Shown here one piece after another: positions 1 to 64,000 of a DNA stretch of 64,000 nucleotides. Numbering within the stretch: position 1 is the first letter of the stretch; every line of letters begins with the position of its first letter. A model generated the notes under the pieces. The model was not told where the DNA came from. It searched no databases and saw only the letters and a list, made by a program, of their open reading frames with translations. Position numbers and translations under genes: made by a program. The stretch is from Isoetes taiwanensis (taxonomy: Eukaryota; Streptophyta; Lycopodiopsida; Isoetales; Isoetaceae): contig JAJEKV010000003.1 in the NCBI GenBank assembly GCA_021234155.1, positions 22,163,569 through 22,227,568 on the forward strand, in the 5' to 3' direction.

Positions 1-480
1 AGGCAATGCCCAAAAGAGTAAGGGGCCTACTATCCTACAATTCTGAGCTAAACTACTACTAACCCGTGTTTAGCGGAACCATTATAAGTAGACCCCATGC
101 TTCCATATTGCAAGAACTAGGGTGGCAGTCCCTAGTGGTTGTTCACCACTTGGGAAAATCAGCAACAACCCGGGTCCCCAACTCCGGCGATTATAGTTGA
201 TATGTGGGTGGTGATCCACCTTAATGGTTCCAATTAGTATTCACCATTTGTGTCGAGTTTACGCCAGGTGGCGCTCCCAAACCATAATTAGCTTAATTAT
301 CCTTCATAATTATTAATTCCTTAATTATAGGTTATTATCCTTAGTGATTAAGTTAGCATAGCTAATTTGATCCCTTTTAGGTCAACCCCTAAGTTACTAT
401 ACCCCATGGTGGTGTATCTATCTTTGGTGATGATGTCAATGTATTTATATGTATCTGAGTATAAATACTTGGGCGCCACA
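1..480 (-). repeat. Ty3/gypsy LTR fragment, cut by window edge
   Basis: Minus-oriented LTR of the chromovirus family. It matches the segment below 2,723 (shared landmarks are the TAATTAGCTTAATTATCC block and the ATAAATACTTGG stretch next to the end). The element-proximal end is at 480, where the minus strand begins TGTGGCGCCC; sister copies begin TGTGACGTTCC. The copy carries many small patches of difference from its sisters. Confidence 0.75.
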
Positions 481-1145
481 TTATCATCTTCCTTAGAAGT
501 AATGCCGTCCTCGGCATTAGGGTTAGATACAAATATAGGACATCACATTATGAAGGAAGGTAATATATTAAAACTTTAAAGTTTTAAAGAGTTTAAGCAA
601 CCGAGGTGCATTTCACGTGATTATCATAAGCAAAAGTTCAAGGACCGGAAGTCCAATATCAACATGAGGAAGAACAAAGCAAGGTCGTGTAGACAAAATA
701 AAACTGAAGAAGTCGGGCCATCGAACCCCCTCTCTAACATGGGCAGGTCACGTCTTGCTCAGCATCCACATCTTCCGCTTCCCGATATATAATTAGATTG
801 TGGTTGAAGGGACCACCCCCTATAATAAATAAAAGAAAATCCTATCTACCGGGGAACCTATCATGTCTATGGTTTGCAATTCATTCTATGGCATAGGGGG
901 ATGGTCAAGTTCCCATTATAGCCGCCATGGACATGGACCTATTAACTATATGCTCTCAAGCAAGTCGTATGGGAACATTGACAATTACCACGTCCTAGAG
1001 AACACAAAGGTGATCTCATCATACAGTAGCTATTATTATTTACGATGCATCTACCCCTCTAGAAACGAGGAATTGGCAATCAAGCTTCCAAGACAACCTT
1101 GGCCCAATCGGGTGATAGCATCGCAATGCGTGCGGACCTTGAGAT
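481..1145 (-). pseudogene. 3' noncoding region and chromodomain tail of a gypsy fragment
   Basis: On the minus strand this is the last stretch of a gypsy pol gene plus its 3' noncoding region, leading into the LTR at 480. It aligns with 2,724-3,400, 8,100-8,776 and 25,124-25,330. The polypurine tract next to the LTR is degraded compared with the clean tracts at 8,764 and 21,680. Only the final residues of the chromodomain region are represented, so this is a remnant. Confidence 0.65.
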
Positions 1146-1340
1146 TCCTATATCGACCCCGGATAGTGTACATCAAGGTCTTTCCCTCACATGGCGACCA
1201 TCCCACCATGGCGGGGCCCTCCACTTAACCAAGGGCCATCTATAACATTTGTCCTTCTGGAGGACACGGAGGTTTCATAGGCCCGCCTTCAATGGGCTCC
1301 CTACGTATCTCCAAGCATGAGTACAAGGTTATTTCACGGA
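1145..1340. other. Interleaved mosaic of pol tail and LTR sequence
   Basis: Blocks of 8-30 bases alternate between the gypsy pol tail (compare 25,330-25,480) and the LTR interior (compare 16,590-16,760), each source staying in its own order. For example GGATAGTGT and CAAGGTCT come from pol, the TTCCC..CCACCATG block from the LTR, ACTTAACCAAG and TCCTTCTGG from pol, and AGGACACGGAGG from the LTR. Recombination does not normally leave such a pattern. A consensus made from two mixed read groups would. Confidence 0.7.
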
Positions 1341-2723
1341 GCATAAATCATATATAAATAACCACCACGAAGGGTGGCGCATCCATCCAAGTACCAGCGG
1401 CAAAGAATATGCATCTAAACCTAAGAAAACACCCCAAACCCCGTGTTCTACCCCCCGGACTCTCTGTGAGGATGGACGGACGGCTCGGTCTCAAGAGATC
1501 AGCAAACAGGGTATAACTTTGGCGTTGGCTATCGGCATAGAACATCGGCTAGGGTTGTCCACTCCATCCGCCCCTCCTGTGCACACTTTGCAGATGGGTC
1601 GATCCACGCTATGGCTTCGCTATAGCCTTCCATAGACGCAGACTCAAGGTATCACCCTTTGAGCCTACTCCAGGGTCCATGACGCCCGGTCCCGCCGAGG
1701 CAGGTCGAAGCGTCCCCTTCCGGGATCCGCGGTGGTTCCATGGGTGAGCTAGAGAATACGTGCCGCATCAGCGACCCCCGCATCCGTACCCGACTTACTC
1801 ACCCTAAATCCACTCAAAGTGCAAGATGCTCCATACGGATCACACCTCTACACCCAGGGAGTGTCAGACCCATACCCGGTCCTCTACGTGACCGGCTATC
1901 AGGTCTAGCCCACTGTAGGATTCTCAGGAGCCTTTTATATTCGTGCAAGACCCCACCCCCACTTCACCACTGCGTCCCTTCTCTGGTGCTAAGCCATATC
2001 ATAGCGTCTACGACCCGGTGGTCTCTTGTACACAGGCCGCATCTAATGGGAATATTACAGGGCTCTATCTAGGAACATACTATCATACATGAGCTCAGAG
2101 GTCTCTACACCCCCTTTAAACCCCTGTTTAATGGAAGCTACCGAAATACTTCATAGATACATCGATCATTCCTTAACAGAGCACCATTCATAACTGAAAT
2201 ATAATCCTACTTACCACCGAAGGGTTAATATCAACAAGGCAATCAGAAAAGAGTACTGAAGTACTATCCTACAATTCACAAGCTAAACTACTACTAACCC
2301 GTGTTTCGGCTGGAACCATTATCGTGGGGTGCTTCCATATTGCTGTAACTAGGGTGGCAGCGACAGCTAGTGGTTGTTCAGTGACTTGGGAAAATCAGCA
2401 ACAATCCTTGGGCGCTCAACTCCGTCGATTATAGTTGATATGTGGGTGGTGATCCACCTTAATGGTTCCAATTAGTATTCACCATGCTGGCCAATCGAGT
2501 TTGGCCAGGTGGCGCCTTCCCAAACCATAATTAGCTTAATTATCCTTCATAATTATTAATTCCTTAATTATAGGTTATTATCCTTAGTGATTAAGTTAGC
2601 ATAGCTAATTTGATCCCTTTTAGGTCAACCCCCTAAGTTACTATACCCCATGGTGGTGTATCTATACTGGGTGACGTATCAATGTATTTATATGTATACC
2701 GTATAAATACTTGGAACGTCACA
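1341..2723 (-). repeat. Ty3/gypsy LTR, partial (minus orientation)
   Basis: Minus-oriented LTR whose 5' terminus is at 2,723 (TGTGACGTTCC on the minus strand), directly next to a purine-rich tract at 2,724-2,736. It matches 20,240-21,679 and the inverse of 8,777-10,190. The other end runs into the mosaic at about 1,340, so the last ~0.6 kb of the ~2.1 kb LTR is absent. Confidence 0.8.
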
Positions 2724-3380
2724 TTCTCCCTCCCTTAGAAGTAATGTTGTCCTCAGCATTAGGGTTAGATACAAATATAGGACATCACATTATGAAGGTA
2801 ATATATTAAAACTTTAAAGTTTTAAAAGAGTTTAAGCACCGAGGTGCATTTCACATGATTATCATAAGCAAAAAGTTCAAGGACCGAAGTCCAATATCAA
2901 CATGAGAGTAAGAACAAAGCAAGACGTGTAGACAAAATAAAACTGAAGAAGTCGGGCCATCAGCAACCCTCTAACATGGGCAGGTCACGTACTGCTCACT
3001 TTCCTGCACATGTCAGTATATCAGTATATATAATTAGATTGTGGTTGAAGGGACCACCCCCTATAATAAATAAAAGAAAATCCTATCTACCAGGGAACCT
3101 ATCATGTCTATGGTTTGCAATTCATTGCAGCATAGGGAATGGTCAAGTTCCCATTATAGCCGAGATGAACGCAGCCTTATTAACTATATGCTCTCCAAGC
3201 AAGTCGTGGTCAGGTCAACATTGACAGTACACCACGTCCTAGAGAACACAAAGGTGATCTCATCATCGGTAGCTATTATTATTTACGATGCATCTACCCC
3301 TCTAGAGTGCTACTGTCGGCAATCAAGCTTCCAAGCTTACCGCCGGCTGCGGGGTTGATAGCATCGTTGATGGTGCGGCC
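2724..3380 (-). other. Polypurine tract and 3' noncoding region of the gypsy element
   Basis: Lies between the chromodomain stop (near 3,381) and the LTR (2,723). The polypurine tract is the complement of 2,724-2,736 (AAGGGAGGGAGAA on the minus strand). It primes plus-strand DNA synthesis in LTR elements. The rest has no convincing ORF and is shared with the other copies at 8,174-8,763 and 21,693-22,102. Confidence 0.75.
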
Positions 3381-6300
3381 TTAAGATTCTTGCATGAAGT
3401 CCGGATAGTGTTTCTCAAGGTCTATCTTCATCACCCAGGTAGCATCCTCAACTGGTAAGTGCTTCCACTTAACCAAGTATTGTAACATTTGAGTCCTTCT
3501 GGTTTGTTTATAGGCCCGATCTAGAAGAGCTTCATGCACTATCTCCAGCTGCTCCTCAGTCATTTCTAGGAGGGTCGGGGTATCCAAAACCTCCTCTGGA
3601 TCAGGGGTGTGTTGTTTCAGAAGACTCACGTGAAAGACCTTGTGGATCTTCAAGTGGGGTGGCAAATGCAAGCGATATGCCTGCTCTCCAAGGCGTTCAA
3701 TGATTTTGAGCGGCCCCATCGGGTGCCAACTTCTTACTGATTGCCAATCTTAAGCTTGGCTTGTTTTACCTTAATCTTAAGCCAAACCCGATTCACCCAC
3801 CTGAAAACGCATGGGGTTACAGGCTTATCGGCTACACTCTTTCGATGACTCGTCGCGCCTAATAAGTAACCACGAACTTCTTCGACCAGAGCTTGCATCT
3901 CCAAGAGGATTTGTTCAGAAACCTCCACTTTAGAAACGGGGTTATGCCATGTGTCAGAGTAAGACATTGATAACCATAATTTATCATAAAGGGAGACATT
4001 CGAAGACTCTGTTTTCATCTTTGTTGTAGTAGGCAAACTCGACCAGATAAATATAGTCAGCCCATTGTGATTGCTTACTCCACACATAACTTCTTAGCAT
4101 ATCCTCTATAATGCGATTGGTACGCTCAGTCTGACCATCTGTTTGAGGATGATATGCCGTACTCATAGCAAGCTTGGTCTGGATGGTGGCAAAGAAATCT
4201 TTCCAGAATGCGCTTACGAATTTAGGGTCCCTGTCGGATATAATAACTCGTGGCATTCCGTGTAATCTGAAGATCTCCTTGGCAAATAGCAGAGCAGTAT
4301 CGAAGGCTGTATCCGTGGTACATGGCAAGAAATAAGCCATTTTCGACAATTTGTCGACCACTACCATTAACGCATCATATCCACGGAGAGTACGTGGAAG
4401 GCCCACAATGAAATCCATGGTTATCACTTCCCATTTAGCGTTGGGCACATCCAGAGGTTGCAACTCGCCTGGAATCCTTAACTGCTCAGCTTTGGTTTGT
4501 TGACACACTTGACACTGCTTAATGTACTTGGCAATGTCCTTCTTCATCGAAGGCCAGAAATAACTGGAGCGGATCTTAAAGTAGGTTTTCATAAATCCTG
4601 CATGTCCAGCAATAGGGCTATTGTGTGTGTCATGGAGAATCAGCTTACGTACCCCTGAAGTCTCAGGTACACACAACTTATCCTTGTAATATAACAAGTT
4701 GCCTTCTTTCTTATACGAACGGAAGGCTTCACGCTCCTTATCCGTGCGGGCTTCCTTAGCCAAACTATTCCAAGCACCCCAGAACTCGGGATCCGTGGGT
4801 ACAGTCTGTTCTATCTGTTTCCCAAACTCACTGGTGAGTGTAGAAATTGCATTACAATGGGTTCGGGTGACCAAGGGATGGCGTGATAATGCATCCGCAA
4901 CCACATTGTGCTTTCCAGGTTTATACATAATCTCAAAATCATACTCCTCCAGAAATTCCATCCATCTCCTCTGATGGAGGTTGAGATTCGGCTGGGTGGA
5001 TAAATAACGGAGACTTTGATGGTCCGTATCCAACTGGAATCTTCTACCAAGAAGGTAGTGTCTCCATATCCGCAGGGCACGGACAACGGTTAACAATTCC
5101 TGATCATGAGTAGGATATCGCTGCTCGGTCTCGTTCATTTTCTTTGAGTCATAGGCAATAACCCTCCCCTCCTGCATTAGGACTCCACCGGTGGCAATCT
5201 TACTGGCATCCGTTGCCACTAATTTATTCTTCTCAGGATCGGGCAAAGTGAGGACTGGTGCTGACGTTAAGGCATCTTTAAGCTGCTGGAAACTTCCCTG
5301 AACCCTTGCCTTCCAGTGCTCCGTCCAATCCTTCACCTTCTCATGCTTTGTAAGATTTGTAAGAGGTGCTGCAACCTTTGCAAAATCCTTTACAAATTTC
5401 CGATAATATCCTGCTAACCCCAAGAAACTTTGGACCTCGGAAACATTACCGGGAATAGGCCATTCCCTTACTGCTTCTATCTTTGCCGGATCTGTAGCAA
5501 TTCCCTGTGCATAAATGACATGGCCCAAATAATCGACCTTCGAAGTGGCAAACTTGCACTTAGAGAACTTGGCAAAGAGCTGAGGACGTCTTTGCTTTTG
5601 TAGGGCCAATCTAAGATGTTGCTCATGCTGTTCCAGAGTCTTACTGTAGATGAGAATGTCGTCGAAGAAAATAACAACAAAATCATCCAAGTATTGTCGG
5701 AAGACATCATTCATCAATCGCATGAAGGTTGCTGGGGCATTAGTTAATCCAAAAGGCATAACGGTAAACTCATAATGCCCATATCTAGTGCGAAAAGCAG
5801 ATTTATGGATGTCCTCCTCTTTAATCCTTATCTGATGGTATCCGGAGCGTAGATCAATCTTTGAGAAATACTTGGCCCCTTGCAACTGGTCCATTAGATC
5901 ATCTGCTCTAGGCAAAGCATAGCGATTCTTGATGGTATGCTTGTTGAGTTGCCGATAATCAATACACATCCTCAAGGAGCCATCCTTTTTCTTAACAAAA
6001 AGAATAGGAGCGCCAAAGGGCGAAACACTAGGTCGAATGAAACCTAGGTTTAATAATTCCTGAAGTTGCTTCTTAAGCTCTGCCAACCCTGGGGGACTCA
6101 TACGATACGGGGCCTTACTGGTAGGCTTAGTACCTGGCTCTAAAGCTATCTCACATTCTACCCCTCTAAAAGGAGGAAGCTTCTGGATCTCATCCGGAAA
6201 AAGATCACCAAATTCTCGGAGAAGATTTGCAATCCCCCCTGGCAAGGTGTCGATTAGTTGCTTCTGCTTAGCATCTGACTCAATGGAGGCAAGCCTAATG

Positions 6301-7106
6301 ATGCAGAGGAGCTTTTCCTTGCGTATAGCTTTACCTAACTGCCGGATGGACATAGACTGCATAATAGGGTTGATTGGTTCACCTTTTATAGTCACGCGGG
6401 CTCCATTAGCTGCGTTGAAGGTAACTTCCCGTTTCTCGCAGTCTATGTTGGCCTTTGCAGATGCCAAGAATTCCATACCAACAATGAGGTCGTATTTGCC
6501 AATATCCATTAACTCTGCACCCAAAGCAACTGGTGCACCTGGCAACTGCATCTTGAGATTGATGCGACGGCCATGAGTATGTCTGACCTTACCGCTGGCT
6601 AAAGTGACAGGCTTCGGTCGGGACCTCAAGGTTTCAAGCTGTAATACCTGGGCCATTCTAGGAGAAGCAAAATTATGTGTACTCCCCCGTATCCATAAGA
6701 ATTACAAAAGGCTTACTGTCTACTTGACCTATGGTGGAAATGACAGCAGGCTGACTTTCAGCATTGCCAGTTTCTATAGCTGCAAGGATATGAGACGCAC
6801 CGTGAATATATTCGGGAGCCTCCTCCTCGACAGGTAGTGTTGACTCGAGGTCATCCCAATCGAGGTCGGCCATGGCCAGCTGGGCAGTCTGTGTGACATA
6901 AGGGCAATTCTGCATGAAGTGCCCGGGTCGCATACACCTGTAACATGCCTTATCTCGGCGGAGTTGTTCTCGAGCCTCTTTAAGAATGGACTGTAAGAGG
7001 TTCCGAACTTCTTCACCGACATTGTTTGGTTTATCGGGCGTGCTGAAGGTGACTTTCTTTTCCTGGCGGCCATAAGAGTTCTGTTGAGAGGGCCCCGGAC
7101 TTCCAG
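3381..7106 (-). pseudogene. Chromovirus gag-pol (left arm), frameshifted
   Basis: Ty3/gypsy polyprotein read on the minus strand. In order: gag C-terminus with a CCHC zinc knuckle ([14 protein letters not shown], near 6,900-6,950), aspartic protease (LMDTG, near 6,690), reverse transcriptase (FFDD catalytic motif near 5,650), RNase H (ATDAS near 5,200), integrase with HHCC zinc finger (near 4,490-4,640) and D,D,E core ([21 protein letters not shown]), then a chromodomain (YLVKWKHLPVEDATW) ending at 3,381. The frame breaks at the protease, where this copy has one more G than the right arm just after LMDT. It breaks again near 4,000 and 3,725 in patchy sequence. At 7,106 gag is joined head-to-head to an inverted integrase fragment. 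A dead or badly resolved copy. Chromodomain integrases direct insertion to marked chromatin in characterised chromoviruses. Confidence 0.92.
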
Positions 7107-8173
7107 GCGAGTTGCAACCTCTGGATGTGCCCAACGCTAAATGAGAAGTGATAACCATGGATTTCATTGTGGGCCTTCCACGTACTCTCCGTGGATATGA
7201 TGCGTTAATGGTAGTGGTCGACAAATTGTCGAAAACGGAATGCCACGAGTTACTATATCCGACAGGGACCCTAAATTCGTAAGCGCATTCTGGAAAGATT
7301 TCTTTGCCACCATCCAGACCAAGCTTGCTATGAGTACGGCATATCATCCTCAAACAGATGGTCAGACAGAGCGTACCAATCGCATTATAGAGGATATGCT
7401 AAGAAGTTATGTGTGGAGTAAGCAATCACAATGGGCTGACTATATTTATCTGGTCGAGTTGCCTACAACAGCATGAAACAGGAGTCTTCCAGAATGTCTC
7501 CCTTTATGATAAATTATGGTTATCAATGTCTTACTCCAGACACATGGCATAACCCCGTTTCTAAAGTGGAGGTTTCTCAACAACTCCTCTTGGAAATGCA
7601 AGCTCTGGTCGAAGAAGTTCGTGGTTACTTATTAGCTGCACGCAGTCGTCAGAAGAGTGTAGCCGATAAGCACAGAACCCCACGCGTTTTCCAGGTGGGT
7701 GAATCTATTTGGCTTAAGATTAAGGTAAAACAAGCCAAGCTTAAGATTGGCAACTGTAAGAAGTTGGCACCCAGATGGGCTGGGCCGTTCAAAATCATTG
7801 AACGTCTTGGAGGCAGGCATATCGCTTGCATTTGCCACCCCACTTGAAGATCCACAAGGTCTTTCACGTGAGTCTTCTGAAACAACACACCCCTGATCCA
7901 GAGGAGGTTTTGGACACCCCGACCCTCCTAGAAATGACTGAGGAGCAACTGGAGATAGTGCCTGAAGCTCTTCTTGATCGGACCTATAAACAAACCAGAA
8001 GGACTCAAATGTTACAATACTTGGTTAAGTGGAAGCACTTACCAGTTGAGGATGCTACCTGGGTGATGAAGATAGACCTTGAGAAACACTATCCGGACTT
8101 CATGCAGGAATCTCAAGGCCGCACCATCAACGATGCTATCAACCCCCTGCGGCCGGTAAGCTTGGAAGCTTGA
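7107..8173 (+). pseudogene. Integrase C-terminus and chromodomain fragment
   Basis: Plus-strand copy of the end of the same pol gene, fused tail-to-tail with the minus-strand gag of the neighbouring feature at 7,106/7,107. It starts inside integrase just after the zinc finger. A TGA replaces the Trp codon near 7,140, and about 100 bases are missing after 7,219, removing the segment before ISDRDPKF. Downstream it reads through the TDGQTERTN glutamate motif, the integrase C-terminal domain and the chromodomain (KWKHLPVEDATW). A frame slip lies near 7,810. The same junction occurs inverted at 26,418/26,419, so it arose before the arms were duplicated. Confidence 0.88.
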
Positions 8174-8763
8174 TTGCCGACAGTAGCGCTCTAGAGGGGT
8201 AGATGCATCGTAAATAATAATAGCTACCGATGATGAGATCACCTTTGTGTTCTCTAGGACGTGGTGTACTGTCAATGTTGACCTGACCACGACTTGCTTG
8301 GAGAGCATATAGTTAATAGGCTGCGTTCATCTCGGCTATAATGGGAACTTGACCATTCCCTATGCTGCAATGAATTGCAAACCATAGACATGATAGGTTC
8401 CCTGGTAGATAGGATTTTCTTTTATTTATTATAGGGGGTGGTCCCTTCAACCACAATCTAATTATATATCTTGATATCTTGACATGTGCGGGCCGCGATT
8501 GCAAGATCGTGACCTGCCCATGTTAGAGGGTTGCTGATGGCCCGACTTCTTCAGTTTTATTTTGTCTACACGTCTTGCTTTGTTCTTACTCTCATGTTGA
8601 TATTGGACTTCGGTCCTTGAACTTTTTGCTTATGATAATCATGTGAAATGCACCTCGGTGCTTAAACTCTTTTAAAACTTTAAAGTTTTAATATATTACC
8701 TTCCTTCATAATGTGTGTCCTATATTTGTATCTAACCCTAATGCTGAGGACAGCATTACTCCT
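8174..8763 (+). other. 3' noncoding region of the gypsy element
   Basis: Plus-oriented 3' noncoding region between the chromodomain stop and the polypurine tract. No supported ORF. It is the inverted counterpart of 21,693-22,102 plus 25,124-25,240, and is the uninterrupted version of the site into which the right-arm Helitron inserted. Confidence 0.75.
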
Positions 8764-8776
8764 AAGGAGGGGAGAA
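8764..8776 (+). promoter_or_regulatory. Polypurine tract (plus-strand primer)
   Basis: AAGGAGGGGAGAA lies immediately before the LTR start TGTGACGTTCC. Position and composition are those of an LTR-retrotransposon polypurine tract. Confidence 0.88.
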
Positions 8777-10325
8777 TGTGACGTTCCAAGTATTTATACG
8801 ATATACGTATAAATACATTGACACGTCACCCAGTATAGATACGCCACCATGGGGTATAGTAACCTAGGGGGTTGACCTAAAAGGGATTAAATTAGCTATG
8901 CTAACTTAATCACTAAGGATAATAACTTATAATTAAGGAATTAATAATTAAGGAATTAATAATTAAGAAGGATAATTAAGCTAATTATGGTTTGGGAAGG
9001 CGCCACCTGGCCAAACTCGATTGGCCAGCATGGTGAATACTAATTGGAACCATTAAGGTGGATCACCACCCCCATATCAACCATAATCGACGCAAGTCAC
9101 TGAACAACCACTAGCTGTCGCTGCCACCCTAGTTACAGCAATATGGAAGCACCCCACGATAATGGTTCCAGCCGAAACACGGGTTAGTAGTAGTTTAGCT
9201 TGTGAATTGTAGGATAGTACTTCAGTACTCTTTTCTGATTGCCTTGTTGATATTAACCCTTCGGTGGTAAGTAGGATTATATTTCAGTTATGAATGGTGC
9301 TCTGTTAAGGAATAATTGATGTATCTATGAAGTATTTCGGTAGCTTCCATTAAACAGGGGTTTAAAGGGGGGGGGTAGAGACCTCTGAGCTCATGTATGA
9401 TAGTATGTTCCTAGATAGAGCCCTGTAATATTCCCATTAGATGCGGCCTGTGTACAAGAGACCACCGGGTCGTAGATGCTATGGTATGGCTTAGCACTAG
9501 AGAAGGGACGCAGTGGTGAAGTGGGGGTGGGGTCTTGCACGAACATAAAAGGCTCCTGAGACTCCTACAGTGGGCTAGGCCTGATAGTCGGTCACGTAGA
9601 GGACCGGGTATGGGTCTGACACTCCCTGGGTGTAGAGGTGTGATCCGTATGGAGCATCTTGCACTTTGAGTAGATTTAGGGTGAGTAAGTCGGGTACGGA
9701 TGCGGGGGTCGCTGATGCGGCACGTATTCTCTAGCTCACCCATGGAACCACTGTGATCCTGGAAGGGGACGCTTCCCTGACTTGCCTCATCGGACCGGGG
9801 CGTCATGAACCCTGGAGTAGGCTCAAAGGGTGATACCTTGAGTCTGCGTCTCCAGAAGGCTATAGCGAAGCCATAGCGTGGATCAACCCATCTGCAAAGT
9901 GTGCACAGGAGGGGCGGATGGAGTGGACAACCCTAGCCGATGTTCTATGCCAGCCAACGCCAGGTTATGCCTCTGTCTGCTGATCTCTTGAGACCGAGCC
10001 GTCAGTCCATCCTCACAGGAGTCTGAGCCGGGGGTAGAACCTGGGGTTTGGGGTGTTTTCTTAGGTTTAGATGCATATTCTTTGCCGTTGGTACTTGGAT
10101 GGATGCGCCACCCTTCGTGGTGGTTATTTATATATGATTTATGCTGTGTGCTAACCTTGTACTCATGCTTCCGCGACGTAGGAGCCCATCGAAGGCGTGG
10201 GCTGAATGACATCTCCGTGTCCTTCACTCGAGCATCTCTACGTAGATGGCCCGGGTTAGACGGAGGGCCCTGCTCATGGTGGGATGGTCGCCATGTGAGG
10301 GGAAAGTTCCCGTATGTATACGGCC
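8777..10325 (+). repeat. Ty3/gypsy 3' LTR, truncated
   Basis: Plus-oriented LTR beginning TGTGACGTTCC directly after a polypurine tract. It matches the inverse of 20,101-21,679 along its length. At about 10,325 it stops inside the LTR and is fused to the zinc-knuckle region of gag in the opposite orientation. The last ~0.5 kb, seen at 16,067-16,580, is missing. The LTR holds several chance ORFs which I do not treat as genes. Confidence 0.88.
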
Positions 10326-11423
10326 GGGGGCAATTCTGCATGAAGTGCCCGGGTCGCATACACCTGTAACATGCCTTATCTCGGCGGAATTGTTCTCGAG
10401 CCTCTTTAGGAATGGACTGTAAGAGATTCCGAACTTCTTTACCGACATTGTTTGGTTTATCGGGCGTGCTGAAGGTGACTTTCTTTTCCTGGCGGCCATA
10501 AGAGTTCTGTTGAGAGGGCCCCGGACTTGGCGAGCGGGGTTTGTAAGGTGTGGGCGGCCGTGGCTGCGAGTAAGGAGCAGGACGCGTATACTGGTTCTTT
10601 GGTGTGTCCTCTTCGAGGCTCAATGCCTTAGCCTCAGCCTCTGCAACTGATTTCGGGTCGATGGCCATAACCATTCGTTTAATTGATGGGGCCAACCCTT
10701 CAATGTAGCCCTCCACCGCCCTCTTTTCATTCATGCCTGTACGTACAGCCTCAAGTGCATAAACTCATCAGTGTAGGCCTGAACCGACATACCCTTCTGC
10801 TCTAACCTGTAGAAGGTCTGGATCTGTTGGCATTTGTGTGTATGAGGCACATAATGCGACTTAAAAGCTTTGGCAAACTTTTTGAACTTGCACCTGCTTC
10901 TGTCCAGATGCTTGGCTCTGGCATAGCCCTTCCACCAAATACGGGCAGCTCCTGTAAGGTTTGTTGTGGCAACCTTTCCTGTATCCTTTTCTGTCATGCC
11001 ATAGGATTTCCCAAACTCCTTCATCTTGTCCAACCAGGACTCTGCATTCAGTCCGCCTCTAGATTTCCCATCGAACTGGGCCAGTTTTCTATTCTTCCAT
11101 ATACTAGTTATGGCTGTATCAACCGTCTTGCGGTACTCCTTATCGCGGCGCTTTGCATGGTCACCAGCTGACACCGACGACTCACAGTACACAGAAGTGG
11201 CTGATTGTGAGGAGGTGGCGCTATCCCTAGAAGAACTCCGACGACGTGTAGGACGGGCCCTTCTCTGTGCAGATACATGACTGGTTTCAGGTGGAGATGG
11301 CTGCTGTGTAGGTGGACTTGGCGGTAGCGGAGGTAACTCCGGTTCGTCTTCTTGTATATGCTGTGGTGGAGTGGCGTGCAACACATGAGCTTGTAACTCG
11401 ACTAATTGTCTCTTCATTAACAT
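10326..11423 (-). pseudogene. Chromovirus gag (left arm), frameshifted and truncated
   Basis: Minus-strand gag. A proline/serine-rich N-terminus precedes a retrotransposon gag domain (AESWLDKMKEFGKSYGMTEK, then ARIWWKGYARA) and a CCHC knuckle ([14 protein letters not shown]) near 10,350. Compared with the right-arm copy, one C is missing in the GTACGTAC run near 10,735, which shifts the frame after about 230 codons. Right after the knuckle the frame runs into inverted LTR sequence, so protease and the rest of pol are not connected here. Gag forms the particle shell and binds the RNA. Confidence 0.9.
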
Positions 11424-11925
11424 AAGTTCATGTTCAGGTGTTAGTCTACTGGCATTTGAGGGCGTCTGCCAGGCGGCATTGCGTGCACCGTCTATATCGA
11501 GGATAAAAAGATATAAGCAGAATTATAGTAACATAAAGTCTCACAAAAATATCATTGCGGAGAGGGTAGAGAGAGAATACAAGAAAAAAAAATACGATGG
11601 GCAAGATCCTTATTACAAGGAAAAACAGTCATTTCATTAAGTTTCAGTACATTGGTAGTGACAAAAGTTGATGCAAGGATATAATACAAGGACAGACATT
11701 ATACATCGGAGATTTGAAGTTCAACTCACATAGAGCATAAAAAAAACAAAACTGAGGAGACCGGGCCTAGGGGTTTGCAAATGGGTACAAGATTGAGTAG
11801 CGAACACTTTCACGTACAGCCCTAACGAGCTTGTAACGTGCCCAGGCCTGGACGATAACAGGTTGATAGTCGTATGTGGGGCTTATAATAAGAAGGTTAA
11901 AAAGCCTCCTTAGTGCATAGAAAAG
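11424..11925 (-). other. Noncoding interval between ORF3 and gag
   Basis: About 500 bases without a supported gene, matched inverted at 18,498-19,001. The open frame of gag extends upstream of its first ATG to a stretch that looks like a splice acceptor: in the right arm a pyrimidine-rich run ends in CGATATAG at about 18,932. Splicing is only inferred. Confidence 0.5.
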
Positions 11926-12258
11926 CTACCACAAATGATCGTTGGCATCCTCGAAAGCTTCATGTCTGGACATGTCCCAATAGTCCCATGTGCGGCGAAG
12001 AGTTTGCTTCAGGTCTTCGAAAGCCCGTTCTCTGAGAATGTTAACTACCTCCATCCCCTTGGCTGGATCATAGGGCTCCCCTAGTGGTGCGGGTTCCTCT
12101 ACCTCGTAACCTTCGTCCCATTCGGGGTACTCCCCATACCTTTGGCCATAATCCTGGTCGGGCGGCCCTGGATCATCCCTCCTTATCTGATCGGTAATTC
12201 TCTCTTCATATTCTTCGAGTGTCTCGTCTGCAAGATGATAGAAATGAATATAGAACAT
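11926..12258 (-). CDS. Acidic 110-aa ORF upstream of gag (ORF3)
   Basis: Small ORF starting at ATG 12,258. I do not recognise the family. The protein is acidic and rich in Asp, Glu, Tyr and Pro in its first half (for example DETLEEYEERITDQIRRDD), and its second half has Arg/Trp-containing helices (RRTWDYWDMSRHEAF). A near-identical copy is intact in the right arm (18,165-18,497) with only a few substitutions, which suggests the frame was real when the duplication occurred. It lies in the same orientation as gag and about 0.5 kb upstream. A pyrimidine-rich stretch ending in CTTGCAG just after the start resembles a splice acceptor, so the true N-terminus may come from an upstream exon. Function unknown. 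Confidence 0.55.
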   Translation of the reverse strand: MFYIHFYHLADETLEEYEERITDQIRRDDPGPPDQDYGQRYGEYPEWDEGYEVEEPAPLGEPYDPAKGMEVVNILRERAFEDLKQTLRRTWDYWDMSRHEAFEDANDHLW

Positions 12259-12453
12259 TGAACAATTTCGTTATACTCTAAACTCCAATAGATAGAAGAA
12301 CGCATCATGGAAGAGAACAATTTTAATTGTATTCATTGATACAATAATCACAATTGATAAGAAGATGGTATATCATAACTATAAAATGGCTAAAGAAAAT
12401 GCCAAACCAAAATGCTACAACTATACGCAATACAGAATGCGAAATACAATTAA
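12259..12453 (-). other. Interval holding the inner end of the left inverted-repeat arm
   Basis: Short noncoding interval. The long inverted repeat shared with 18,021-29,733 ends at about 12,400, inside the interval. The right-arm partner joins LTR sequence at the equivalent point, with GCAT common to both partners. Confidence 0.6.
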
Positions 12454-13854
12454 CTAAGAGCTAGGTCCCCCCTCTTCATTCGTAGGCCGAGTGGGTGGTG
12501 GCGGCGGTCGGTGTCGTAGCAGAGTCACCCCTGGGTCTACTGTGGCAGCCGCAATGGAGGCAACCTCCGCCGGATAAGCAACCGCCAATGGGGCCGCCGT
12601 AAGGAGCTTCATACTCATACAGGGTGCAATATCTTGTCCCAGGGCCGTCAAGGCAAGATCCCGTCGTACGAGTACATAAGTGAACGTACGATAGGGAAGC
12701 TTCTTGTGCCCGGCCAATGTGGAAAGAGCACGGAGGGTCCACCATGAAGCTTCGGCCTCCGGCCCTAGGTCCCGGGCTATAAAAAGAACTTGCCCCTGTC
12801 GAAAAGCTGATAAGAAGAAGCGAGTAAGGTGGTTTCCCAATACCTTTCCTTGCGGGGTCTCTGACGTGGCCACCTCCTTATCCAAGTCCATAGGGACTTC
12901 TTTTTCCTTGAGTTCTTGCTGCTCTTCCTTCAAATGAGCAGGATTATGGTATAAATCCTCTCCCTCCTCATCCGAATCGGAGGGAACCTCGACCATATTA
13001 ATATTTGGAACATGGGGTCCCATAGCCATAAAGGCTTCCGGTGAAGGCTGAGAGGCCGGATCCCGCATCACTAGTTCCCGAAGTCGTAGCAAAGTCTCAG
13101 CTGGCTCTAAGGTCTCCTGGTGGAATTGGAGTAGCTGTTGTACCTCCTGAGGAAGCTCAATAGGAGCGAAGTCGATGAAGTCATCCATACAATACTCCGC
13201 TAATTCATAGAGTACATGGTCCTTGCGCCGGCGCTTAAACCCGGCCACCATGTGATAGGTCCAGATGATATCATCCAAGAGAAGATATTCTTGCCCTTGG
13301 TGATACACAACTGGAAGGGCGTCTAGCCCTGACAAGTGTGCAGCTTGTTCCCGGCGTGGTGGCATCTCCTCTGCCAACTGCTTCCAACGGGCGAAGTCAC
13401 CCATGCCTATATGCTCATCTTCTTCTTCCTCAAAAGGCTCAGGAAGTTTGCCTTTCTCTGCCGGCAAAGTCTCATCCTCAACATATTGGTCCATGAGGAT
13501 GGCTAGGGCAAAGGCAACTTCGAGATATTGTCGCCCCTGATGCTGCACAACTGGCAACTGCTTGCCCCATCTAAGCTTCCCTTTCAGCACATCATACGCG
13601 TGGGTGTCACCCCCTAGCATATCCCGGACTACATCCCGTTCTAGATACAACTGGAGAGGATCCCCAAGAGGAATACACAAAGGAAGCATCTCCTCTGTAT
13701 AAAACTCTAAGAATCCGGCATAATCTGGGTGCCGCTGCATATTAGTGATGAGATCAAGGCGCTGACATAGCAAGGGCCGTAACAGGTCGAAGGGCACTTG
13801 CGGATCCCAATGCTCTCCATCCTGGTACCATGCAAGTAGGTCGGTGGCAGCCAT
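12454..13854 (-). CDS. 466-aa unknown protein of the element's 5' region (ORF2)
   Basis: Open frame of 466 codons from ATG 13,854, which sits in a good initiation context (CCCATGG). An in-frame extension of 10 codons upstream lacks an ATG. I do not recognise the family. Two internal segments resemble each other, LPVVQHQGRQYLEVA (about residues 100-115) and LPVVYHQGQEYLLLD (about 185-200), each followed by a hydrophobic helix, so there may be a duplicated domain. The middle is acidic (SDSDEEGEDLYHN, then EELKEKE-like stretches), and the C-terminus is a proline run (RPPPPPTRP). No membrane segment or signal peptide is seen. It lies between the H3-like ORF and ORF3, all in the same orientation and downstream of the primer-binding site. 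An intact frame of this length suggests recent selection or recent insertion. A structural or chromatin-related role is only a guess. Confidence 0.65.
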   Translation of the reverse strand: MAATDLLAWYQDGEHWDPQVPFDLLRPLLCQRLDLITNMQRHPDYAGFLEFYTEEMLPLCIPLGDPLQLYLERDVVRDMLGGDTHAYDVLKGKLRWGKQLPVVQHQGRQYLEVAFALAILMDQYVEDETLPAEKGKLPEPFEEEEDEHIGMGDFARWKQLAEEMPPRREQAAHLSGLDALPVVYHQGQEYLLLDDIIWTYHMVAGFKRRRKDHVLYELAEYCMDDFIDFAPIELPQEVQQLLQFHQETLEPAETLLRLRELVMRDPASQPSPEAFMAMGPHVPNINMVEVPSDSDEEGEDLYHNPAHLKEEQQELKEKEVPMDLDKEVATSETPQGKVLGNHLTRFFLSAFRQGQVLFIARDLGPEAEASWWTLRALSTLAGHKKLPYRTFTYVLVRRDLALTALGQDIAPCMSMKLLTAAPLAVAYPAEVASIAAATVDPGVTLLRHRPPPPPTRPTNEEGGPSS

Positions 13855-14044
13855 GGGCGCTGGAAGGGAGGAGGAAGGAAGCAAAATAGATATAACAAAT
13901 GAAATGAAACTTTGAAGATCCTTTTTAACCCCTTTTAGTTATGCTGACGTCAGCATTTTCGTACTTAATACAAAATAGAAGGTAAGTTTTTTTTTTATTA
14001 AATATCAAAAAAATATTTACAATACAATTGTCCTGCAAAATTTT

Positions 14045-14689
14045 CTAAGGATGCTCTCCCCGAATCCTGCAGGCGAGGGCTAAATCCTTTGGCATTATGG
14101 TGACCCTCTTTGCGTGGATAGCGCAAAGATTGGCATCACCAAATAGTGCCACCAGGTAGGCCTCCGCAGCCTCTTGGAGCGCCAAGATGCCAAAAGTCTG
14201 GAAGCGGAGGTCGGTTTTAAACTCTTGGGCGATCTCCCGAACCAACCTCTGAAAGGGGAGCTTCCATATCAGAAGTTGCGTGGACTTCTGAAACTTACGG
14301 ATCTCCCGTAAGGCCACAGTGCCGGGTCGGAACCGGTGGGGTTTCCTTTGTGGAGCAGGGTTGGTAGGCGCCCCCCTCTGTCGTGGTACCGTCTTGGCCC
14401 CAACAACTGGTCGAGAAGCATCCACCCGCTCCTGCCTCCGACTGGAGCTCGCTTTCTTCCCAAAAGCTCTGACAGTCTTTAGCTTTTCCTTGTACTGGCT
14501 GCCGGACTTTCGGGCTACGGCTTTCCGCCGGTGCTTAACGGTTGTATGCTCCGTTTGGGTTGGGCCATGCCCACTCCCCGATCCCCCATTCCCCTGCCGA
14601 TCCGGCTGCTCTTCCCGGGCCTTCGCCTCCTTTTCCCTTTGGATCCTTTCCTGCTCCTCTCTGAACTCCCGAGCTCTCCTGAGGTCTTC
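14045..14689 (-). CDS. Histone H3-like domain protein, in frame after a TAG
   Basis: Open frame of 214 codons with a complete histone H3 fold at its C-terminus. It has the alpha-N region ([17 protein letters not shown]), alpha-1 ([20 protein letters not shown]), alpha-2 ([14 protein letters not shown], then [10 protein letters not shown]) and alpha-3 ([15 protein letters not shown]). By eye against remembered canonical plant H3, about 80 of the last 99 residues match. Cys110, His113, Arg116 and Asp123 equivalents at the H3-H3' interface are kept; Arg63 is Trp and Arg128 is Cys. Loop 1 has canonical length, unlike CENH3. The usual N-tail (ARTKQT, K4, K14) is absent. Instead there is a Glu/Arg coiled-coil-like stretch, a Gly/Ser linker and a basic tail with an ARKS motif (14,504-14,515). 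There is no in-frame ATG after the TAG at 14,690-14,692, and the frame is the same as the upstream 204-codon ORF, so expression would need readthrough or loss of that stop. It lies between a retroelement primer-binding site and gag, same strand. Confidence 0.85.
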
Positions 14690-15304
14690 CTAAACATCAG
14701 CGTACAGTCGTGTTGTACTGCGGTGAAGGAGCTCAGCGTGGTACCGGTCAGGTCGCTGGTTCATATCAATCTGGACCGTCGTTAGGTAATCCAGACTGAT
14801 ATTAGGAATCACTCCCCACATGAAGCTCTGAGAAGCTTCATGCCATGTATATGGGGGAATCTCGATGGCCCTGCCATCAATGATGGCGACTCCATCTCCA
14901 AGGTACCTGTACTCTCGACCTCGAGCCGCTGTATCGGCTCGTTCTATCTCTCTGCGGTCATCCTCCCTGGCCAAGTTCCGAATGCGGTCGGTCTCTGCTC
15001 TTATGTCCTCCTCTTCAGTGTGGCCTTCGCATTCGGAAGGGTAGAACTTAACCAACATCATGACCAAGTCAGGTTGCTCGGCCATGGTGTAAGGAAGCTG
15101 GCGGAGATTGAGCCTGACCAAAAACGGCTCCGAGTAATGGTAAATGGGATAGGGGATCCTATCATTATTCTCAAATCTGTTTACCAACTCGTTCAAAAGT
15201 ATATCAATGAAGACAGGGTCAGTAGCCATATGCCGGGCGATCAAAGTATAAATTTCCACTATGGTGAGGGTAGTGGGGTCCACGGTGCTCTTGGTGTTGG
15301 CCAT
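14690..15304 (-). CDS. 204-aa unknown ORF, first after the primer-binding site (ORF1)
   Basis: Starts at ATG 15,304 in a good context (GTATGGCC) and ends at TAG 14,690-14,692; the same frame then continues into the H3-like domain. The first ~90 residues look globular (IYTLIARHMATDPVFIDILL, then RLNLRQLPYTM). They are followed by a charged helical stretch (EEEDIRAETDRIRNLARED) and a second globular part ending LYADV. I recognise no family. The charged helix, and another just after the TAG, suggest coiled-coil or oligomerising segments of one longer protein. Being the first ORF after the leader, it is the natural start of translation on the genomic RNA, and the H3-like part could be a C-terminal extension made at low level. 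Function unknown. Confidence 0.65.
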   Translation of the reverse strand: MANTKSTVDPTTLTIVEIYTLIARHMATDPVFIDILLNELVNRFENNDRIPYPIYHYSEPFLVRLNLRQLPYTMAEQPDLVMMLVKFYPSECEGHTEEEDIRAETDRIRNLAREDDRREIERADTAARGREYRYLGDGVAIIDGRAIEIPPYTWHEASQSFMWGVIPNISLDYLTTVQIDMNQRPDRYHAELLHRSTTRLYADV

Positions 15305-16052
15305 ACTATGGCGCTGAGGTCTAGGTAGGGCGCTTGCGGCTAGGGAAGCGGTAGTGAAGGCGCTAGGGTTAACGAAGAACCAGGGTGGAAGAACAAGGTC
15401 AGGTCCGGCGGCTATGGCAGGCGTCGGCTCTAGCGGCCGAAGGCGCTTTAAGGCAGGGAGGAAGCAAAAAGTTAACGGCCTTTAACCCCTAAAAAGTTTT
15501 AAAAGTTTGCTTATTATTTTTTTTTTAAAAAAAACATTATACGGCAGAAGAATACGCGCAAAAATACGGTCGGGCGCCGACGGCATTCTACGCGCTCCCA
15601 CCGCGACTGGGGGTCGTCGAAAAGCAAGCGGCACCCGGGTTGACTTTCGGGCCCGGGTTGACTCGCGACGGTACAGTCGGGCACCGACAGCATTTTAGGC
15701 TCTCCCACCGCGACTGCAAGGCGACAAAATTCAAGCGGCGCCCGAGTTGACTTTCGGGCCTTTCCGTGACCATTTTTCTGCCAGCGACGACTGTCCTAGG
15801 GTATTTGGGTACGCCCGATCCAATAGAACCACTTTCTCCTTCATCTAAACTACCTACAAAAATTTATAACCCCTCCAAACTTGGGGCCTCCAGTTGCCCT
15901 AAACGTATTAAGACTTACACCCTACTACATCAACCTAGCACAGAACCAAACATCAAAGAGCTAAACAATCATACTAGCTTAACTTCCACCTAACCACCGA
16001 ACTAACGAGTTAGGGTTTGGCCAGTGCTATGATTTCGAGCAATCGAAATCAC
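15305..16052 (-). other. Untranslated leader of the gypsy element
   Basis: About 750 bases between the primer-binding site and ORF1 with no convincing ORF. It contains two imperfect direct repeats of roughly 115 bases (about 15,565-15,680 and 15,680-15,775), recognisable by CTCCCACCGCGACTG and GTTGACTTTCGGGCC, each GC-rich. Next to ORF1 there are homopolymer runs near 15,517-15,535. Such repeats in a retroelement leader could fold for packaging or dimerisation, but this is inference. Confidence 0.6.
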
Positions 16053-16065
16053 GGCTCTGATACCA
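16053..16065 (-). promoter_or_regulatory. Primer-binding site for tRNA-iMet
   Basis: The minus strand reads TGGTATCAGAGCC, the classic complement of the 3' end of initiator methionine tRNA. It lies one base after an LTR end (CGTCACA). This fixes the element's orientation and shows that the ORFs at 15,304-10,326 lie just downstream of a 5' LTR. Confidence 0.93.
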
Positions 16066-16066
16066 C

Positions 16067-18023
16067 TGTGACGCTCCCTGAATATATACGACCCCGGGGG
16101 ATTCACCTCTATTATAGGTATATATGCCATGTGCGTTCCTTAGGTTGCCAAAAAACCCATTGTATACGACAATTCCATATGAAAAACCCTTTGTATACGA
16201 CTACATTATTTGTAAAAGAATGCAGCCCATATCATATAATTACTTGCCTAAAACTCTTTTACTTGACAACCCCTTCCATACATATACGATATCTCTATTA
16301 TTTTATATATATGTAATATATATTATCATAGTCATATCATATTATCACAGAATCCCCAACAGTAGAAGCTCACCAAAAATGACGGACCCTTACAGTATGA
16401 ATACAAATCGAACAATGGCGCCACCACACTCCCTCTGGTATCTGTACGACATTCAACCTATAAAAACCTTATATTTTTCTTATGTATACGGTACCAGAGA
16501 GGCAATAAAAAAACCCATTTGGTGCACTCACATGTTTCATACCCCATAATCTAGGTGAACCCCCCGGGTATACGACCCTCGGCCGTATACATACGGGGAC
16601 TTTCCCCTCACATGGCGACCATCCCACCATGAGCAGGGCCCTCCGTCTAACCTGGGCCATCTACGTAGAGATGCTCGAGTGAAGGACACGGAGGTGTCAT
16701 TCGGCTCACGCCTTCGATGGGCTCCTACGTCGCGGAAGCATGAGTACAAGGTTAGCACATAGCATAAATCATATATAAATAACCACCACGAAGGGTGGCG
16801 CATCCATCCAAGTACCAACGGCAAAGAATATGCATCTAAACCTAAGAAAACACCCCAAACCCCAGGTTCTACCCCGGCTCAGACTCCTGTGAGGATGGAC
16901 TGACGGCTCGGTCTCAAGAGATCGTGAGATGAGGGTGTAACCCGGCGTTAGTGGCATAGAAAATCGGCTAGGGTTGTCCACTCCATCCGCCCCTCCTGTG
17001 CACACTTTGCAGATGGGTCGATCCACGCTATGGGTTCGCTATAGCCTTCCGGAGACGCAGACTCAAGGTATCACCCTTTGAGCCTACTCCAGGGTTCATG
17101 ACGCCCCGGTCCGATGAGACAGGTCAGGGAAGCGTCCCCTTCCAGGGATCCAAGTGGTTCCATGGGTGAGCTAGAGAATACGTGCGCGCATCGGCGACCC
17201 TTGCATCCGTGCATTCACTTACTCACCCTAAATCTACTCAAAGTGCAAGATGCTCCATACGGATCACACCTCTACACCCGGGGAGTGTCGGACCCATACC
17301 GGTCCTCTACGTGACCCGGGCTATCGCCTAGTCCACTTTGTAGGAGTCTCAGGAGCCTTTTATGTTCGTGCAAGACCCCACCCCCACTTCACCACTGCGT
17401 CGCTTCTCTGGTGCTAAGCCATACCATAGCGTCTACGACCCGGTGGTCTCTTGTACACATGCCGCATCTAATGGAAACATTACGAGCTCTATCTAGGAAC
17501 ATACTATCATACATGAGCTCAAAGGTCTCTACCCCCTTTAAACCCCTTTTTAATGGAAGCTACCGAAATACTTCATAGATACATCGATCATTCCTTAACA
17601 GAGCACCATTCATAACTGAAATATAATCCTACTTACCACCGAAGGGTTAATATCAACAAGGCAATCAGAAAAGAGTACTGAAATACTATCTTACAATTCA
17701 CAAGCTAAACTACTACTAACCCATGTTTCGGCTGGAACCATTATCGTGGGGTGCTTCCATATTGCTGTAACTAGGGTGGCAGCGACAGCTAGTCGTTGTT
17801 CAGTGACTTGGGGAAATCAGCAACAATCCTTGGGCGCTCAACTGCGTCGATTATGGTTGATATGGGGGTGGTGATCCACCTTAATGGTTCCAATTAGTAT
17901 TCACCATGCTGGCCAATCGAGTTTGGCCAGGTAGCGCCTTCCCAAACCATAATTAGCTTAATTATCCTTCTTAATTATTAATTCCTTAATTATAGGTTAT
18001 TATCCTTAGTGATTAAGTTAGCA
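16067..18023 (-). repeat. Ty3/gypsy 5' LTR, truncated at its start
   Basis: Minus-oriented LTR whose 3' end (..GAGCGTCACA) is at 16,067. It carries the terminal ~0.5 kb missing from the other copies (16,067-16,580) and then matches 20,101-21,530. It is cut at about 18,021-18,023, where a GCAT shared by both partners joins it to the noncoding flank of ORF3 in the opposite orientation. Combining this copy with 20,101-21,679 gives a full LTR of about 2.1 kb. Confidence 0.88.
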
Positions 18024-18164
18024 TTTTCTTTAGCCATTTTATAGTTATGATATACCATCTTCTTATCAATTGTGATTATTGTATCAATGAATACAATTAA
18101 AATTGTTCTCTTCCATGATGCGTTCTTATATATATTGGAGTTTAGAGTATAACGAAATTGTTCA

Positions 18165-18497
18165 ATGTTCTATATTCATTTCTATCGTCTTGCAGACGAG
18201 ACACTCGAAGAATATGAAGAGAGAATTACCGATCAGATAAGGAGGGATGATCCATGGCCGCCCGACCAGGATTATGGCCAAAGGTATGGGGAGTACCCCG
18301 AATGGGACGAAGGTTACGAGGTAGGGGAACCCGCACCACCAGGGGAGCCCTATGATCCAGCCAAGGGGATGGAGGTAGTTAACATTCTCAGAGAACGGGC
18401 TTTCGAAGACCTGAAGCAAACTCTTCGCCGCACATGGGACTATTGGGACATGTCCAGGCATGAAGCTTTCGAGGATGCCAACGATCATTTGTGGTAG
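18165..18497 (+). CDS. Acidic 110-aa ORF, right-arm copy (ORF3)
   Basis: Inverted duplicate of 11,926-12,258, starting at ATG 18,165 and intact. It differs in a few residues (for example a Trp for Gly after DDP and Gly for Glu after EV). Noncoding sequence of about 500 bases separates it from gag. The same acceptor-like CTTGCAG lies a few codons into the frame. Function unknown; conservation between arms may reflect either selection or recent duplication. Confidence 0.55.
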   Translation: MFYIHFYRLADETLEEYEERITDQIRRDDPWPPDQDYGQRYGEYPEWDEGYEVGEPAPPGEPYDPAKGMEVVNILRERAFEDLKQTLRRTWDYWDMSRHEAFEDANDHLW

Positions 18498-19001
18498 CTT
18501 TTCTATGCACTAAGGAGGCTTTTTAACCTTCTTATTATAAGCCCCACATACGACTATCAACCTGTTATCGTCCAGGCCTGGGCACGTTACAAGCTCGTTA
18601 GGGCTGTACGTGAAAGTGTTCGCTACTCAATCTTGTACCCATTTGCGAACCCCTAGGCCCGGTCTCCTCAGTTTTGTTTTTTTTATGCTCTATGTGAGTT
18701 GAACTTCAAATCTCCGATGTATAATGTCTGTCCTTGTATTATATCCTTGCATCAACTTTTGTCACTACCAATGTACTGAAACTTAATGAAATGACTGTTT
18801 TTCCTTGTAATAAGGATCTTGCCCATCGTATTTTTTTTTTCCTTGTATTCTCTCTCTACCCTCTCCGCAATGATATTTTTGTGAGACTTTATGTTACTAT
18901 AATTCTGCTTATATCTTTTTATCCTCGATATAGACGGTGCACGCAATGCCGCCTGGCAGACGCCCTCAAATGCCAGTAGACTAACACCTGAACAGGAACT
19001 T

Positions 19002-20096
19002 ATGTTAATGAAGAGACAATTAGTCGAGTTACAAGCTCATGTGTTGCACGCCACTCCACCACAGCATATACAAGAAGACGGACCGGAGTTACCTCTGCTA
19101 CCGCCAAGTCCACCTACACAGCAGCCATCTCCACCTGAAACCAGTCCTGTACCTGCACAGAGAAGGGCCCGTCCTAAACGTCATCGGAGTTCTTCTAGGG
19201 ATAGCGCCACCTCCTCACAATCAGCCACTTCTGTGTCCTGTGAGTCGTCGGTGTCAGCTGGTGACCATGCAAAGCGCCGCGATAAGAAGTCTGCAAAGGC
19301 GGTTGATCTGACCATAACTAGTATATGGAAGAATAGAAAACTGGCCCAGTTCGATGGGAAATCTAGAGGCGGACTGAATGCAGAGTCCTGGTTGGACGAG
19401 ATGAAGGAGTTTGGGAAATCCTATGGCATGACAGAAAAGGATACAGGAAAGGTTGCCACAACAAACCTTACAGGAGCTGCCCGTATTTGGTGGAAGGGCT
19501 ATGCCAGAGCCAAGCATCTGGACAGAAGCAGGTGCAAGTTCAAAAAGTTTGCCAAAGCTTTTAAGTCGCATTATGTGCCTCGTACGCACAAATGCCAACA
19601 GATCCAGACCTTCTACAGGTTAGAGCAGAAGGGTATGTTGGTTCAGGCCTACACTGATGAGTTTATGCGCTTGAGGCTGTACGTACCAGGCATGAATGAA
19701 AAGAGGGCGGTGGAGGGCTACATTGAAGGGTTGGCCCCATCAATTAAACGAATGGTTAAGGCCATCGACCCGAAATCAGTTGCAGAGGCTGAGGCTAAGG
19801 CATTGAGCCTCGAAGAGGACACACCAAAGAACCAGTATCTGCGTCCTGCTCCTTACTCACAGCCACGGCCGCCCACACCTTACAAACCCCGCTCGCCAAG
19901 TCCGGGGCCCTCTCAGCAGAACTCTTATGGCCGCCAGGAAAAGAAAGTCACCTTCAGCACGCCCGATAAACCAAACAATGTCGGTAAAGAAGTTCGGAAT
20001 CTCTTACAGTCCATTTCTAAAGAGGCTCGAGAACAACTCCGCCGAGATAAGGCATGTTACAGGTGTATGCGACCCGGGCACTTCATGCAGAATTGC
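19002..20096 (+). CDS. Chromovirus gag (right arm), frame intact up to a rearrangement
   Basis: Gag from ATG 19,002 with no frameshift. A Pro/Ser/Arg-rich N-terminus precedes the gag domain (GGLNAESWLDEMKEFGK, ARIWWKGYARAKH, TFYRLEQKGM), a Pro-rich linker, and a CCHC knuckle ([14 protein letters not shown]) near 20,050-20,095. After the knuckle the natural continuation into protease is lost. The frame instead runs for about 60 codons into inverted LTR sequence and stops at 20,282, so those residues are not genuine gag. The same false join is seen at about 10,325 in the left arm. The frame is also open upstream of the first ATG to 18,903, preceded by an acceptor-like CGATATAG. Confidence 0.9.
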
Positions 20097-21679
20097 CTCC
20101 GGCCGTATACATACGGGAACTTTCCCCTCACATGGCGACCATCCCACCATGAGCAGGGCCCTCCGTCTAACCCGGGCCATCTACGTAGAGATGCTCGAGT
20201 GAAGGACACGGAGGTGTCATTCGGCTCACGCCTTCGATGGTCTCCTACGTCGTGGAAGCATGAGTACAAGGTTAGCACATAGCATAAATCATATATAAAT
20301 AACCACCACGAAGGGTGGCGCATCCATCCAAGTACCAACGGCAAAGAATATGCATCTAAACCTAAGAAAACACCCCAAACCCCAGGTTCTACCCCCAGCT
20401 CAGACTCCTGTGAGGATGGACTGACGGCTCGGTCTCAAGAGATCAGCAGACAGAGGTATAACCTGGCGTTGGCTGGCATAGAACATCGGCTAGGGTTGTC
20501 CACTCCATCCGCCCCTCCTGTGCACACTTTGCAGATGGGTCGATCCACGCTATGGCTTCGCTATAGCCTTCCGGAGACGCAGACTCAAGGTATCACCGTT
20601 TGAGCCTACTCCAGGGTTCATGACGCCCCGGTCCGATGAGGCAGGTCAGGGAAGCGTCCCCTTCCAGGATCACAATGGTTCCATGGGTGAGCTAGAGAAT
20701 ACGTGCCGCATCAGCGACCCCCGCATCCGTACCCGACTTACTCACCCTAAATCTACTCAAAGTGCAAGATACTCCATACGGATCACACCTCTACACCCAG
20801 GGAGTGTCAGACCCATACCCGGTCCTCTACGTGACCGACTATCAGGCCTAGCCCATTGTAGGAGTCTCAGGAGCCTTTTATGTTCGTGCAAGACCCCACC
20901 CCCACTTCACCACTGCGTTCCCTTCTCTAGTGCTAAGCCATACCATAGCGTCTACGACCCGGTGGTCTCTTGTACACAGGCCGCATCTAATGGGAATATT
21001 ACAGGGCTCTATCTAGGAACATACTATCATACATGAGCTCAGAGGTCTCTACCCCCCCTTTAAACCCCTGTTTAATGGAAGCTACCGAAATACTTCATAG
21101 ATACATCGATCATTCCTTAACAGAGCACCATTCATAACTGAAATATAATCCTAACCACCGAAGGGTTAATATCAACAAGGCAATCAGAAAAGAGTACTGA
21201 AGTACTATCCTACAATTCACAAGCTAAACTACTACTAACCCGTGTTTCGGCTGGAACCATTATCGTGGGGTGCTTCCATATTGCTGTAACTAGGGTGGCA
21301 GCGACAGCTAGTGGTTGTTCAGTGACTTGGGAAAATCAGCAACAGTCCTTGGGCGCTCAACTGCGTCGATTATGGTTGATATGGGGGTGGTGATCCACCT
21401 TAATGGTTCCAATTAGTATTCACCATGCTGGCCAATCGAGTTTGGCCAGGTGGCGCCTTCCCAAACCATAATTAGCTTAATTATCCTTCTTAATTATTAA
21501 TTCCTTAATTATTAATTCCTTAATTATAAGTTATTATCCTTAGTGATTAAGTTAGCATAGCTAATTTAATCCCTTTTAGGTCAACCCCCTAGGTTACTAT
21601 ACCCCATGGTGGTGTATCTATACTGGGTGACGTGTCAATGTATTTATACGTATACCGTATAAATACTTGGAACGTCACA
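20097..21679 (-). repeat. Ty3/gypsy 3' LTR, truncated (minus orientation)
   Basis: Minus-oriented LTR starting at 21,679 (TGTGACGTTCC on the minus strand) beside a polypurine tract, and ending at about 20,097 where it is fused to gag. It is the inverted counterpart of 8,777-10,325. Confidence 0.88.
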
Positions 21680-21692
21680 TTCTCCCCTCCTT
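21680..21692 (-). promoter_or_regulatory. Polypurine tract
   Basis: The minus strand reads AAGGAGGGGAGAA immediately before the LTR start at 21,679; identical to the tract at 8,764-8,776. Confidence 0.88.
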
Positions 21693-22102
21693 AGGAGTAA
21701 TGCTGTCCTCAGCATTAGGGTTAGATACAAATATAGGACATCACATTATGAAGGAAGGTAATATATTAAAACTTTAAAGTTTTAAAAGAGTTTAAGCACC
21801 GAGGTGCATTTCACATGATTATCATAAGCAAAAAGTTCGAGGACCGAAGTCCAATATCAACATGAGAGTAAGAACAAAGCAAGACGTGTAGACAAAATAA
21901 AACTAAAGAAGTCGGGCCATCAGCAACCCTCTAACATGGGCAGGTCACGTACTACTCACTAGCCTGCACATGTCAGTATATCAGTATATATAATTAGATT
22001 GTGGTTGAAGGGACCACCCCCTATAATAAATAAAAGAAAATCCTATCTACCAGGGAACCTATCATGTCTATGGTTTGCAATTCATTGCAGCATAGGGAAT
22101 TA
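21693..22102 (-). other. 3' noncoding region of the gypsy element, cut by a Helitron
   Basis: Matches the inverse of 8,345-8,763. The Helitron begins at 22,103. Compared with the uninterrupted left arm, about 36 bases next to the Helitron 5' end are missing; the element resumes at 25,124 (TTAACTATATGCTC). Confidence 0.75.
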
Positions 22103-25100
22103 TCCTATATTATAATGTTTTGCTGTAATTCCTGGATTTGGATCCAGCCCTAGATCGGACGGTTTAGATCTAGGGTTGCAGATCCAACGGCCATGGCACC
22201 AAATAGCAATAGGTCAATTTCGTCCACCCTCCCTCCTCCTCATCACTCATCGCTCATTGCTCAGTGCTCATCGCTCATTAATGTTCCCAGAATCCCATAG
22301 CCATCTACTTCCCTGCCATTGTCCGTCGTGTTTTCATAGACGACCAGAGTTTTTAGTGCCTTAATTTCCAAGACTGTAGCACATAATGGTAGCGTTGGAA
22401 TAAGGGAAAAAGAGAATGATATTGGCAGACGAAAGAAACTGCAGGAGAATAAATGGGATCATTCTTTTACTAGGGAGCTTCCGCCATATGTAAGATCAGA
22501 GCTTGCCAGGCTTTTGTTTCCGGATGGCTCTTGGATCGGACTCTGAATATGGTTCAAAGTCTTGAAGAACATCTATTTTCCTTTTGAGCTTCACTGGATC
22601 AAAAGCCCTTCTAGAGCAGATAACATCTCAAAAGATGGCATGGCAGACCTTTTCTTTTAGATTCCAGAGCAAGCTACACAATAGGTATGCTTCTCCATGT
22701 CGTCCTGTAAACTGTAACCTAGCTTCTATTGGTGTTACGCATTGTTTTGAGGTTGGCCATGCAGGTTTAAAGGGGATTTTAAAAGTCACCACAAAATTCT
22801 CTACTGGTAAATATTCACAAGGTGTTGCACGCTGAAAGTTATTATAGGTGCATCTTATATCCTATTTAAATCTTTGAGACGTGTTGTCAATCTCTAGATT
22901 GTTAAATTGGTTCAAATAGCTAGCTCCTTCATAATACGATCTAGGGTTTTTTACTCAATTCCTTATATTCATATTCTTGAATCGTAATCGCAATCTTCGT
23001 AATGCAAGACTATAGATAATATGTTATCTTTGAGTGGCTAGCTGGAGCAAAAAAAGTCATATTTTTTATTGTCTTAAGGGCATGAGCTAGCCATTGTTCA
23101 TGCTAAGCAAGGTCAGATTTATTGTTGTCCAGATAATCCTACGTTGCTATAATTGGGGCTGTGCAATGCATTTCAAACTGGCTGAGGTCACTGGATATTT
23201 GCTGCAGTTTTTAGAGTAGGTTCTCTATTTAGCTTCCTTCATGAGATAGATATGGCACACAACTAATCTCTCTAGGACTTTGCACCTCCAGCTATGACTG
23301 ATATTTAATGATATTAAGTGGCCAAATTACATTTTGATACCCAAGCTGAGCTACAGGTCTGCCCTTTGTAGGTTTTGTAAGAACAAAAGCTTGGAGCCAA
23401 ATTGCTGAAGAATGGATGCACACATAGTGGGCTTTCATTTAGCGTTCACTGCTGAGCCAATGCATTGGCCCAACAAAATTATCATTTAGTTTGCTACGTT
23501 TTTCGAGTTTGCTACCGTTGGCTTTGATCTCTGAGTTTCCTTGCCATACAAATGCATGTACAAACACAGTCAGCCTGCCGTGGCTATGGCTACGAGGAGT
23601 TTGATTTGATGGGGCTCATGTGGAGTTGCTTTAAGATGTTGAAAGAGAGTGTATAACTGTTGCACATTGGATGGATGGCATGCAATATATATGGCCATAA
23701 GAAATGCTAAAAGGTTAAATCAAAGCATTCTCTTACATGGATTGCACTCTTTTTCCATTTCAGTACAGTTTATTACACCCATTTTTTTTGGCAACACCAC
23801 CCCCCAAATTCCTCACCACCGCTCTTTATGTTAGAAGGCCCATCAAAGCAAAGCTTTGATTGTGGCTTATCATGAAATCTATTTTTGTTCAATCGAAGAA
23901 ATCCAAAACTACTCATATGCCTGAAATATAGCTTTTCTAACTGCCTTTGAATTCAAAAGGAGATTGAGAGAGGTCTTTGTTAAATGTATTATATGGTCTT
24001 TGTCTAATCATTGTATAATGTGTGCGGAGATGACACAAAGAATACAGTTTGTCTGTCAAATCTATTCTGACAATCTATTGTTGTATTGAAAGTGAGTGTA
24101 TCACGATTGAAAAAGAACAAATGGCATTTACAATTGGTAAATCTAATTTGCATGTTGTGTTGTGATCCTTTTCTATTTATAGAGTGTTATCCTTATAAGA
24201 ACCCGCTTTGTGTTCGTTGTTGGGCTAGCAGTGACACAAAAGTTCCATTTTGATATGCCTCATTCTCCTTTATGCGCCAATGTCCTTTTTCGACTAAACC
24301 CAGCATTCTCTATTGCATGCTGCAATCTCCTTTTTTGACTCAATGCCAGCTGGTTAGAGCTGGACCATTGTATATATTTGTAGTTGCATTAATATATGCT
24401 AATTCTTATAGTTGTCCAGGCTTCCATGCTTAGTAGTAAAAATTCCACTGACATTCTTCTATGCCATGACTCATGAGAACATAATTTAATGTTGAGATTA
24501 CATTAACATTTAACATTAGCCACACACGGGATACATATATTAAGAAAATCCATTAAGATCATCTTTCATATTTTGCAATGTTACATATTTGATTGGCAAA
24601 ACTCACACACATGTTTCATTAATTGCACACAATTAAAACATCAGTAGCTCTAATTAAAGGTGCAAAGTTCTTTTAGAGATAGCTATAGATAAAGGTGTAA
24701 TGCACAATGAACAAATTGTGTAAAGTCACACAGCTTTCAAAATGGTTAGGTGGTGGTGTTCACAACATATCCATGGCCACAACACATCCACATAACACAA
24801 CACATCCATAGCCACAACACACATCCAAATTCATATGCAAGCAACATTCATTCTGATATAAGAGAGCGACTTAATGAGATATAGTACACAACATCGACAA
24901 CTCATAGATATGCCCACTCGCAATCTACAAGTTCCCAAAATGATCCAATGGCCCGAACTTGCAATCTACAAGTTCGCAAAATTATTCAATAGCCTAGAAG
25001 TTATTGTATACAAATGCAAAGTTCCAATGGGCTAGAAAATACTGCAAGCAAATGCACAGGTTCCAGGGTCCCAACACTTACAAGTTTCAAATTATGCCCA

Positions 25101-25123
25101 GCAACGCTGGGCACCGTTACTAG
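22103..25123 (+). mobile_element. Non-autonomous Helitron, copy 1
   Basis: Begins TCCTATATTATAATG after an A and ends CTAG before a T. A perfect 7-bp stem (GCCCAGC / GCTGGGC, loop AAC) at 25,096-25,112 lies 7 bases before CTAG. These are the hallmarks of Helitrons: 5' TC, 3' CTRR, subterminal hairpin, A|T insertion and no target duplication. About 3.0 kb, nearly identical to 42,850-45,888. No Rep/helicase ORF is present, so it would need a helper. A short open stretch around 22,410-22,545 (including PPYVRSELARLLFPDG) could be a captured exon. It lies inside gypsy sequence present only uninterrupted in the left arm, so it inserted after the arms were duplicated. Confidence 0.9.
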
Positions 25124-26418
25124 TTAACTATATGCTCTCCAAGCAAGTCGTGGTCAGGTCAACATTGACAGTACACCACGTCCTAGAGAACACAAAGGTG
25201 ATCTCATCATCGGTAGCTATTATTATTTACGATGCATCTACCCCTCTAGAGCGCTACTGTCGGCAATCAAGCTTCCAAGCTTACCGCCGGCTGCGGGGTT
25301 GATAGCATCGTTGATGGTGCGGCCTTGAGATTCCTGCATGAAGTCCGGATAGTGTTTCTCAAGGTCTATCTTCATCACCCAGGTAGCATCCTCAACTGGT
25401 AAGTGCTTCCACTTAACCAAGTATTGTAACATTTGAGTCCTTCTGGTTTGTTTATAGGTCCGATCAAGAAGAGCTTCAGGCACTATCTCCAGTTGCTCCT
25501 CAGTCATTTCTAGGAGGGTCGGGGTGTCCAAAACCTCCTCTGGATCAGGGGTGTGTTGTTTCAAAAGACTCACGTGAAAGACCTTGTGGATCTTCAAGTG
25601 GGGTGGCAAATGCAAGCGATATGCCTGCTCTCCAAGACGTTCAATGATTTTGAACGGCCCAGCCCATCTGGGTGCCAACTTCTTACAGTTGCCAATCTTA
25701 AGCTTGGCTTGTTTGACCTTAATCTTAAGCCAAACAGATTCACCCACCTGGAAAACGCGTGGGGTTCTGTGCTTATCGGCTACACTCTTCTGACGACTGC
25801 GTGCAGCTAATAAGTAACCACGAACTTCTTCGACCAGAGCTTGCATCTCCAAGAGGAGTTGTTGAGAAACCTCCACTTTAGAAACGGGGTTATGCCATGT
25901 GTCTGGAGTAAGACATTGATAACCATAATTTATCATAAAGGGAGACATTCTAGAAGACTCCTGTTTCATGCTGTTGTAGGCAACTCGACCAGATAAATAT
26001 AGTCAGCCCATTGTGATTGCTTACTCCACACATAACTTCTTAGCATATCCTCTATAATGCGATTGGTACGCTCTGTCTGACCATCTGTTTGAGGATGATA
26101 TGCCGTACTCATAGCAAGCTTGGTCTGGATGGTGGCAAAGAAATCTTTCCAGAATGCGCTTACGAATTTAGGGTCCCTGTCGGATATAGTAACTCGTGGC
26201 ATTCCGTGTAATCTGAAGATCTCCTTGGCAAATAGCAGAGCAGTATCAAAGGCTGTATCCGTGGTACGACATGGCAAGAAATGAGCCATTTTCGACAATT
26301 TGTCGACCAACCATTAACGCATCATATCCACGGAGAGTACGTGGAAGGCCCACAATGAAATCCATGGTTATCACTTCCCATTTAGCGTTGGGCACATCCA
26401 GAGGTTGCAACTCGCCTG
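25124..26418 (-). pseudogene. Integrase C-terminus and chromodomain (right arm)
   Basis: Minus-strand end of pol. From 26,418 it reads the integrase catalytic core ([25 protein letters not shown]), the integrase C-terminal domain, and a chromodomain (LQYLVKWKHLPVEDATWVM) finishing near 25,240. The core and the C-terminal part lie in two frames that meet near 25,966, and a 2-base loss near 26,309 breaks the upstream frame. At 26,418 it is fused head-to-head to plus-strand gag. The 3' noncoding region is separated from the LTR by the Helitron. Otherwise the inverted partner of 7,107-8,173. Confidence 0.88.
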
Positions 26419-29400
26419 GAAGTCCGGGGCCCTCTCAGCAGAACTCTTATGGCCGCCAGGAAAAGAAAGTCATCTTCAGCACGCCCGATAAACCAAACAA
26501 TGTCGGTAAAGAAGTTCGGAACCTCTTACAGTCCATTCTTAAAGAGGCTCGAGAACAACTCCGCCGAGATAAGGCATGTTACAGGTGTATGCGACCCGGG
26601 CAATTCATGCAGAATTGCCCTTACGTCACACATACTGCCCAGCTGGCCATGGCCGACCTCGATTGGGATGACCTCGAGTCAACACTACCTGTCGAGGAGG
26701 AGGCTCCCGAATATATTCACGGTGCGTCTCATATCCTTGCAGCTATAGAAACTGGCAATGCTGAAAGTCAGCCTGCTGTCATTTCCACCATAGGTCAAGT
26801 AGACAGTAAGCCTTTTGTAATTCTTATGGATACGGGGAGTACACATAATTTTGCTTCTCTTAGAATGGCCCAGGTATTACAGCTTGAAACCTTGAGGTCC
26901 CGACCGAAGCCTGTCACTTTAGCCAGCGGTAAGGTTAGACATACTCATGGCCGTCGCATCAATCTCAAGATGCAGTTGCCAGGTGCACCAGTTGCTTTGG
27001 GTGCAGAGTTAATGGATATTGGCAAATACGACCTCATTGTTGGTATGGAATTCTTGACATCTGCAAAGGCCAACATAGACTGCGAGAAACGGGAAGTTAC
27101 CTTCAACGCAGCTAATGGAGCCCGTGTGACTATAAAAGATGAACCAATCAACCCTATTATGCAGTCTATGTCCATCCGGCAGTTAGGTAAAGCTATACAC
27201 AAGGAAAAACTCCTCTGCGTCATTAGGCTTGCCTCCATTGAGTCAGATGCTAAGCAGAAGCAACTAATCGACACCTTGCCAGGGGGGATTGCAAATCTTC
27301 TCCGAGAATTTGGTGATCTTTTTCCGGATGAGATCCAGAAGCTTCCTCCTTTTAGAGGGGTAGAATGTGAGATAGCTTTAGAGCCAGGTACTAAGCCTAC
27401 CAGTAAGGCCCCGTATCATATGAGTCCCCCAGGGTTGGCAGAGCTTAAGAAGCAACTTCAGGAATTATTAAACCTAGGTTTCATTCGACCTAGTGTTTCG
27501 CCCTTTGGCGCTCCTATTCTTTTTGTTAAGAAAAAGGATGGCTCCTTGAGGATGTGTATTGATTATCGGCAACTCAACAAGCATACCATCAAGAATCGCT
27601 ATGCTTTGCCTAGAGCAGATGATCTAATGGACCAGTTGCAAGGGGCCAAGTATTTCTCAAAGATTGATCTACGCTCCGGATACCATCAGATAAGGATTAA
27701 AGAGGAGGACATCCATAAATCTGCTTTTCGCACTAGATATGGGCATTATGAGTTTACCGTTATGCCTTTTGGATTAACTAATGCCCCAGCAACCTTCATG
27801 CAATTGATGAATGATGTCTTCCGACAATACTTGGATGATTTTGTTGTTATTTTCTTCGACGACATTCTCATCTACATTAAGACTCTGGAACAGCATGAGC
27901 AACATCTTAGATTGGCCCTACAAAAGCAAAGACGTCATCAGCTCTTTGCCAGGTTCTCTAAGTGCAAGTTTGCCACTCCGAAGGTCGATTATTTGGGCCA
28001 TGTCATTTATGCAGAGGGAATTGCTATAGATCCGGCAAAGATAGAAGCATTAAGGGAATGGCCTATTCCTGGTAATGTTTCCGAGGTCCAAAGTTTCTTG
28101 GGGTTAGCAGGATATTATCGGAAATTTGTAAAGGATTTTGCAAAGGTTGCAGCACCTCTTACAAATCTTACAAAGCATGAGAAGGTGAAGGATTGGACGG
28201 AGCACTGGAAGGCAAGGGTTCAGGGAAGTTTCCAGCAGCTTAAAGATGCCATAACGTCAGCACCAGTCCTCACTTTGCCCGATCCTGAGAAGAATAAATT
28301 AGTGGCAACGGATGCCAGTAAGATTGCCACCGGTGAAGTCCTAATGCAGGAGGGGAGGGTTATTGCCTATGACTCAAAGAAAATGAACGAGACCGAGCAG
28401 CGATATCCTACCCATGATCATGAATTGTTAGCCGTTGTCCGTGCCCTGCGGATACGGAGACACTACCTTCTTGGTAGAAGATTCCAGTTGGATACGGACC
28501 ATCAAAGTCTCCGTTATTTATCCACCCAGCCGAATCTCAACCTCCGTCAGAGGAGATGGATGGAATTTCTGGAGGAGTATGATTTTGAGATTATGTATAA
28601 ACCTGGAAAGCACAATGTGGTTGCGGATGCGTTGTCACGCCATCCCTTGGTCATCCGAACCCATTGTAATGCGATTTCTACACTCACCAGTGAGTTTGGG
28701 AAACAGATAAAACAGACCTTACCTACGGATCCCGAGTTCTGGGGTGCTTGGAATAGTTTGGCTAAGGAAGCCCGCACGGATAAGGAGCGTGAAGCCTTCC
28801 GTTCGTATAAGAAAGAAGGCAACTTGTTATATTACAAGGATAAGTTGTGTGTACCTGAGACTTCAGGGGTACGTAAGCTGATTCTCCATGACACACACAA
28901 TAGCCCTATTGCTGGACATGCAGGATTTATGAAAACCTACTTTAAGATCCGCTCCAGTTATTTCTGGCCTTCGATGAAGAAGGACATTGCCAAGTACATT
29001 AAGCAGTGTCAAGTGTGTCAACAAACCAAAGCTGAGCAGTTAAGGATTCCAGGCGAGTTGCAACCTCTGGATGTGCCCAACGCTAAATGGGAAGTGATAA
29101 CCATGGATTTCATTGTGGGCCTTCCACGTACTCTCCGTGGATATGATGCGTTAATGGTAGTGATCGACAAATTGTCGAAAATGGCTCATTTCTTGCCATG
29201 TCGTACCACGGATACAGCCTTCGATACTGCTCTGCTATTTGCCAAGGAGATCTTCAGATTACACGGAATGCCACGAGTTATTATATCCGACAGGGACCCT
29301 AAATTGTAGTTTATTCTGGAAAGATTTCTTTGCCACCATCCAGACCAAGCTTGCTATGAGTACGGCATATCATCCTCAAACAGATGGTCAGACAGAGCGT

Positions 29401-29733
29401 ACCAATCGCATTATAGAGGATATGCTAAGAAGTTATGTGTGGAGTAAGCAATCACAATGGGCTGACTATATTTATCTGGTCGAGTTTGCCTACAACAGCA
29501 TGAAACAGGAGTCTTCCAGAATGTCTCCCTTTATGATAAATTATGGTTATCAATGTCTTACTCCAGACACATGGCATAACCCCGTTTCTAAAGTGGAGGT
29601 TTCTGAACAACTCCTCTTGGAGATGCAAGCTCTGGTCGAAGAAGTTCGTGGTTACTTATTAGCTGCACGCAATCATCAGAAGAGTGTAGCTGATAAGCAC
29701 AGAACCCCATGCGTTTTCCAGGTGGGCAGAGGA
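26419..29733 (+). pseudogene. Chromovirus gag-pol (right arm), long open frame
   Basis: Plus-strand polyprotein open from 26,419 to about 29,308. Order: gag C-terminus with a zinc knuckle (near 26,575-26,620), protease DTG (26,830-26,838), reverse transcriptase with FFDD (about 27,850), RNase H with TDAS (about 28,308), integrase HHCC (about 28,890-29,030) and core ([16 protein letters not shown]). The knuckle reads [14 protein letters not shown]: the zinc-binding His of the other copies is Gln here. A patch at about 29,305-29,315 introduces a stop; the frame then resumes through TDGQTERTN to 29,733, where a LINE begins, so the integrase C-terminus and chromodomain are missing. The open frame continues about 50 codons upstream of 26,419 only because it reads antisense integrase, which is not real coding sequence. 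Confidence 0.92.
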
Positions 29734-31609
29734 TGGAGAAGTGCGGGCTCTCACGCAGGCAGGCTTCCGCCCCCGGCATTCCACTATTGACCATATCTTC
29801 ACTCTGCGAACACTCATAGAGGATAGCCGGAATCAACGCCAGAATCTGTACTGTTGCTTTGTGGATTTCGCAAAGGCTTTTGACACAGTGCCTCGGGATA
29901 AGTTGTGGGACAGATTGAGACAGCTAGGGACCTCCGTCGACTTGCGTGTGCATGCTATATACGCATTCATACGAGGCTTGCTTCTGGCCGTCTCACACCG
30001 CCTCGGGGAGCCCATTGTTAGTAGCATTGGGGTGTGCCAGGGGCTGCCCTCTATCCCCGGCGCTCTTCGGCTTGTACATTGACCAGCTAGAAGAGCACCG
30101 GGGGGCGCCGCGGTTTGATGCACCACATAATTCGGCAACTCATATATGCCGATGATGTTGACCTGCCGCATATACCCCGTAAGACATGCAACGCCACCGG
30201 ATGCTTTGGACACTTTCTCGCCAATTCACCGACATGAGAGTTAACTTGGCCCAAGACAAGCGTCTTCTTGGTCCCATCATCCCGCACCCACGCCTTCCCT
30301 CATTCACTTACCAGGGGGTGGTAGTGTGTGGCTCGGTCTTATAAGTATTTGGGCATTGAGTTTTCTACTACCACACACCGGGATGCATCCATCGTTACGG
30401 GGTCACTGCGCAGCTCGGAAAGCCCCCAGATGCAATGCAAAACAACAAATCACAAGGCAGAGTTGTATGCATGGGGTCACCAGACACACTTGTTCGTGGC
30501 CTTGGTTGAACCGGTCCTCCTCTATGGGGCGTAAGTGTGGGGGCGGTGATATCCCTCACCACTTGGAACGATCTAGAGTAGGTACGTAAGGCCTTCTTGG
30601 CCCGGCACCGGGAGTGAAATCCACGGTCCCATATCGATCTTGCTCCAGAGACAGGCTTCCTTCCATTACTGAGGGTCATACTGAACGTCACATTATTTAC
30701 TTCCGTAAGGTGGTGGCTATGGATGAAGCCCGGCTGCCCAACCTTGCTTTGGCAAGTGGCGATGGGCCAGCCATACTCAAAGCCTGGCTGGAAAGACAAG
30801 CAAGCCCAGGTGGTTCTCGCTATGGAATGTGCAGCACACGATGTGGACCGCTGCATACACCGAAGGAACGCTACGCCTTGAAGCAAGATTTGATGCTTGC
30901 TTCATGGCCAAGCTTTGGGATGCAAAGGCCCCTGTCACATGTCAAGGTGGCAAATTATCGACGGCGGTTAATCCCATGCTCACGAGGGGCCCACACCACT
31001 ATCTGCGCACCCATCTACCCATGAAAAGGCGCAGGGTGATTGCTTCCATTCAAGACAGTGCACACCACCTCCGCATTGAGACGGGGAGATGGATTCGGGA
31101 GCCGCGTGAGGGCAGAGTCCGCCGCTGCCGCCAGCGAGCGCCATTGAGGATGAAAGTCACGCCCTCCGTGCCTGTCCGGCGCATACCAGCATATCCGGGC
31201 TCGGTATGCTCGATTAGTTGTGCCCCATCGGGCCTTGCATGAGCTAATCGAGCACGGCCTCCAGAGGGCTTGTTGGGATCGTACCTCCCTGGAGGTAATG
31301 GATACGCTGGACTTCGCTTATGCCCCCCGTCCGGCATTAACCTCACCTTTGTACTTTTGTGATTATGTATATAACTGTGCAGTATGTCAGCATCCTTATT
31401 GCTACTAAGGTTTTTCCCCCGAAAACCCTTCGGAGGGGGAGGGGTTTATCCTAGTAGTAATCGCTGCTTTGCTCTCTCTTTGTATTTGGGTCCCATAGGC
31501 CAGTTGGTCTCCGTGGATGATAAAATCATATTCTATTCTATTCTATTCTATTCTATTCTATTCTATTCTATTCTATTCTATTCTATTCTATTCTATTCTA
31601 TTCTATTAT
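29734..31609 (+). mobile_element. 5'-truncated LINE (non-LTR retrotransposon)
   Basis: Begins inside the RT domain immediately after gypsy integrase sequence. RT motifs are readable across several frames: QAGFRPRHSTIDHIF, CCFVDFAKAFDTVPRDKLW (block A), VCQGCPLSPALFGLYID (about 30,030-30,090, in a shifted frame) and LIYADDVDL (about 30,140-30,165). Further on are YKYLGIEF and an RIETGRW-type segment near 31,070. Frameshifts are frequent, so it is dead. It ends in GATAAAATCATA followed by a (TTCTA)n tail at 31,533-31,609, a typical microsatellite-like LINE 3' end. The missing 5' part fits target-primed reverse transcription, but gypsy sequence does not resume after the tail, so a deletion or rearrangement followed. 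Confidence 0.87.
31533..31609 (+). repeat. (TTCTA)n tandem tail
   Basis: About fifteen uninterrupted TTCTA pentamers, forming the 3' terminus of the LINE. Confidence 0.95.
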
Positions 31610-33288
31610 TCTGCTGCTTCTTCCGTTGTATTATCATCATTTTGGTTTCTGCAAGCAAACCAAAGTGCACCATTATGACCAACCAAGATAAAGCACAGAT
31701 AAAGAACATGCATTAGACTTAGACAAATAAAATTTACTAACAAAAAATGCAATCCGGAAAGAGCACTACCAAAACACCAAACGTTATAAGAGATGGGTCT
31801 TACCTCAGTAAGGTTGATGACAAGTCTCCTCAGTGTAGCTTTGTTTAACAATCACTGCAGGAAGACAAAAATACAGTGCAAGCACCGATAAATCTCCTTA
31901 CTGTAACTTTATTTAACAATGATTGTAGAAACAAAAATAATAAACACCTAAATACAGTGCAACCACTGCAATTTAGCAGCTATCGAAGTAGAAAATGAAG
32001 GGGTTGGCTTGTCATTTGTGGTGTTGTGAGTGTCTAACATAGAAACCATCCAATAACATCTATCCATCCACTCATTGTGCTATACAAAGCTTTCGTCTAC
32101 AAATCCAAGTCAACATCAGTAAAGTAGTTAAAAACTTTTGTCAGCTTTTAGATCAATAAGGTAACTGCAAGCAAAATACAATAAAAAGCACAAAATAAAT
32201 AGCTTATCATTGAGTGCTGGAACAAAATGCAGAACTTTATCTCGAACAATTTGGAATCATGGAAAACAGATCGAATTTGCACAGAATAAAAAGAACCCCT
32301 GCAAAGAGAAAGAATAAGACAGATCGAGTTTGCACAGAATAAAAAGAACCTCTGCAAAGAGAAAGAATGAAAATATGGAAAGTATATATGAATCTTTGGA
32401 TCTGTAATAAGCCATGTTTAACAAAAAGGGTCGGCCAGAATTCTTACCTATGGTGTCGTTTTTACCTGCTGGAATTCTAGAGGCAGATTTGGTGCAAACA
32501 AAGCCATGGAGTGCGAAGGGAGGGCAGCATTGGATCTTAAATTGAACATGCATATACTCGAGATCATAGTAATAGTCGGAACTATAGCCATAGCCATAAG
32601 AATTCCGCCATAGCGAGCAAGCAACCATTGCTCTCCTAAAAACGTCTATGAAAGAGAGCAATTTCGAGATAACCTGCCGACTTGCTACAATCTAAGTATA
32701 ATGGATGTTGCTCCAATCTAATTGCCCCGGAGTTTGCAGATGTTGTCCCGGATTTTCCATTGCCCTGTATTTTCGCTGAACCTAGTAGAACCCAGCTTCA
32801 AAATTTTCGCTGAACCTAATAGAACCCAGCTTCAAATTTTTTTACTGTCCCAGTTCTGCAAAACATCATAGTCCACGCACCCGACCTAGCCCGACAGAAG
32901 CTCGGTTCTAAAATCCATAAATCAAAAGCCAAACAAAAGTCTCGAACTGTTGTTTACTGTGGCATGGCAGGCGCTTCCAGATGGTTGCACGCTGCTTTTT
33001 GTCAGAGGGGGCCTTGTGAGAAAACAATGCTCAATAGTCTCTTTTGCACTTTAAAAGAAAGGACAACTTGATTGTACATCCGAGTTAAACTTATTCACTA
33101 TATAGTTCACTCTTGAAATCCTGTGAATTATGTTGGTATTGCTTTTAGGCAATGTCGATGGCAGTGAGACAGGGCGAGGAAACATGAGTTTAGATGGACG
33201 AGCGAGATGTTCACCCACCACGAGGTCGGACAGGCTGAAATCCAATAAGGATACTAACAAACAATTTATGAGGAAGAACTTTTAAATA
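31610..33288. other. Unassigned AT-rich DNA with short duplications
   Basis: No supported gene. It has three small direct duplications: about 31,805-31,985 (a unit with CAGTGCAA and TAACAATGATTG), about 32,268-32,370 (two ~57-base units with TTTGCACAGAATAAAAAGAA) and about 32,773-32,840 (two ~37-base units with CGCTGAACCTA). Possibly remnant of another element or an intron. Confidence 0.4.
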
Positions 33289-33756
33289 GATTTGGGTCGA
33301 AACATGGCTTTGGCATCTGAGGAAGTGGTTTTTGACGATAGAAGGAAAAGCCAATTGAATCATCTTAAATTTGGTATAGCTAGTGATGCAAAAGTTGCTA
33401 TAGCAGATAGCCAAAATGTCAAACAAAATCCAATTAATAGCATGCAGAGAATATCAAATATGAAAGTAGTGGAGACCATCAATGTATTCGAACTAGATAG
33501 CTTGGTAGAGAAATAGAGGTTCGGTAACGGTTCTTTAGTTTGGAAATAGGGAAATACTATGCAAAGGATTTCTAGACCCAGGTTTTCAGAAGGGATACAA
33601 CAAGGGATTTCGGATGAAAACAAAAGCCTTAGAGCGATAGAAGCCTTGAATACTCTGGATTCCGTGAGATTTTCAATAGATTTATATAAGGTTATAGGGA
33701 CTCTTACCGAAACTAAAGATTTGAAGATAGACGAGATAGATCATAAAAACATTTAA
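33289..33756 (+). pseudogene. Decayed coding remnant of unknown family
   Basis: Two neighbouring open stretches in register with few stops: one includes LASEEVVFDDRRKSQLNHL, the other ALNTLDSVRFSIDLYKVIG. Residue composition looks like genuine protein, but stops separate them and I do not recognise the family. It may continue past the SINE (34,090-34,330 contains ETLPPDILDPELLMSIAKSF). A weak call. Confidence 0.3.
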
Positions 33757-33877
33757 GAAATATTCAGAGCCTCGGAAAATAAGTGGTTGGTTTTTGAGGC
33801 TTTCTAGATTTAAAAAAGCTGCACTCGGTTGTTCAAACATCTCTAGAAAATTCTTCATCTACCACAATTTTAGTTAC

Positions 33878-34015
33878 TTTTTTTTTTTTGAAGGCATGGT
33901 TGGCAGGATTTGCACCCGCCCACGTCTCCCACCCGATGGTAGCCAGTGGGTTTTGAACCCTGATGGGGATTACCCCAATCCAAGGCCTTACCACTAGACC
34001 ACCACCGCGATGGGC
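33878..34015 (-). mobile_element. tRNA-derived SINE with 14-bp target duplication
   Basis: On the minus strand it starts GGCCCATCGCGG, has a box A-like TGGTCTAGTGGTAAGG (33,986-34,001) and a box B-like GGGTTCAAAACCC (33,948-33,960), and ends in a 12-A tail (T run 33,878-33,889 on plus). Flanks CAATTTTAGTTACT (33,865-33,878) and CAATTTCAGTTACT (34,016-34,029) match at 13 of 14 positions, a target-site duplication. Length and structure fit a Pol III-transcribed SINE mobilised by LINE enzymes. Confidence 0.85.
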
Positions 34016-34029
34016 CAATTTCAGTTACT

Positions 34030-34928
34030 CAAGGCAATTGGCAGTATTTTTTTCATTATTTGTTTTTAAGAATGAAAACACCATAAAAAAGCTTGTGTCT
34101 AGGGCAAAGGATTATTTTGCAGGAGACTTTATTCTTTGTCAATACTACGCTCCTAGATTTGCTTCCGATAAAATGTCACCGTGGGGAATTAGAGACCCTT
34201 CCACCTGACATTCTTGACCCAGAATTACTTATGTCAATTGCAAAATCTTTTGATACATACATTTCTCACTCTACCATCAATTTGTCACTATTATCAGTAA
34301 ACAAATTTTTGATAAGTAGATTAAGGTGAATTAATGGCATTTTTAAGATTAATAGAGTGGAGCCCAAATTTGGCTCTCTTATTTTTCTTATTCTAAGATG
34401 AACAAGATGAACATTATCCATATGATGACCATGATCCTAGCTTTTTGTCTTGCACTGTTCACAAAATGTGCATTGTTCATATGCACAAAAAATTCCATTG
34501 TTCACTTGTGTTAAGATGTGATGTGGAATGGGAAGGGGGAGGGCAGTCTTGCCAGCTCCTTGACCCTCGGAATCCAGTTGCCAGTTCCTTGACTGGTAGA
34601 ATCCGATCACGCCAACCTGATTTGCAGGTCCCAAGGCTGGCAAGAATGCCTGACCCATTCCTATTACATGATATCAAGGTAATATTATCTTATTCTACAG
34701 GTTTTCGGCAAGCTATTTGCCATTCTAGATTAGAATGATCTTAGATTTTGCAAGAACGCAAACTCACTTACCTTGATGTTCATGTGTAATGTGTGATGAG
34801 AATGAAAGCCGATGAATGTGTGTTTAAGAATGAATTGTCATATGTCCTAAGGGATGTTGCTAAGTTCTCTTATGTTAGAACTACTAACTAACTAAGTCAT
34901 AGATAACTCTGAAAGCTAGACCTTTTAT
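34030..34928. other. Unassigned DNA
   Basis: No supported gene. Contains the weak open stretch mentioned for the preceding remnant, and a GC-richer block near 34,530-34,650 with a repeated TTGCCAGTTCCTTGAC-like motif. Nothing else recognised. Confidence 0.35.
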
Positions 34929-34977
34929 GGATAGATAGATGGATAGATGGATGGATGGATGGATAGATAGATAGATA
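34929..34977. repeat. GATA/GATG microsatellite
   Basis: Tandem tetramers, GATAGATAGATGGATAGATG and onward. Confidence 0.9.
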
Positions 34978-35249
34978 CTTGTATGTCCACAGACACCACA
35001 GAAGGCCATGGGAAAGCCTACCGATAGTGGACGATGGGACAACCTACCACGAAGGGTGGGCCATAGGAGGATATAGAAGGGCTGATCCAATACAATCAAT
35101 TACTACTTTTGAAGTGGTAAATATACATGCCGCAAAAAGCCTCAAAAAGCCTCAAAAATCTACTTATCTCGAAATACAAATACTGCTATAAGCATACTTC
35201 TGGTTGTTCCATAAAAACATCTTCCTGTAACTCTCCATGCAGAAAGGCG

Positions 35250-35920
35250 CAGTGATGATTTTAATGGTACTATATCGTAATATGGGTATCACTATTTTGG
35301 CGATAATCTTATATTCGAAACTTTTTTGGAAGGCGATAAATTTTGTCCCTTTAAGAATTTTGGTAGTGCATGTGGCGATAACTATTAATCATTGAAGTGT
35401 TTGTTTGGTACTTTTGACGATGTCTAAAATCTTATCATAGTATAGTTGTCATGAATGCAACATAATGACAAACATAAGTGCTACTAACTAATGTTATAAG
35501 CTCCCATTTTGTTTTGGTGATTATTCAGAATACTATTTTTCCTAGTGACATTGTATTCCATGGTAAAGACATCAAATGGTATGGCTTTATCATTTCTATA
35601 GACATTTAAGACGTAGGTATTGCACAATTCAAAATTCAAAACTTTCACCTCTATACTCGCTGGCCATATAAAATTGGTACCTATATGTATTTTAAGTAGG
35701 CGATTTGTTTGAGATTCAAGAATTGAGATAGGCGAAAAAGCTCCCTCACTAAGTCTATATAGTTGGCGAATGTGGTAGAAGAGGGAAGGCTTCTCCAAAA
35801 AAAATTGGCGAATTAATCTCATTATTTTACTAAAGGAAGCCTACTAAGCATAGTGGCAAAATTTTCAAAAATCCAAAAATATAGCAATTTTGCGATAAAT
35901 AGCCACTAAAATCAACACTG
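35250..35920. mobile_element. Non-autonomous hAT-like element
   Basis: 671 bp. Ends are related inverted repeats: CAGTGATGATTTTAATGG on the left and CAGTGTTGATTTTAGTGG (minus strand) on the right. It is flanked by a perfect 8-bp duplication GAAAGGCG (35,242-35,249 and 35,921-35,928). An 8-bp duplication and CAGTG-type termini fit the hAT superfamily. No transposase ORF. Confidence 0.85.
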
Positions 35921-35931
35921 GAAAGGCGTTA

Positions 35932-37641
35932 GGGGTGTAAATATGGTAATGCTACCCAAAAAAACGCGAAAGCACTTCGCACTTAAAGCACTTGGCTGCG
36001 CACGGCCAAAAGTCATGCCGTAAATGCTTCCTGCCTGTACTTTGTTCTCGGCTAAGTTAGATTAATAACTATCACCTCTGATACTCTCCAATCTTTGCAT
36101 TTTGATGCCGTGTAATGTCAAATTTTTTTTTTGATGAGATACATTACATGGCAGTTTCGATGTTGGATTGGTTTCAATAGAGTATGGAGAAAGTTAGAGA
36201 GAAAATAACAAACAAAGAAGACTGGTTGTCTGTTCAAAAAGAAGTAATGGAATTGCAAGGATAAAACTAAGAAGTAATGGAATTGCATGAATAGTATTAA
36301 GATTGTTTTAATACAGAGAGACGGAATTGCAAGAATGTATTAAGATTGCTTTGATACAAAAGGATCTCAAAACTCTGATTAACAAAGCTTGATCAATAAT
36401 GTAAATGACGAAATGTGAATGCACGCAAGACTACTCACAACAATATAGAACAACAATGATCATATCAAAGACAATGTTAACCCACTATTAGTGAAAATTG
36501 ACCAACTTTGAGAGGTCATTTCTCCCGCATCCAAGCTCAGATTTAATTGATTTAAACTGCAAGAGAAAGGCCATAGTGTCTACTTTTAGATGCAGGTAAA
36601 ATCATAAAAAATTATTCATTAAAACTCAAGATATCAAATTCTAAGTTTTGGTATATTTCTGTGACAAAAAATCAGAACCTGTAACAAAAAATCAGAACTT
36701 TGAGAGACTGTTTCTCACTCCTCATAGCTCAGATTTGAGTGATTTAAATTGCAAGAGAAAGTGCTAAGTGTCTAGTTTTAAATGCATGTGAGATCACTCA
36801 AAACCGATCAGCACCACTCAAGATATTAAAGTCTGAATTTTGTATATTCTTGTGACATCAATTTCTGCACCCACTGTAACAGAAAATCAGCCAAGTTTGA
36901 GAGGCTATTTCTCACTCCTCAGAGATCGGATTTGTGTGATTTTGATTGCAAAAGAAAGAGACCGAAGTATACTTCTAGATCAAAATGAAATCGCTCCAAA
37001 TAGATTGGTAGAACTCAAGATATCAATGTCTGAGTGCTCGTTAATTTTCCCATTTGGGGAAAAAAAATAACGTAGATCTAGGATACAACATTAGAGATGC
37101 ATAATACATTGAAAGAATGGAACAAAAATACTCTTAAGAAAAACAAAGAGTAATCAGATTGTCTCTTCTCACTTGATTTGAATCCTAAAAAGCTTCTTCC
37201 GGTTAAATGGATGCTTTCAAGAGAGCTGCCCACAATTCAATCTCCAATGCAACAGAGATTGAATTATCAATCTAAATCAAATTGCAATAAAACATTGTTA
37301 ATTCACCTATGATTTCTATGCCGATTTGAACTCTAATTTGTGTTCTTATACTGCATTGAAAAAGAGAAACTCCATCAATCTTGTCCCGCCAATGGAGTTC
37401 CCGCCAATGGAGTTCCCACCCTTGAAGATCCTCGTCAGCGATCCTTACCATTTCGGAGATCTCCCACCGCGGGATCATCCATCTCATCGATCCTTACCTC
37501 CACGGAATGATCCATCCTATTTCTGGAGTAACAACCCCCCGAGGTCGTTGAATGAAAAAGCACTCGAGGGTAAAGCACCTAAAGCACTTAAAGCACTTGT
37601 CCGGATAGTGTTTTTTGGGTAGCATTACCATATTTACACCC
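35932..37641. mobile_element. Non-autonomous PIF/Harbinger-like element
   Basis: 1,710 bp with terminal inverted repeats of about 30 bp starting (G)GGGTGTAAATATGGTAAT, flanked by TTA duplications (35,929-35,931 and 37,642-37,644). TTA duplication and GGG-starting ends fit PIF/Harbinger. No transposase. Inside, about 36,490-37,045, are three imperfect tandem units of ~180 bp marked by TTTGAGAG, a CTCAGATTTG-like core and ACTCAAGATAT. A subterminal AAAGCACTT motif repeats at both ends. Confidence 0.8.
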
Positions 37642-40476
37642 TTAGTAACATCAAGTTGGTGAACAAAGTGATGATGAAGACATGCTTGAGCAAGAAGTGT
37701 TCGAATTGTAGTCATTCTGACTACTGGTGCAAAAGTCTATGCCAGGTACTTGTGTAAAACCTCTGGCTACTAATCGAGCCTTGAATCGATCAATGGTACC
37801 ATCAGCCCTGTATTTGATCTTATAGACCCATCTAGATCCGACAATGGTTCTGCCTGTTGGTCGGGGAACTAAACTCCACGTGCCTGCTTAATCAATTGCT
37901 GTCATTTCTGCAGTCATGGCCTCATGCCACTGAGTGTGCTGAGAGCTCTGGATGGCATCCTGATAATGGGTTGGTTCAAGAATGATGTCTTCTGTGTTAA
38001 GTACATAATCTTTAAGCCAATGAGGTAACCTCTTAGCACGAGAGGGACGGGGTACTGGCAGAAGAGGATCATGAGAATCAATGAGGTATTCAGAGGGATC
38101 TTCAAAAGGGAAGAGGGGTTCTGATGAGGAATCAGGGTTTATATTAGGAGAAGCAGAGGTATGTAAAGATGGAGGCATATCGGGAGAAGCAAATGAATGT
38201 AAAGGTGCAGGCAAGGATGGTATATCTTCTGGAATGAAGATGAAGGTATCAGTGGAATGAGTTGGTTGTGGAAAACATGGTTCAAACTCATTGAATTGAG
38301 CATGACAGCTGATAACAAGTTTATTGGTTTCAAGATCTATGAAATGAAAAGCCTTTCTGTTAGAGCAGTAACCAATGAACATGCAGGCTCTGTCTTAGCC
38401 TCCATCTTGTGAGCAGCAATGGGTAGTCTAACAAAAGCTCTACAGCCAAAAACTTTCAAATGTTTTAAAGAAGGCATCTTACCTGATCATAACATCAGAG
38501 GAATCTGAAAATCCAGGCTTGCATGAGGTACTCGGTTCATGATGAATGCTGCAGTTGAAATGGCTTCTCCCCAAACGGATGCAGGCACATTCATGGCAAT
38601 CAAAAGAGCTCGTGCCATTTCAATGATGCTTCTATTGGCTCGTTCTGCACGGCCATTCTGTTCTGGACTGGAAGGTGCCGTTAATTGATGCTCAATAGCA
38701 TTAGAGAGTAGGAACTCTTCAAATATCTTAGGACAGAACTCCCCCCCATTGTCTAATCTGATAGCTAGAACCTGTCCTCCTGTTTGTCTCTCAACAACAT
38801 ATTTAAACATCTTGAAATGTGCAAAACATTGATCTTTGGCTTTCAGCAAGAAGACAGAGATATACCTTGAGTAATCATTTAAGAAAACCAAAAAATACCT
38901 CGAACTAGCATGTGTTGGAGGACTGATGGGGCCACACAAATCTGTATGGATCACAACTTCTTTGATTCATGAGAGCTCGATGGAGGAAAGTGAGCTCTAG
39001 TAACCTTGGCTTGCATGCATGCATTACATGGTGCCTTCAATAAGGTAGATCCTCAACAAGCCCTTTTTTCTTCAGCAGCTTGACCTTTTTACATGCAATA
39101 TGTCCAAGACGGTGATGCCACAATGATTTATCAGTAGGAGGATCTGCCACAAGATGTGCATACTTAATATTGGCAGAAATGCCTTCGATTTGGTACAAAT
39201 TTCCAAGTCTGAATGCTGCCACAAGAACTCTGTTGTAAGAGTCGAGAATTTCACAGCCATTCACTGTAAATTTTAGCTCATAGCCTGCATCTACAAGCTT
39301 GCTAACAGCACGGAGGTTTTTGAATAAACCAGGTACATGAAGAACATCATGTACATACACCACAGAATTAGCATAGGAGATTTGCACAGTGCCCATTCCC
39401 ACAGCCTTTTGAGTGTGATGATCCCCCATTTTTATGACTCTAGGATTTTCAAGAATTTCATAAGTGACAAAATGATCATACCTTGGAGTCGTGTGACTGG
39501 TTGCCCCAGAATCCAAGTACCAATTTGGATCATATCCATTGTGTGCATGCTCCAGTACTGCATATAACTCTTCAACCACCATAAAGTTGTTTTCTTCTTC
39601 TGGAAGATCTTCATCAGATGCACTATTTTCTTCAGCAACATTGGCTTGTGGTGGTGTCTCAGATTTGGAGGAACTGGATCTTTTGCCAGATGCCCATCCT
39701 TTTGGCATCGGAAACAAGTCACTTTGCTTCGATCAAACTTCCCTTTCTTGGGCACATTTCGAGAAGACTGCTTTGCCTTCCCATTCATAACATCAAGCTA
39801 TCTGTGGTTGAGGGTCAAAGCCCTTGCTTCCGAATAACCTCTGCTTTGAGGCGGTCTGATTGTGGTAAACTATTCAAAAGCATGCATACCTTCTCATCTT
39901 CGATGACATCCACCCCTGTGGACTGTAACTCATCGAGAAGATCTTTCATTTGACACGCATGATCCATGAAGTCACCACCTTCCGGTAACTGAAGACCATA
40001 CAATCATTTGCGCAAAGCATAATGATTCAGCAAAATGCCCCAGATCACACATGCAGTGGTGGCTCCTTTCACGAGCCGTGCTGGAACATCATCCAGGCTT
40101 GAGCAGATAATCAACCTTGCCTTTCGATCTTTCTCAAGGAGATCTCGGGCTGAAGGATCAGTGGCTGCATCATCGTCTTCATCATCATCGGCATCTGCCA
40201 CAGTAAGTGATGCAACAGACATGTTTGCAGCAAGGTTAGGAGTTTGGACGATTGCCCACAAATCCTTGTCTTCTAATATCATTTGAATTCGCCACTTCCA
40301 GATTTGGAAGTTCTATCCATTGAAACGAGGAATCAACCTCCACTCATAGGAGCTCAGAGTTCCGGTGGAGTTATCCATTTAGACAGCAAAGGACAAATAT
40401 TAATGGCAAGATAAAGAATGATTTAATGGCAGGACAAAGTACGACTGACGCGTTTAAATCAAGATTGAAGTCACAG

Positions 40477-40489
40477 TGGGCCCATAACC
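40477..40489 (-). promoter_or_regulatory. Copia primer-binding site of half-tRNA type
   Basis: The minus strand reads GGTTATGGGCCCA directly after the LTR end. This is complementary to the anticodon region of initiator tRNA-Met (TGGGCCCATAACC), not to a tRNA 3' end. Drosophila copia is known to be primed by a cleaved tRNA-iMet half in this way. Confidence 0.7.
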
Positions 40490-40753
40490 TGTGAGAAAGA
40501 AGATATTCAAACAGATTGAAAATGAATCAAATGGAAATGAATCAGAAGAACTCCAAGTGATCTCGTATTGAACTGGTGAAAAATAGCCTCTTGGGCTAGA
40601 GTTTAAATACAACATAGCACCTAACTTTGTGCCTTGAATTCTTCCATAATATAAGTCCTTAAACTTAGGAACATAACTTAACATAACTTAAGGAAATAAC
40701 ATAAATCAAGGAAATCACTTGCATGATATCGGCTCATTTTAGCAATCCTAACA
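40490..40753 (-). repeat. Ty1/copia LTR (264 bp)
   Basis: Begins TGTTAGGATTGC (minus, at 40,753) next to a short G-rich tract AATGGGGG, and ends CTTTCTCACA (40,490) before the primer site. It joins the 3' end of one copia internal region (RNase H, stop at 40,776) to the 5' end of another (gag at 40,378). Confidence 0.75.
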
Positions 40754-40775
40754 CCCCCATTTAAAATGAGAGCAT

Positions 40776-41853
40776 TTAAGTTTCAAGCATCTCCAACTTC
40801 TGCAGAAATTCAGTGAACTTTGGTCTTCCTAATGCTTTTGTCATGATATCTGCAATCATCTCAGATGTGTGACAGTATTCCAGGGTGATTAGCTTCTTTG
40901 CCATAATGTCCCTGATGAAGTGAAATTTTATATCCACATGTTTCATCCGTTTGTGATCTCGGGGATCATTTGAGATTTGTATTGCTCCCTGATTATCCAC
41001 CATGATTGTCATCCCTGGATCTGTATGAATTTGAAGCTCAATGGTTAATCTTTGAAGCCACAAACCTTCATTGATGGCATGTGCAATGGCATAATATCCA
41101 GCCTCTGTGGTTGATTGTGCCACACAACGTTGTTTGTGACTGCTCCAACTTATTGCCCCTCCTGCTAACATAAAGGTGTATCCAGAAATTGATTTCCTGT
41201 CTGTATCTTGGCCCCAATCTGAGTCTGAATAACCAAGTACTTGTTTTTCTCCACTGGCACTATAATGGATTCCAAGCTTCAAAGACCCAGCTATATAACA
41301 GAGGCAGCGTTTAAGTGAGACACACTGAGACTGTTTAGGGTCTGCAGAAAATTGGCTTAGTTTGGATAAGGGAAGGGAAAGATCAGGTCGTATAGAAATA
41401 GCAGCAAAATTAATGGTACCAAGGATATGACGGTAGTGATCACAAAAATAGGAATGTTGAGAAGAACAAGGGGGATCTGCAGGGTGAAGTTTGACACCAA
41501 ATTCAAGGGGAGTGGAAATGGAATGACAGTTCTGCAGACAAAGGTGAGTGATCAAGTCAGAAAGATATTTTTCCTGATGGATAAACATGGGTGCCAAGGT
41601 TTTGATCATAGGTAATTTGGAGACCAAGAAAGTGATGGATAGGACCGAGATCTTTCATACGAAAAACTTCTTGAAGCTGAGTTTTAAGAAAAATGAGATC
41701 GGGTTCATGGGCAGCTATGATTAGAAGGTCATCTACATAGCATAAGATGTAAAGAGGATAAGGAGATAAATGGAAGTATAGACTAGGATCAGAGGTGCTT
41801 ACTGTAAAACCAAGATCGAGTAGGACAGTGGTGAGTTTGAAGTACCAGGTCCC
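40776..41853 (-). pseudogene. Ty1/copia RT C-terminus and RNase H
   Basis: Minus-strand end of copia pol. It starts at about KASGTWYFKL and includes the RT catalytic motif LCYVDDLLI (about 41,735). A frame change near 41,625 leads into RNase H with motifs LGYSDSDWGQD, STTEAGYYA, VDNQGAIQI and MKHVDIKFHF, ending LQKLEMLET at the stop at 40,776. Most of this stretch (41,627-40,776) is open. It continues past the polypurine tract into the shared LTR. The upstream end abuts a LINE fragment. Confidence 0.88.
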
Positions 41854-41865
41854 TGAAGCTTTTGA

Positions 41866-42849
41866 TACCTACCAGCATACTCTTGTCCCAATCTGGCCAA
41901 GTCTAAGGCGGTCTCATTTCATCCTTACGCCACCTACTGTGTTGGGACATCCATCCGATTGGAGGTGACAGCATGCTATATATAGAAAGTGCTTTATCCA
42001 ATGCAGAACAACAACCACAGGGCAGAGCTCTATGATTGGGCGGCCCATTAGTCACATCTATTTAGGTTACTAATAGAGCCCGTTCTTCTATAATGGATCG
42101 AGGTGTGGGACCTGGTAGTGTCCCTTGCGACTTGGAATGACTTAGAATAGGTGCAAAAGGCCTTCTTAGCATTGGCACTCGAAGTGAAATCTATTGTTCT
42201 ATATCAAATCCTATTGCACTAGACAGGATTCTTACCTCTTCAGAGGGCAGTGCTTGATAGACACGTCGTCTATTTCCAGAAGGTTGTCAATATGGACGAT
42301 GCCCGTCTCTCGAACCTGGCGTGCACTATAGCAATGGGGCCGCAATGGCTCAAGGCCTGTTACCATGACAAGAGAGCTCAATGGCTAGCCAGATGGAATG
42401 TGCAGAGCACAGGTGCATACAGGTGGACAGAGAGGCCGATCGCGATAGCCTGAGGCATTACCTTGATACTTGTGTCCTCGGCAAGCTTTGGGATCCCAGG
42501 TCTCTAGAGCAGAACAAAACGATATATTACAAACAATACATAAATTCCACGCTAAAATGCGACCCACAATGCTACCTGCATTCACATCTGCCCATGAAAA
42601 AGCGCAGACTCATCATCTCCATTCGCACAGGTACCCACCATCTCCGAATTGAGACAAGCAGATGGATTGGAGAGCATGCCAGGACAGCCTTTGTCAGTGC
42701 TACCAAATGGGAGCCATTGAGGATGAATGTCACACTTTTTAGAGTTGCCCGGCACATGATCAGATCTAGGCACATTATGCTCTCTTGGTCAGGCCCAACG
42801 AGCCCTACACATGATACTGAGCACAGCGTCGGTGCGATCACTAGAAGCA
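41866..42849 (+). mobile_element. LINE C-terminal fragment
   Basis: Decayed copy related to 30,300-31,250 of the first LINE. Both contain an HVVYFQKVV/HIIYFRKVV segment, an ARLSNLA/ARLPNLA segment, LPMKKRRLIISI versus LPMKRRRVIASI, and HHLRIETSRWIG versus HHLRIETGRWIR. Frameshifts are frequent. It is cut at 42,849 by Helitron copy 2 and starts next to copia RT. Confidence 0.75.
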
Positions 42850-45800
42850 TCCTATATTATAATGTTTTGCTGTAATTCCTGGATTTGGATCCAGCCCTAG
42901 ATCGGACGGTTTAGATCTAGGGTTGCAGATCCAACGGCCATGGCACCAAATAGCAATAGGTCAATTTCGTCCACCCTCCCTCCTCCTCATCACTCATCGC
43001 TCATTGCTCAGTGCTCATCGCTCATTAATGTTCCCAGAATCCCATAGCCATCTACTTCCCTGCCATTGTCCGTCGTGTTTTCATAGACGACCAGAGTTTT
43101 TAGTGCCTTAATTTCCAAGACTGTAGCACATAATGGTAGCGTTGGAATAAGGGAAAAAGAGAATGATATTGGCAGACGAAAGAAACTGCAGGAGAATAAA
43201 TGGGATCATTCTTTTACTAGGGCGCTTCCGCCATATGTAAGATCAGAGCTTGCCAGGCTTTTGTTTCCGGATGGCTCTTGGATCGGACTCTGAATATGGT
43301 TTAAAGTCTTGAAGAACATCTATTTTCCTTTTGAGCTTCACTGGATCAAAAGCCCTTCTAGAGCAGATAACATCTCAAAAGATGGCATGGCAGACCTTTT
43401 CTTTTAGATTCGAGCAAGCAAGCACAATAGGTATGCTTCTCCATGTAGATCACAAACGTAACCTAGCTTCTATTGGTGTTACGCATTGTTTTGAGGTTGG
43501 CCATGCAGGTTTAAAGGGGATTTTAAAAGTCACCACAAAATTCTCTACTGGTAAATATTCACAAGGTGTTGCCTTGCACTTTGAAAGTTATTATAGGTGC
43601 ATCTTATATCCTATTTAAATCTTTGAGACGTGTTGTCAATCTCTAGATTGTTAAATTGGTTCAAATAGCTAGCTCCTTCATAATACGATCTAGGGTTTTT
43701 TACTCAATTCCTTATATTCATATTCTTGAATCGTGCACTGCAATCTTTCAGAATGCAAGACTATAGATAATATGTTATCTTTGAGTGGCTAACTGGAGCA
43801 AAAAAAGTCATATTTTTTATTGTCTTAAGGGCATGAGCTAGCCATTGTTCATGCTAAGCAAGGTCAGATTTATTGTTGTCCAGATAATCCTACGTTGCTA
43901 TAATTGGGGCTGTGCAATGCATTTCAAACTGGCTGAGGTCACTGGATATTTGCTGCAGTTTTTAGAGTAGGTTCTCTATTTAGCTTCCTTCATGAGATAG
44001 ATATGGCACACAACTAATCTCTCTAGGACTTTGCACCTCCAGCTATGACTGATATTTAATGATATTAAGTGGCCAAATTACATTTTGATACCCAAAGGTT
44101 TTAGAGCTACAAAGTCGCCCTTTGTAGGTTTTGTAAGAACAAAAGCTTGGAGCCAAATTGTTTGAAGAATGGATGCACACATAGTGGGCTTTCATTTAGC
44201 GTTCATCTTCTTGAGCCAATGCATTGGCCCAACAAAATTATCATTTAGTTTGCTCACGTTTTTGAGTTTGCTACCGTTGGCTTTGATCTCGAGTTTCCTT
44301 GCCATACAAATGCATGTACAAACCACGGTCGACCTGCCCGTGGCTATGGCTCTGAGGAGTTTGATTTGATGGGGCTCATGTGGAGTTGCTTTAAGATGTT
44401 GAAAGAGAGTGTATAAGCATTTGCACATTGGATGGATGGCATGCAATATATATGGCCATAAGAAATGCTAAAAGGTTAAATCAAAGCATTCTCTTACATG
44501 GATTGCACTCTTTTTCCATTTCAGTACAGTTTATTACACCCATTTTTTTTTTGGCAACACCACCCCCCAAATTCCTCACCACCGCTCTTTATGTTAGAAG
44601 GCCCATCAAAGCAAAGCTTTGATTGTGGCTTATCATGAAATCTATTTTTGTTCAATCGAAGAAATCCAAAACTACTCATATGCCTGAAATATAGCTTTTC
44701 TAGCTGCCTTTGAATTCAAAAGGAGATTGAGAGAGGTCTTTGTTAAATGTATTATATGGTCTTTGTCTAATCATTGTATAATGTGTGCGGAGATGACACA
44801 AAGAATACAGTTTGTCTGTCAAATCTATTCTGACAATCTATTGTTGTATTGAAAGTGAGTGTATCACGATTGAAAAAGAACAAATGGCATTTACAATTGG
44901 TAAATCTAATTTGCATGTTGTGTTGTGATCCTTTTCTATTTATAGAGTGTTATCCTTATAAGAACCCGCTTTGTGTTTCGTTGTTGGGCTAGCAAAGGAC
45001 ACAAAAGTTCCATTTTGATATGCCTCATTCTCCTTTATGCGCCAATGTCCTTTTTCGACTAAACCCAACATTCTCTATTGCATGCTGCAATCTCCTTTTT
45101 TGACTCAATGCCAGCTGGTTAGAGCTGGACCATTGTATATATTTGTAGTTGCATTAATATATGCTAATTCTTATAGTTGTCCAGGCTTCCATGCTTAGTA
45201 GTAAAAATTCCACTGACATTCTTCTATGCCATGACTCATGAGAACATAATTTAATGTTGAGATTACATTAACATTTAACATTAGCCACACACGGGATACA
45301 TATATTAAGAAAATCCATTAAGATCATCTTTCATATTTTGCAATGTTACATATTTGATTGGCAAAACTCACACACATGTTTCATTAATTGCACACAATTA
45401 AAACATCAGTAGCTCTAATTAAAGGTGCAAAGTTCTTTTAGAGATAGCTATAGATAAAGGTGTAATGCACAATGAACAAATTGTGTAAAGTCACACAGCT
45501 TTCAAAATGGTTAGGTGGTGGTGTTCACAACATATCCATGGCCACAACACATCCACATAACACAACACATCCATAGCCACAACACACATCCAAATTCATA
45601 TGCAAGCAACATTCATTCTGATATAAGAGAGCGACTTAATGAGATATAGTACACAACATCGACAACTCATAGATATGCCCACTCGCAATCTACAAGTTCC
45701 CAAAATGATCCAATGGCCCGAACTTGCAATCTACAAGTTCGCAAAATTATTCAATAGCCTAGAAGTTATTGTATACAAATGCAAAGTTCCAATGGGCTAG

Positions 45801-45888
45801 AAAATACTGCAAGCAAATGCACAGGTTCCAGGGTCCCAACACTTACAAGTTTCAAATTATGCCCAGCAACGCTGGGCACCGTTACTAG
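42850..45888 (+). mobile_element. Non-autonomous Helitron, copy 2
   Basis: Same structure as copy 1: 5' TCCTATATTATAATG after A, 3' hairpin GCCCAGC/GCTGGGC (45,861-45,877), CTAG (45,885-45,888) before T. 3,039 bp and almost identical to 22,103-25,123 apart from short clustered patches (for example around 43,408-43,460, 43,570, 43,730, 44,095, 44,210 and 44,325). No Rep/helicase ORF. Confidence 0.9.
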
Positions 45889-46567
45889 TACATTCATGAG
45901 ATAATGGATCTAAGGGCTCAGATATGCTCCGGGACAACCACTTGATGGACAGAAAATACTTGACCATATACATATCTAACTTTTTATATGTTCTTATGTT
46001 TGTCGCGCTTATTCGACCGTCCGTTCGAGATCCGACGGCTCACGTAGCTTTGGGACGTATCCTACGGCCCAGATGGCTTGGGAGTTTACATATAATCCAT
46101 ATAGACACGATCCTACGGTCCAGGTTGATCTGATCCTGACCGCCGGTCCGAGATCCTACGGCTCACGTGGCTTTGGGGCATATCGTACGGCCCAGATGGC
46201 TTGGGAGTTTGTTTGTAGCTTATATGTAAGCGATCCTACGGTCCAGGTTGATTTGATCCTAATCGTCGGTCTGAGATCCTACGGCTCACGTTGCTTTGGG
46301 ACACATCCTACGGTGCACATGGCTTTGGGAATTATATGTAATCGATCCTACGGTCCAGGTTGATTCGATCCTGATCGTCGATCCAGGATCTTACGGCTCA
46401 CGTGGCTTGGCATATATTCTATGGTGCACATGACTTTGGGAATTATATGTAATAGATCCTATGGCTCATGTTGCGTGAGATCTCGACCCTTGATTGGGTC
46501 CAAGATCCTACGGCCCAAGTTGAATGCTCATCCCTTAGGAAAAGGCTTTTAAAATTTTTATGTTGCG

Positions 46568-46628
46568 TGGGGGATTCGAACCCTGGCCATTGACCCCCCA
46601 GCCCACCATTCTAACCACTAGACCAAGC
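46568..46628 (-). repeat. tRNA-like block 1
   Basis: Minus strand has box A TGGTCTAGTGG (46,615-46,625) and box B GGTTCGAATCC (46,572-46,582) at tRNA-like spacing, but the region does not fold as a full tRNA. Probably a tRNA-derived promoter module of the repeat. Confidence 0.7.
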
Positions 46629-47804
46629 ATTAATTCCACAAACAATTTATGTTTCACATATACTTAAGGGTAATGTTCCCATTAAGATAAAATAGACTAT
46701 AACATTCTAGCTAGTTCAATAAGGTTCTAGAATGTTCTGAAAGGCTCTAGAAAGTTCTAGAATCTTCTAGAAAGTTCTCGAACATAAGAGAATTTAGGGG
46801 GGATCTAAGAAAATTCTTCCAGAAAGTTTCAAATTGTTCTAATAAGTTTTAGAATGTTCTAGAATATAGGGGAATCTATGGGAATGTAAGGAAAATCTAG
46901 GGAAAATACTTCTAGAAAGTTTTAGAATATATTGAAAGTCTTAGAATTTTCCAGAAAGTCTTAGAATGTTCTAAAAAGTTCCAGAATGTAAAGGAATCCA
47001 GAAGAATCTAATAGAATGTAAGAAAATCTTATAAAATATAAGAGATTCTAGGAAAATATTTACAAGCCTAAGGGAATCTCTTAAAATTTGGGGGATCTAA
47101 AGGAATCTTCATAAAATCTAAGGGAATCTAAGAAAATATTGGGAATCTTTATAGAATCTCTTTGAATCTAAGGGCAATCTAATAAAATCTAAATGAATCT
47201 AAGAGAATCTAAGGGGATCTTCATAGAATCTTGGAGAATCTAGGGAAATTTAATGGAATCTAGAGGGAATCTTATAAAATTTAGAGAAATGCTCATGAAT
47301 CCTCTAAGAGAACCTTGGTAGAATCTTAGAGAATCTATGAATTTAGAGTATTCTCAAGAGATTCTTTTACAAGAACTTGCACGTAGGAACATGCTAAAAC
47401 TGGAACATGCACCATAGGACGCATTAAATTTCTAACATATCTGATCTATATATGTTCTTATGTTTCGCGCTTATCCGACCGTCCGTTCGAGATCCGACGG
47501 CTCACGTGGGTTTGGGACGTATCCTACGGCCCAGATGGCCTGGGAGTTTACATATAATATGTGTACCATGGTTCTACGGTCCAGATTGATCTGATCCTGA
47601 CCGTCGGTCCGAGATCCGACGGCTCAAGTAGCTTGGGGACACATCCTACGGTCCACGTGGCTTTGGGAATTATATGTAATAGATCCTACGGCTCATATTG
47701 CTTTTATATGGTGAGATCTTGATCGTTGATAGAGTTTAAGATCCTAAGGCTCATATTGAATGCTCATTCCTTAAGGAAAGGCTTTTATAATTTTTTATGT
47801 TATT

Positions 47805-47875
47805 GGGGGGATTCGAACCCTGATCCTCAACCCCCCAAACCCCCCACTCTAACCACTAAACCAAGCATTAATTCT
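47805..47875 (-). repeat. tRNA-like block 2
   Basis: Minus strand keeps box B GGGTTCGAATCC and a box A with one change (TGGTTTAGTGG). Second array unit. Confidence 0.65.
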
Positions 47876-48899
47876 ATGAAAATTTTATGTTTCAAATATA
47901 CTTAAGGGTAATGTTTTAATTAAGATAAAATAGATCCAGAAGAATTAAAGGGAATATAAGCAAATCTCATAAGTTGTAAGAGAATCTAGGAAGATATACA
48001 AGTCTAACGGAATCTCTTAAAATCTAATTGAATCTAACGGGAATCTTCATAATATCTAAGGGAATGTAAGAAAATCTTGATGAAATCTTAGAATTTTTTT
48101 AAGATTTTGCAAAACGCGACAATAGAATGTTCTAAAATGTTTCATAATAAAGGTGTACAATATAAATCTTGAAAAAAAAAATATTCTAGATGCTCAAGGT
48201 AAGCGCCTTAGTCTAAAAATAGAAAATGTTTTAAAAATGTTGCACATATCCAAAATAGATCATTTTAGAAGGTTTTAAATGCTCATGGGTAAGCACCTCA
48301 ATCAAAATAGAAAATTCTAAGAGAATCTAGGAGAATCTAGAGCACTATAGGGCCTTACATTGTAAGAACATGCTAAAACTGGAACAATGCGCCGTAGGAC
48401 GTATTAATTTTCTTGTATATATCTAACATATATATGTTCTTATGTTTGTCCTCTTGAATCCGACCGTTGATCCGAGATCCTACGGCTCACGTGTCTTTGG
48501 GACGTATCGTGCGGCCCAGATGGCTTGGGAGTTTGTGTATAGACTATATGTAAGAGATCCTACGGTCCAGATTGATTCGATCCTAATCGTCAGTCCGAGA
48601 TCCTACGGCTCACGTTGGTTTGGGACACATCCTACGGTGCACATGGCTTGGGAATTATATGTAATCGATCTAACGGCCCAGGTTACTCTTGATCCTGATC
48701 GTCGATCCGAGATCTTACGGCTCAGGTGGCTTGGCACATATCCTACGGTCTAGATGGCTTTGGGAATTATATGTAATAGATCCTACGGCTCATATTGCTT
48801 CTATATGGTGAGATCTTGATCGTTGATCGAGTCTAAGATCCTAAGGCTCATGTTGAATGCTCGTCCCTTAAGGAAAGGCTTTTAAGATTTTTTATGTTA

Positions 48900-48953
48900 T
48901 TGGGTTGGCCCTCAACCTCCCAAACCCCCCACTCTAACCACTAGACCAAGCAT
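48900..48953 (-). repeat. tRNA-like block 3, box B lost
   Basis: Box A TGGTCTAGTGG is present, but the stretch that carried box B is deleted (TATTGGGTTGGCCCTC on plus). Third array unit. Confidence 0.6.
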
Positions 48954-49283
48954 TAGTTCTATGAAAAATTTATGTTTCAAAAAATACTTAAGGGTAATGT
49001 TGTAATTAAGATAAAATAGAATATAATATTCTAGATAGTTCAAGAAAGTTCTAGAATGTTCTGGAGGCTCTAGAAAGTTCTAAAATCTTCTAGAATCTTC
49101 TAGAAAGTTCCAGAATATTCTAGAATGTTTTTGGAATACAAGGGAATCTAGAGGGAATCTAAGAGAATCCTTCCAGAAAGGCCCAAATTGTTCTAATAAG
49201 TTCTAGAATATAGGGGAATCTTCGGAAATGTAAGGGAATAGGGAAATACTTCCAGAAAGTTCTAGGATGTTTTGAAAGTTTCA

Positions 49284-49306
49284 GAATGTTCTAGAATGTT
49301 CTAGAA
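49284..49306. promoter_or_regulatory. Perfect heat-shock-element-like pentamer run
   Basis: GAATGTTCTAGAATGTTCTA followed by GAA gives five alternating GAA/TTC units with exact 2-base spacing, matching the nGAAnnTTCn consensus bound by heat-shock factors. Similar, less perfect runs occur at about 46,725-46,795, 46,830-46,865, 49,045-49,130 and 52,310-52,345. Binding is not shown; this may be a by-product of TTCTAGAA iteration. Confidence 0.5.
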
Positions 49307-50286
49307 ATTTTCTAGAATGTAAGGGAATCGAGGAGAATTAAAGGGAATATAAGGAAATCTCATAAATTGTAAGAGAATGTAGGAAAATATTTACAAGTCT
49401 GACGGAATCGCTTAAAATCTAGTTGAATCTAAGGGGATCTTCATAATATCTAAGGGAATCTAAGAAAATCTTGATGAAATCTTAGAGTTTTTTTTTTAAG
49501 ATTTTGCAAAGAGCCACAATAGAATGTTCTAAAATGTTTCATAATAAAGGTGTACAATATAAATCTTGAAAAAAAATGTTCTAGATACTCAGGGCAAGAG
49601 CCTCAGTCTAAAAATAGAAAGTGTTTTAGAAATGTTGCACAGATCCAAAATAGATTATTTTGGAAGGTTCTAAATGCTCATGGGTAAGCACCTCAATCAA
49701 AATAGAAAATTCTAAGAGAATCCAGGGGAATCTTCATGAATGCTAAATATAGTACATAGAATGTTAAAGAATATAGAGGAATCACAAGAGAATCTCAGTA
49801 GAATCGTTGGTTACCTAGAGCATGACAGTGCCTTGCCCCATAAGAACATGCTAAAACTGGAACAATGTGCCGTAGGACGCATTAAATTTATTGTCTATTT
49901 TCTTTATCTCTCTATATATGTTCTTATGTTTCGCGCTTATCCGACCGTCCATTCAAGATCCGACGGCTCACGTGGGTTTGGGACGTATCCTACGGCCCAG
50001 ATGGCCTGGGAGTTTACATATAGTATGTGTACCGCGGTCCTATGGTCCAGATTGATCTGATCCTGACCGTCGGTCTGAGATCCGACGGCTCATGTGGCTT
50101 GGGGACACATCCTACGGTCCACGTGGCTTTGGGAATTATATGTAATAGATTCTACGGCTCATATTGCTTTTATATGGTGAGATCTTGATCGTTGATCGAG
50201 TTTAAGATCCTAAGGCTCATATTGAATGCTCGTTCCTTAAGGAAAGGCTTTTAAATTTTTTTATGTTTAAATTTTTTTATGTTATT

Positions 50287-50350
50287 GAGGGGATTCAAAC
50301 CATGGTCCTCAACCTCCCAAACCCCCCACTCTAACCACTAGACGAAGCGT
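50287..50350 (-). repeat. tRNA-like block 4
   Basis: Box B is GGTTTGAATCC on the minus strand; box A is altered (TCGTCTAGTGG). Fourth array unit. Confidence 0.6.
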
Positions 50351-50412
50351 TAATTCTATGAAAAATTTATGTTTCAAATATACCTAAGGGTAATGTTCTA
50401 ATTAAGATAAAA

Positions 50413-52264
50413 TCTTATATTATAATGTTATACCGTAAGTGCGTAGTGCATCGAGCCCTAATTTGAATGGCCGAGATCATCTGGATGCATCCGAAGGCCT
50501 AGATTTATTGCACAACTTACCAACACTATGATTGGTCATGCTTCGATATCTTAAGGGGAAAGGGTAAATGAAAAGGGGGAAAAGGAAAAGGGAAGTGGAA
50601 AGAGAGAATGTGAAGGGCAAAAAGACATGGGGAAAAGGGAAAAGGGTGGGGATAAGAGAAGAGAAAAAGGCATGGAAAACGAAAAAGAAAAAGGGAACCT
50701 GGGAAAAGGGCACGAGGGAAGGAGGAAGAGATAAAGTGGAAAAGGTAAATGGAAAGGGCATGAAAAACAAAAAGGAAAGAGGAAAAGGTTGAAAAAGGGA
50801 GAAAATGAAGGAGAAAAAAAGCATGGAAAAGGGGAGGAGAGAAAAAGCATGGAAAAAGGAAGGAGCATGGGAAAAGAGGGAAAAAGAGAAGCGTTGAGGA
50901 AAGAGGAAAAAGGAAGGGACAAAGGGCATAGGAAAAGGGAAAAAAAAAAAAGTAGGAAAGGGAAGGGAAAAAAAAAAGATCAAGAAAAGGGGAAGAGTGA
51001 AAAGGTTGGAAAAATGAGGAAAAGGGAAGAGACAATGGGGAACAAGAAAAGGATGGGGAGAGGGGAAAAGAAAAGGGGCATAGAAAAAGGGAAAGTGAGA
51101 AGAAAGAAAAAGGAAAGGGAAAAGGGGGAAAGGGAACCTAGGTAAAGGTCACAAGGAAAAAATCCGAAAGAGAGAAACGAGAAAAGGGAAGGGGGGGAAG
51201 GGCATGAGAGAAAAAGGGAAGAGGAAAATCACGGGGAAAAAAGAAAAGGGAAAAGAAAAGGGGCAAGAGAGAAAGGTGGGAAAAAGAGGAAAATGGGTAT
51301 AGGAAATAAGAGAATAAAACAAATGTGCAAAAGGTATGGAAAAAGGGAAAAGGAAAAGGAAAGGAAGGGAAAAAGTGCACAGGAAAAGGATCGGCAAAGG
51401 AACGAAAAGAAAAAAAAATCCATCAAGAAAAGGAAAAAGGGAAAAAGGGAAAGGGAAAGGAAAAGCAGGGGGAGAGATGGAGGGGAGGGAAAGGGAAAAT
51501 GACATGAGGAAAGGAAAAGAAAAGAAAAAGGAAGGGTTGAAAGAAGGAAAATTGCACCTGAAGAGGGGAAAGGGTGGGAAAAGGAAGCACCTGGGGAAAA
51601 ATAGAAAGAAAAAAAATGGTGGGAAAAAGGGCATGGGAAAAGGGAAATAGAAAAGAAAAAAGAATGGAAAAGGGGGGAAAGAGAGAGAGGCACGGGAAAA
51701 AGGAAATGAGGAAAATGGAAAAGGGGAAGAGAAAAAGGGAACATGGAAAAGGGAAAGAGGGAAAGGGTGAGGAGATGGAAAAAGGGAAGGTAAAAAGGGC
51801 ATGGAAAATGGGAGGGAGAAAAGAAAAATGGAAGGGAAAAGGGCACATAAAAAAAGGAGGAAAAGAGTGGGAAAAGGAGGAAAAGAGAAGGGAAAATAGG
51901 CATGGAAAAGGGCGAAAGAGTAAAAGGTTGAGAAAAATGGAAGACATGGAAAAGGGGTGGGGAAAAGAGAAGGCATAAAAAAAAAAGAAAGAGGAAGGGA
52001 AAAGGTGGAGAAAGGAGCAAAAGGGAAGGGAAAAAGTTTATCGGGAACAGGGAAGGGGGAAGGAAAGGGATGGGAAAATAAGAAAACATGTGAGAAAGAC
52101 GAGAAAAAAAAAAGAAAAAGAAAAAAAAAGTAGAGAAAATAAGAAAAAATGAAATGCGGGATAGAGCAAAAGGGAAAGGGAAAGGGATAGGGCTTTTCTC
52201 ACTGCATCCCAAAGCATTTACAAGCTCTCAACTTATGCCCAGCAACGCTGGGCACCATTACTAG
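50413..52264 (+). mobile_element. Helitron copy 3 carrying a polypurine tract
   Basis: Begins TCTTATATTATAATG after A; ends with hairpin GCCCAGC/GCTGGGC (52,237-52,253) and CTAG (52,261-52,264) before T. The empty site is seen in the sister unit near 46,684-46,700 (GATAAAATAGACTATAA), and the flanks here join to the same sequence, showing precise A|T insertion. 1,852 bp. Ends match the 3 kb Helitrons, but the interior is different and almost all purine. Confidence 0.92.
50545..52190 (+). repeat. ~1.65 kb near-pure polypurine tract
   Basis: The plus strand is composed of A and G (GGAAAAGGG-type iterations) with only scattered pyrimidines. It opens long frames on both strands (Lys/Glu/Gly-rich on plus, Phe/Pro/Ser/Leu-rich on minus) that are composition artefacts. 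Mirror-symmetric purine runs can form triplex DNA. Confidence 0.9.
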
Positions 52265-53040
52265 TAGACTATAATATTCTAGGATGTTTTGAAACTTTCA
52301 AAATGTTCCAGAAAGTTCTAAAATGTTCTAGAAATTTCTAGAATGTAAGGGAATCCAGAAGAATTAAAGGGAATATAAGGAAATCTCATAAGTTGTAAGA
52401 GAATCTAGGAAAATATAAAAGTCTAACGGAATCTCTTAAAATCTAATTGAATCTAAGGGAATCTTCATAATATCTAAGGGAATGTAAGAAAATCTTGATG
52501 AAATCTTAGAGTTTTTTTAAGATTTTGCAAAACGCGACAATAGAATGTTCTAAAATGTTTCATAATAAATGTGTACAATATAAATCTTGAAAAAAAAATA
52601 TTCTAGATGCTCAAGGCAAGCGCTTTAGTCTAAAAATAGAAAATATTTTAAAAATGTTGCACAGATCCAAAATAGATTATTTTAGAAGGTTTTAAATGCT
52701 CATGGGTTTTTAAGATTTTGCAAAGAGCGACAATAGAATGTTCTAAAATGTTTCATAATAAAGGTGTACAATATAAATCTTGAAAAAAAAAATATTCTAG
52801 ATGCTCAAGGTAAGCGCCTTAGTCTAAAAATAGAAAATGTTTTAAAAATGTTGCACAGATCCAAAATAGATCATTTTAGAAGTTTTAAATGCTCATGGGT
52901 AAGCACCTCAATCAAAATAGAAAATTCTAAGAGAATCTAGGAGAAGCTATAGGGCCTTACATTGTAAGAACATGCTAAAACTGGAACAATGCGCCGTAGG
53001 ACGTATTAATTTTCTTGTCTTTCTTGTATCTGCCTTATAT

Positions 53041-54250
53041 ATATTCTTATAAGGGGCTGCCTGGCTTGAATCGTGGCCGTTGAAGGATCGTTCTGGCCAT
53101 TGGTTTGTGCTGACGTGGCGAATCGGACGGGTGAGATGCATCGTAGAGCATCGCGTGACGAACTGGCTTGGGATGCCTCTGCCTCCGGCCATGGATGTTC
53201 TTCACCAGCTCGTCTTCCCCGATAGAAGAGTCGTTTTTTTGAGAGGCAGTGAAGACCGTGAGTATGCCATGCAGCTAGGGTTATGGGTTATTTTCGAGTT
53301 TAGAAGTTTGATGGGAGCTTCGGTTGTGATTTATTGTCGAGTTTACAAGCTTGACCTATCTCTGAGCCATCTCATTTCTCTGAGTTCTGATCGCCTTTGA
53401 TCTGTTGCATTGATTCGTTCCTGGTGGAGATACCCTTTGCTTGATTTGGAGCAAGCGAGTGGTTGTGCGGGAGAGTTGGAAGAGGTAAGGTGCTACTTAT
53501 TGATATTTTTTGGGTTATAGAAGAAAAGAAAAAGGAAGGGGCAACGGGTTCTCTTTGGTTTTCGGTTGCAGAAGGCCACGAGCACCGGCATCGCCATCGC
53601 CATCAGATTTCCCTTTTAGCAGGTAATGTGTTGACAGGGCAACGAATTTTCTTGGAGGTGCTTTGATGCTCCTGAGGTAAATTACGGCTTTGTTGAAGAT
53701 TATGGCAAGATCAAGGCCATCAAGGCCATCCTGAAAATTTCCTCAATGATGCATCTGGAGGTTTGGTATCTCAGTTCATTACGAATTTTTTTCCAGCAAG
53801 TATCTTCCAGATTTCTTGCTTTTAGCTGCTTGGTCTAGCATCAAATGAGCTTGCCTAAGGCAAATCGGCTTCAGACCTAAACTGACTGTTTCCTTGCAAT
53901 TTTTGGCATGATTCAAGCATATTGTGGGATCTTGCATATACCATCAGTGTCGTCCCACAGAAATAAGCTGCTACGGCAAACTTAAGTGTTTCCTGTGGCT
54001 TTGCCCTACAGATAAACCCTCGAACAGCCATATTTTGGTCTTTCCTGCCTTTTAAAGCTCGAGTTAGATAAAAAAGGCATGGAGTTACATAAAGAGTCGC
54101 TTGGGAACTGTCAACTGTAGGCTTTACTGAACTTCCAGGCTTAGAGATTGGATGCTTGACCCTTGATGAAGAAAAGAACAAGCCAGAAGTTACATGCAGG
54201 TTTTCCAACTGAGGCGATCTAGAATGCTTAAGGTACGCCTGCAATCATTT
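53041..54250. other. Unassigned, moderately GC region
   Basis: No recognised gene. Short open stretches exist (plus 53,080-53,400, beginning with KDRSGHWFVLTWRIGRVRC; minus 53,855-54,244) without family resemblance. Could contain exons of an unrecognised gene; I cannot support one. Confidence 0.3.
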
Positions 54251-55640
54251 GTCTTGAATGCAAGCTAGGTTAGACTCCCCTGAACTCGTATTTTTCTTTG
54301 TAAGGGTATTCTGCATGAATTGGCATTTGCGAACTTATATGACAATTATCCAACGAAAAACCTGAAGTTGGGAGTTGTTCTACACATTGCATATCCGTTC
54401 TAAATCTGTTCTTTCAAACATGCTCAGGAGTAGATGCATTCACATTTGGTATCCATGGCATGCAATGTTTTTATGAGAAGTTCCACATGCACATCAAATA
54501 CGTTTCTAAACTTCTTTTAAATGTATGTTATTTTTGATTTGCTGTTCAGTATTTCTTTGATTCTGCCCAAACATGTTGGGTCAGCCAATACTGAGAACAG
54601 ACAAACACTATATATATCATTGTTATCATTGGAAGAACTCATTGCTGTGACGAAATGGGTAAGTTGGACATCTAACCATCATTCAATTAAATTGGGATTA
54701 TGTCTATTCCAAAATCGCGCCGTATAAGCTATTTATTGACCATTATATTGAATTAACCACACTTTTGCACTGAGTTCATTTTCGGGCTAGGAAGATGCAT
54801 TTTATGTTGAAATGCAAGGGCATCCAAATATTCGGTCCAAATGACCCATATTATGAAAGAATGTTGGCAATATAAAAAGTAGGAAATTGCTTATTAATTC
54901 GCATAAATCAATCAATTTACAACGAAATCTAAACATTGAAATTGTAGTGTTTTACTTAATAAATAACAAAGAAGCAAGTTGCTACGTAACGTAGATTTTC
55001 AAAGGTCAATCGCTGCGGCGCGATTTTATTCCCATAAATAACGTATTATAGTGGAACATAAACTTTAAAAACTAATCCCAATCATCGCCGACAAAGTATT
55101 TAGCGCAGCGGTGTTTGAGATCCTTTCGATCATGAACAAACCATGCTCGATTCCATATAAGATGGATTACAACATCAAAGGGATCAGGATAGAAGCGGAC
55201 CGGGATTCATAGCAACGACATCAAGCCAGTCCCGGTTCTATTTCTAGCTCATGGCACCTGCAGAGGTCTCACAGTGGTTCATCTGGCGTGTAATAGAATG
55301 TGCCATAATAACAAGCGTATAGCGGAAGCGAAGCCGATGGTTTTGCCAATTTCATGCATAATGTATTTATAGACACCTAAATTATTGACGGTATATACAT
55401 ACAAATTATTGCAAGTATAGCAAACCATACACGTAATATAAAAAGAACAATACGCATACGTAACCAATAATGCTGATATAAGAACACAATATATATTCGA
55501 AAGAGTTTGGTGTAAAGTATATTTCATATTCAAAACTTTTTGGAAAGTGTATTTCCTTGTATACATATATATATATATCAAAAAGTTCCCTTTCTAGAAC
55601 GATCTTCTCTAGGTCCCCGCAATTTCCCCCCGATTAAGTT
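54251..55640. other. AT-rich DNA, nothing recognised
   Basis: Low-complexity AT-rich sequence with a short TA microsatellite near 55,563-55,577. No gene, repeat family or RNA recognised. Confidence 0.4.
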
Positions 55641-55729
55641 GCGGGTATAGTGTTTGTATCTCTTCGACCTTTTTTCCTCAGAAGCTATTTCGCAAGATGC
55701 CGACAAAACAAAGCAGGAAGTCATCTTTG

Positions 55730-58700
55730 TCAAAATCCTCGGGATGATAGGATGGTGGATTTAGTGATCGCGGACTGATTGAAGCAACACTTCAAGGCGC
55801 CATCATCAACTATAATGATGTCTTCCTTCTCCCGAACGCCCAAGTCATCCATCATGTCGCCAAGCATTTCACAAATATTTTTTACCCTCGTAGGATCCTT
55901 TGGGTTATTGAATGACTTACATTTGCTCGATCCCAAACAGATGCCCAATCTCTATGTAACTCGGAACTACTCTCAAAACTTCCTCGTGATATTTCTATTC
56001 TCCATCGACGACCAAATTGCACAACGAAAAAAAAAGAAAGCTTGGTCTAACATCTCCTTCGATACGGCCGATATACCCATTTCAGATATGTCTCAAATGG
56101 TTTCAGGCATACCATGATAAAGGAAATTGTGCTTTTAGGTAACGCTTTTGCGTAGCACTCCATTCAAATCGAACACCGTAATTTTGGAGGAAACCGATTA
56201 GGTCCGTAATAATAAAGCACACACTTGTGAGACAAGGAAAAGAAAATTGAAATCGCGCTTGCGCCATTTTCAATTCCGTTGAATAATTGAAATCGCTACC
56301 GCGCGATTTTCAATTCTTTTTGAAGAATTGAAATCGCTACCGGGCGCGATTTTCATTTCTGCTTTGAATAACATACCTTTCGGGTTCCCGCTCAACATCC
56401 GCAATGATGAGCTTACTCCTCGGCGCCTTTCGGTCCGCGCCGTGTGTCACCACATCACTTAGTGTTTGAACTATGGTTGATACTTCATTACTCTTTATGC
56501 TAACCCGACTCGAGCTTTTCCGAATCCAATTGTATCATCTAGATTTTGTCTTCTTCGCTTATGCTTACCTACATCCACTTCGCCGGATTTTCCAATGTGA
56601 TTGGAATGATAGGCACGCCTCGGCCGCATAGTTAAGCCGTTGCTTGTCGATATTCTTCTTTATGCCCTCTAGATGCTTTCTCATTTCTTCCCCGCCTGCG
56701 CCGATCTGCCGCAGGTAAGTCGGACTTAGAGCTGGAAGCTTTATTTTTGCACTACCTAGCGGACCCCTAGGTGCCACCTCTAGCACTTTCTCAAAAAATA
56801 TCGAGGAAGTCCTTGGCTTGACCATCGAGACCACACTTTGGCATTTCCTAGCTAGCTTCAGCTTCCCCACCCGACATAACCTCCAACATGAAACTCCCAA
56901 CACGTAGACTCTAAAGGGCGTAAGGCTTCAATCGAAAAACTTCGAAAGGGCCAAAGAAAACCCGTACTTATTCCATTTCCCCTTATGCGCCCGGCAAGAG
57001 CTCATACTTGATTGGTGAATTAAGGACGTGGTCGATCCAGTTTTCTTCTTCCTCTTCCTCTTCCTCTTCGCTCAGTCCACATCCACATCTCAGTCCCTTT
57101 CCTTTGTCTTCGCGAATTGATTCGACATAAAAACATTCTTCAATAGGGGTTCATCTAGCCGATAGCACCGCCAAGCAATCTTCTCACCTTCCGGTTTCCC
57201 CTTGAGTCTTTCATATTCTTTATCATCCATAATGGCTATCATAAGGACTAGCACATGTGAGATCTTACTTTCGGTACTAAACTCACTATCTTTGTTTTCA
57301 TCTATCATTACCGCTTGCCTCATCACTTTAATGCATTCGACATCATTTGCAAAAGAGCTAGTGCATATCGTAGGAAATGCCTGAGTGGCAAACCGTCACG
57401 ATAGTATAATGCATCTCACCGCCAAACCACCGCATGTGTTGAAGAAGGTGCTGTAATCATCCCTGGGTCCATCTCGCGCCACGGCCATCAAGAACAAATA
57501 GAGTGATGTCGGTTGGCCCTTCACCCACCTCGCATGGCACACTTATAACCGGTGGACACCTTATAGAAAAAGGGAGACTCGCTTTACCGCCGCCTTCTTC
57601 ACCAAAGCAACTTTTTTTTTTAGGTCGACGCAACTTTCGTGTGAATCCCCTTAAGAGTTGCCACATTCTTCGCCTTTTGTCGCTTTCACAAAATCTTTTG
57701 ACCAAAATACATATTTCTTAATGTCATCATTAGATACGTTGTACTTTTGCATTAAGCCTATCTCGATAACATCATGTCTCCCCGAGAGCCTTTGCGCGCT
57801 CTTCACCAACAAATTTTTTCGGGACTTTCATATTTTTATCGATTCGCATGCATCTTGAAAGATGTCAAGTGCTTTGTTTGCAGACGCTTTCTTGTAGATA
57901 ACTTCCTTTCGATGCAACTATCTAGAAATCGAGATTAATTCTGCATCATCCAATCCTTGTGCCTTTCTCATTTACGTGATACCTATATCAAAATAGACGA
58001 TCTTGCGGAGAGAAACCCGCCATACGACCGGCAACTTCTTTTCCGAATAGGCGTCCCAAAATTCGTTCCACTTTTCCCATACCTGGTCAGAAGAAAAAAC
58101 AATCTTGCAGGCATCCTTTGGCACCGTTTGCTCTTCTGTGCCAGCTTGTGCATCCCCTTTTTTCTTCTTTGATCTAGTGCCCTTGTTCTTGTCCTGTATT
58201 ATGGTTTGGCACAGTGTCCTTTCTAGTAATTTGAATTCGGCACTCTTAGATTGCCCTTGTCTGGTCGGCATTGGTTTTCCATATTCGATCCATTGGTTAC
58301 GAGCGTGCCGCAACTGCTCCACATACGGACTGCAAAATATGGGCCGTTAGATAAAAAAAATAAACAGGTCGTGAAAGTAACAATATAAAACGCGCCAGGC
58401 GCGTTTTCGTTAATCACGTATTTACAAGAAACGCGCCTGGCGCGATTTCTTCATGATGAAGAATTCGCGCCAGGCGCGTTTCTTGTAAATCCGTCACACA
58501 AATAACAACATAAAACGCGCCAGGCGCGTTTTTGCTAATCACGTATTTAGAAAATCGCAGCCATATGAAGAAATCGCCCAGCGCCGCTTTTTGTAAATAC
58601 GTGATTAGCTTAAAACGCTACCGGGCGCGATTTGGAACGCTATGTGTGGAACATAAAATACCTTTTGTACAGGAATGTCTTTCCCATGTCATTCAGTAGC

Positions 58701-59800
58701 GCGCTGATTTCGGCTAATTCTGCTGCTGTTGTGGAGCCACTGAGGAATCGGCAATTTCTGACTGAATACAGTCTATAGAATAACTGATTTCCAGTTTTTT
58801 GTGCTTGACTGATCAAAACCTTCTGCGCCTCCACTGAATGCTGGCCATCTATTATCATGAAGTGAATATCGAGGTTGCCAGTTAAATCTTCAAGTTTATT
58901 CCATATCAACACCTTCTTCGTCTTCATATCAAAAGGCACCACATCTGCCGGCATTGGCACCGCCCGGTTTTCTATCATGTCAGCCGACTATTTCCATTTA
59001 GTCTTCGCTTGTCAAATCTTCTCACGACAAACATAGCCTTCGTGGACCTGAAAAGCCCATGCGACATGGATAGGATGCGAAAGCTAAGGCCCGTGGATAC
59101 TTGTCGACATATTTCTTGAGTTTGCTCATGGCCTCTAACCGCCTCGCCTTGTCATCATCACTAGTCATATCTGTAATGCCTAGAACGTCTGGTGTTTCCC
59201 TGGCTCTAGAACTTGCATCTTCCTTCTCTTTTAAAGCTTGTAGGTACAGACTAGCTGACGGCCTTGTATCGATTGCTCTTCTCACAAATGGAGACCTTCA
59301 CATATTTTTTTGGTGTCAATAGATCACCACCGACCAGCCAAATTTGAAGAGGTTATCTCATGGCCTCATCCGCTCTTAGGGCGCCTCTCTTTAAAGGAAC
59401 TAGCACTGCAGATAATTTAACTTCTTCAATACTTTTTATTTTTCCGACCCGCTTCAAGTAATCACGGAATGCATAAGGATCGCCCCGTTCTTCGCATGTG
59501 ATCGTAATACATTGTTTCTTCATTTGATCTGTTTCCTTAACTCTAGACATGAAAATCAGATCTGTCTTTCCGCTAGTCTTGAAGATCTCCACATACCATT
59601 CGAGCCCCTCTCGTAGATCTTCTTACGACATGGAGGCTCTACCTCGAGCCTTCATTATTTCTGGTCGTATCGTCAATGGTCACAACGTGTGCCAAATCTG
59701 CAACTGATACATCTTCATCCGTTCTTGGTTTTTTTCAAATGCGGATGTCCTCGGACCTCGCTTGTGAAGGCTTTGCTTTTCTTTTCACATTTTTAGAAGA
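55730..59800 (-). pseudogene. Multi-exon gene with a ParB-like DGQH motif, degenerate or poorly resolved
   Basis: A chain of open segments on the minus strand with protein-like composition: about 59,780-59,600 (basic, KRKAKPSQ), 59,592-59,353, 59,285-59,022, 58,978-58,662, 58,329-57,980, 57,705-57,457, 57,326-57,090, 56,903-56,565 and 55,948-55,730. One intron is convincing: donor AAAAG|GTATTT at 58,662/58,661 and acceptor TTTTGCAG at 58,330, joining in phase. The segment before it has HFMIIDGQHSVEAQKVLI, resembling the DGxHR-EA signature of ParB/sulfiredoxin-fold proteins, with Ser for Arg. The segment after it has a Lys-rich linker and VWEKWNEFWDAY. A later segment has ITLFVLDGRGARW. Stops and frame slips elsewhere prevent one clean model. 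Function unknown; a domesticated or transposon-derived gene is possible. Confidence 0.45.
58391..58633. repeat. Cluster of GC-rich palindromes inside an intron
   Basis: Core CGCGCCAGGCGCG or its complement occurs at 58,391-58,403, 58,432-58,444, 58,466-58,478 and 58,516-58,528. Positions 58,420-58,490 form a 71-base palindrome: perfect 26-base arms around an inner palindrome TTCTTCATGATGAAGAA. A second foldback pairs GCTAATCACGTATTTA (58,531) with its complement at 58,594-58,609. Degenerate relatives occur at about 56,250, 56,290, 56,335, 59,830 and 59,935, and further cores lie at 61,421-61,432 and 61,486-61,497, with weaker ones at about 61,962, 62,008 and 62,064. All lie between coding-like segments. 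Confidence 0.8.
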
Positions 59801-61511
59801 TCCCGAAAAGTTACAATCATGTGGTGAGTAATGAAATCGCTACCGAGCCGCTTTCATAGACGCCTTTACTTTCAAAAACATAAATTGTACAAGGGAAAGT
59901 AGCGTAGACAACCAAAACCACTCATAATTATAAATCGCCCGAAGCCGCCGTTCTTAAGAGGGGACCTACATGACACTTCTCTTTTTATAAGAGACATACT
60001 AGGCTACAAAAAAAGACTTGTCAAAAGAACTGGAGAATACGAAGTAAAGACTTACACGGTCTACATTATACAAAATGGAGAATTGTTCCAACAAAAACAT
60101 ATCGGAGTAAAGGAGAAGATTATAACAAAAACACACAAAACAAGGTAGTAAAAGCAAAGAGAAATGACACGTAAAACAATATGAAAGGTAGACAATACAC
60201 GAGACACGCATACACGTAAAATACACAAAGGTTGAAAAACATCCTAGAAACCTAACAATAAAAGGGACACGTAAATCAATTACAAAACAAAAAGCGATCA
60301 ATTACCCGAGGCGCTTGTTGGATTCGTTCACCTTCGCTTGTTCAGCAGCCTCCGTGCTTGGGATTTGTGCTTTGGGCTGTAAGCCCACCTCTACCAAATC
60401 GCCTGCCGCCGCCAGATCCTCTAGACGCCATAGAACTGCAAGTCGCGGATAGTATGAGACTGGGGTTTTGGTTTAAACCTATATATGTATGTTCATAATC
60501 TAGGGCCGTCCGATTTACAAATCAGAATTCAAATTCGGCCCTTTTAAATTTATACCGCTTTAATTAACCGCCCCGTCCCGCTCATTTACAAATTTAAATT
60601 GTGTTTTTTTTTTTAGTGCAATTTCAAGATAACAATTAATTATTAATTTCAAGAAACGATATGTGGCAATCTACTACCACCTAATCGGCCACCTACTATC
60701 GTAGAGCCCAAGATCATTCCTAGTATCGAGGCGCCAAGAACAATCGACTATCGAGGCGCCCAAGATCCGCTCGATCCCATTCGATCGATCGAGCCGCCTT
60801 CAATCCATTCGATCGAGCCGCCTTCAATTCCCATTCGATGTCTGCTGAACTATGGTGAATTCGAATGCATTCTCTTGTTCTCAATTTTTCGCCCTCTATT
60901 TTTTTACAATGCATTACGGTTCTTTATCGATTAATAGGAGAAGAATGCTATCTTTTAACAAAGAAACTTGAAGCGCCGAGTAGGATTGTGTAAAATCAAG
61001 ATTTGAATCCAAGTTCTATGTGTCATGGTGTTCCTCTTGGAAACAGGTTTACGTAAGATTTCTATTCTAAACCGCAATTATGAAGATGAGGCTCTTCCAA
61101 GAAGACATCCCTTAGCATCTGATTGGTGAAAGCGTGGGCACATTTGTAGCATGGCCAAAAGAACGTCCCGAAAAAAGGTATGTATATTTGGATATTCAAA
61201 AAAAAAAGAATATATCATATCATCTGCGTGATGTTGTGAACTTTGAATTCTGTGATGGTCTTTAGCCAGTCTTATCAACCCCATGAAACTACACATTAAT
61301 GAAAATATGTAGTTTCTTGGGGTTGGTCATACTGGCTGGAGGGCATCACAGGATTCAATGTTTTCGACATTGCATATAAAAAAAAAATAAACTAATGACA
61401 GAAAAGTATAGTGCAAAATTGCGCCAGGCGCGAGTTTGTATTCATATTCCAAAAAAGTTATGTACATTTCTTCTTCTGCAAAAATGCGCCAGGCGCGAAT
61501 TCTTTCTATCT
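59800..61511. other. Unassigned flank with short repeats
   Basis: No supported gene. It contains degenerate copies of the GC palindrome (59,830; 59,935) and a local duplication at 60,775-60,840 (GATCGAGCCGCCTTCAAT twice). An inverted pair is visible at about 61,245-61,345, where GTGATG..CCAG..CCCATGAAACTACA is followed by its approximate complement; it could be a small foldback element. Two full GC-palindrome cores lie at 61,421 and 61,486. Confidence 0.4.
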
Positions 61512-61916
61512 CTACAATATGTCAGACAGGCCCACTTCATCTGCCCAATCCCGCAAGAAGTCCCACCTGAACCACCCTGATATGACAGGATCCTCATCTT
61601 TCCTGAGGATGTCGAGTCTCCAAACCAGAGTGTTGTATCGATCCCTGATACTATAAATCAAATCCTTGTACTTATTTGTTGGCATGAGCCTTACTAAGAG
61701 CATGAGGAGTCTGATATGTCCATAGATGCGATGGAAGTGTACCCATGGCCCCTGATACAGGCTGTCTAATGGATTCTCCAACTCTCTTTGAACGTTTTGA
61801 ACAAAGACACTCAAGTAATATCTTGTACGAGTGGTCCAGAGTTGATGGTCGCCCGAGGAACTAGAACCAGCCGATGTATTTGAACCAAACGGTGTCCATG
61901 CATAAGGAAAATCCAT
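61512..61916 (-). CDS. 134-aa ORF of unknown function
   Basis: Open from ATG 61,916 to the stop at 61,512 (the frame is open further upstream without need). It starts MDFPYAWTPFGSN, followed by a Ser-rich linker and a helical region rich in aromatic and basic residues (RTRYYLSVFVQNVQRELE, WVHFHRIYGHIRLLMLL, YNTLVWRLDILRKDEDPV). No family recognised. It is bordered on both sides by copies of the GC palindrome, as are the segments of the 55.7-59.8 kb gene. It may be a related gene's exon or the 5' part of the same locus. Confidence 0.45.
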   Translation of the reverse strand: MDFPYAWTPFGSNTSAGSSSSGDHQLWTTRTRYYLSVFVQNVQRELENPLDSLYQGPWVHFHRIYGHIRLLMLLVRLMPTNKYKDLIYSIRDRYNTLVWRLDILRKDEDPVISGWFRWDFLRDWADEVGLSDIL

Positions 61917-62149
61917 GGCACTAGAACGAGAAAAGTAATTAGCACGATCTATTTCACACGCACCGGGCGCGATTTGTATAGAGCCGTGAAATTGAAATGC
62001 CAAACTAAAACGCTACCGGGCGATTTGATTAACCTAGTGGAAAACGTAACCCAAAAATAGAAATGCGCCAAGCGCGATTTCTCCCATTCCAGCATATTAT
62101 TCTAACAAAATACATAATGCGTAAATGCGTAATGCAATTCAAAATATAA

Positions 62150-63540
62150 AGCCGCTTAGAGCAGATATATAATAATAATACTCCTTGTTTAGTTCAATAT
62201 TTAGTTCATTGTTTTAGTTCATTATTTAGAAATGATAGAGGAAGAGCTAGTGAAGATCTATGATCTATGATCTATGATCTAGATCATAGAGCAAGATCAT
62301 AGATCGATATGAAATAGAAACGAGATAGAGGAAGAGCTAGTGAAATATAATAACTTCATTATTTAAGATCATTAATTAGAACAGATAGAGGAAGAGCTAG
62401 TGAAATAGAGGAAGAGCTAGTGAAATAGAATAACTTCATTATTTTAGATCATTAATTAGAAATCGTATAGAGGAAGAGCTAGTGAAATAGAATAAGAGCA
62501 GAGGAATCGGCAAGATCACGATAATTCAAGGTAGGGCACTTTAGGACTGATGCATGTAAAAGTAAATAACATGCTTTATGGAAAATAACTACTTTATGTA
62601 AATAACAAGAAATACTAACCCGAGAAACCTTAAGAAGTGATTCGAGAAGCCTTAAGAAGCCGAAAAAAGCAATAGCAAATTTTAATTTGGAGAAAAAGCA
62701 ATAGCAAAATGAGAAGCTTTAACACAAAAACCAAAGTTATTCAAAGTCGAGAGATTGTAGAGAGCCGAAAAGCCAAAAACCGTAAAAACCTTGTATAGAG
62801 CCTACAAACCTTGTATAGAACCTTGTATTGAGCCGAAAAGCATATAGAAGCCGAAAAGCATATAGAAGCCGAAGTTTAAAGCGTAAAAGCCAGAAAAGCC
62901 GAAGTTTATAGAAGCCAAAAGTCGAGAAGCAATTAGAAGAGAAGCAGAGAAGCGTGACGAGATTGAAGCAAACGAGATTGAAGTCGAAAAAGCGCCCGAA
63001 AAGCCGATTGCATGCAGAGATGCTTCGAAGCCCCAAAAAAAGCCGATTATGCGCCGAAGAGAAGATCGAAAGAGAGACGTAAAGTTGGAAAGTTGGATCG
63101 AAAGAGAGATAAAGTTGGAAAGGGATTGTAAACCGGAAATAATAACCGCTTTAAAAAATTAAATCACAGCGCCATAATAACTGCCGCGAAAATTTATTAC
63201 AAGGGTTATAAGTTATAAGATTTATAAGGTTAATAGTTTTAAGGTTAATAGATTTAAGGTTAATAGTTTTAAGGTTAATAGTTTTAAGGTTTATAAGTTA
63301 AGGTTAATATTTTTAAGTTCATAAATAAGGTTATAAGTTTAAAAGTTTATGAATTTGAATTTAGAAGTTGTTTCTAAGGTTACAACATTTAAGGTTATTA
63401 TAAGTTAATATATTATAGGTTCACTTATTATTATTATAGATTAAGTTATTATAGGTTATTAAGGTTATTATTAAAGTTAACTTTCATTTAAGAACATGTT
63501 AGGGAGATGTTATTTGGATATGCTAACTTACTATAGGTTT
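62150..63540. repeat. AT-rich tandem-repeat region
   Basis: Several runs: GATCTATGATCTATGATCT with its inverse (62,262-62,310); four to five copies of a unit with AGAGGAAGAGCTAGTGAAAT and TTCATTATTTTAGATCATTA (62,235-62,490); AAGCCGAAAAGCATATAGAAG iterations (62,770-63,060); AGGTTAATAGTTTTA iterations (63,220-63,340). No gene supported; a minus-strand open stretch at 62,737-63,036 is a repeat artefact. Confidence 0.8.
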
Positions 63541-63561
63541 TATGCATTTTAGGTCAATGGC

Positions 63562-63989
63562 ATGCAAAATGCTAAATCCCCAAGGCCCCAACTAATGAAG
63601 ATGACAAAGATGATGGGAAAAGAAAGGAAAAAGACCAGAAATGAAAAGGATGAAGATGACAAAGATGATGGCAAAGGAAAGGAAAAGACCTCAAATGAAA
63701 AGGATGATGCCAAAGGAAAGGAAATTGTACTTTATACTCTGGGTCGATTGGAAAAACAAGAAGGTCAAGATCCCCGCATGCATGCAAATGAGAGAGGGAG
63801 AAGGGAGAAGGGATTATTGTTCTAGCAGATCCTATCAATGCAAAGTTGAATGATGAAAGATTAGGGGAGGACAGGTTAGGTGTGGCAATCTCAAAATTAT
63901 ATGACAATTGGAAGGAAAAGGGTTCGTGCAAAACAAGAATGCCTAGCTTGTGTGAAGCAACTAGAGGTTCCAACTATTGTTGCATGGCC
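63562..63989 (+). CDS. Lys/Asp-rich ORF, likely exon fragments at the window edge
   Basis: A charged repeat-like stretch (DEDDKDDGKGKEKTSNEKDD) from ATG 63,562 leads to IVLYTLGRLEKQEGQDPR and stops at 63,825. A second frame, open from about 63,805 to 63,989, contains IIVLADPINAKLNDERLGED and VAISKLYDNWKGKGSCKTR and looks like genuine protein. A frameshift or intron between them would join the two. Family unknown; the first part resembles a disordered linker. Confidence 0.35.
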
Positions 63990-64000
63990 TAGGGACAAGA

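Follow-up and report, generated by a model that had tools for sequence, protein, structure and literature searches.

A complete histone H3 fold within a Ty3/chromovirus-type LTR retrotransposon family of Isoetes taiwanensis

Can a retrotransposon carry a core histone gene as part of its own transposed unit, and what would such an element do with a histone? The question is raised by a minus-strand open frame in Isoetes taiwanensis, found in a 64-kb stretch of DNA that was analysed as a whole (here called the window). A sequence-only reading of the window took this frame to be a complete H3 fold inside an LTR chromovirus.

The H3 frame and its surroundings in the window

The minus-strand open frame 14689..14045 consists of 214 codons, stop to stop. 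It gives a Pfam Histone match (PF00125) of 4.2e-38 and matches H3 chains in PDB, the best at 7.6e-51 over residues 95–213. These matches are far above chance and the histone H3 identity of the frame is therefore beyond doubt. The proposal of a complete H3 fold inside an LTR chromovirus is borne out both by these matches and by the order of features in the family copies described below.

The gene limits first given, 14045..14689, are not upheld. The frame extends upstream to an ATG at 15304, giving 204 codons, then a TAG at 14690–14692 and then the H3 part. None of the 10 family copies read at 20 kb has a stop at the place of the TAG, thus the interval covers no more than the C-terminal half of an ORF1 of ~420 codons, which the TAG splits in the window copy. 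In relatives with intact frames, ORF1 is one protein of ~420 residues, with a novel N-terminal domain (N-domain), a long helix, a basic tail and a complete H3 fold. For comparison, 35 different copies were reduced to 27 with an unsplit ORF1 (25 without any stop); eight with a split or partial frame were dropped. The sequence-only reading had placed weight on a tryptophan at position 63, but this position is R in 25/27 copies and Q in one, and W is private to the window copy. Both R63W and the TAG are private mutations of that copy. Neither a second copy of ORF1 nor any N is present in the 64-kb window.

An AlphaFold model of ORF1 shows the N-domain as a mixed alpha/beta fold followed by a single long helix of 50 residues (185–234). 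A low-confidence stretch follows the helix, and residues 236–320 have a pI of 11.6. In the model of full ORF1 the H3 part is also of low confidence, which is attributed to a shallow alignment and to the absence of the partner from the model. A Foldseek search with the ORF1 model gave a nucleosome H3 chain as the sole match at E<=0.001, and the fold search with the N-domain gave no convincing match. No N-domain relatives were found at E<=0.001 among word-sharing candidates from ~5.8 billion proteins, with relatives of the window copy as queries.

The order primer-binding site, H3, gag on one strand, as first read, is confirmed on the minus strand of the window copy (Table 1). We take the motif TGGTATCAGAGC to fit tRNA-iMet. 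In the window gag, Retrotrans_gag and Ty3_capsid are above the Pfam cut-off and a CCHC knuckle is below it. The window copy, a decayed one, is part of a rearranged cluster; its pol has been displaced and it has no clean LTR pair.

Table 1. Features of the H3-carrying element copy in the window, with the chromodomain of a related copy
Feature	Positions	Strand	Basis or identity
Probable rest of 5' LTR (L015 LTR bases 118-1596, 88%), beyond a 473-base insert	16569..18024	-	
5' LTR, its 3' end, 30 bases	16066..16095	-	100% to L015 LTR
Primer-type motif TGGTATCAGAGC	16054..16065	-	
Leader from LTR end to ORF1, primer motif included	15324..16065	-	84.8% to L015 leader
ORF1 N-terminal domain, 204 codons, begins MANTKST	14693..15304	-	No Pfam family above cut-off
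In-frame TAG splitting ORF1 of the window copy	14690..14692	-	Stop absent there in the other 26 translated copies
Open frame, ORF1 C-terminal half: end of long helix, basic tail, H3 fold, stop codon included	14045..14689	-	
Core of the H3 histone fold, 98 codons corresponding to H3 residues 38-135, at ORF1 C-terminal end	14048..14341	-	Pfam PF00125, PDB, residue tables
ORF2, 466 aa, without Pfam match	12454..13854	-	93% DNA identity to L015
ORF3 region, 110-aa frame 11926-12258 still open, without Pfam match	11770..12268	-	
Gag capsid, frame-broken in the window copy	10328..11518	-	Pfam PF03732 (Retrotrans_gag), PF19259 (Ty3_capsid)
Remaining gag and pol of the family, displaced past inverted segment 7097-10330	3297..7102	-	
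Chromodomain without first and third cage aromatics	L016:2426-2974; window relatives 3297-3841, 25241-25789		

Several rearrangements are seen in the window. In the minus-strand copy (3297–10330), gag 1–1199 joins an inverted LTR/pol-end piece and gag restarts at 999, an overlap of 200 bases. Both breakpoints recur in a copy on the opposite strand (20096–20098 and 26420–26425, in the region 18018–29687). As the two copies share the same two breakpoints, a self-integrated element has apparently undergone copying or duplication. In the H3 copy, 16096–16568 is the insert that interrupts the probable 5' LTR. There is also a 3-kb direct repeat, 22102–25124 and 42849–45889, 97.9% identical, with one unit inside the rearranged cluster and the other 20 kb away. 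The segment 45969–53050 is repeat-rich and consists partly of long F- and P-rich minus-strand open frames, which are probably low-complexity repeats.

The retrotransposon family in the genome

The H3 frame was used to search the eukaryotic genome assembly, which comprises 1,658,258,908 bases in 1,110 contigs, and yielded 12,364 first-look candidates. Of these, 150 were scored; they show identities from 100% down to 76%, and many of them sit in open frames of 400–500 codons. With canonical H3 as the query, 15 of the 150 scored loci are host-like (97–99%) and the other 135 are at 72–87%; many of the 135 coincide with places found with the element query. An exact codon search of the genome for the element-specific motif GDANLC-x-IHA gave 859 occurrences, 431 forward and 428 reverse, and the reversed control gave 0. 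Copies are present on many contigs, which makes the question of an assembly join unimportant for the family.

Ten copies, picked for open ORF1 frames, were fetched at 20 kb each. The earlier reading had suggested a check of relatives for the H3 frame between primer site and gag, and ORF1-H3 is found at the same place in 10/10. The primer motif TGGTATCAGAGC is exact in seven of the ten and mutated in an eighth, and none was found in the remaining two. A full LTR pair of ~1.6 kb lies within the 20 kb in five copies (pairs 93.6–96.2% identical) and partial pairs are found in two further copies. The LTRs of the five end with CGTCAC and start with TGTGAC, except for one 5' LTR in which the first base differs. 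All five LTR-paired copies show 5-bp target duplications, identified by eye: tcttc, gctgt, ctgtg, gggaa and ccctt.

The L015/L016 copy, the only one scanned with Pfam in full, measures ~13.2 kb from one LTR end to the other. Its order is primer-binding site (PBS), ORF1-H3, ORF2, ORF3, gag, PR-RT-RNaseH-INT and chromodomain. Matches above the Pfam cut-off are Histone (at the end of ORF1), PF19259, PF03732, RVP_2, RVT_1, RT_RNaseH, Integrase_H2C2 and the chromodomain (PF00385, 4.1e-08, with PDB chromodomain matches from 6.2e-05); zf-CCHC and rve are below cut-off. ORF2 and ORF3 show no Pfam match in either the window copy or L015/L016. In other sampled copies the gag, pol or ORF2 frames are broken. 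The family is a Ty3/chromovirus-type LTR retrotransposon, and the histone lies within a transposed unit that has a gag and a pol of its own; this context of LTR, primer site and gag is that of the 10 long copies, with the deepest subfamilies (L042, L051 and L055 groups) outside this set. A hAT transposon, the type that carries H3L in fungi, was considered and rejected: Pfam scans of the ORFs given show no transposase family, and LTRs and 5-bp duplications are present instead.

For the deepest sampled clade (L042, L054, L058) the N-domain was used as the query, and 150 of 2,351 candidates were scored. Among these, 21 matches overlap the listed motif region. Fourteen of them (13 loci) have the exact H3 motif 645–959 bases downstream on the same strand, and the other seven are without the motif in that range (it is found at 1,505 bases in one and at 3,024 bases in another). 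The probability of the motif occurring by chance in a 1,600-base stretch is 0.0004.

Origin of the element H3 and selection on it

A tree was made from the 27 element rows, three distinct host H3 sequences and 12 other eukaryotic H3 rows. A branch with support 99/98 separates all 27 element H3 cores from the rest, in a tree whose bootstrap is not fully settled and in which two of the 12 other eukaryotic rows, P0004 and P0055, have odd ends, one of them being long-branched. Six positions, T86, I89, G/S105, A107, L124 and P135, are fixed in 27/27 element rows and absent from 12/12 host loci. Synonymous differences between element and host H3 are saturated (0.79–1.04). With the element rows standing apart and synonymous differences to the host saturated, the possibility of a recent host H3 pseudogene, which the sequence-only reading had said would count against it, is rejected. 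A single old capture from a host-like H3, followed by diversification, appears to fit best.

Centromeric H3 was a further candidate. CENH3 has a longer loop 1 and a divergent core. The element H3 has no indel relative to canonical H3 and its lower-identity rows are 72–87% identical to the canonical query, and a CENH3 identity was rejected on this basis, the tree being one without a true CENH3.

The N-domains of representative subfamilies are as low as 26–39% identical and their H3 domains are 84–96% identical. Pairwise dN/dS medians by dS class (26 rows) are 0.03–0.06 for H3, 0.07–0.15 for the N-domain and 0.23–0.47 for the tail, with synonymous saturation in 83/325 pairs for H3 and in 156/325 pairs for the N-domain. 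A maximum likelihood codon model with 27 rows gives omega values of 0.036, 0.140 and 0.244 for the same three regions. In the 10 long copies the median dN/dS is 0.025 for the H3 domain versus 0.098 for the ORF1 N-domain (45 pairs each). Other medians are 0.043 for RT (10 pairs, five copies), 0.045 for INT (six pairs, four copies), 0.148 for the capsid (21 pairs, seven copies), 0.127 for the chromodomain region and 0.091 for RNase H. The H3-domain values, ~0.025–0.036, are the lowest among the element domains measured; the comparison with RT and INT is tilted to H3, since the 10 copies were selected for open ORF1 and not for pol, and that with the N-domain is free of this tilt, both domains being in ORF1. 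The sample as a whole is biased, as copies were drawn from the top-scoring protein matches, most of them with open ORF1 frames. Sampling bias cannot, however, create high synonymous divergence beside unchanged amino acids. The C-terminal quarter of ORF1 is a complete H3 that has been under very strong purifying selection during diversification of the family.

Median dN/dS is 0.10 for ORF2 and 0.076 for ORF3. These are two more retrotransposon proteins under constraint that have no Pfam match.

The selection data nearly exclude the view that the H3 segment is a passenger, that is, a functionless host gene fragment spread by transposition, and we consider this highly improbable. There is a precedent for such a fate, as H3-carrying fungal hAT copies are inactivated in Pseudocercospora fijiensis and five relatives (PMC6710886). 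The very low dN/dS at high synonymous divergence argues against it here, as does an in-frame fusion that persists across subfamilies with N-domains that differ as widely as those above.

Contact residues, possible roles and related systems

The H3 core is gap-free relative to host H3 at 98/98 positions in all 27 copies compared. Residues that we take to be contacts are mostly as in the host: 290/297 cells for DNA contacts, 296/297 for the H3-H3' interface and 610/621 for positions facing H4, a total of 1196/1215. Retention of the H3-H3' interface had already been noticed from the letters alone. Over all 98 core positions 2,282/2,646 cells are as in the host and 364 differ. Of these differing cells, 132 fall in a seven-position patch (86–90, 105 and 107), presumably one that distinguishes between variants and between chaperones, and the other 232 fall outside it; as the patch list was made after the fixed differences were known, this clustering is a hint and not a test.

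Position 105 is E in the host and G (25 copies) or S (two copies) in the element; D106 is kept in 27/27. In cells, the H3.1 double mutant E105A/D106A loses DNAJC9, NASP, ASF1, MCM2, CAF-1 and H4, and in vitro, H3.3 with the same changes pairs with H4 and binds the other chaperones tested (PMC8221569). The double-mutant result transfers only partly, because the element keeps D106. The changes at these positions weakly suggest that chaperone use by the element H3 may be altered.

The canonical N-terminal tail with K4, K9, K27 and K36 is absent, as had been read from the window. It is not simply lost, however, but replaced by another basic tail of different sequence (~85 residues, pI 11.6 in copy L015). 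A lysine located two residues ahead of G-[SA]-Q-Y-[KR] in this tail is kept in 26/27 copies.

The nearly unchanged element H3 suggests that the parasite uses a histone of its own to package or mark DNA. The leading explanation, to which we give a nearly even chance, takes ORF1 for an H3 variant owned by the element, which would pair with host H4 and be laid on the element's own DNA. The ORF1 H3 would dimerise with host H4 by way of the retained interface and tetramerise by way of the retained H3-H3' bundle. The DNA in question would be cDNA in the pre-integration complex or a freshly integrated copy. The N-domain and long helix may supply self-association and localisation, and the changed chaperone-contact positions may exclude the ORF1 H3 from the ordinary H3 supply line. 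With a different tail in place of the canonical one, these nucleosomes would withstand the normal silencing marks and shield cDNA. The benefit to the element could be protection of cDNA, a chromatin state resistant to K9/K27 marking, or both.

The same retained nucleosome-contact positions and replaced tail would also suit a role directed at the host, in which the ORF1 H3 widely enters host nucleosomes, displaces H3 that can be methylated at K9 and K27, and weakens silencing of all copies. The H4 of bracoviruses offers a parallel, as it enters the nucleosomes of the host (PMC9145170). Some of the chaperone-contact changes may hinder the ordinary deposition pathway, however, and an element present in hundreds of copies would pay a high price for disturbing its host so broadly. 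We regard this role as unlikely.

The presence of a chromodomain in the element, together with the tail lysine, which has an ARKS or ARKT context in 13/27 copies, brings up integration targeting, where ORF1-H3 nucleosomes or the ARKS-like tail would show the integrase and chromodomain encoded by the element where to land. But the chromodomain is without the first and third cage aromatics (by eye), similar to plant group II chromodomains (criteria from PMC3350952), and the ARKS/ARKT context is missing in 14/27 copies, deep subfamilies among them. Targeting of this kind is decidedly improbable.

The H3 fold might instead only bind DNA or dimerise in the particle, perhaps with host H4, and form no true nucleosomes. 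A core histone is not usually joined to a long N-terminal part, here one in which a 50-residue helix is predicted, and the fusion would agree with such a module. The near-complete retention of the presumed contact cells goes beyond what a generic DNA binder would need, and there is little probability that this is the role of the fold.

Returning to the element-owned H3 variant, its relation to known systems was considered. No retroelement-encoded core histone was found in the literature searched, with most subscription journals outside it, in agreement with the sequence-only reading. The word histone is absent from the available part of the Isoetes taiwanensis genome paper (PMC8566536). Tentatively, then, and at a probability somewhat short of even, this would be the first known reverse-transcribing element with a core histone, building its own type of nucleosome on its own DNA. 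Under such a reading, an H3 variant with an element-specific tail and N-domain would pair with host H4, possibly with its own deposition route, and cDNA or new copies would bear a chromatin identity made by the parasite.

The H3L of fungal hAT elements in Pyrenophora tritici-repentis and in P. fijiensis and its relatives is also a case of a mobile element that amplified an H3 sequence (PMC3538342, PMC6710886). These carriers are DNA transposons with terminal inverted repeats, and with 8-bp duplications in P. fijiensis, where, as in the five relatives, RIP inactivated the H3 copies (PMC6710886). In P. tritici-repentis the H3L copies are near-alike and ESTs are known (PMC3538342). Unlike the fungal hAT, the Isoetes family is an LTR retroelement with 5-bp duplications, in-frame fusion of H3 to a domain that has no known relatives, and long-term purifying selection across diverged subfamilies.

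Single histones of viruses (H4 of bracoviruses; H2B and H3 of some DNA viruses) are also host-derived and host-like and likely enter nucleosomes, but their carriers are DNA viruses or polydnaviriforms, unlike the Isoetes retrotransposon (PMC9145170). The stems retrotranspos and retrovirus are absent from the available part of this review.

Plant Ty3/gypsy elements have captured AlkB/2-ODD (in an orchid element), chromodomain, PMD, AIR1, B3, G-patch, KOW and ArgoL2, and the likeness to the Isoetes family is that added domains of chromatin or RNA function become fixed (PMC9289625). In the available part of that paper histone is mentioned twice, for marks and demethylation and not as an encoded protein. 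Unlike those captures, the added gene in Isoetes has its place between the primer site and gag, fused to a domain that has no known relatives. Ogre elements carry an ORF upstream of gag. Ogre-type retrotransposons are likewise large and have extra ORFs without known function (PMC6431247). Compared by description, the Isoetes family is set apart from Ogre by its chromodomain, its three extra ORFs before gag and its H3 fold.

The family amounts to hundreds of natural H3 variants selected outside host gene function, and bears on how much H3 may vary with its core retained. Anyone looking for H3 or CENH3 genes in a genome of this kind should expect element copies among the matches. The finding also bears on chromatin packaging of retroviral-type cDNA and on the escape of elements from H3K9/H3K27 silencing. 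Chromoviruses are thought to read chromatin by their chromodomains; the Isoetes family can apparently also supply a component of the nucleosome.
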